A stretch of DNA of 33,093 bases from Lachnospiraceae bacterium. GTDB taxonomy: Bacteria; Bacillota; Clostridia; Lachnospirales; Lachnospiraceae. The stretch spans positions 1-33,093 of the forward strand of contig JAFUGT010000161.1 of the NCBI GenBank assembly GCA_017469275.1. The letters are read 5' to 3'. A model generated the notes under the pieces. It saw nothing but the letters and a program-made list of their open reading frames with translations, was not told the origin of the DNA and did no database searches. Shown here one piece after another: positions 1 through 33,093 of the stretch; the stretch's first letter is position 1; every line of letters begins with the position of its first letter. Position numbers and translations under genes: made by a program.

Positions 1-2196
1 GAGTTATCAATAGTTGGTACCGGAAAAAGTACTCCTAAGTTAAAGGACGATGGAACGGAAATTCCAACATCGAATACACCGGATAGTGTAACTAATCATA
101 AACTTGCACAGGTATGGGCTGATAATATTGTTCTTGGTGGATACTCAAAGAAGGTAGGTACATCGGATTCTGATTTCAAAGGTGCTGATATAGAGATGTC
201 TGCAGATGCTTTTATATCAGATGATCTGGAACTTAATGCTACCGGTTCTAAGTATGTATTGGATGGTAATTACTATGGATATAGTAATGCAACTAAAGAC
301 CAAAGAGCTTATAGTGCTGCATATCTTTCTAAAGTTTTGAATAAATCCATTGACAATTTGAGTGGTGTTACTTTTGAAGACGGTAACTACGTTAAGGGTG
401 ATGAAGTCCTCAATCTTCCCGGACAGTCTCATTATAACAGTAGTGCCATAGTTGTTAACGGTCAACATTCTGAGCTTGATTTGTCTAAGACGGATGCCAT
501 ATATATTGCCGGTCAGGCTTATGTAGAGATGTCTAAGGAAAGTAAAAAACGCTCGAATTCAGATAGAAAGACCAATGAAGTTACTGATTCTGAAGGTAAT
601 GAAACAGCATATACAGATGAATTGGATACGAGCAAAAAGGACTCTGAAGAGACAGATGAAGAATATGTGAATAGTGTCAAAACTGATGAGAACTGGGGAT
701 TGGATTCAGAGGGCAATGCAGATCCCACAAAGCCTAATCCTGCGTATTCATTTAATGACAAATCAGAAAATGATAATTATTCAGATTATAATGAGGATTC
801 TGTAAAGTTTAATGCAACCGGTAATGTTCAGTATAATATTGATTATGAGGATGATCACGGGAATAGGATAAAAAAACGTATACAGGATTATCGAACAGGT
901 GAAAGTATATCTGTTAAGAGTAATCAGTTGGCTTATATACCTCCGTACAATGTTCAGGAAATAGGTGGTAGATGTTATGTTAGTTGGCCGGAGACTCTTA
1001 AAAATGATTCATATTTTAAGACTATATTTTCTGATTTAAACAAAATTCCTGTTGTTAAGACTGTTGTCAGTGGTAAGACATATTATTTCTATGATTTTAC
1101 AGGTACTGATGTAGATGTAAGCGAGTATATTACTAAGTATGCTGAGTTATTCTATTCTGATAAATATAATCCTGCTAAGAAAGATGAGATTACCCCTGGT
1201 GAATTGGCAGATCTGTATGATATCACTAACTGGAAGCATTTTAAGGTAAAGAGTATCCTGATTGATGATGCAACTGTTAAGAGGGATGAAGCAGGTAATG
1301 TAGTTAAGAATGATGCAGATAATACTGTATATGAATATGCCAAGAAGATGTATACTCAGGGTGCTATTTCAGTTAAAACTGATGCTGATGAGACATTAAG
1401 GGTCGTAGGTGACAGCGAGAAGATGGCTCCGCTTTTCAAGGTTAATAGTGATTTGGAGCTAGATGCAAGTGAACTTATCAATAATACTTCTGAAGATGGT
1501 TCTCCATTGTTGGCTATGAAGGTTTCTGATAAATTACAGGAACGTTATAAGAAAATGCGTGTTATGCTTACGGATAGCACACCTGATTCCGAAAAAGAGA
1601 ATTTGCTTAAAAAGGCAACAGAGACAACCATAACGCCGATTAATACTTATTTTGATTTTTCAGTGTTCGATGCAAAAATACCAGGTACCACTAATAAGTG
1701 GCTTGAGTTCACAGGACAGAAGGTCAATGACAGGGGCGATGGATTTACAACTGACGGTGCAGTTGATGGGGCTATAATTCTTCAATCTAACTATCATATC
1801 TACGCAAGTGAAGGTGATGTTAAAGTCAAAGATGATGATAGCGATGGTAAGGTCATGGGCGTTGTGGTATGTAAGGGTGACGTTACATTTGATGATAATG
1901 TTAAGGAATTCCATGGACTTATTGTATCCGGAGGGAAAATCAAGGTTGATAAGCAGAACATTAATTTCATTGCTAACCATGAGGTTGTTAAAGCTGTTCT
2001 TGATGAATGTTCGTCTACCACATCAAGAGATTTGGAAAAACTGCATTATTTTGCAAAGTTATTCAGAGATTATAGCGATAAGATTAGTTCTCTTGAAGAT
2101 CCAAGTACCGAAGATGCTTCTTCTATGAAAAATGTATCATCTGTCGAATATGAAGATGTATTAGGTTTTGATAACTGGCGTAAGAATGTTAATTAG
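1..2196 (+). CDS. Large acidic surface/pilus-assembly protein (PilX-like position), 5' truncated
   Basis: The reading frame is open from the first base, so the gene begins outside the window; the Met at 196 is only the first internal one. 731 residues are visible. The protein is rich in Asp, Asn, Ser and Tyr, with a strongly acidic Ser/Thr/Glu/Asp linker at about residues 170-240 of the visible part. The last 200 residues are rich in Gly and Val (for example GVVVCKGDVTF and GLIVSGGKI), which resembles the beta-helical tail of PilX-type pilus assembly proteins in Clostridia. It ends 11 bp before a pseudopilin gene and is followed by a second one, so it probably belongs to a type IV pilus-like operon and is exported. 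The N-terminus, where a pilin-type signal would sit, is not visible. Function is inferred from context; it could also be a surface adhesin unrelated to PilX. Confidence 0.6.
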   Translation, partial: ELSIVGTGKSTPKLKDDGTEIPTSNTPDSVTNHKLAQVWADNIVLGGYSKKVGTSDSDFKGADIEMSADAFISDDLELNATGSKYVLDGNYYGYSNATKDQRAYSAAYLSKVLNKSIDNLSGVTFEDGNYVKGDEVLNLPGQSHYNSSAIVVNGQHSELDLSKTDAIYIAGQAYVEMSKESKKRSNSDRKTNEVTDSEGNETAYTDELDTSKKDSEETDEEYVNSVKTDENWGLDSEGNADPTKPNPAYSFNDKSENDNYSDYNEDSVKFNATGNVQYNIDYEDDHGNRIKKRIQDYRTGESISVKSNQLAYIPPYNVQEIGGRCYVSWPETLKNDSYFKTIFSDLNKIPVVKTVVSGKTYYFYDFTGTDVDVSEYITKYAELFYSDKYNPAKKDEITPGELADLYDITNWKHFKVKSILIDDATVKRDEAGNVVKNDADNTVYEYAKKMYTQGAISVKTDADETLRVVGDSEKMAPLFKVNSDLELDASELINNTSEDGSPLLAMKVSDKLQERYKKMRVMLTDSTPDSEKENLLKKATETTITPINTYFDFSVFDAKIPGTTNKWLEFTGQKVNDRGDGFTTDGAVDGAIILQSNYHIYASEGDVKVKDDDSDGKVMGVVVCKGDVTFDDNVKEFHGLIVSGGKIKVDKQNINFIANHEVVKAVLDECSSTTSRDLEKLHYFAKLFRDYSDKISSLEDPSTEDASSMKNVSSVEYEDVLGFDNWRKNVN

Positions 2197-2207
2197 GCGG
2201 TGATGAT

Positions 2208-2813
2208 ATGGAGAAGAATAAAGGTTATACACTAGTAGAGATGGTAATAGTAATTGCAATTATGGCAATTTTGGCGAGTCTTTCCATATTTTCTGTTGGA
2301 ATTATAAAGGATGCCAAAAGATCAGCTGCAATTAATACATTTGATAATCAACTAAGCAACTGTCTTGTTAAGACCAAAGCGGTATCAGATAAAAATGTCA
2401 CAGATAAAGAATTATGTATGTATATATACAAACGTACAGTGGGCACAAAAAGTAATTATTGCATTAAGGTTGGATATGAGGTAACAGATGGCGTGCAGGA
2501 TATTACCAAAAAGGATGCAAGTAATCTGCCTATTGTTGTAGGTGCATCTCTCTCTTATGCGACTGCTTCTGCTGATGATACCAATTGGGATGCCATTTTG
2601 CCTAAAGAGGTTACAGATATTGTTTATACCGATGCAACATCTTCAACATCTATTGGATTAGGTAAAATTATTAAGTTTAATAAGTCTAATGGAACTGTAG
2701 AAGATGGTGCAGGTACATATACGTTTTATAAAAATGATACCAAGGATAATGGCGGAACGGCATATGCTACGATTTATCTTGATGAGAAGACAGGTAACCA
2801 TTATATTAAATAG
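2208..2813 (+). CDS. Type IV pilin-like protein (minor pseudopilin)
   Basis: 201 residues. The N-terminus MEKNKGYTLVEMVIVIAIMA is a textbook class III (prepilin) signal: a short basic leader, Gly before the cleavage site, Tyr+1 (Phe or Tyr is usual), Glu+5, then a hydrophobic helix of about 20 residues. After processing by a prepilin peptidase (not in this window) it would sit in the membrane and assemble into a pilus or pseudopilus. The C-terminal globular part is short, polar and not recognisable by eye. It has Cys residues near 48, 66 and 80, so a disulfide is possible. The gene starts 11 bp after the large upstream gene and ends 11 bp before the next pilin-like gene, so the three are very likely co-transcribed. 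Class assignment is firm; major versus minor pilin is inferred from its position beside another pilin-like gene. Confidence 0.85.
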   Translation: MEKNKGYTLVEMVIVIAIMAILASLSIFSVGIIKDAKRSAAINTFDNQLSNCLVKTKAVSDKNVTDKELCMYIYKRTVGTKSNYCIKVGYEVTDGVQDITKKDASNLPIVVGASLSYATASADDTNWDAILPKEVTDIVYTDATSSTSIGLGKIIKFNKSNGTVEDGAGTYTFYKNDTKDNGGTAYATIYLDEKTGNHYIK

Positions 2814-2824
2814 GGGGTGTGGTA

Positions 2825-3847
2825 ATGAAACGGAATAAAGGATTTTCTTTGGTTGAGTTGTTAGTTTCTATCGCCATATTAGCTATTATTATGGTTATGG
2901 TAGTTCAATTCATGGTTACAGCATCGGTCAGTATTAGAAGAACGAGGAAGAAGATGGATCTGCAGACAGAGGCAATTGAGTTTCGTGAACAGTTATCAGA
3001 TGTGTTAATGCAGGCCAGTTATGTTAGAATTCAAGCAAAGGATCTCAACGGTTATCAGATTGATACCGGATTACAGACGGCTAATGTTAATAAGGAACGT
3101 AAGAGAGTGGAGATCGACGATCCATCAGCAGGGACTAAAAAGAATATTACATCAACACCTCTTGCAACGGCTGTTTCTTCTTTAACATATGTATCAGACG
3201 ATTATCCGACTTTTGATAATATTGCTCAAGGAAAGTCAGATAAATTAGATATATATTTTGATAGAACAGATTTCACTATGGTTGGAAAAGCCGGAGACGG
3301 TAAAAAGTATCCTTCTTCTATTGATAAAACTATTAGGTCTTTTAGATTATTGAAAGGTACTGTAAATGGTCAACCTTATTATGTGAAGCCTGAGTACATC
3401 TATATAATATATCCGGAAGCGAAGGATGCTTCAGGTACTGTTATTGAGAATGAACAATGCGTAATATATCATTTCAAAGATACCAGAGTATATATGTACA
3501 AGGGTGATGTTGTTAAAGGTGCATCAGATGTGGATGGTTTTAATAATGCGAAAACACAGTTAAATAACACGGGGGATAAGGATACTAATGATAGGTATAA
3601 TGGGTTATTAGTTGATCTTGTAAATGAAGTATATGTATCTGTGGATACCGCTTCAAATGCTATATTGGTGAGTGCACAGCTTTATGATACTGAGCAGCCA
3701 AGGTCACAACGCGGGACTGATGATTCAGCATATACTAAGTATATATATGATTTTGAGGATTCCATTGTTCTTCGTAATTCTCATGCATTGTCAGCGGCAC
3801 CTAACAGATTATATGAATGTGATATTAATACTGTTACGACACCATAA
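2825..3847 (+). CDS. Type IV pilus minor pilin, PilW-like
   Basis: 340 residues from the ATG at 2825. A GTG in frame at 2819 is less likely because the AGGGGG motif at 2812-2817 is 7 bases from the ATG. The N-terminus MKRNKGFSLVELLVSIAILA has the class III prepilin motif (Gly then Phe+1, Glu+5) and a hydrophobic helix to about residue 32, followed by a basic stretch SIRRTRKKMD. The length and the large C-terminal domain resemble PilW/PilJ-type minor pilins, which prime pilus assembly and sit at the tip. The globular part is beta-rich, with many Tyr and Asp residues. Membrane-embedded before assembly, extracellular afterwards. It lies in an operon with the smaller pilin upstream and the large secreted protein downstream, 36 bp away. 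PilW-like is an inference from size and order; the prepilin class is directly visible. Confidence 0.82.
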   Translation: MKRNKGFSLVELLVSIAILAIIMVMVVQFMVTASVSIRRTRKKMDLQTEAIEFREQLSDVLMQASYVRIQAKDLNGYQIDTGLQTANVNKERKRVEIDDPSAGTKKNITSTPLATAVSSLTYVSDDYPTFDNIAQGKSDKLDIYFDRTDFTMVGKAGDGKKYPSSIDKTIRSFRLLKGTVNGQPYYVKPEYIYIIYPEAKDASGTVIENEQCVIYHFKDTRVYMYKGDVVKGASDVDGFNNAKTQLNNTGDKDTNDRYNGLLVDLVNEVYVSVDTASNAILVSAQLYDTEQPRSQRGTDDSAYTKYIYDFEDSIVLRNSHALSAAPNRLYECDINTVTTP

Positions 3848-3883
3848 CAGATTATTAAGTCGAATGAAAGGAGAATGAGGAAG

Positions 3884-6800
3884 ATGAAGTTGAAAAAATG
3901 TATGAAACGGATTTCTGCAATTATATTGGCTGCTACAATGGTTGTTGTTGCTCTGCCAAATCAACCGATTGTCAAAGCTGATGATACTGATGTTCCTGAT
4001 GAGATTCTATTTCCCATTAATATATTAGATTTCCCGGCTGATAATCTGTTTTTCGAATGTCCGATGAATTGGATGGAAGGTTATGATTCATATTTGGATC
4101 TCACTTCACAGAATATTGCAGGTGTTAATGATGGAGGCGAAGCAGGTAAAAAGCTTGTTGCAGACAAATTAGAGACCGATAAGACAAGTATTTATTATGG
4201 CTTGCCTGTATATAAGGAGAAGACTGTTGATTATATAGCTAGCCGTGTTAAAGCTACGATTGAGAATGCAAAAAGTAAGAATCTTGCTTTTAATAAGCCA
4301 ATTGTTGATAGAAATAGAAATTCTATTTGTGCGACTAATTATATTCACAGATCAGATGAAGAATGGGTTATATTGGATGCAAGTGATACTTATTATGAAA
4401 CAGATTACAAAAATGGTAATGCCAATAAATATGGTCTTAATTATTATGTTACATTAGGAGGGCAGGCTATTAATGCTAATGCGCTTAATTGTTTTAAAGA
4501 TAATTATATTGGTTATATAGGTGGAGATATTACTAAAGATGATTTATCCAATCATGGAAAGGTAACATTTACTTATAATAATACAAAGGGTGCCGGTACT
4601 TATGCTATGTTTGTCTATTATATGACTAACGAGGATAGGAATTTTGTTATTAAAGTTAATGGAGCTGATATTCCTGCAAGTCCAAATCCAATTAATTTTC
4701 CATCTAATGGCACGTGGGATAATCCAAGAGATAAATCGCGTAGTTTTCTTATCACTCTTAAATCAGGTATTAATAAAATTGAATTCAGTGGTGACGGTAC
4801 ATATTATGCACCTAATTTGGATCGAATTGAAATTGGACCTCAAAAGTATTATGGTATTGATGAAGTGGTGGATGATATTACTGTCGAAGCTGAAGGGAAC
4901 AAAGCGACATTTTATGATCCCAATTGGTATAATACATGGCATGGTGATTTCAATGGATATACAGGAAGAAATACGGATGGTAAATCAGTTCATATTGGAC
5001 ATTATAATTCTGAATATTCTATAACTTTTGATGCTGTAAAGGCTGGCAAGTATGATGTCGATATTTATTATTCCTCTTACAGAACTGGTGATTATTCGTA
5101 TAGTTTAAATATTAATAATAATAATACTTCACAAACTGGATTTAGATACAAGACTAATATGTCTGTTGCACCTGCTACTATTACTGGTGTTAATTTAAAG
5201 GCTGGTAGTAATACAATTAAGATTAGCGGTTGGTTCAATACCAATGTTGACAAGTTTGTATTTAGGTATGTTCCTGATTCCTTTGATAATGCAACCGGTA
5301 CAGTTCCTTTAGGTAATTATAAGGACTCAAAGGAGAAATATAATATTGACAGAGATGGTAACAAAGTATCTGATTATGGCTTTTTCGATATAGCGACATG
5401 TTATGATTATGCATATTTTATGACAGCCAACTTATACAAGAATCATCCGTCAATAAATGCTGCTTATAATAAATATACAAATCTTGTATTCCATAAGGTA
5501 AATCAGGATGGTAAGAATTATTATGAATTTATGGGTGATCAGATTCATAATGAGAGTATTTCTCAAGGTGATTATAATTCTAAAATCGGGGATGTATATG
5601 ATAAACTTGGCTCTGCAGCTACAACTGCTGAAAAAGAGGCTGATCTTGACAAATATAATGCTGTTAAGAAAGGAATAGGTAGACTTATCTATAATCCTGA
5701 AACCAGAATGATTAGAAATGCATGTGATGCAGAAGGTAATTATGTTGGTCCATCAGGGAGTGAATATGAAACTAATTCAGGATTCATGTTTGTCTGTGAT
5801 GGTGATGAGTATAATAAGGATTCTGCTAATTATGATGCTGGTTATGGCATAAAGAAATATCCCAATCTTGATCCGTCAAAAAATGGCGATGACAATAAAA
5901 AACATAATTTTAACTATACTATTAGAACTCATAGCCGTTTTGTATATAAAGAAGGAACCGGACAACAGTTCTTCTTCTCCGGTGATGATGATGTGTATGT
6001 ATTTGTTAACGGTAACCTGATTGTTGACTTGGGTGGTCAGCATCAACAGTTAAATGGTTCTATTAACTTGGATACTTTAGCTGAACAGCCGGGTAATCCA
6101 TATGGGTTAATAGCTGATAAAGCGGTTGATTTTGACTTCTTCTATATTGAGCGACATTCGACAGCATCAAACTTCTGGGGCAAGATGAGTTTTCAGCTTA
6201 GAAATGATGAAGTAGCACTTAAGTGGCCTACAGAGCCTGATAATATTGCAGGTATGACTGATACGAAGATTCCATATGGTTTTACCATAGATCTTAATTA
6301 TCAGTTTAGTAGTTTGAGAGACTTAAGTACAAGTAAAGATATTACGTTCCGAGATGACATTGGTAATTACATAGGTGCAGATAAGTTTGAACTATCCGAT
6401 CAGGTGAAAATTGGTAACAAATATAAAGTTAAAGAAACGGATGATTCAGGAAATGAAAAAATAGTAGTCAAGGAAGATTCGACAAAATACCATATGTCGG
6501 CGATTGTTCATAGAATGCAGCCGGATGAGACGTACATAGATGAGGTATATGATTTTCAGTTTAATAATCCTGTGATTGTTACCGATGAAGAAAAGAAAGC
6601 GGTTATGGATTTCTTTAAGGAGCTTTCTTTGGAACAAGGTGATATGGTTGAAATATCCGGGATTATGTATGATACATCAAAGAAGAAGTTTGAAGAATTT
6701 GATGAAACAGATAAGGCAAGTGTCCGAAGACTTAGTTATAAGGTATATGTTGACTATATGACATATATGACTATGGGTGGTACTAACAGTATAGAGGATA

Positions 6801-7552
6801 CCGATGGATTTAAGCAGACTATCGACAGTGATGTTGTAGCTAAGGTTGTTATTGGTTCTCTTACAATTACTTGTTCGCTTGATGATGAGAATCTTGGTGA
6901 GGAATATGATACTAAGGAAGATTTTTCATTGTTTGGTAATTTTAAGTTGTTGCGAATTGATAGTGAGGATGATAAATCTACTACTGACGTTGATGAGAGA
7001 GTTATTTTTGAAAATACTGTTAACTTGAGAAATTCAGGAAGTATAATTATTTTCGATGCTGAACCACATCCCGAACTTAAGAAAACTTTAGATGATGGAA
7101 CTGTAATAAATCCTATTGAGCCAGGTCCTATTCCTAAGGGATCATATGATTTGATGTTGGAAACTGATAAACTTACCGGTTACGAGCTCGTTACAGAAGT
7201 TTGGGTAGGTGGTGAACTTAAAGTGGTTGTTAGCAGATCACCTAACGATAATAGTGATGATTTCAAAGTTGAAGTAAAAGATCCTGATTATATCAAAAAA
7301 TATACTGCTGATTATAGGGAGAAGCTTGCTAAGGAGTTGTTTGGTGATAATCCTGAAGAATATGAGGCTTATCTTGCCCGTATTAATGAACTGGATAATG
7401 AAGGTTTTTTGAAAGAACTATTTTCACATAATAAATTTAGACTTTTGATTGAGCCAAGTCTTAATCTGGAAGAAGAAGAATGGATTTATCCTCCGGTTGA
7501 GTATAAGTTGAAAGCTTATCGTACTGTTAATCCATTAAAGGATCTCACATGA
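3884..7552 (+). CDS. Secreted fibro-slime domain protein with carbohydrate-binding-like modules
   Basis: 1222 residues from the ATG at 3884. The ATG at 3875 lies 1 base from the AAAGGAG motif (3867-3873), while 3884 is 10 bases away, so 3884 is preferred. A Sec signal peptide is clear: basic KLKKCMKR, hydrophobic ISAIILAATMVVVALP, then a VKA cleavage site near residue 32. Two beta-sandwich modules that look like CBM6/CBM35/PA14-type folds lie at about 224-317 and 332-465. A fibro-slime domain follows at about 676-774 (FFFSGDDDVYVFVNGNLIVD, then DFFYIERHSTASNF). No LPXTG motif, lipobox or C-terminal membrane helix is seen, so the protein is released, pilus-bound or held non-covalently. Its position directly after two minor pilins suggests a pilus-associated adhesin, possibly for polysaccharide. 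Domain calls are by eye; ligand and location are inferred. Confidence 0.7.
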   Translation: MKLKKCMKRISAIILAATMVVVALPNQPIVKADDTDVPDEILFPINILDFPADNLFFECPMNWMEGYDSYLDLTSQNIAGVNDGGEAGKKLVADKLETDKTSIYYGLPVYKEKTVDYIASRVKATIENAKSKNLAFNKPIVDRNRNSICATNYIHRSDEEWVILDASDTYYETDYKNGNANKYGLNYYVTLGGQAINANALNCFKDNYIGYIGGDITKDDLSNHGKVTFTYNNTKGAGTYAMFVYYMTNEDRNFVIKVNGADIPASPNPINFPSNGTWDNPRDKSRSFLITLKSGINKIEFSGDGTYYAPNLDRIEIGPQKYYGIDEVVDDITVEAEGNKATFYDPNWYNTWHGDFNGYTGRNTDGKSVHIGHYNSEYSITFDAVKAGKYDVDIYYSSYRTGDYSYSLNINNNNTSQTGFRYKTNMSVAPATITGVNLKAGSNTIKISGWFNTNVDKFVFRYVPDSFDNATGTVPLGNYKDSKEKYNIDRDGNKVSDYGFFDIATCYDYAYFMTANLYKNHPSINAAYNKYTNLVFHKVNQDGKNYYEFMGDQIHNESISQGDYNSKIGDVYDKLGSAATTAEKEADLDKYNAVKKGIGRLIYNPETRMIRNACDAEGNYVGPSGSEYETNSGFMFVCDGDEYNKDSANYDAGYGIKKYPNLDPSKNGDDNKKHNFNYTIRTHSRFVYKEGTGQQFFFSGDDDVYVFVNGNLIVDLGGQHQQLNGSINLDTLAEQPGNPYGLIADKAVDFDFFYIERHSTASNFWGKMSFQLRNDEVALKWPTEPDNIAGMTDTKIPYGFTIDLNYQFSSLRDLSTSKDITFRDDIGNYIGADKFELSDQVKIGNKYKVKETDDSGNEKIVVKEDSTKYHMSAIVHRMQPDETYIDEVYDFQFNNPVIVTDEEKKAVMDFFKELSLEQGDMVEISGIMYDTSKKKFEEFDETDKASVRRLSYKVYVDYMTYMTMGGTNSIEDTDGFKQTIDSDVVAKVVIGSLTITCSLDDENLGEEYDTKEDFSLFGNFKLLRIDSEDDKSTTDVDERVIFENTVNLRNSGSIIIFDAEPHPELKKTLDDGTVINPIEPGPIPKGSYDLMLETDKLTGYELVTEVWVGGELKVVVSRSPNDNSDDFKVEVKDPDYIKKYTADYREKLAKELFGDNPEEYEAYLARINELDNEGFLKELFSHNKFRLLIEPSLNLEEEEWIYPPVEYKLKAYRTVNPLKDLT

Positions 7553-7584
7553 TAGTTTAACAACTAATTTAATAATAACTATTG

Positions 7585-7617
7585 AAGCGGTGTGAAGCTA
7601 TTTTCATGCCGCTTTTT
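7585..7617 (+). terminator. Rho-independent terminator after the pilus-like operon
   Basis: AAGCGG (7585-7590) pairs with CCGCTT (7609-7614), and the stem continues inward through wobble pairs (TGTGAA with TTCATG). A run of T follows (7613-7617). It lies 32 bp after the stop of the fibro-slime gene and before the yqeG promoter, so it separates the two transcription units. Confidence 0.8.
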
Positions 7618-7656
7618 CTCATATATGCAATTAGGTTAATGCTTATTTAATTATCA

Positions 7657-7685
7657 TTGTAAGATTAATTATCTTATGTTAAAAT
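7657..7685 (+). promoter_or_regulatory. Predicted sigma-A promoter of yqeG-aroEK
   Basis: TTGTAA at 7657 and TAAAAT at 7680 are separated by 17 bp, with TGT just before the -10 (extended -10). The start site would be near 7692. That excludes the in-frame TTG at 7691 as the yqeG start and supports the ATG at 7718. Confidence 0.55.
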
Positions 7686-7717
7686 AATCATTGATTTTTT
7701 TGAAATGGAGTGAATTT

Positions 7718-8242
7718 ATGAGCAACTGGCTACCGACAAGATATTTTGATAAAAAGGAAGATATTCCGATAGAAGAGTATTACAAAGCAGGATACAGGGG
7801 AATATTATTTGATATTGATAATACATTAGTTCCACATGATGAACCTGTGGATGAGAAGGCGAGAGTTTTTGTGGAGCGTCTTAAGGAACTTGGATTTGGT
7901 ATATGCCTTATTTCCAATAATGATGAGGAAAGAGTAAGGACATTTGCAGACCCTTTAGGGGTAAAGTATGTATATAATGCATGGAAACCTAAGAGAGAAG
8001 GCTATCTTAAGGGAATGGAGATTCTAGAGACTGATCTTAACAATACTTTATTTGTTGGTGATCAGATATTCACGGATATATGGGGAGCCAACAGGGCTAA
8101 TATGTACAGCATTTTACTTGACCCTATCAATCCGAAGGAGGAGATACAGATTATATTAAAGCGTATTCCTGAGAAGCTTGTCAAATGGGTATACAGGAAA
8201 AAGAAGGGGTTGCGTAAAGGAAAATTTGATGTAACTATATGA
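7718..8242 (+). CDS. yqeG: YqeG family HAD superfamily phosphatase (IIIA)
   Basis: 174 residues from the ATG at 7718, which has GGAGTG 5-6 bases upstream; an upstream TTG at 7691 is rejected because it lies at the predicted transcription start. HAD motif I is FDIDNT with Asp32 and Asp34. Motif II is LISNND, followed by a Lys in WKPKREGY, and the acidic motif is FVGDQIFTDIWGANR. Length and motif order fit the YqeG/TIGR01668 family of small cytosolic HAD hydrolases, similar to mitochondrial PTPMT-like Gep4 proteins. The physiological substrate in bacteria is not settled. It is followed after 21 bp by aroE-aroK. In Bacillus subtilis, yqeG is also near the shikimate dehydrogenase gene with yqeH between them; yqeH is missing here. 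Confidence 0.88.
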   Translation: MSNWLPTRYFDKKEDIPIEEYYKAGYRGILFDIDNTLVPHDEPVDEKARVFVERLKELGFGICLISNNDEERVRTFADPLGVKYVYNAWKPKREGYLKGMEILETDLNNTLFVGDQIFTDIWGANRANMYSILLDPINPKEEIQIILKRIPEKLVKWVYRKKKGLRKGKFDVTI

Positions 8243-8263
8243 TAAGAGAAAGGAAATCACATA

Positions 8264-9712
8264 ATGATGGTAAGTGGTTCAACAAGAACAATAGGTCTTA
8301 TCGGTAATCCGGTGGAGCATACACTTTCACCGGTTATTCATAATGGTATAAGCGATGCAATGGGAATAGCGTCGGTGTATGTTCCGTTTAAAGTGGATTC
8401 GGATGGTATCGGGGAGGCTGTTAAAGGTGCATATGAACTTAATATATTGGGCTTAAATGTTACCGTACCTCATAAGAATGCGGTGATGGCTTCTCTTGTG
8501 AGTATTGATGAAGATGCACTACATATCGGAGCTGTCAACACTTTGGTAAGAGATGAAGATAAACATGGATATGTGGGTTATAATACAGATATGCCGGGAC
8601 TTTTGAGGCAGATAAAAGAAGATGGAATATCTTTAAAGGATAGAACTGTTGTAGTTCTCGGTGCAGGTGGAGCTTCCAAGGCTGTGGTATATATGTGTCT
8701 CAAAGAAGGGGCAGATAAGATTTATCTACTTAATAGGACAATTGATAAGGCTAAGAAGATTGCTGATGATATGAATGAAATAGCTGCATTGGGGATTGTG
8801 AAAGATTCTAAAGATACGGATGCATCTGCATCTAAGGTTGAGCATGTAGAAAAAAGAGATATTGTCATTCCACGAAGTATCAAAGACTATAACAAGATTA
8901 CTGAGAATAATCTTATAGTTTTTCAGGCAACGTCAATCGGTCTTTCGCCTAATGTGGATGAAGTGGTTATTGATGATTCGGAATTTTATAAAAAGATTGA
9001 TACAGGAATAGATCTAATATATAATCCTGCAGAGACAAAGTTTATGAAACTTGTGAAAGCAAATGGAGGAAAGGCATATAATGCATTGAAGATGCTTCTC
9101 TACCAAGGAGTGATTGCTTATGAGTTATGGCATAATGTCAAAGTACCTGATGATATAATTGCTGATATATATGTTGAATTGAAAAGGCAGGTATATCCTA
9201 AGGATAATATTGTATTAATAGGCTTTATGGGAAGCGGCAAGTCTACAGTTGGGAAGGCATTAGCTAAGAGCCTTAATATGGATTTTCTTGATACGGATGA
9301 ATATATTGAGGAAAAAGCAGGTATGACGATTTCTGATATATTTGAGAAAAAAGGAGAAGAGGAGTTTAGAAGAATAGAGACGGAAACTTTATGTGAGCTT
9401 AAGGAAAGTCTGGCTAATACCATTATTTCTACAGGAGGCGGAATGCCTTTAAGAAGTGAAAATGCCAGATTATTAAAAGAGACAGGTAAAGTATTCTATC
9501 TTTCTGCTTCAGCCGGAATCATATATGACAGAGTCAAAGACGATACAAAGAGACCGCTTCTTATGGTGGATGACCCATATGGTAAAATATGTAGCATGAT
9601 GAAAGAACGGAAACCTTTGTACGAGAAGGCTTGTGATTATGTTATAGATACCAATTCCAATGATATTGACGAGATAATTGAAAAAATACAAATTAAAGTT
9701 GTAGAGAAGTGA
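8264..9712 (+). CDS. aroEK: Bifunctional shikimate dehydrogenase / shikimate kinase (AroE-AroK fusion)
   Basis: 482 residues, one continuous frame. Residues 1-300 are shikimate dehydrogenase: substrate loop NPVEHTLSPVIHN, catalytic Lys71 in NVTVPHK, Asp109 in YNTDMPG, and the NADP-binding GAGGASKAV near 135. Residues from about 313 are shikimate kinase: Walker A GFMGSGKST near 320, DTDEYIE, FRRIE, STGGGMPLR, and the lid KRPLL plus RKPLYE. All key residues of both enzymes are present, so both steps (3-dehydroshikimate to shikimate to shikimate 3-phosphate) should work, in the cytosol, toward chorismate and aromatic amino acids. The dehydrogenase part has a charged insertion at about 178-212 between Rossmann elements. 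An AAAGGA motif 9 bases upstream supports the start. It is cotranscribed with yqeG; the next gene follows after 55 bp. Confidence 0.95.
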   Translation: MMVSGSTRTIGLIGNPVEHTLSPVIHNGISDAMGIASVYVPFKVDSDGIGEAVKGAYELNILGLNVTVPHKNAVMASLVSIDEDALHIGAVNTLVRDEDKHGYVGYNTDMPGLLRQIKEDGISLKDRTVVVLGAGGASKAVVYMCLKEGADKIYLLNRTIDKAKKIADDMNEIAALGIVKDSKDTDASASKVEHVEKRDIVIPRSIKDYNKITENNLIVFQATSIGLSPNVDEVVIDDSEFYKKIDTGIDLIYNPAETKFMKLVKANGGKAYNALKMLLYQGVIAYELWHNVKVPDDIIADIYVELKRQVYPKDNIVLIGFMGSGKSTVGKALAKSLNMDFLDTDEYIEEKAGMTISDIFEKKGEEEFRRIETETLCELKESLANTIISTGGGMPLRSENARLLKETGKVFYLSASAGIIYDRVKDDTKRPLLMVDDPYGKICSMMKERKPLYEKACDYVIDTNSNDIDEIIEKIQIKVVEK

Positions 9713-9767
9713 ATTCACTGCTAAAAACAATCCTAATACTAGGTTATAGGAAAAATGAGGTTTAACT

Positions 9768-11081
9768 ATGTATGCAAAAAGACGTGAACAATTAAGACAG
9801 ATTTTATCGGAAGCAAATACGAAATATGATGCAGTACTTATAGATAGTCCTGAAAATCTATATTATTTCACAGGATTCACCGGTGGAGAAGCGGTATTTG
9901 TAATGTACAATGATATTGTTGTTGATGAAATCGCTAATGGTAAAACTGTAAGTGATTTTAATAACTTAAGTAACGCTAATATTATAAGTAGTGCTAATAT
10001 TGTAAGTAATATTAGTAACAAAAATACTGGTGATATGGTTAGTTCTATCAATAGTGAAGAGTGTATGTATATTATTACAGACTCACGATATTACGAACAG
10101 GTAGAGAAGGAATGTCCGGATATTCCTCTTATCAGGCTTGAAGGGAGGACATACATTGAAACGATTAAGGAGATTTTTTCAGGGCAGTTGGCGGCTGCAT
10201 CTTTTTCAGACAAATCAGACCATTTGATGCTTCATGCCAAGGATGAAATTCATCAAAGAATAAAAAGCATGTGGAATAACGGTCTTGCTATTGCAATAGA
10301 AGACAGCATGAATCTTTCAAGATATCTTAAACTAAAAGATGCACTTACGTCATGTGAACTTACTGTTGCAAGTGAGTTGATTGATAAACCCAGAACGGTT
10401 AAGGATGAGAACGAGCTTGAATTACTGGCAAGAGCAGAGCAGATAGGTGATGAAGCATTTACACATATACTGGATATTATTAAGCCGGGAATGACAGAAA
10501 AAGAAATAGCACTTGAATTGGAATTTTTTATGAAGAAGCAGGGGGCATCTAAGTTATCATTTGATACTATTGTAGCCAGTGGTCCTAATTCCTCAATGCC
10601 TCATGCGCAGGTAACGGACAGAGTTATAGAAAATGGTGATTTTGTGACCATGGATTTTGGATGTGTATATAAGGGATACTGTTCGGATATGACAAGAACT
10701 ATTGCAGTCGGTACTCCCACTGATGAGATGAAGAAGGTATATCAGATAGTTCTTGAAGCAAATCTTCGTGCCATGGAGGGGATAAGAGCAGGAGTTAAAT
10801 GTTCGGATATTGATGCTCTGGCAAGGGGATATATAGCGGAGCAGGGATATGGTGATTATTTCGGACACGGCCTGGGACACAGTGTGGGACTATATATTCA
10901 TGAGGAACCGAGATTTTCACCGAAATGTGATGTTATTATAAAGGAAAATATGGTAATTACTGATGAACCGGGAATATACATCCCCGGTAGATTTGGCGTC
11001 AGAATCGAGGATCTTGTTGTGGTGAAGAAGGACGGATACGAAAGGCTGTCTAATTCTCCGAAGGAGCTTGTTATTATATGA
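9768..11081 (+). CDS. Xaa-Pro aminopeptidase (M24B family)
   Basis: 437 residues. It has an N-terminal creatinase-like domain and a C-terminal pita-bread metallopeptidase domain. The five metal ligands are visible: Asp296 and Asp307 (MDFG and SDMTRT), His367 (GHGLGHSVGL), Glu400 (DEPGIY) and Glu414 (RIEDLV). The enzyme removes N-terminal residues from peptides with proline in second position; it is cytosolic, with no signal peptide. The usual length is about 355-360, and the extra length is largely explained by an Asn/Ser-rich insertion at about residues 51-98 of the N-terminal domain. The start at 9768 has GAGG 7 bases upstream. It may be cotranscribed with aroEK or have its own promoter in the 55-bp gap. 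PepP versus PepQ naming is not decided by eye. Confidence 0.92.
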   Translation: MYAKRREQLRQILSEANTKYDAVLIDSPENLYYFTGFTGGEAVFVMYNDIVVDEIANGKTVSDFNNLSNANIISSANIVSNISNKNTGDMVSSINSEECMYIITDSRYYEQVEKECPDIPLIRLEGRTYIETIKEIFSGQLAAASFSDKSDHLMLHAKDEIHQRIKSMWNNGLAIAIEDSMNLSRYLKLKDALTSCELTVASELIDKPRTVKDENELELLARAEQIGDEAFTHILDIIKPGMTEKEIALELEFFMKKQGASKLSFDTIVASGPNSSMPHAQVTDRVIENGDFVTMDFGCVYKGYCSDMTRTIAVGTPTDEMKKVYQIVLEANLRAMEGIRAGVKCSDIDALARGYIAEQGYGDYFGHGLGHSVGLYIHEEPRFSPKCDVIIKENMVITDEPGIYIPGRFGVRIEDLVVVKKDGYERLSNSPKELVII

Positions 11082-11252
11082 TTGATATTATTAATTGGCA
11101 TCTGTGTATATGTTGTGTAAACACACATGATTATTTTGATTATGATATATCTACTGTGAATAGTAACAGTATATATATCGTATACTGAATTGTTATGAAT
11201 AATATATTGTATAATTGTTGGTTTTTGTTACAACAGATATCGGATAATTTAG
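11082..11252. other. AT-rich convergent intergenic region with hairpins
   Basis: The region lies between the convergent ends of the aminopeptidase and lysR genes. A 7-bp hairpin CAGTATA/TATACTG lies at 11167-11187, with ACAGTA/TACTGT copies overlapping it. A weaker bulged stem lies at 11110-11128 (ATGT-GTG with CACACAT). No U-tract follows either, so termination here is only a guess. I see no gene. Confidence 0.4.
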
Positions 11253-12362
11253 TTAATCATTAGGATAAATACTGCCTAGTGAATCAAGGAATTTCCTGGT
11301 TGTCTGACTGATGCCTTTTTCTTTGTACACAAAACCTACCGTACGCGGGGTGATTTCATAGTCCATGGGAATTTCCATGACCTGCTCTGTGGCAAGATAG
11401 TCGGAGATGAATTCCTTAACAACGCCGGCAACTCCCATTCCGATTGATGCAAAGTCAATAAGAAGATCCATGTTATTGATCTCAAAAATCTGCTCGGGAT
11501 GGATATTATTGTTATTCATATAATTGTCTATATAGATTCTGGAAATGTTACCTTTGTCAAGAAGCATAAGGTTGCATTTTTCCAGAATTTCTTTTTCACT
11601 AAAGTCAGTATAAGCGTGTTCAGTCGTTGAATGTTCGGAGAACACAAAAAGTCCGGTCATATTAGGTAGAAAAGTATTGTTATTATCGTTGATTAAGGAA
11701 GTTTCGTTATCAGGATTGTTATCGTTAGTAAAAACAGTTTCACTATTAGCTTCATTATAATTAGTCATTCCGTGATCCGGGTTGGTACGGGATGATAAAG
11801 CAGCCTCATGTCTTTCTCTAACCATCAGATTATCAATGTATGTTTTGGTGGCTACAAATATATCATGGATAGATTTTACAGGAAGGAAGCTATAACCGTT
11901 ATCTAAATCGGTCTCACATATCAGACCGATATCAATCTTATCTTCCCGTAATTGTTTGAGAGTTTCAAATGTCGGCTTACAGTCGATTGACACTTTCACA
12001 TGAGGATTGTCCATAATGAAGTCCTGAAGATAAGGAAGGAGTATATGCTTGCATAAAGAAGTAGAGGCTCCGATCCGAAGCTGTCCCATACCAAGTGCAC
12101 TGATTTGTCTTAGTTTTTTTTCAGCGTGATCGATTGTGTCGAAGGCTTTTTCAAGATGCTCATATAAAGTTTTCCCTTCCTCCGTAAGTTTTACACCACG
12201 CTTACTTCTGACGAAAAGTGTATGGGAGATGGATTGTTCTAATTTCGTTATCGATTTGGAAACCGCAGGCTGGCTTATATATAGATTCTCAGCAGCCTTG
12301 CTGATGTTACCGCATTTGGCAACCTCATAAAAAATTTTGTAGTGATTTAAGTTCTGTTCCAT
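11253..12362 (-). CDS. LysR family transcriptional regulator, likely of the leu/ilv genes
   Basis: 369 residues. The N-terminus is a clear LysR winged helix-turn-helix (YKIFYEVAKCGNISKAAENL, then SQPAVSKSI). The effector-binding domain follows from about residue 92. LysR proteins are normally near 300 residues; the excess is an insertion at about 181-254 that is rich in Asn, Asp, Thr and Ser, after which the fold resumes (EKEILEKCNLMLLD). The gene is divergent from leuC, with a perfect 28-bp inverted repeat and extra half-sites between them. This is the typical layout of a LysR activator and its target, so control of branched-chain amino acid synthesis is the best inference. The effector is unknown. 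The start has GAAAGGA 6 bases upstream on the minus strand. A near-palindrome at 12407-12424 could serve autoregulation. Confidence 0.9.
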   Translation of the reverse strand: MEQNLNHYKIFYEVAKCGNISKAAENLYISQPAVSKSITKLEQSISHTLFVRSKRGVKLTEEGKTLYEHLEKAFDTIDHAEKKLRQISALGMGQLRIGASTSLCKHILLPYLQDFIMDNPHVKVSIDCKPTFETLKQLREDKIDIGLICETDLDNGYSFLPVKSIHDIFVATKTYIDNLMVRERHEAALSSRTNPDHGMTNYNEANSETVFTNDNNPDNETSLINDNNNTFLPNMTGLFVFSEHSTTEHAYTDFSEKEILEKCNLMLLDKGNISRIYIDNYMNNNNIHPEQIFEINNMDLLIDFASIGMGVAGVVKEFISDYLATEQVMEIPMDYEITPRTVGFVYKEKGISQTTRKFLDSLGSIYPND

Positions 12363-12437
12363 CGGATATCCTTTCTTAATAGAGGCAATTTACTCAAGGT
12401 GATTGACAATAGTTAAGAACATTGGCTATTAGGCAAG

Positions 12438-12494
12438 CATAACTCTCCATAACTTTGAGTTTCCTCCATAACTTTATAATAACATAAAGTTATG
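12438..12494. promoter_or_regulatory. Probable LysR-type operator: palindrome plus two half-sites
   Basis: CATAACTTTAT (12467-12477) and ATAAAGTTATG (12484-12494) form a perfect 11-bp inverted repeat with a 6-bp spacer. Two further direct half-sites precede it, CATAACT at 12438 and CATAACTTT at 12448. The palindrome is centred about 70 bp before the predicted leuC start site, where LysR activators usually bind. The sequence is directly visible; binding by the adjacent LysR protein is inferred. Confidence 0.7.
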
Positions 12495-12516
12495 ATAAAT
12501 ATTCTTAATATATATT

Positions 12517-12544
12517 TTGATTATATTTTAAAGTGTGTTATACT
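12517..12544 (+). promoter_or_regulatory. Predicted leuC promoter
   Basis: TTGATT at 12517 and TATACT at 12539 have a 16-bp spacer, and TGT precedes the -10 (extended -10). The start would be near 12551, giving a leader of about 63 nt with no T-box, terminator hairpin or leucine-rich peptide visible. The weak -35 fits activator dependence. Confidence 0.6.
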
Positions 12545-12613
12545 GTCAAGGAATTATTATTGCTGAAATATTATCATTTAGCGGTAAAGAGAAAATGAAA
12601 AGGAGAGAGTGTT

Positions 12614-13879
12614 ATGGGAATGACAATGACACAAAAGATCTTAGCTGCTCATGCAGGACTTGATTCGGTAGAGGCAGGACAGCTTATTGAGGCAGATTTG
12701 GATCTTGTATTAGGAAATGATGTAACTACACCGGTGGCAATCCATGAGATGGATAAGTTCAACACTAAGGAAGTGTTCGACAAAGATAAGATTGCAATGG
12801 TGTTAGATCATTTTACACCTAACAAGGATATTAAGAGTGCGGAGCATTGTAAATGCGTGAGGGAGTATGCTAACGAGCATGAAATCACCAATTTCTTTGA
12901 TGTCGGTGAGATGGGAATTGAGCATGCACTGCTCCCGGAAAAAGGACTTATCGTTGCCGGACAGACATGTATCGGTGCAGATTCCCATACCTGTACATAT
13001 GGAGCACTTGGAGCATTTTCTACGGGAGTAGGTTCTACAGATATGGCTGCGGGAATGGCGACAGGTAAAGCCTGGTTCAAAGTACCTTCGGCAATCAAGT
13101 TCGTACTTACAGGTAAGCCCGGCAAATGGGTAAGCGGTAAGGACGTAATTCTTCATATTATCGGCCTTATCGGTGTTGACGGCGCTTTATATAAATCAAT
13201 GGAGTTTGTTGGAGACGGAATACAGTATCTTTCAATGGATGACAGATTCTCTATGGCTAACATGGCTATTGAGGCCGGTGCAAAGAACGGAATATTCCCT
13301 GTGGATGACAAGACCATTGAATATATGAAAGAACATTCAAAGATGGATTATAAGGTATACGAGGCTGACGAGGATGCCGTATATGATGAGACATACACGA
13401 TTGAGCTTGATAAGTTAAAACCAACGGTAGCATTTCCTCACCTTCCGGAGAATACAAAGCCGATTGATGAAGTTGGCGATATCAAGATCGATCAGGTGGT
13501 TATCGGTTCATGTACCAACGGACGTATTGAAGACTTAAGAATTGCGGCAAAGATTATGGAAGGTCATAAATGTGCAAAGGGACTTAGGGTAATCGTGATT
13601 CCTGCAACTCAGGCAATATATCTTCAGGCTATGGAAGAGGGACTTCTTAAGACGTTCGTAGAGGCAGGAGCAGTGGTATCAACACCAACCTGTGGTCCTT
13701 GTCTTGGAGGTCATATGGGTATTCTTGCAGCAGGTGAGAAGGCGGTTGCAACAACTAACCGTAACTTCGTAGGTCGTATGGGACACGTGGATTCTGAAAT
13801 ATATCTTGCATCACCGGCAGTTGCGGCAGCGTCAGCAATTACAGGTAAGATTTCATGTCCTTGTGAGTTAGAAGGGTAA
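12614..13879 (+). CDS. leuC: 3-isopropylmalate dehydratase, large subunit
   Basis: 421 residues, the length of the shorter clostridial/archaeal-type LeuC of the two-subunit enzyme. The three [4Fe-4S] cysteines are visible: Cys300 in IGSCTNGR and Cys360 and Cys363 in CGPCLGG. Other aconitase-family motifs are [21 protein letters not shown] and [10 protein letters not shown]. With LeuD it isomerises 2-isopropylmalate to 3-isopropylmalate in leucine synthesis, in the cytosol; the exposed cluster implies oxygen sensitivity. An AAAGGAGAG site precedes the ATG at suitable distance. It is first in the leuCDB order, 47 bp before leuD, and expression is likely controlled through the operator upstream. 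leuA is not in the window. The related homoaconitase family is less likely given leuB and ilvD next door. Confidence 0.96.
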
Positions 13880-13926
13880 ATAAAAGTATAACTTAATAGG
13901 TAATAATGAAAGGAGCTAACAACACT

Positions 13927-14421
13927 ATGAAAGCACATGGAACAGTACATAAATATGGCGATAACGTTGATACAGACGTTATTATACCTGCAAGATATCT
14001 GAACTCTTCAGATCCTAAAGAGCTTGCAAAGAATTGTATGGAGGACATTGATCCGGAGTTTGTAAACAGGGTTAAAGAGGGAGATATAATGGTGGCTAAC
14101 AAGAACTTCGGATGCGGTTCCTCAAGAGAGCATGCACCGATTGCTATCAAGGCGAGTGGAATCAGTTGCGTTATAGCTGAGACATTTGCGAGAATATTCT
14201 ATAGAAATGCAATTAATATCGGGCTGCCTATTATTGAATGTCCGGAGGCGGCTAAGGAGATTGAAGCGGGCGATGATGTGGAAATTGATTTTGATACAGG
14301 TATGATCTATGACAGAACCAAAGGTACTGAGTATAAAGGTCAGGCATTTCCACCATTTATGCAGAACATAATCACAAGCGGCGGGCTTATCAATTCGATT
14401 AATGCTAAGGTAAATTCTTAG
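13927..14421 (+). CDS. leuD: 3-isopropylmalate dehydratase, small subunit
   Basis: 164 residues from the ATG at 13927. An in-frame ATG at 13906 is rejected because the ribosome binding site AAAGGAG (13909-13915) lies downstream of it and the family starts at [11 protein letters not shown]. The swivelling-domain motifs are [29 protein letters not shown] and [18 protein letters not shown]. It pairs with LeuC to form the active isomerase. The length is typical for the short type. The stop codon TAG begins an intergenic hairpin element (14420-14475) that also occurs after serC. Confidence 0.95.
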
Positions 14422-14475
14422 ATTCTGATTGAGCGAAGCGAAAGAAGAATCTTAGAATTACCTATGTGACAGCTG
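14420..14475 (+). repeat. Intergenic hairpin element, copy A (after leuD)
   Basis: The arms AGATTCT (14420-14426) and AGAATCT (14446-14452) enclose a 19-nt loop containing GAGCGAAGCGA. The conserved tail is CTTAGAATT, CC and ATGTGA-AGCTG to 14475. About 38 of 46 aligned positions from GAGC onward match copy B at 20768-20824. The left arm overlaps the leuD stop codon. Function unknown; an mRNA-processing or stabilising element is possible. Confidence 0.65.
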
Positions 14476-14510
14476 TTATATGAATATATCCATCAAATGG
14501 AGGTTTTGTC

Positions 14511-14558
14511 ATGAATTATGAAAAAGTCGCAAAGAGGGATAAAATAATAAAATTTTAG
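14511..14558 (+). CDS. Possible 15-residue peptide upstream of leuB
   Basis: ATG at 14511 is preceded by ATGGAGG with 7 bases of spacing, a better Shine-Dalgarno than that of leuB itself. It encodes MNYEKVAKRDKIIKF, then TAG, and ends 16 bp before leuB. The peptide is basic and has no leucine, so classic leucine attenuation does not apply. It may couple translation to leuB or be a chance or decayed reading frame. I do not recognise it. Confidence 0.3.
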   Translation: MNYEKVAKRDKIIKF

Positions 14559-14574
14559 AAAAGAGGTTAAGAAA

Positions 14575-15657
14575 ATGGTATGTAATTTGGCAGTCATCAA
14601 AGGTGATGGCATAGGACCGGAGATTGTTACCGAGGCGATGAAGGTTTTGGATGCGGTAGGTGCTAAGTACGGTCACACATTCAATTATGAGCACATTCTA
14701 ATGGGAGGATGTTCCATTGATGCAACCGGCGAGCCTCTTACTGATGAGGCGGTAGCAATTGCAAAATCTAAGGATGCAGTACTTCTTGGCTCTATTGGTG
14801 GTAATACCCAGACTTCACCGTGGTATAAGCTTCCACCGGAGAAACGCCCTGAGGCCGGACTTTTAAAGATTCGTAAAGAGTTGGGGCTTTTCGCAAATTT
14901 AAGACCTGCGTATCTTTACCCTGAGTTAAAGGAGGCATGTCCGTTAAAGGCTGAGGTGGCAGAACGTGGATTTGATATGATGATGATGCGTGAACTTACC
15001 GGCGGACTTTATTTTGGAGAGAGATATACCAGGGAGATTGACGGAGTAATGACCGCCGTCGATACTCTTACATATAATGAAAATGAGATAAGAAGAATTG
15101 CAATCAAAGGTTTTGATATTGCAATGAAGCGTCGTAAGAAAGTAACGCTTATCGACAAGGCTAATGTACTGGACTCTTCAAGACTTTGGAGAAAAGTTGT
15201 TGAAGAGGTGGCAAAGGATTATCCGGAGGTTGAATTCGGAGTGATGCTCGTTGATAACTGTGCAATGCAGCTTGTCAAAGATCCGGCACAGTTCGATGTT
15301 GTTCTTACTGAGAACATGTTCGGAGATATCCTTTCTGATGAGGCTTCCCAGATCACAGGGTCTATAGGAATGCTTCCATCTGCTTCATTAAATGAAACAA
15401 AGTTTGGAATGTACGAGCCGTCAGGTGGTTCTGCCCCTGATATAGCCGGTAAGAATATAGCTAATCCTATTGCGACTATTCTTAGTGCGGCCATGATGCT
15501 AAGATATACATTTGACCTTGACAAGGAGGCAGACGCAATAGAGAATGCTGTAAAGAAAGTTCTTGCTGAAGGATACCGCACAATTGATCTTGCTAAGGAA
15601 AATGAGCCGCAGGTTAAATGTGATGAGATGGGAACACTTATAGCAGAAAGGGTTTAA
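14575..15657 (+). CDS. leuB: 3-isopropylmalate dehydrogenase
   Basis: 360 residues, normal for the family. Motifs are GDGIGPEI near the start, the substrate loop LLKIRKELGLFANLRPA, MMMRELTGGLYFGER, the Lys/Tyr/Asp active-site region around VTLIDKANVL, DNCAMQLVKDP, and the NAD-site motif GSAPDIAGK. It oxidises and decarboxylates 3-isopropylmalate to 2-oxoisocaproate with NAD, in the cytosol. It follows leuD after 153 bp that hold a hairpin element and a possible short peptide. The ribosome binding site is AAGAGG. Isocitrate and tartrate dehydrogenases are related, but the operon context makes LeuB clear. Confidence 0.97.
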   Translation: MVCNLAVIKGDGIGPEIVTEAMKVLDAVGAKYGHTFNYEHILMGGCSIDATGEPLTDEAVAIAKSKDAVLLGSIGGNTQTSPWYKLPPEKRPEAGLLKIRKELGLFANLRPAYLYPELKEACPLKAEVAERGFDMMMMRELTGGLYFGERYTREIDGVMTAVDTLTYNENEIRRIAIKGFDIAMKRRKKVTLIDKANVLDSSRLWRKVVEEVAKDYPEVEFGVMLVDNCAMQLVKDPAQFDVVLTENMFGDILSDEASQITGSIGMLPSASLNETKFGMYEPSGGSAPDIAGKNIANPIATILSAAMMLRYTFDLDKEADAIENAVKKVLAEGYRTIDLAKENEPQVKCDEMGTLIAERV

Positions 15658-15673
15658 TAACAGGAGAATATTT

Positions 15674-16087
15674 ATGCTAAGAAGGATAATTCCAATTTTT
15701 ATAGGTATATCATTTATCATAGCCGGAATCATTTTCATGGTCGTGCTTCCGAAAAAAGCAGAGAGCAAAATAGAAAGATGTACTGCTGATACAGTGGGTA
15801 CAGTTACAGAATGTGTAGAAAGATATGATGATGACGGAACGACTTATGATTTGACGATAGAATATAAGGTCGATGGCAAGAGTTATACGGAAATAGCTAA
15901 TCAGGGTGAAAACAGGGATATAGGTTATGAGTATCAGATTCATTACAATCCGGATGACCCTAATGATTGCGTTATTGACGGAGTGACAGCAACGCCAAAA
16001 ACACTGCGCATTTTTGGTTTGGCAATTATGATAATCGGTATTGTTGTAACGTTATCTCAATTATTCAGACTAATGAGAGGCAGATAA
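15674..16087 (+). CDS. Small membrane protein, DUF3592-like
   Basis: 137 residues. One hydrophobic helix lies near the N-terminus (about 5-25, IIPIFIGISFIIAGIIFMVV) and a second near the C-terminus (about 111-130, IFGLAIMIIGIVVTL). Between them is a beta-rich extracytoplasmic segment with GTVTECVERYDDDGTTYDLT, YKVDGKSY and YQIHYNPDDPN. This two-helix plus beta pattern, with a Y-NP-DP motif, fits the DUF3592 family. No enzymatic residues are evident. It sits 16 bp after leuB with AGGAG upstream, and 48 bp before ilvD, so it is probably carried on the same transcript, though a role in branched-chain amino acid synthesis is not shown. Function is unknown. Confidence 0.75.
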   Translation: MLRRIIPIFIGISFIIAGIIFMVVLPKKAESKIERCTADTVGTVTECVERYDDDGTTYDLTIEYKVDGKSYTEIANQGENRDIGYEYQIHYNPDDPNDCVIDGVTATPKTLRIFGLAIMIIGIVVTLSQLFRLMRGR

Positions 16088-16135
16088 CAAATGTAGTAGG
16101 TGAAAGAGAAAGTTTAAAAAAAGGAGTGAACTATT

Positions 16136-17797
16136 ATGAAGAGTGATAATGTAAAGACAGGTATGCAGCAGGCGCCGCATCGTTCATTATTCAATGCGCT
16201 TGGAATGACAGATGAGGAAATGAAGAAACCTATGGTTGGTATTGTATGTTCTTACAATGAGATTGTACCGGGACACATGAACCTTGATAAGATAGCACAG
16301 GCTGTAAAACTTGGTGTGGCAGAAGCGGGCGGAGTGCCTGTTATGTTTCCTGCAATAGCGGTATGTGACGGTATTGCCATGGGACATGTGGGTATGAAGT
16401 ATTCACTGGTTACAAGAGATTTGATTGCAGATTCTACAGAATGTATGGCAATTGCTCATCAGTTTGACGCACTTGTTATGATTCCTAACTGTGATAAGAA
16501 CGTTCCCGGACTTTTGATGGCTGCAGCCAGAGTAAATGTTCCTACTGTATTTGTGTCAGGCGGACCGATGCTTGCGGGACATGTTAAGGGACATAAGACT
16601 TCACTGTCATCTATGTTTGAGGCGGTCGGTTCTTATGCAGCGGGAACAATGACCGAGGAAGATGTATATGAATATGAGTGTAAGACCTGTCCTACCTGTG
16701 GTTCATGTTCAGGTATGTACACAGCCAACTCAATGAACTGTCTGACAGAAGCTCTCGGAATGGGACTTCCCGGAAACGGAACGATACCGGCAGTATATTC
16801 AGAGAGATTAAAACTTGCTAAGCGTGCCGGCTATGCAGTTATGGAGATGTTAAAGAAGGATATTCGCCCAAGGGATATTATTACGAAGGAAGCTATTATG
16901 AATGCACTTACAGTTGATATGGCACTTGGATGCTCTACCAATTCCATGCTTCATATTCCTGCAATAGCTCATGAGATTGGATTTGATTTCGATATAGCAC
17001 TGGCCAATGAGGTAAGTGCAAAAACTCCTAATCTCTGTCATCTTGCTCCGGCAGGTCCTACATATATGGAAGATCTTAATGAAGCAGGTGGTGTGTATGC
17101 GGTCATAAATGAGCTTAAGAGTATCGGGCTTATAAATGAGAACTGTATGACGGTTACAGGTAAGACCATCGGCGAGGCTGTTGAAGGTCATGTCAATAAA
17201 AATCCGGAGGTTATCAGACCTCTTGACAATCCATATTCAAAGACAGGCGGACTTGCGGTCCTTAAGGGAAATCTTGCACCGGACGGTTCTGTGGTTAAGC
17301 GTTCTGCTGTTGTACCGGAGATGCTTAAGCATGAGGGACCTGCAAGAGTATTTGACTGTGAGGAGGATGCAATTGCTGCTATAAAGGGTGGAAAGATTGT
17401 AGAAGGTGATGTTGTAGTTATCCGTTACGAGGGACATAAGGGAGGTCCGGGAATGAGAGAGATGCTTAATCCGACATCTGCTATTGCAGGTATGGGACTT
17501 GGCTCGTCGGTAGCTTTAATAACAGACGGACGTTTCTCGGGTGCAAGCCGTGGCGCTTCTATCGGACATGTTTCTCCTGAAGCCGCTGTGGGCGGACCTA
17601 TTGCCTTTGTTGAAGAGGGAGACATCATCAGGATTGACATTGACAATCACAGTTTAGAGCTTGATGTATCAGAGGAAGAACTTGCTAAGAGAAAGGCAGC
17701 CTGGACTCCCAGAGAGCCGAAGGTGACAACGGGATATCTGGCAAGATATGCAAAGATGGTAACATCAGGTAACAGAGGTGCAGTGCTGGAATTATAA
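16136..17797 (+). CDS. ilvD: Dihydroxy-acid dehydratase
   Basis: 553 residues, typical length. The cluster and active-site region shows Cys119 in PNCDKNVPG and a Cys-rich stretch with Cys182, 185, 188 and 191 ([19 protein letters not shown]). Further motifs are [39 protein letters not shown] and [14 protein letters not shown]. It dehydrates 2,3-dihydroxyisovalerate and 2,3-dihydroxy-3-methylvalerate to the 2-oxo acids for valine, leucine and isoleucine, in the cytosol, using an Fe-S cluster. AAGGAG lies upstream of the ATG. It follows the DUF3592-like gene by 48 bp and precedes ilvB, which has its own predicted promoter. EDD (phosphogluconate dehydratase) is related but longer and does not fit the context. 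Confidence 0.97.
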
Positions 17798-17837
17798 ATT
17801 TAAGAATGTTATTATCAGCATAAAAAAAATTTTATAC

Positions 17838-17866
17838 TTTACAAAATCACATTAAAACTATATGAT
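17838..17866 (+). promoter_or_regulatory. Predicted internal promoter of ilvB
   Basis: TTTACA at 17838 and TATGAT at 17861 are separated by 17 bp. The start would be near 17873, one base after the first in-frame ATG of the frame (17872), which favours the ATG at 17905 or 17899 as the real start. It could uncouple ilvB from the leu genes. Confidence 0.55.
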
Positions 17867-17904
17867 GATGTATGTGTTTACTAGAAAAAAGGAGTTTGAT
17901 GAAA

Positions 17905-19587
17905 ATGAAACAATTAACAGGTTCAGAAATTGTAATTGAATGTCTGAAGGAACAGGGTGTTGATACTGTATTTGGATATCCGGGTGGAACAATCCTTAAT
18001 GTATATGATGCTTTGTATCAGCATCAGGATGAGATTAAGCATATTCTTACATCTCATGAGCAGGGCGCCAGCCATGCGGCAGACGGATATGCAAGAGCAA
18101 CCGGTAAGGTCGGTGTATGTATGGCAACTTCAGGACCGGGTGCAACTAATCTTGTAACAGGTATTGCTACAGCTTATATGGATTCTATTCCGCTTGTTGC
18201 AATTACTGCTAACGTAGGTGTGTCAATGCTTGGAAGATATTCTTTCCAGGAGGTTGATATTGCAGGAGTGGTTATGCCTGTGACAAAGCATAGTTTTATC
18301 GTTAAGAATGTTCATGAGCTGGCAGGTACGTTAAGACGTGCATTTAAGATTGCCCAGAGTGGAAGACCGGGTCCTGTACTTGTAGATATAACCAAGGATG
18401 TTACAGCTAATCTGGCAGATTATGAATATAAGAAGCCTGAGAAGATAGAACCGATTACTAAGACTATCAAGGAAGAGGATATCGATACAGTAGTCAAATA
18501 TATAGATAAGGCTAAGAAGCCGTTCATCATGGTAGGAGGCGGTGTTGTTGCTTCCGGAGCATATAAGGAGTTCAGAAAGTTTGCAAAACTTGTAGATGCA
18601 CCGGTATGTGATACTTTGATGGGTAAGGGAGTATTTGATGGTAAGGATCCTCATTACACCGGAATGGTGGGAATGCATGGAACAAAGGCATCTAACTTCG
18701 GTGTCACAGAGTCAGACCTTTTAATCGTTGTAGGTGGTCGTTTCTCAGACCGTGTTATAGGTAATGCCAAGAAGTTTGCCAACAATGCCAAGATAGTTCA
18801 GATAGACGTGGATGCAGCGGAGATTAATAAGAATATCGTTGTAGATGCAAGTATTGTAGGCGATGCAAAGGAAGTTCTCAAGAGATTAAATGCAAGACTT
18901 TCGCAGAAGGATAATAAGGAATGGCTTGCAGAAATTGATGAACTTAAGAAGAAATATCCATCTACATATCCTACAGATGTTCTTACAGGACCTACGGCAA
19001 TTGCCAAGATATACGATATTACCAAGGGTGATGCGATAATCACAACGGATGTAGGACAGCATCAGATGTGGGCTGCGCAGATGTACAGCTACAAAGAGCC
19101 AAGACAGCTTCTGACATCAGGCGGACTTGGAACAATGGGATACGGACTTGGTGCTTCGATTGGTGCTAAGGTGGGAAGACCTGATAAGGTAGTTATCAAT
19201 ATCGCAGGTGACGGATGTTTCCGTATGAACATGAATGAGATTGCTACTGCCACAAGATACAATATACCTATTATACAGGTCGTTATCAATAATCATGTTC
19301 TCGGTATGGTAAGACAGTGGCAGACATTGTTCTACGGTGAGAGATACTCCAATACAGTGCTTGATGATTCGGTAGACTTTGTTAAGATATCAGAAGGTAT
19401 GGGTGCTCTTGCATTTAAGGCAACCACACTTGAGGAGTTTGAAAAGGCATTTAAGAAGGCTCTTAAATCAGGAAAACCATGTGTTATTGATGCACAGATT
19501 GAAAAAGATGATAAGGTATGGCCGATGGTTGCAGCCGGACAGCCTATATCTACATGTTTCTCAGAGGAGGATCTCGAAAAGAAGTAA
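17905..19587 (+). CDS. ilvB: Acetolactate synthase, large (catalytic) subunit
   Basis: 560 residues from the ATG at 17905. In-frame ATGs exist at 17872 (at the predicted transcription start) and 17899 (only 4 bases after AAGGAG); 17905 has 10 bases of spacing and matches the usual MKQLTG start. The ThDP-dependent enzyme has the catalytic Glu in SHEQGASHAADGYARATG, the FAD-type central domain, and the ThDP/Mg motif GDGCFRMNMNEIATA ending in INN. It condenses pyruvate with pyruvate or 2-oxobutyrate, in the cytosol. No regulatory subunit gene ilvN follows; serC is next. A catabolic acetolactate synthase (AlsS) is possible in principle, but length, FAD-type motifs and neighbours favour the biosynthetic enzyme. 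Confidence 0.95.
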   Translation: MKQLTGSEIVIECLKEQGVDTVFGYPGGTILNVYDALYQHQDEIKHILTSHEQGASHAADGYARATGKVGVCMATSGPGATNLVTGIATAYMDSIPLVAITANVGVSMLGRYSFQEVDIAGVVMPVTKHSFIVKNVHELAGTLRRAFKIAQSGRPGPVLVDITKDVTANLADYEYKKPEKIEPITKTIKEEDIDTVVKYIDKAKKPFIMVGGGVVASGAYKEFRKFAKLVDAPVCDTLMGKGVFDGKDPHYTGMVGMHGTKASNFGVTESDLLIVVGGRFSDRVIGNAKKFANNAKIVQIDVDAAEINKNIVVDASIVGDAKEVLKRLNARLSQKDNKEWLAEIDELKKKYPSTYPTDVLTGPTAIAKIYDITKGDAIITTDVGQHQMWAAQMYSYKEPRQLLTSGGLGTMGYGLGASIGAKVGRPDKVVINIAGDGCFRMNMNEIATATRYNIPIIQVVINNHVLGMVRQWQTLFYGERYSNTVLDDSVDFVKISEGMGALAFKATTLEEFEKAFKKALKSGKPCVIDAQIEKDDKVWPMVAAGQPISTCFSEEDLEKK

Positions 19588-19596
19588 TTTCTAATC

Positions 19597-19613
19597 CGTC
19601 GGCTTTGCCGACG
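19597..19613 (+). terminator. Compact GC hairpin after ilvB, possible terminator
   Basis: CGTCGGC pairs with GCCGACG around a TTT loop, 9 bp after the ilvB stop. No U-tract follows (CCTTCCG), so it may terminate weakly, or instead stabilise the 3' end of the leu-ilv transcript before serC. Confidence 0.45.
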
Positions 19614-19689
19614 CCTTCCGTATGAGAGAGGACATATTTAATAGAGTTTATGTAAAAAATGAATATATTTTTCAGGAGGATAAATATAA

Positions 19690-20769
19690 ATGGAAAGAGT
19701 GTATAATTTTTCAGCAGGACCATCAATTTTACCGGAGGTGGTATTAAAACAGGCGGCAGATGAAATGCTCAACTATAATGGAACCGGTATGAGCGTTATG
19801 GAGATGAGCCATCGTTCAAAGGCATTTGAGGAAATCATCCAGACAGCCGAGAAAGATCTTCGTGATCTTATGAATATTCCTGATAACTACAAAGTATTGT
19901 TCTTACAGGGTGGTGCTTCACAGCAATTCGCAGCTATTCCTATGAACCTTATGAAAAATGGTGTGGCTGACTACATCATTACAGGTCAGTGGGCTAAGAA
20001 AGCCTATGAAGAGGCTGACAAGTATGGAAAGGTTAAAGCTGTTGCTTCATCAGCAGACAAGACTTTCTCATATATTCCTGACTGCTCGGATCTTGATATT
20101 GATGATGATGCTGATTATGTATATATCTGCCATAACAACACAATTTATGGAACCACATTTAAGAAACTCCCTAACACAAAGGGTAAGATTCTTGTAGCAG
20201 ATATGTCATCTGATATTCTTTCACAGCCGGTCAATGTTGAAGATTATGGTCTCATTTACTTCGGTGTTCAGAAGAATGTGGGACCTGCAGGTGTGGTAGT
20301 AGTAATTATCCGTGAGGACCTTATTCGTGATGATGTTATGGAGGGTACTCCTACAATGCTTAAGTATAAGACTCAGGCAGATGCAAATTCTCTTTACAAT
20401 ACACCACCATGCTATGGTATCTATATCTGCGGTAAGGTATTTAAGTGGGTTAAAGAGATGGGTGGATTAGAGGCAATGAAGATCCACAATGAGAAGAAGG
20501 CTGCTATCCTCTATGATTTCCTTGACTCGTCAAAACTTTTCAAAGGTACAGTTGTTAAGGAAGACCGATCTCTTATGAATGTTCCTTTTGTAACAGGTAA
20601 TGAAGAATTAGACGCTAAGTTCGTTAAGGAAGCAACAGCAGCTGGATTTGTGAACCTCAAAGGACACAGAACTGTTGGCGGTATGCGTGCATCTATCTAC
20701 AATGCAATGCCTATCGAAGGTGTTGAGAAACTCGTAGAGTTCATGAAAGAATTTGAGGCAAATAATTAG
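19690..20769 (+). CDS. serC: Phosphoserine aminotransferase
   Basis: 359 residues, standard length. Motifs are the start VYNFSAGPSILP, GMSVMEMSHRSK, FLQGGASQQFAAIPMNL, and the PLP-lysine region FGVQKNVGPAGVVVVIIRED. The C-terminal part has FVNLKGHRTVGGMRASIYNA. It transaminates 3-phosphohydroxypyruvate with glutamate to give O-phosphoserine, in the cytosol; it is also able to act in pyridoxine synthesis. CAGGAGGAT gives a very strong ribosome binding site. It is followed by serA after 165 bp holding duplicated serC 3' sequence and a hairpin element shared with the leuD 3' end. serB is not in the window. Confidence 0.97.
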   Translation: MERVYNFSAGPSILPEVVLKQAADEMLNYNGTGMSVMEMSHRSKAFEEIIQTAEKDLRDLMNIPDNYKVLFLQGGASQQFAAIPMNLMKNGVADYIITGQWAKKAYEEADKYGKVKAVASSADKTFSYIPDCSDLDIDDDADYVYICHNNTIYGTTFKKLPNTKGKILVADMSSDILSQPVNVEDYGLIYFGVQKNVGPAGVVVVIIREDLIRDDVMEGTPTMLKYKTQADANSLYNTPPCYGIYICGKVFKWVKEMGGLEAMKIHNEKKAAILYDFLDSSKLFKGTVVKEDRSLMNVPFVTGNEELDAKFVKEATAAGFVNLKGHRTVGGMRASIYNAMPIEGVEKLVEFMKEFEANN

Positions 20770-20910
20770 TTTGTGAGGGAGCAAAGCGACCGAAGAAACT
20801 TAGAATTTGCCCATGTGATAGCTGCCCGAGAACACGAGCAGAAGGCGAAGTGTGATTGGAAGCAGCGAACCACTTGAGGCAAATAATTAGTTTGTGAGGC
20901 AAATAATTAG
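20753..20910 (+). repeat. Direct duplication of the serC 3' end around a 95-bp insert
   Basis: A 26-bp sequence covering the last five codons and stop of serC (20753-20778) recurs exactly at 20874-20899, 121 bp later. GAGGCAAATAATTAG then occurs a third time at 20896-20910. Only the first copy is in a coding context. The insert carries hairpin element copy B. This looks like a duplication produced by insertion or replication slippage. Confidence 0.8.
20768..20824 (+). repeat. Intergenic hairpin element, copy B (after serC)
   Basis: The arms AGTTTGT (20768-20774) and AGAAACT (20794-20800) enclose a 19-nt loop with GAGCAAAGCGA, the same loop length as copy A at 14420-14475. The third arm pair is T-A here and A-T in copy A, a compensatory change; one pair in this copy is mismatched (G-G). 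The left arm again overlaps the stop codon. Function unknown. Confidence 0.65.
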
Positions 20911-20934
20911 TAATTATTTTAAGGAGAAAGAAAA

Positions 20935-22095
20935 ATGACTAAAGTAAATTGTTTAAATCCTATCGCAAAATGCGGTCTGGATTTGTTTTCTGATAACTAT
21001 GAAATCGTTGACAGTTTAGACAGTGCCGAGGCAGTTCTTGTCCGTTCTGCTTCGATGCATGAGTTAGAGCTTCCTGAGAGCCTTGTGGCAGTAGCCAGAG
21101 CAGGGGCAGGTGTCAACAATATACCTCTTGATAAATGCGCTGAGAAGGGTATAGTTGTTTTCAACACACCGGGCGCTAATGCCAATGGTGTTAAAGAGCT
21201 TGTTGTAGCAGGACTTATGCTTGCTTCACGTGATCTGATGGGTGGATATAACTGGGTTAAGGAAAATGCATCTGATCCGGATATCGCCAAGAAGGTAGAG
21301 AAACAGAAGAAAGAGTATGCCGGTAATGAGATAGCAGGCAAGAAGTTAGGTGTTATAGGTCTTGGTGCAATCGGTGCTAAGGTCGCAAATATTGCTTTCC
21401 GTCTTGGTATGCAGGTATATGGATATGATCCTTTTGTATCAATCGACGCAGCATGGTCACTGTCACGCCATATCAAGCATATAGAGCATATTGAGGACAT
21501 TTACAGAGAGTGTGATTACATCACTATTCATGTGCCTGCATTAGACAGTACTAAGGGAATGCTTAATAAGGAAGCGTTCGGCATGATGAAGGATGGTGTA
21601 AGAATCCTTAACTTTGCAAGAGATGTCCTGGTTAATGATGAAGATATGAAGGAAGCTCTTGCTTCAGGTAAAGTTAAGAAGTATGTAACAGATTTCCCTA
21701 ACCCTGCAATTGCCGGAGTTGATAATGTAATTACACTTCCTCATTTGGGAGCATCAACCGATGAATCAGAAGATAACTGTGCTATTATGGCAGTGCAGCA
21801 GATAGCTGATTATATCGAGAATGGTAATATCAAGAATTCAGTTAATTATCCTGCATGTGATGCCGGTAAATGTGAGACTGTTGCCAGAGTATGTGTATGT
21901 CACAAGAATATACCGGATATGCTCACAAAATTCACAGGAGTATTTTCTAAAGACGGAATCAATATCGCTAACATGGTTAGTAAATCAAAAGGTGACTGGG
22001 CTTACACAATTCTTGATGTTGAGTCGCAGGTTACAGAGAGTGATCAGGCAGATATCAAGGCTATTGACGGTGTTGTCAAGGTAAGAGTTATCTAA
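20935..22095 (+). CDS. serA: D-3-phosphoglycerate dehydrogenase with C-terminal ACT domain
   Basis: 386 residues, the short form with one ACT domain and no intervening domain. The NAD-binding motif is GVIGLGAIGAKVANIA near residue 140. Catalytic regions are the Arg in LNFARD, the acidic stretch STDESEDN and the His in LPHLGAST. The ACT domain occupies about 318-386 (PDMLTKFTGVFSKDGINIAN) and probably mediates serine feedback. It makes 3-phosphohydroxypyruvate, the substrate of SerC just upstream. AAGGAG is 8 bases from the ATG. The order serC-serA is common in Clostridia and Bacteroidetes. A bidirectional terminator follows the gene. Confidence 0.96.
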   Translation: MTKVNCLNPIAKCGLDLFSDNYEIVDSLDSAEAVLVRSASMHELELPESLVAVARAGAGVNNIPLDKCAEKGIVVFNTPGANANGVKELVVAGLMLASRDLMGGYNWVKENASDPDIAKKVEKQKKEYAGNEIAGKKLGVIGLGAIGAKVANIAFRLGMQVYGYDPFVSIDAAWSLSRHIKHIEHIEDIYRECDYITIHVPALDSTKGMLNKEAFGMMKDGVRILNFARDVLVNDEDMKEALASGKVKKYVTDFPNPAIAGVDNVITLPHLGASTDESEDNCAIMAVQQIADYIENGNIKNSVNYPACDAGKCETVARVCVCHKNIPDMLTKFTGVFSKDGINIANMVSKSKGDWAYTILDVESQVTESDQADIKAIDGVVKVRVI

Positions 22096-22119
22096 TCTTT
22101 GATTACAGGCATATATATA

Positions 22120-22151
22120 AACAGGGTGCAGGAATTGTCCTGCACCCTGTT
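22120..22151. terminator. Bidirectional terminator between serA and the convergent small gene
   Basis: A perfect 14-bp stem (AACAGGGTGCAGGA with TCCTGCACCCTGTT) encloses the loop ATTG. It is followed by TTAAAT on the plus strand and by TTTATATAT on the minus strand. It sits 24 bp after serA and 13 bp after the stop of the minus-strand gene, so it can serve both. Confidence 0.85.
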
Positions 22152-22164
22152 GTTAAATGTGATA

Positions 22165-22329
22165 TTATTTTATTTCCAAGTCTTCTGTTGGAATTCCCAA
22201 TGCCTGCATGCGGGTTTTAAGAACCTTTTCCTGATATTCTATCTCTGCATCTTTATCTTTGGCATTCTTCAAACGTTGTATATTAACAAATTCTTTGATA
22301 ACCTGGTCTTTTAATTCTTGTTCATTCAT
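22165..22329 (-). CDS. Small charged helical protein of unknown function (54 aa)
   Basis: 54 residues from the ATG at 22329, which has a perfect AAGGAGG 10 bases upstream; a longer frame to 22377 would begin inside the predicted promoter and is rejected. The sequence is highly charged and mostly Lys, Glu, Gln, Asp and Leu, so it should form one or two amphipathic helices or a short coiled coil. It has no Cys, no membrane segment and no signal peptide. I do not recognise the family. It has its own strong promoter and terminator and is divergent from a two-component system with a shared repeat box between them, so it may be a target or modulator of that system. That it is a real gene is well supported by these signals. 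Confidence 0.75.
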   Translation of the reverse strand: MNEQELKDQVIKEFVNIQRLKNAKDKDAEIEYQEKVLKTRMQALGIPTEDLEIK

Positions 22330-22365
22330 AAGCGATTTACCTCCTTGAGAATATTTTATACTATA

Positions 22366-22394
22366 ATTATAATCCACTGTGGTTATACTGTAAA
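22366..22394 (-). promoter_or_regulatory. Strong sigma-A promoter of the 54-aa gene
   Basis: On the minus strand, TTTACA (22394-22389) and a perfect TATAAT (22371-22366) have a 17-bp spacer. The start would be near 22359, giving a leader of about 30 nt that carries AAGGAGG. Confidence 0.75.
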
Positions 22395-22400
22395 GTGAAA

Positions 22401-22433
22401 ATTTACATTCAATTTACATTCAAATTTCTTGAT
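22401..22433. promoter_or_regulatory. 11-bp direct repeats, likely response-regulator box
   Basis: ATTTACATTCA occurs at 22401-22411 and again at 22412-22422, with a weaker third unit (AATTTCTTGAT) at 22423-22433. Direct repeats with an 11-bp period are the typical binding site of OmpR/PhoB-type regulators. The box lies 6 bp beyond the -35 of the minus-strand gene, and its third unit overlaps the -35 of the regulator promoter. The repeats are visible; binding is inferred. Confidence 0.65.
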
Positions 22434-22457
22434 AATTTCACACTGGTTTTGTAACAT
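22429..22457 (+). promoter_or_regulatory. Predicted promoter of the two-component operon
   Basis: TTGATA at 22429 and TAACAT at 22452 are 17 bp apart, directly after the 11-bp repeats. A perfect but -35-less TATAAT at 22530-22535 is an alternative -10 closer to the gene. Confidence 0.45.
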
Positions 22458-22557
22458 AGGTTCCGTATAGAGTTTGGCAGGAGACTAATGGTACCGGATT
22501 TGGAAAATTATAACCGGAAGTAGCTTTAATATAATAGAATGCAGTGAGGTAGTACAT

Positions 22558-23244
22558 ATGGCGGTAAGTATTTTATTAGCGGATGATGATGATCTTTTGC
22601 GGGATCTTGTTAAAGATGTATTGGAAGAAGAAGGGTATATAGTATATGCTGTGGGAGACGGAGACACTGCGATAGATGTTTTATGGGAACATCAGGATAT
22701 TTCTCTTGCAGTTCTTGATATTATGATGCCCGGAGCCGATGGAATGCAGGTTCTAAAGGAGATAAGGGAAAAATCCGATATTCCGGTTTTGATGCTTACA
22801 GCCCTTGGTGATTCAGGAAGTGAACTTAATGCGCTAAGAGGTGGCGCTAATGATTATGTCAATAAACCATTTCATTATGACATACTATTGGAGAGAATCA
22901 AAAATCTGTTAAAACTAACAAATGCAGAGGATATTAATACGATAGAAAGAGGCATTCTTAAAGTAGATCCATTGGGGCATAAGGTGTTCGTTAATGATAA
23001 CGAGGTCATTCTTAATAATAAAGAATATCAGTTGTTAGAACTATTGGTACATAATGAGAATATAGTTCTTTCGAGAGAAACAATACTCGACAGGGTCTGG
23101 GGTTATGATTACGAGGGAGATATCAGAACCATAGATACCCATATCAAAATGCTGAGGGCAAAGATAGATGGTGCGGGGAATTATATACGAACAGTCAGAG
23201 GAACCGGGTACTGCTTTGAATTAGATATTAAAGAATCTAAGTGA
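22558..23244 (+). CDS. OmpR/PhoB-family response regulator
   Basis: 228 residues. The receiver domain (about 1-115) has the acidic pocket DDDD at 9-12, phospho-acceptor Asp54 in VLDIMMPG, Thr81 in MLTA and Lys103 in NKPF. The C-terminal winged helix (about 130-225) has LNNKEYQLLELLV, the recognition region RETILDRVWGYDYEGDIRTI and VRGTGYCF. It is a DNA-binding transcription regulator phosphorylated by the kinase that follows. GTGAGG precedes the ATG. The stop overlaps the region just before the kinase start, so the two are co-expressed. Likely autoregulated, because 11-bp direct repeats lie in front of its promoter. The stimulus and regulon are unknown. Confidence 0.94.
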   Translation: MAVSILLADDDDLLRDLVKDVLEEEGYIVYAVGDGDTAIDVLWEHQDISLAVLDIMMPGADGMQVLKEIREKSDIPVLMLTALGDSGSELNALRGGANDYVNKPFHYDILLERIKNLLKLTNAEDINTIERGILKVDPLGHKVFVNDNEVILNNKEYQLLELLVHNENIVLSRETILDRVWGYDYEGDIRTIDTHIKMLRAKIDGAGNYIRTVRGTGYCFELDIKESK

Positions 23245-23267
23245 TTATAAAAGAAGGTAATGAATAT

Positions 23268-24728
23268 ATGAAGATGTCGATCAAAAAGAAATTTACATTT
23301 ATCGGTGCAGGAATGATATTAGGTTTTATTGTTATGAACATCCTTCTGACATACCTTTTTATGATTCCATTTTCGGTCAAGTTCAGCCAGAGACAGCTTA
23401 ACAGGATTATTATTCAAATTGAAAAGCAGGATATGCAGGATGAAGAGGAGTTTCAGGAATATATAGATCAGTTGGAAGAGGACATGAATACAAGAATCAC
23501 GATTGTCGACAGCGATGGTATGATTCTTTTCACGACATGGCATAAGAATAGAGAAAATATAGGAAATGACACATTATCAGGAAAACTATTCTATTCAAAT
23601 AAAGAGGAGTTGGATGAAGGAGAAGTTGTTTCCACAAGCAGTGACAGGGAGGAAGGTCCCGGCAATCAGATAAGAATCCTAGTATTAAGGCGGATTGGTA
23701 ATGACAGATATATTTTTATTTCAAGATCTTACAGAAGTCTCCGAAATACAATGCATTCGGCAATTCTTTTTGAACTTGTTTCCGGATGTGTGATTCTAAT
23801 AATAGGATTGATCATAGTCCGGAACTGGAGTTATTTTTTTGTTACGCCGATAGAACAGCTGACCAAAACAACGGAACATATTGCCAATCTGGAATTTGAT
23901 AATAAAGTTGCTGTGAAGTCAGAAGATGAATTAGGCCAGCTTGCTAATGCCATTAACCGAATGTCCGATCATCTTGAAGCAAATGTGGAGCAGTTACAAA
24001 ATGATATAGAAAATCGAAAGAAACTTGTCAGAAATCTCTCTCATGAGATTAAGTCTCCCGTTGCGGTCATTATGGGATATGCAGACCGTATGAAGGCGAT
24101 TATATCGAAGAATCCGGATAAGGCGATTGGGTATTGTGAGATAATCTCCGATGAAAGTGCAAGGGTCGACAGTCTTGTGAAGGAAATGCTGGAATTTTCA
24201 AAGTTAGAACAGGACTATGGTGAACCTTTAAGAGATAAGTTTAAAGCGAAGGTATTGTTTGAGGACATAGATAAACGTTTTCATCAGGAAAATGATATAA
24301 AGAATACTATCTTAGGAGATAATGATTCGAATGTACAGATAGTTTTTGAGGAGGAATATGAAGAAGATGATGTTATATTTGCCGATTATGTCATGATGGA
24401 GAGAGCAGTATATAATCTTATAAGAAATGCGGTAACTTATGTTACGGGAAATCCCCCACTTATCAGGGTTACAGGTAAACAACAGGCAGGTTTTTATGAG
24501 ATCAGTGTTTTTAATTCGGGAAGTTCAATTCCTGAAGAAGATATGCCCTCCATATGGGAGCCTTTTAGCAAGGTAGATAAAGTAAGAGGGAGAAGTAAAA
24601 AGGGATATGGTCTTGGATTATCCATAGTGCGTGAGATTGTAGAAAAGCATAACGGGTACTATAATGTCAATAATGTAGATGATGGAGTGGAATTTACTGT
24701 AAGTATACGTAACGTGAATGATAAGTGA
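23268..24728 (+). CDS. Membrane sensor histidine kinase
   Basis: 486 residues from the ATG at 23268 (GAAGG 10 bases upstream); an in-frame GTG at 23241 overlaps the regulator stop and is less likely. Helix 1 is at about 10-33, an extracytoplasmic sensor of about 130 residues with an acidic stretch follows, and helix 2 is at about 165-185. HAMP comes next (about 186-240). The H-box is NLSHEIKSPVAV with phospho-accepting His259. The ATP-binding domain has Asn387 in LIRNAVTYV, an F-box EPFSKVDK and the G2 motif KGYGLGLSIVREI. The G1 box reads NSGSSIPEED rather than DxGxGI, a variant that may slow ATP turnover. It is the partner of the upstream regulator. The sensor is not similar to any domain I can name. 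Confidence 0.93.
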   Translation: MKMSIKKKFTFIGAGMILGFIVMNILLTYLFMIPFSVKFSQRQLNRIIIQIEKQDMQDEEEFQEYIDQLEEDMNTRITIVDSDGMILFTTWHKNRENIGNDTLSGKLFYSNKEELDEGEVVSTSSDREEGPGNQIRILVLRRIGNDRYIFISRSYRSLRNTMHSAILFELVSGCVILIIGLIIVRNWSYFFVTPIEQLTKTTEHIANLEFDNKVAVKSEDELGQLANAINRMSDHLEANVEQLQNDIENRKKLVRNLSHEIKSPVAVIMGYADRMKAIISKNPDKAIGYCEIISDESARVDSLVKEMLEFSKLEQDYGEPLRDKFKAKVLFEDIDKRFHQENDIKNTILGDNDSNVQIVFEEEYEEDDVIFADYVMMERAVYNLIRNAVTYVTGNPPLIRVTGKQQAGFYEISVFNSGSSIPEEDMPSIWEPFSKVDKVRGRSKKGYGLGLSIVREIVEKHNGYYNVNNVDDGVEFTVSIRNVNDK

Positions 24729-24812
24729 ACGATTATTTTCAATATCTTGTATTATTTCACTTTTGTTTCACAAAATGCTGATACTATTCGTTAAAAGATA
24801 GATGTTTTATAT

Positions 24813-24849
24813 GTTAATGAACTCTGATTAGTGGTTTTTATTCATTAAC
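24813..24849. promoter_or_regulatory. Inverted repeat upstream of the sulfotransferase gene
   Basis: GTTAATGAA (24813-24821) and TTCATTAAC (24841-24849) are perfect 9-bp inverted arms with a 19-bp spacer. They lie 26 bp before the start codon. It may be an operator for the sulfur genes or a 5' UTR hairpin. No clear promoter is recognised in the 146-bp gap. Confidence 0.4.
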
Positions 24850-24874
24850 AATGTATTCTTAAGAAAAGGTATAT

Positions 24875-26878
24875 ATGATTATGAATTTTGATGGTTTAAA
24901 GTACAGATTGAGCAATTTCCAGCTGGGAGTTTCATTTATACATAACAGTGTTTTTGAGGCAAGAGTTAACGAATACAAGGAGAAATACAGAGGTAAAGTA
25001 TACGATACCAATATAAGACAAAGACTTGATTACTCCTTTATATCTCTATGCAGAGATAAGGTTGTGGAGGAGTATCTGTACAGTGGCAAATATACATTTT
25101 ATCGGATTGGTGTTTTGATCAATCCTTTTCGTTTTGCTCCCAAATCAGCAGTTTTACTTTTCTATCATCCGGATCCGGTAAGGGTGGAACTTCGAGTTAT
25201 GAGCGGCAAGGGTAATTCTATATATACGGATGATATTTCACCTAAGGATTATCATCGTATCTCCATCACAGGTCTTGAGAATGGAAAAAATGAAATCGTC
25301 CTTTCCTTGTATGACAAGGATGGCAATTATCTTATGACCAGATCGGTCTATATAACTCTTAATAATATTAACGATGAAGAAGATAATATGGTGGTAAAGT
25401 CCGAGCTTAAGATGCAGAGTGCCTATCAGCGCATATTTGTAACCGGTGGGAATATGGATCCCTTTGTGATCAATTCTAACGGTTCATTATTCCATGTTAA
25501 CCATTTGGCAGATATGAAGACGGCTTATTATGGAGTGTATCCCTTTGAACCGGGAAGGTTCTTATGGCCTGTGAGAAAGGTCAATGCTCCATCCTTTGCC
25601 AATCCTCATTCTGCTCTTTTTTATGAGATGGATTTTATGGGGCGTATATATAAGACCTATCATTTAAAAAAGGGTATTCATCATTTTGTACAGATGATGC
25701 CTAACGGCAATCTTGTAACATTCAGTAATTCCATGGAAGCCTATGGAGGAATTATCAAAGAAGGTCACATGGAGGATATCATAGTTGAGATTGACCGCAA
25801 TACAGGAAAGACTGTAAGGACGGTATATCTTAAGGATGTTTTCGGAACCCGATTTGCTGATATGGTGGATTGGGTACATGGTAATTCCCTTGAATATAAT
25901 GAAGAAGAGGATACGATGCTTATATGTATGAGAAATATCCATACATTTGCCAAGATAAGATGGTCCACGGGAGAACTGTTATGGTTTTTCTCCATACCGG
26001 AGATGTGGAAGGGCACTGACATTGAGGATAAGTTATTAAAGCCGGTAGGTGATGTGAAATACAACTATCAGGCACATGCTGCCTATGAGATTAAGGATTT
26101 CCGTGGTAATAATAACGGTATTAGATTCTATCTTGTGTATGACAATCATCGTCTTAACAGAAGACCTGTTGATGGACATGAGGAGGACAAACATTCTTAT
26201 ATTAATATATACGCAGTTGATGAGAAGGAAATGACGATACGTCAGGTCAAGAACCTTAAGGTGGATATGTCTATTGTCAGATCTAATGCCAGATATGACG
26301 CAGCCTCTAATCATCTGTTCAACATGGCAGGCTGCGCTTGGAGAGAGATAGAAGGATATCGTGGAAAACTTGAAGAATATGATTATGATACAGAGAAACT
26401 TCTTAACAGATGGTATATAAAGGAAGATTTCTTTTCCGCATATCAGTTTGACTGGAGAAGCGATGATTACTGTAAGCCGTTAGGCGCAATCAAAGGTGCC
26501 TGCTTTGAGTGTGGCGAAGCAGATGAAATGGTACCTCTTACGGATACATTTAACGGATTGGATATGAATGCGCTTATGAGTTTCGATTCGGTTGAAGAAC
26601 TGGAGAAAGTGGATGGACTTAATTTCAAGCGCCCTTTTCTTGAAGAGGGATATCTCTATTTTTTCACAAAGGATCACACCATAGATGCACTCATACTAAA
26701 GGGTGAAAATCATAATTACATGCATGACTATACAGATACCTGGCAGGCAGAGGAAAAACATGAGGCACAGAAGTACCACTGTGTGCTGTCAATTAAGAAT
26801 GTTAAGCCTGACCGTTACGATATATTGATATTGGTAAAGGGAAAGCTTTTTAATACCGGATGTTATTTGAAGATATAA
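24875..26878 (+). CDS. Arylsulfotransferase (ASST) family protein, no signal peptide
   Basis: 667 residues. An N-terminal beta-sandwich (about 80-162, NPFRFAPKSAVLLF onward) matches the Ig-like domain of ASST. The rest is a propeller-like ASST domain. The catalytic residues of E. coli ASST (His252, His356, Arg374, His436) have likely equivalents: His270, His335 (DWVHGNSLEY), Arg353 (CMRNIHTFAKI) and His401. The 335-353 spacing of 18 equals that of 356-374. ASST moves sulfate between phenolic compounds through a sulfo-histidine and does not use PAPS. E. coli-type enzymes are periplasmic, but no signal peptide or membrane helix is seen here. It precedes cysD by 110 bp, beside the sulfate import and activation genes, so a role in sulfur metabolism is inferred. 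Substrate is unknown. AAAAGG precedes the ATG at 5 bases. Confidence 0.8.
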   Translation: MIMNFDGLKYRLSNFQLGVSFIHNSVFEARVNEYKEKYRGKVYDTNIRQRLDYSFISLCRDKVVEEYLYSGKYTFYRIGVLINPFRFAPKSAVLLFYHPDPVRVELRVMSGKGNSIYTDDISPKDYHRISITGLENGKNEIVLSLYDKDGNYLMTRSVYITLNNINDEEDNMVVKSELKMQSAYQRIFVTGGNMDPFVINSNGSLFHVNHLADMKTAYYGVYPFEPGRFLWPVRKVNAPSFANPHSALFYEMDFMGRIYKTYHLKKGIHHFVQMMPNGNLVTFSNSMEAYGGIIKEGHMEDIIVEIDRNTGKTVRTVYLKDVFGTRFADMVDWVHGNSLEYNEEEDTMLICMRNIHTFAKIRWSTGELLWFFSIPEMWKGTDIEDKLLKPVGDVKYNYQAHAAYEIKDFRGNNNGIRFYLVYDNHRLNRRPVDGHEEDKHSYINIYAVDEKEMTIRQVKNLKVDMSIVRSNARYDAASNHLFNMAGCAWREIEGYRGKLEEYDYDTEKLLNRWYIKEDFFSAYQFDWRSDDYCKPLGAIKGACFECGEADEMVPLTDTFNGLDMNALMSFDSVEELEKVDGLNFKRPFLEEGYLYFFTKDHTIDALILKGENHNYMHDYTDTWQAEEKHEAQKYHCVLSIKNVKPDRYDILILVKGKLFNTGCYLKI

Positions 26879-26900
26879 AGTATGGTATATAGAGGAGCCT

Positions 26901-26934
26901 GATACCGTCAGCGAAGAATGAGCGCTAAGGTATC
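26901..26934 (+). other. Hairpin between the sulfotransferase gene and cysD
   Basis: GATACC (26901-26906) pairs with GGTATC (26929-26934). An inner AGCG/CGCT pairing gives a two-part stem with a 9-nt loop. No U-tract follows. It lies 22 bp after the sulfotransferase stop and 54 bp before cysD, so it could be an attenuator, an mRNA 3' end protector or an intergenic repeat copy. Confidence 0.5.
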
Positions 26935-26988
26935 GGCATCCGACTGATGTGAGATTAATAAAAAATATAATATAGAGGAGAAAAAGTA

Positions 26989-27879
26989 ATGGATCATCTA
27001 GACATATTAGAAGCGGAATCCATATATATAATGCGTGAAGTGGCGGCAGAGTGTGAAAAACCTGTAATGCTTTATTCCATAGGAAAAGACAGCTCTGTAA
27101 TGCTTCATTTGGCACTTAAAGCCTTTTATCCTGAGAAACCACCGTTTCCTTTCATGCATATCGATACTACATGGAAGTTTAAGGAAATGATATCATTTCG
27201 TGATAAAGTAGCCAGGGAATATGGACTTGATATGATAGTATATACCAATGAAGAGGGAGTGAAGCAGGGAATCAATCCCTTTGATCACGGTTCGGCATAT
27301 ACGGATATCATGAAGACGCAGGCGTTGCGTCAGGCTCTTGACAAGTATGGATTTACGGCAGCATTTGGTGGCGGCAGAAGAGATGAGGAGAAGTCGAGGG
27401 CGAAAGAGAGAATTTTTTCATTTCGTAACAGCGACCATGGATGGGATCCTAAGAACCAGCGTCCGGAGGTATGGAAGTTATATAACACGCGCATACATAA
27501 AGGAGAGAGTATGCGTGTATTTCCTTTGTCTAATTGGACTGAGAAGGATATATGGCAGTATATTGAGAGGGAGAATATTGAGATTGTACCTCTCTATTTT
27601 GCCAAGGAACGCCCTGTTGTTTTCAGGGATGGAAATATAATCATGGTGGATGATGACAGGATGCGTCTGCTTCCCGGAGAAAAAATTGAGAATAAGATGG
27701 TTAGATTCAGAACCCTTGGATGTTACCCGCTTACAGGTGGAATCGAATCAAATGCCGATACCTTGCCTGCCATTATAGAGGAGACGCTTTCGGCAGTTTC
27801 GTCTGAGCGAACCAGCAGGGTTATAGATCACGAGGAGGCGGGAAGCATGGAGAGACGAAAGAGAGAGGGGTATTTTTAG
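26989..27879 (+). CDS. cysD: Sulfate adenylyltransferase subunit 2
   Basis: 296 residues, normal for CysD. It belongs to the PP-loop ATP pyrophosphatase family: [17 protein letters not shown] near residue 27 is the ATP-binding loop. Other conserved stretches are [30 protein letters not shown], and [16 protein letters not shown]. With the GTPase subunit CysN it makes APS from ATP and sulfate, in the cytosol. GAGGAG precedes the start. The stop abuts the ATG of cysN-cysC with no gap, implying coupled translation and fixed stoichiometry. The heterodimeric CysDN type is typical of Proteobacteria and Bacteroidetes and less usual in Firmicutes, many of which use the single-subunit Sat. Confidence 0.96.
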
Positions 27880-29709
27880 ATGAATTCAATGCTAAAATTC
27901 ATTACCTGTGGAAGTGTTGATGACGGAAAATCTACGCTGATCGGGCATATGTTATATGATGCAAAACTTATATTTGCCGACCAGGAAAAAGCCCTTTTGT
28001 TAGACAGTCGTGTAGGCAGCAGGAACGGAATGATAGATTATTCCCTTCTGTTAGATGGTCTTATGTCGGAGCGTGAGCAGGGAATTACAATAGATGTGGC
28101 GTATCGTTTCTTTACAACAGATAAAAGAAGTTTCATAGTTGCGGATACTCCCGGACATGAAGAATACACCAGAAACATGGCAGTGGGTGCGTCCTTTGCG
28201 GATCTGGCGGTCATACTTGTGGATGCCACTAAAGGAGTTCTTATTCAAACCAAGAGACATACAAGGATATGTGCTCTTATGGGTATAAGGCATATAGTCT
28301 TTGCTGTCAATAAGATGGATATTATAGAATATGATAAAAGAAGATTTGAAGAGATAGAACTACAGATCAAAAAACTTGCGTTGGAGTTTGATTTTCAGAG
28401 TATGTATATTATTCCTGTTTCGGCAACGGAAGGGGATATGTTGACTGACAGCTCCACTAATATGTCATGGTTTAAGGGAGAAACCTTGCTTTCTTATCTG
28501 GAAAATGTTGATGTGACGGAAAAGATAGATGAGAACAGTGGTTTTTATATGCCGGTACAGAGAGTGTGCAGACCTGACAGGACGTTCCGTGGTTTTCAGG
28601 GACAGATCGAGTCGGGCAAAATCAGTGTGGGTGACGAGATCGGTGTCCTGCCAAGTGGAGAAAATGCCAAAATTGCTTCTCTTCTTGCAGGAGATAAAGA
28701 GGTAGATAAAGCATCTAGGGGACAGGCGGTCACTATATGTCTTGATAGAGAGGTGGATGTATCAAGGGGTTGTGTATTATACAAGGATGTGTCCCTTGCG
28801 GTGGGGAGTCTCTTTGATGTCTCTTTACTTTGGATGGATGATGATAAGCTTATTGAAGGAAAGAATTATTATCTCAAATTGGGTACTAAGATTGTTCCTG
28901 CAACAGTGATGAAGATAAAGTATAAGATTGATGTCAATTCCGGAGAGCATATTCCCGCTGAAGGTATATTCAAGAATGAGATTGCCAGATGTGAGATTTC
29001 GACCGGTGCACCAATAGTATTTGACAAGTTCAAAACTAATAAGGAATTGGGCTCATTTATACTGGTTGACAGAGTGACCAATATGACTTCGGCTTGTGGA
29101 ATCGTAAGGCACAAACTTAGAAGAGATGACAATATTATTGCTTATGATATGGACATAACCAGGGAAAGCAGAAGCGCACAGATGGGACAGCAGCCATTTA
29201 CCCTTTGGTTTACAGGTCTTTCCGGCTCTGGCAAATCGACTATTGCCAATGCAGTCGAAAAGCGGTTGTTTTCGATGAATAAATATACAATGTCTTTAGA
29301 TGGAGACAATATTAGAAAAGGTCTTAATAAGAACTTAGGATTTAAGGAGAAGGACAGGATAGAGAATATCAGGCGTATAGCAGAGGTGTCAAAATTGATG
29401 AACGATGCGGGACTTATCGTGCTTACATCATTTATATCCCCGTATGCGGCTGACAGAGAAAATGCCAAAGCTATTATCGGTAATGATAATTTCTATGAAA
29501 TATATATAAGCACCTCTTTGGAGGAATGTGAGAGAAGAGATGTAAAAGGTCTCTATAAAAAGGCTAGGAATGGGGAGATCCCGAATTTCACAGGGGTATC
29601 AAGTGAATACGAAATTCCGGATGCTCCGGCACTTGTAATTGACACTGAAAGCATAGATGTGGACAAGGCCTGTGAAATGATAATTGATCTTATCAAGGAT
29701 AAACTGTGA
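27880..29709 (+). CDS. cysNC: Sulfate adenylyltransferase subunit 1 / APS kinase fusion
   Basis: 609 residues. The N-terminal part is the CysN GTPase: G1 GSVDDGKST (11-19), G3 DTPGH (89-93), G4 NKMD (144-147), then EF-Tu-like beta domains. From about 435 follows APS kinase: Walker A GLSGSGKST near 445, LDGDNIRKGLN, ENIRRIAEV and SFISPY. Both active sites look complete. The fusion takes sulfate to APS (with CysD) and phosphorylates APS to PAPS, so it resembles NodQ/CysNC of other bacteria. The start codon immediately follows the cysD stop. PAPS could feed assimilation or sulfotransfer; no PAPS or APS reductase gene is seen in the window. cysA starts 20 bp downstream. Confidence 0.95.
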   Translation: MNSMLKFITCGSVDDGKSTLIGHMLYDAKLIFADQEKALLLDSRVGSRNGMIDYSLLLDGLMSEREQGITIDVAYRFFTTDKRSFIVADTPGHEEYTRNMAVGASFADLAVILVDATKGVLIQTKRHTRICALMGIRHIVFAVNKMDIIEYDKRRFEEIELQIKKLALEFDFQSMYIIPVSATEGDMLTDSSTNMSWFKGETLLSYLENVDVTEKIDENSGFYMPVQRVCRPDRTFRGFQGQIESGKISVGDEIGVLPSGENAKIASLLAGDKEVDKASRGQAVTICLDREVDVSRGCVLYKDVSLAVGSLFDVSLLWMDDDKLIEGKNYYLKLGTKIVPATVMKIKYKIDVNSGEHIPAEGIFKNEIARCEISTGAPIVFDKFKTNKELGSFILVDRVTNMTSACGIVRHKLRRDDNIIAYDMDITRESRSAQMGQQPFTLWFTGLSGSGKSTIANAVEKRLFSMNKYTMSLDGDNIRKGLNKNLGFKEKDRIENIRRIAEVSKLMNDAGLIVLTSFISPYAADRENAKAIIGNDNFYEIYISTSLEECERRDVKGLYKKARNGEIPNFTGVSSEYEIPDAPALVIDTESIDVDKACEMIIDLIKDKL

Positions 29710-29729
29710 AAATTAGTGGAGAGAGAAAA

Positions 29730-30797
29730 ATGTATGTTGAGATGAAAAATATCAGCAAATCCTTTGGCGATTTTAAGGCTTGTGATAATGTAAGTTTTGG
29801 AATTGAGCAGGGAAAACTGGTTGCACTTTTAGGTCCAAGTGGCAGCGGGAAGACCACTATTCTCAGAATGATTGCCGGATTAGAGTGGCAGGATGAAGGA
29901 GACATTATGATTGACGGAAAGGTCGTCAATGATGTACCCGGTAAGGAAAGGGAGATTGGCTTTGTCTTTCAGAATTATGCGTTGTTTCGATATATGAATG
30001 TATATGACAATATTGCATATGGATTAAAGGTTAAGAAGGTGCCGTCAAAAGAGATAAAAGAGACGGTGACAGAGCTTATAGAACTTGTGGGGCTTACAGG
30101 TTTTGAAAAAAGATATCCTGCACAGTTATCAGGTGGGCAGCGTCAGAGGGTTGCTTTTGCCAGAGCGCTGGCACTTAAACCCAAACTGCTGTTGCTGGAT
30201 GAACCCTTTGCGGCAATTGACGCAAAAGTGCGCAAGGAACTTAGAAACTGGCTTAAGGATATGATAAGCCGGGTGGGGATAACAAGTATATTTGTTACCC
30301 ATGATCAGGACGAAGCCGTTGAGGTGGCTGATGATATATTGATAATAAATGAGGGCAGACTTGAACAGATGGGTAAACCCTTAGAGATATATAAAAAGCC
30401 GGCTACACCTTTTGTTGCGCAGTTCATCGGTTCCTCAATTGTACTTGATAAGTTTGAAGGGTTTAAGGGTTTTGAAGATATCAATGATAAATCTCAAGTG
30501 GTCATAAGGCCTGAATTTGTTGAAGCATTTAAGGGTGATAATACGAGATTCCAGAAACTCATTGCTGCGGCAGAAAAAGGGACGGTTAAGAACATTCAGT
30601 TCCGTGGGAATTGCCTTGAGATTTCCTTAGATGTCAACGGAGTAACGCTTACCACCAACAGGTCCCTGGAGAGAAGACCGGTGAAGGCGGGAGATGAGAT
30701 GTATGTGCTGATATATCGTATATATGTGCTTACCGGAGAAGATACGGTGGTGAGGAAGAATGTGTTGCTCAAAGATGTTAATGTGGAAATGTTGTGA
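29730..30797 (+). CDS. cysA: Sulfate/thiosulfate ABC transporter ATP-binding protein
   Basis: 355 residues from the ATG at 29730 (GGAGAG upstream). An in-frame GTG at 29706 overlaps the cysNC stop and is less likely. Walker A is GPSGSGKTT, the Q-loop VFQNYALFRYMNVYDNIAYG is typical of CysA, the signature is LSGGQRQRVAFARAL, Walker B is LLLLDEPFAAID, and the H-loop is VTHDQDEA. The C-terminal part (about 235-355) is a TOBE-like regulatory domain. It powers sulfate uptake with CysT and the lipoprotein encoded next. The fit to CysA over other importer ATPases comes from the Q-loop wording and the neighbours. cysW is not in the window. Confidence 0.95.
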   Translation: MYVEMKNISKSFGDFKACDNVSFGIEQGKLVALLGPSGSGKTTILRMIAGLEWQDEGDIMIDGKVVNDVPGKEREIGFVFQNYALFRYMNVYDNIAYGLKVKKVPSKEIKETVTELIELVGLTGFEKRYPAQLSGGQRQRVAFARALALKPKLLLLDEPFAAIDAKVRKELRNWLKDMISRVGITSIFVTHDQDEAVEVADDILIINEGRLEQMGKPLEIYKKPATPFVAQFIGSSIVLDKFEGFKGFEDINDKSQVVIRPEFVEAFKGDNTRFQKLIAAAEKGTVKNIQFRGNCLEISLDVNGVTLTTNRSLERRPVKAGDEMYVLIYRIYVLTGEDTVVRKNVLLKDVNVEML

Positions 30798-30829
30798 TTA
30801 AAAATATAAAAGAATGAAAGGAAGAAGAA

Positions 30830-31909
30830 ATGAGAAAGAAAATTAGAAGATTGATAGGGATAGCTGCAATGTCAACGTTAGTTGTGGGTATGGTTACCGG
30901 ATGTGGAGGCGAGAATTCGGAAGGCCCGGCGGATGGTTATGTTATTGAGATGACAAATGTATCCTATGATCCCACTAGAGAATTATATGCAAATTATAAT
31001 GAGGTTTTTAAGGCTCATTGGAAGGAGGAGACCGGTCAGGATGTGGAGATAACCCAGTCTCACGGTGGTTCAAGTAAGCAGGCATTAGAGGTTGCCAATG
31101 GCTTAGAGGCGGATGTGGTAACATTGGCGTTAGAAGGTGATGTGGATGTTGTGGCAGATGCAGGGCTCATTGAACCGGGTTATACTTCTGAGTTTGAACA
31201 TGCCAGTTCCCCGTATACTTCCACTATAGTATTCCTTGTCAGAAAGGATAATCCTAAGAATATCAAGGATTGGGATGATCTTACCAAGGATGGTATAGGT
31301 GTTATAACACCAAGCCCTAAGACTTCCGGTGGCGCAAGATGGAATTATCTTGCGGCATGGTATTTCTTTGAAAAGCAAGGGATGAGCGAAGATCAGATTA
31401 TAGAGAATATCACGAAATTATATAAGAATGTATTGGTACTCGATTCAGGAGCGAGAGGTTCGACTACCACATTTACAGAGAATAAGCAGGGCGATGTGCT
31501 GATTGCGTGGGAAAATGAAGCTTTCCTTTCGATGAAGGAATCACCGGGAGAATACGAGATTGTTGTTCCGTCAGTCTCTATATTGTGCCAACCTACCGTC
31601 GCAGTTGTGGATGAGATAGTAGATGAGAGAGGAACCAGGGAGGTTGCCACAGAATATCTGTCATATCTGTATTCAGAAGAAGCGCAGCGTGTTGAGGCAG
31701 AGAATTATTATCGTCCTTCCGCTGAGAATATAACAGCGGAATTTGCCATGGATACGTCTGATAATGTTATTACGGAAGTTCCGGAGGATGGCAAATGGAT
31801 AATAACCAATATTGAGATGACTGATATCGAGCATTTTGGAGGATGGCCTGAAGCCTTAGAAAAGCATTTTAATGATGGGGCATTATTTGACCAGATATAT
31901 GAGAATTAA
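30830..31909 (+). CDS. sbp: Sulfate-binding lipoprotein
   Basis: 359 residues. A lipoprotein signal with lipobox MVTGC puts the acylated Cys at 25, so the mature protein is anchored outside the membrane. The family motifs VSYDPTRELY, QSHGGSSKQA and the region DVVTLALEGDVD are those of sulfate-binding proteins (Sbp/CysP). WNYLAAWYF and DSGARGSTTTF belong to the ligand-binding cleft. The protein presents sulfate, or thiosulfate, to CysT/CysW/CysA. Sbp and CysP cannot be separated by eye. The gene is 32 bp after cysA, has GAAAGGAAG upstream, and is followed by a strong hairpin before cysT. Confidence 0.95.
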   Translation: MRKKIRRLIGIAAMSTLVVGMVTGCGGENSEGPADGYVIEMTNVSYDPTRELYANYNEVFKAHWKEETGQDVEITQSHGGSSKQALEVANGLEADVVTLALEGDVDVVADAGLIEPGYTSEFEHASSPYTSTIVFLVRKDNPKNIKDWDDLTKDGIGVITPSPKTSGGARWNYLAAWYFFEKQGMSEDQIIENITKLYKNVLVLDSGARGSTTTFTENKQGDVLIAWENEAFLSMKESPGEYEIVVPSVSILCQPTVAVVDEIVDERGTREVATEYLSYLYSEEAQRVEAENYYRPSAENITAEFAMDTSDNVITEVPEDGKWIITNIEMTDIEHFGGWPEALEKHFNDGALFDQIYEN

Positions 31910-31925
31910 CAGTTTGTCAATGATT

Positions 31926-31959
31926 GCGAAACTCTGTGGAACCATACACGGAGTTTCGC
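31926..31959 (+). other. Strong hairpin between sbp and cysT (GCGAAA family)
   Basis: GCGAAACTCTGTG (31926-31938) and CACGGAGTTTCGC (31947-31959) form a 13-bp stem with one T-G wobble and an 8-nt loop. No U-tract follows. It is 17 bp after the sbp stop. In a transporter operon such a structure could protect the binding-protein mRNA or reduce read-through to the permease; this is inferred. Confidence 0.75.
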
Positions 31960-31993
31960 TAATTTACGGTTATGAAGAAAAAGAGGTAGTTTG

Positions 31994-32833
31994 ATGAAAA
32001 GAAGATCAGGAAAAAGAATAATTCCCGGCTTTGGACTCTCCTTAGGAGTGACCCTTGCATATCTTGGAATAATAGTAATCATCCCGCTATGCGCTCTTGT
32101 TGTATTTACCGCGGGAATATCACCTGCAGATTTTATTGAGACTGTGACCAGACCGAGAGTTTTAGCAAGCTATGGCGTGAGTTTTCTTACAGCGTTGATT
32201 GCGGCTTTAATAGATGCCGTTATGGGGGTTATAATTGCATGGGTATTAGTGAGATATGAATTTCCCGGCAAAAAGATAATGAATGGAATAATTGAATTAC
32301 CCTTTGCCTTGCCAACGGCTGTCGCAGGAATTGCTCTTACTCATCTTACTACGGATAATGGCTGGATAGGGAAGATATTTCATGATCTTTTTGGAATAGA
32401 TATCGCTTATACAAAAGTGGGAATAACCGTAGCGCTAATATTTATAGGCATTCCCTTTGTTGTGAGAAGTGTCGAACCGGTCTTGGAAAAAATGGATAAG
32501 AGTTATGAAGAAGCGGCAGATATGTTGGGAGCAGGGAGAGGAAGAATATTCGTAAGTATAATTCTTCCGGAGATTGCACCGGCGCTTTTCTCGGGTTTTG
32601 CCCTTTCTTTTGCCAGAGGTTTAGGCGAATATGGAAGTGTGGTCTTTATTGCCGGGAATAAGCCCTATGAGACAGAAATCGTTCCTCTTATGATATTGTC
32701 CCAGTTACAGGAGTATGATTATGTCAGCGCCACTTCCATTGCGCTTGTAATGCTTGCTACTGCATTTATAATTCTTCTGTTAAACTCTTATATCATAAGC
32801 AGAAGTTCCAGAATCACAGGAAATGCCGCTTAA
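31994..32833 (+). CDS. cysT: Sulfate ABC transporter permease, CysT/CysU type
   Basis: 279 residues from the ATG at 31994, with AAGAGGT 6 bases upstream; a TTG at 31991 precedes it directly. Hydrophobic helices alternate with short loops (first about 18-38, last about 248-268), giving about six membrane segments. The EAA loop is EEAADMLGAGRGRIF followed by ILPE, the contact site for CysA. The sequence ELPFALPTAVAGIALT is typical of CysT. It forms the pore together with CysW, which would be expected next but is not in the window; the following 260 bp hold repeats and no gene. A complete length and intact motifs suggest a functional protein. Confidence 0.94.
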   Translation: MKRRSGKRIIPGFGLSLGVTLAYLGIIVIIPLCALVVFTAGISPADFIETVTRPRVLASYGVSFLTALIAALIDAVMGVIIAWVLVRYEFPGKKIMNGIIELPFALPTAVAGIALTHLTTDNGWIGKIFHDLFGIDIAYTKVGITVALIFIGIPFVVRSVEPVLEKMDKSYEEAADMLGAGRGRIFVSIILPEIAPALFSGFALSFARGLGEYGSVVFIAGNKPYETEIVPLMILSQLQEYDYVSATSIALVMLATAFIILLLNSYIISRSSRITGNAA

Positions 32834-32941
32834 GAGTGCCTGATAGGTAATTGCGAAACACATCAATACAGTTGATTGCCTTGAATATGCTTTTCGCAAT
32901 TACCTAAGAGTATATGATAGGCGTTTGCGAAACGCTCAAAT
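32831..32941 (+). repeat. Tandem GCGAAA palindromic repeats after cysT
   Basis: Two related 37-bp units (32831-32867 and 32905-32941) share TAAGAGT, TGATAGG and TTGCGAAAC, about 27 of 37 positions. The first forms a perfect 15-bp stem, TAGGTAATTGCGAAA (32844-32858) with TTTCGCAATTACCTA (32892-32906). The second is a hairpin GCGTTT-GCG-AAACGC (32921-32935). The first unit includes the cysT stop codon. The same core occurs after sbp. Confidence 0.8.
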
Positions 32942-32954
32942 GATGGATATCCTG

Positions 32955-33092
32955 TTGTGCATATTATACAGATTCCATAAACAGACCCTTTGCGACCGTC
33001 GGTACTTATGCACCGTATTTTGGTGCATTAGTACCGCTACGTGAGCAACGGAGTGAGAACGTGTCTGTGTTGGAACTGCATAATATGCACAA
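32955..33092. repeat. 139-bp nested palindromic element at the window edge
   Basis: Outer arms: TTGTGCATATTAT onward (32955-32986) and its near-complement ending in ATAATATGCACAA (33063-33092), with a few mismatches and two 1-base bulges. Inner arms: CGGTACTTATGCACC (33000-33014) and GGTGCATTAGTACCG (33022-33036), one mismatch, 7-nt loop. No reading frame is inside. It may be a MITE-like element, a processed RNA or a transcription end signal; it could be cut by the window edge. Confidence 0.7.
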
Positions 33093-33093
33093 A

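Follow-up and report, generated by a model that had tools for sequence, protein, structure and literature searches.

Known sulfotransferase systems related to the locus

Among sulfotransferases that do not depend on PAPS, ASSTs are the reference class, and the closest described members of the family are EcAST of E. coli CFT073 (structure 3ELQ) and DhAST of Desulfitobacterium (EC 2.8.2.22). In the review PMC13426309, bacterial ASTs are described as PAPS-independent, the Eubacterium A-44 enzyme is said not to have accepted PAPS, and His436 and Thr501 of the E. coli ASST are identified as the sulfated histidine and an active-site residue, respectively. An ASST-dependent system that is ultimately fed by PAPS has been described for caprazamycin, where Cpz4 works with presulficidins that relay the sulfonate from PAPS (PMC4924298, PMC13426309). 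The P-loop sulfotransferases (PF00685, PF13469), which belong to another protein family, occupy the same slot beside PAPS genes as the ASST considered here; an example is AdpST of adipostatin, for which PMC12135136 describes a dedicated PAPS cassette. Finally, our locus shares cysD and cysN with the reductive sulfate clusters found in this bacterial family (cysTWA-aprA-aprB-cysD-cysN). Among the matches listed in our literature search, no title or abstract opening described a PAPS operon containing an ASST gene.

A cytosolic ASST-family protein in a sulfate import and activation operon

The window, that is, the entire 33,093-nucleotide stretch of Lachnospiraceae DNA that was analyzed, encodes on the plus strand a protein of 667 aa (24875..26878) that matches PF05935 with an E-value of 5.9e-40 (137.9 bits, cut-off 24.2) and is thus a member of the ASST family, as the initial annotation had claimed. 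In the same protein, the N-terminal Ig-like domain PF17425 scored 20.3 bits against a cut-off of 24.2, the Pfam scan yielded no matches to the P-loop sulfotransferase profiles PF00685 and PF13469, and the NCBIfam scan yielded no matches at all. A profile of the family recovered 3ELQ with an E-value of 7e-40, and a single-sequence search of the PDB found no chain.

The reading frame of this gene spans 671 codons from stop to stop and is closed four codons upstream of the start, and therefore an upstream start cannot supply a signal peptide; a missed signal peptide, the weak point flagged in the initial annotation, is ruled out. Export was called from hydropathy (17-residue mean, threshold 1.7) rather than with SignalP. 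Within the first 70 residues of the window ASST, the top 17-residue mean is 0.64; the corresponding values are 1.98-2.72 in ten relatives, above the threshold, and on this ground we take these relatives to be exported or anchored. By frame and hydropathy, the signal peptide or N-terminal membrane anchor of exported ASSTs is absent, and the protein is, as far as its sequence tells, cytosolic, in agreement with the original proposal. Earlier reports of ASSTs without a signal peptide exist, according to a passage in PMC10932419 that cites its ref. 33.

The conserved neighborhood, all on the plus strand, starts with an OmpR-type response regulator (22558..23244; PF00072, PF00486), followed by a sensor histidine kinase (23241..24728; HisKA, HATPase_c, HAMP). 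Both occupy the same place in L157, the locus of an ASST ortholog with 74% identity, where the response regulator is 84% identical; the pair also lies directly 5' of the ASST gene in L036 and L035, and three genes away in L208. The ASST gene is followed by cysD, encoding the sulfate adenylyltransferase small subunit (26989..27879; NF009214 and TIGR02039 over cut-offs), and cysNC, encoding the large subunit fused to the PAPS-making APS kinase (27880..29709; NF004035 and TIGR00455 over cut-offs; PF01583). Next come genes for a CysA-type sulfate ABC transporter ATPase (29706..30797; TIGR00968 over cut-off), an Sbp-type sulfate-binding protein (30830..31909; NF008022 and TIGR00971 over cut-offs) and the sulfate permease CysT (31991..32833; TIGR02139 over cut-off). 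The gene order in L157 is the same, and the reported position of the ASST gene directly before cysD and cysNC is confirmed. The originally delimited unit, 24875-29709, is correct in its genes but not in its end: the unit extends across the importer genes, and in L157 a second permease gene lies 3' of cysT (11224-12045), the counterpart of which would fall past the end of the window. An Rfam scan detected no RNA element at the gathering threshold, and the gap between the ASST gene and cysD contains a hairpin (z -2.8) that is not conserved in the ortholog. The neighbor genes scanned provided no consistent hint of the acceptor.

Active-site residues and proposed reaction

In the profile alignment, His252, His356, Asn358, Arg374 and His436 of EcAST correspond to His270 (codon 25682..25684), His335 (25877..25879), Asn337, Arg353 (25931..25933) and His401 (26075..26077) of the window ASST, respectively, all on the plus strand; His401 thus aligns with the histidine that is sulfated in the E. 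coli enzyme (PMC13426309). These five residues are retained in all 41 family rows scoring above 600 bits, including that of the window, and the four catalytic residues named in the initial annotation (His270, His335, Arg353, His401) are thereby confirmed.

Together with the PF05935 match, these residues are shared with EcAST. Unlike EcAST, the window ASST is cytosolic by our prediction, is linked to an APS kinase, and has Arg469 (26279..26281, plus strand) in place of the active-site Thr501. At position 469, all 20 intact rows that have a nearby cysC carry Arg, 10/10 rows with an N-terminal membrane segment carry Thr or Tyr, and 11 of the 14 classical-like ASST rows of the same order carry Ile; the Thr501 position is therefore not invariant in the family. 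Furthermore, the pair Arg429-Arg430 (26159..26164, plus strand) is present in 31/31 cytosolic rows and in 0/10 rows with a membrane segment.

We propose, at slightly better than even confidence, that the window ASST serves a cytosolic sulfation module, probably fed by PAPS, as its terminal sulfotransferase. Sulfate would be imported by CysA-Sbp-CysT and converted to APS and then PAPS by CysD and CysNC, and the ASST-family enzyme would transfer the sulfuryl group via His401 to a cytosolic acceptor. For the PAPS-linked ASST clade, the direct donor is most likely PAPS itself; Arg469, in the place of Thr501, would help to bind its phosphates, perhaps together with Arg429. Expression of the ASST gene is probably set by the upstream two-component system.

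Linkage of the ASST family to PAPS genes

Co-occurrence with cysDNC in relatives, which had been suggested as a check, holds: cysC is beside the ASST gene or within about 5 kb in 14 of 22 loci (4 of the 22 being contigs already in the family scan), and of the 21 strong ASST genes that the family scan yielded, 7, including that of the window, are at a cysD locus. The probability that at least 6 of the 21 would lie within 10 kb of cysD by chance (7 were observed) is about 7e-9 by a crude estimate that assumes independence. A chance neighborhood of ASST and cysD was ruled out by the recurrence in relatives. Two kinds of PAPS operon show this link: one has cysD-cysNC, the other cysD with separate cysN and cysC genes. 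They differ in gene order, and their CysD proteins are only about 38-40% identical. The relatives include named strains, Eubacterium xylanophilum ATCC 35991 (L166) and Anaerosacchariphilus polymeriproducens MCWD5 (L173). A count made under the same rule is 9/13 versus 45/286, replacing the 10/13 obtained under a looser rule that admitted G108.

A cysC gene lies within 6 kb in 20 of the 25 Arg469 rows, in none of the 6 cytosolic Thr469 rows, and in none of the 10 rows with a membrane segment; in the remaining 5 Arg469 rows, cysC is absent from the stretch fetched, and the contig ends no more than 3.3 kb from each of these genes. When the rows are clustered at 80% identity, linkage is 15/20 versus 0/12 (Fisher 3e-5, uncorrected for kinship). 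In the tree, every PAPS-linked member falls in one cytosolic subclade, and all but two degenerate members carry Arg469. The membrane segment was lost once and Arg469 gained once on the tree, and hence their coincidence with cysC does not count as a set of independent events. Classical-like ASST genes that belong to the same taxonomic order resemble the window ASST weakly, at 24-34% along a portion of the sequence. They make up a clade of their own, and the trees rule them out as the closest kin of the window ASST.

The two degenerate members, L047 and L048, adjoin cysD-cysNC, and each retains a single one of the five catalytic residues, Arg353 in L047 and His401 in L048, the other four being lost; their genomes encode P-loop sulfotransferases elsewhere. 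This loss argues against a single catalytic role throughout the PAPS-linked members. Given that both proteins keep the structural residues and still adjoin cysD-cysNC, the window ASST might instead act as a non-catalytic partner of the PAPS machinery, such as a scaffold or a sensor of PAPS or sulfate, a reading that we consider very improbable in view of the intact catalytic set in all high-scoring rows, that of the window among them.

PAPS loci, sulfate reduction and aryl-sulfate exchange

Among 59 cysD loci, 31 encode an APS kinase and are PAPS-making, 24 carry an AprA-like gene, and none carries both. The AprA-like genes belong to clusters for whose genes we assume the apr names. The 24 AprA-like loci lack APS kinase and yielded no match to the ASST profile, whereas the window encodes an APS kinase and, as noted initially, no PAPS or sulfite reductase among the proteins scanned. 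A search of the window genome (G000, 82.6% complete), recommended in the initial annotation, detected CysD as the only PF01507 match, hence no CysH, and no match to NIR_SIR. Of the 19 genomes found to encode an intact cytosolic ASST near cysC, 13 were searched, and 11 of these lack sulfite reductase, NIR_SIR matches being present in G082 and G635. PF01507, searched in 5 of the 13, detected besides CysD a protein at 118.8 bits in G248 and weak matches over the cut-off in G082 and G270 (23-25 bits). With the exceptions of G082 and G635, a general role of the ASST-PAPS loci in reducing sulfate is ruled out by the absence of NIR_SIR in 11 of the 13 searched genomes and the split between APS kinase and AprA-like genes.

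The same data bear on the possibility that the enzyme performs ordinary intracellular exchange or scavenging of aryl sulfates, or the reverse, the making of PAPS from PAP and aryl sulfates, next to sulfur genes that are merely co-regulated. Retention of all catalytic residues of the aryl-sulfate ASSTs fits this explanation, as does an NMT1-family importer that adjoins the ASST gene in G607 (L209); NMT1-family importers include those for sulfonates and sulfate esters, and the role of CysQ is the removal of PAP. We nevertheless regard it as unlikely: the cell already has genes for sulfate import and activation, 11 of the 13 searched genomes lack the sulfite reductase to use scavenged sulfate, and the ASST profile is silent at the AprA-like loci.

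Relationship to P-loop sulfotransferases

The 31 APS kinase loci comprise 15 with a P-loop sulfotransferase, 7 with an ASST-family gene, 9 with neither and none with both (p 0.004). G188, a sibling in the genus of the window, lacks ASST; downstream of its cysDNC lie two complete P-loop genes together with a 148-aa fragment of another. For the A3 family, a candidate sulfotransferase family, a profile search of the PDB returned no sulfotransferase and so did not confirm the assignment. Our P-loop profile, which would miss P-loop families unlike its own members, detected nothing in the 13 searched genomes that combine an intact cytosolic ASST with a nearby cysC, nor in any of 15 ASST genomes, compared to 4/4 control genomes, the proteins of which are in the profile. 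PF00685 and PF13469 had no matches in the 5 of the 13 key genomes covered; a weak Sulfotransfer_3 match was detected in G029, and the PF03567 search was one in which the control was silent.

These counts weigh on a relay, in which an undetected PAPS-dependent sulfotransferase would load a phenol-like carrier, from which the ASST would move sulfate to the final acceptor. The presulficidins provide a precedent (PMC4924298), the known ASSTs use aryl sulfates (PMC13426309), and a PAPS operon would still be required. In caprazamycin, a carrier brings the sulfate, whereas in the ASST genomes no P-loop loader was found with our profile, and the two types of gene share none of the 31 PAPS loci; we accordingly hold a relay to be improbable.

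Implications

The recurrence of the PAPS link in relatives supports the part of the initial annotation that tied the enzyme to PAPS production, but a general sulfate-exchange role, as originally stated, finds no support in these data. Between the two activities then envisaged, sulfating a metabolite fits better than scavenging because the ASST holds the place of the P-loop enzyme at PAPS loci and the clade has an active-site Arg. Comparison with relatives suggests that this ASST branch has become the PAPS operon's own sulfate-transferring enzyme. The description of the known bacterial enzymes as PAPS-independent and the degeneration of L047 and L048 argue against the proposed role. A broader scenario, to which we give somewhat less than an even chance, is that the clade became PAPS-dependent after losing the export signal and gaining Arg469, yielding a second, non-P-loop route that replaces P-loop sulfotransferases in the PAPS operons of Lachnospiraceae and related bacteria.

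If PAPS is indeed the donor, an ASST branch in PAPS operons would break the division between PAPS-dependent and PAPS-independent sulfotransferases, and PAPS use would have arisen in a family whose sequences are not related to those of the P-loop enzymes. Arg469 offers a one-residue test of this reading, and PAPS-using ASSTs could serve enzymatic sulfation. If true, the finding would also suggest that, in part of the Lachnospiraceae, sulfate is taken up and activated for sulfation rather than for cysteine synthesis.

ASST gene and its operon

The initial annotation placed an arylsulfate sulfotransferase (ASST) family protein without a signal peptide next to sulfate activation genes, and this is confirmed by the family match (PF05935, E 5.9e-40), the gene order and the non-hydrophobic N-terminus. 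On the forward strand, genes for a response regulator and a histidine kinase (22558-24728) are followed by the ASST gene (24875-26878), cysD (26989-27879), cysNC (27880-29709) and the importer genes cysA, sbp and cysT (to 32833). A missed upstream start encoding a signal peptide is not possible because the open frame spans 671 codons for a protein of 667 aa. ASSTs lacking a signal peptide are already reported in an earlier paper (PMC10932419), so this trait alone is not new. The ASST family profile matched the Escherichia coli ASST (EcAST; 3ELQ) at E 7e-40; with the window protein as a single-sequence query, no PDB chain was found.

An RNA hairpin (26885-26950, z -2.8) lies in the ASST-cysD gap and is not conserved in the ortholog locus L157. 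Far upstream of this unit, positions 196-7552 encode prepilin-like proteins, one matching PF07963 and another recognized by eye, as well as a 1225-aa protein that matches PA14.

Linkage of ASST to PAPS genes in relatives

The linkage to PAPS genes holds in relatives. In L157 (uncultured Clostridia), which encodes a 74% identical ortholog, the order response regulator, histidine kinase, ASST, cysD, cysNC, cysA, sbp, cysT is kept, followed by a second permease. In 14 of the 22 loci of relatives (L157-L169, L173), cysC adjoins the ASST gene or lies within about 5 kb; four of the 22 (L169, L171, L172, L173) are contigs already given by the family scan. Twelve of the 14 (L158-L169) belong to a second type of operon, in which a separate cysC immediately precedes the ASST gene; where the contig extends that far, cysN and a cysD with about 38-40% identity to the window copy are also present. 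One of the twelve comes from a named strain, Eubacterium xylanophilum ATCC 35991 (L166).

The family scan of 299 genomes gave an ASST match in 28 and a strong one (E < 1e-50) in 13. At least 21 strong genes were present, with at most four candidates per genome scored, and 7 of the 21 scored are in a cysD locus (the window, L031, L036, L043, L045, L047 and L048). With kinship ignored, cysD (E <= 1e-40) is commoner in genomes with a strong ASST (9 of 13 vs 45 of 286 others, p 4.5e-5).

Two kinds of cysD locus

We read 59 cysD loci, namely, all 58 cysD places from the genome search and that of genome G108. Within 7 kb of cysD, an APS kinase gene was present in 31 loci and a gene that we take to be AprA-like (our name for cluster 4, based on a Pfam FAD-binding match and an adjacent ferredoxin-like gene) in 24; four loci, two of them cut by contig ends (L096, L131), had neither. 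The two genes never occurred together, which indicates that PAPS-making and reductive loci are distinct.

Among the 31 PAPS loci, P-loop sulfotransferase profiles matched 15, a count that is not independent because proteins of these very loci went into the profiles, and the ASST profile matched 7, with no overlap (hypergeometric 0.004); nine had neither match, two of these (L098, L118) being at contig ends. Neither type of profile matched in the 24 apr loci. A P-loop motif scan was positive in 10 of the 31 PAPS loci, the 7 ASST loci not among them, and in none of the 24 apr loci. Thirteen of the P-loop proteins form family A3, which Pfam barely detects (best PF00685 E 1.6e-4) and which aligns with the combined PF00685 and PF13469 protein set (E 3.5e-6, probability 88%); a PDB search with this family found no sulfotransferase. 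In genome G188, from the window's own genus and 99% complete, cysDNC precedes two full-length A3 genes and a 148-aa fragment of another; no ASST was found in this genome. The cytosolic ASST clade occupies the position that P-loop sulfotransferases have in other PAPS operons.

The A3 proteins (encoded, for example, in L093:10883-14022) are P-loop sulfotransferase-like, about 375-420 aa long, and adjoin cysDNC in 10 of the 31 PAPS loci; three members are almost unseen by NCBIfam too.

Evolution of the cytosolic clade

Each of the 41 ASST sequences with a score above 600 bits, a set that includes the window protein and near-identical rows, retains all five catalytic residues. An N-terminal membrane segment is present in 10 of these; the cytosolic remainder carries Thr469 in 6 and Arg469 in 25. 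We found cysC within 6 kb of none of the 10, none of the 6 and 20 of the 25, respectively. For the other five Arg469 members (L032, L033, L035, L044, L046), the fetched stretch contained no cysC; in each case a contig end is no more than 3.3 kb away, and cysC is present elsewhere in the genomes of L033, L044 and L046. Residue 469 aligns with EcAST Thr501, listed as an active-site residue in a review (PMC13426309). The Arg469 and membrane-segment groups can be told apart at 11 positions, and of these, Arg429, Arg469 and Gln624 are fully conserved in the Arg469 group (20 of the 25 rows, near-duplicates dropped).

In addition to a quick tree, a careful tree of 49 rows was built with columns 429, 430 and 469 removed. 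In the latter, the cytosolic members form one clade (100/99), which contains a nested clade (100/99) made up of the Arg469 rows plus two degenerate proteins, L047 and L048. Within the group, the membrane-segment and residue-469 traits change once each, and cysC linkage five times; the association of the two traits is thus historically strong, yet each reflects a single event.

The PAPS-linked L047 (8524-10440, genome G286) and L048 (8746-10668, genome G192) proteins have lost four of the five catalytic residues and kept the structural ones. Their genes belong to a cassette of ASST, cysD, cysNC and an inositol-phosphatase-family gene (PF00459), which may be cysQ; CysQ removes PAP. Both genomes carry P-loop genes elsewhere. 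These proteins may be pseudoenzymes or sensors, and their presence in PAPS cassettes counts against a simple story.

The genes for five cytosolic Thr469 ASSTs (L174-L178) lie close to one for a protein of about 780-800 aa, whose N-terminus suggests secretion and whose L176 copy has a beta-helix match; by accession prefix, the assembly of each also contains the cysC-ASST operon. L037:44-4546 and L040:9460-13845 each consist of one ORF (about 1500 aa) that has an N-terminal hydrophobic segment and matches ASST twice in tandem.

Candidate users of PAPS

The initial annotation noted no reductase for PAPS or sulfite in the window. In the incomplete draft genome (G000; 2.80 Mb, 82.6% complete), CysD is the sole PF01507 match, with no CysH, and the sulfite reductase domain NIR_SIR has no match; NIR_SIR is also absent from the sibling genome G188. 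The 20 intact Arg469 sequences near a cysC gene represent 19 genomes, of which 13 were searched (G000, G082, G108, G248, G270, G594, G607, G621, G633-G637; those of L158, L160, L161, L162, L163 and L165 were left out). NIR_SIR was absent from 11 of the 13 and present in G082 and G635. The P-loop profile had no match in the 13 or in two further genomes, G029 and G097, and matched all four control genomes, whose proteins are part of the profile. PF00685 and PF13469 had no matches in G000, G082, G108, G248 and G270; G029 gave one weak PF13469 match. PF03567 had no match in the 14 genomes searched, its control being likewise silent. Besides CysD, PF01507 in the same five genomes matched a 118.8-bit protein in G248 and, weakly, proteins in G082 and G270 (23-25 bits, cut-off 22.5).

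Putative mechanism

In EcAST, transfer is ping-pong via His436, according to the review (PMC13426309). The window ASST would operate in the same way through His401, and PAPS made by the neighboring genes is the putative donor. The caprazamycin pathway shows that PAPS can feed an ASST pathway; there, the sulfonate is relayed from PAPS by a small pyrone (PMC4924298). In G108, a FabH/chalcone-synthase-like gene (L034:7375-8343) adjoins the membrane-segment ASST gene and is reminiscent of that pyrone carrier.

The sulfate-exchange role tied to PAPS production, proposed initially, is partly supported, in the sharper form of a cytosolic ASST clade occupying the P-loop sulfotransferase slot; this clade would probably use PAPS directly.
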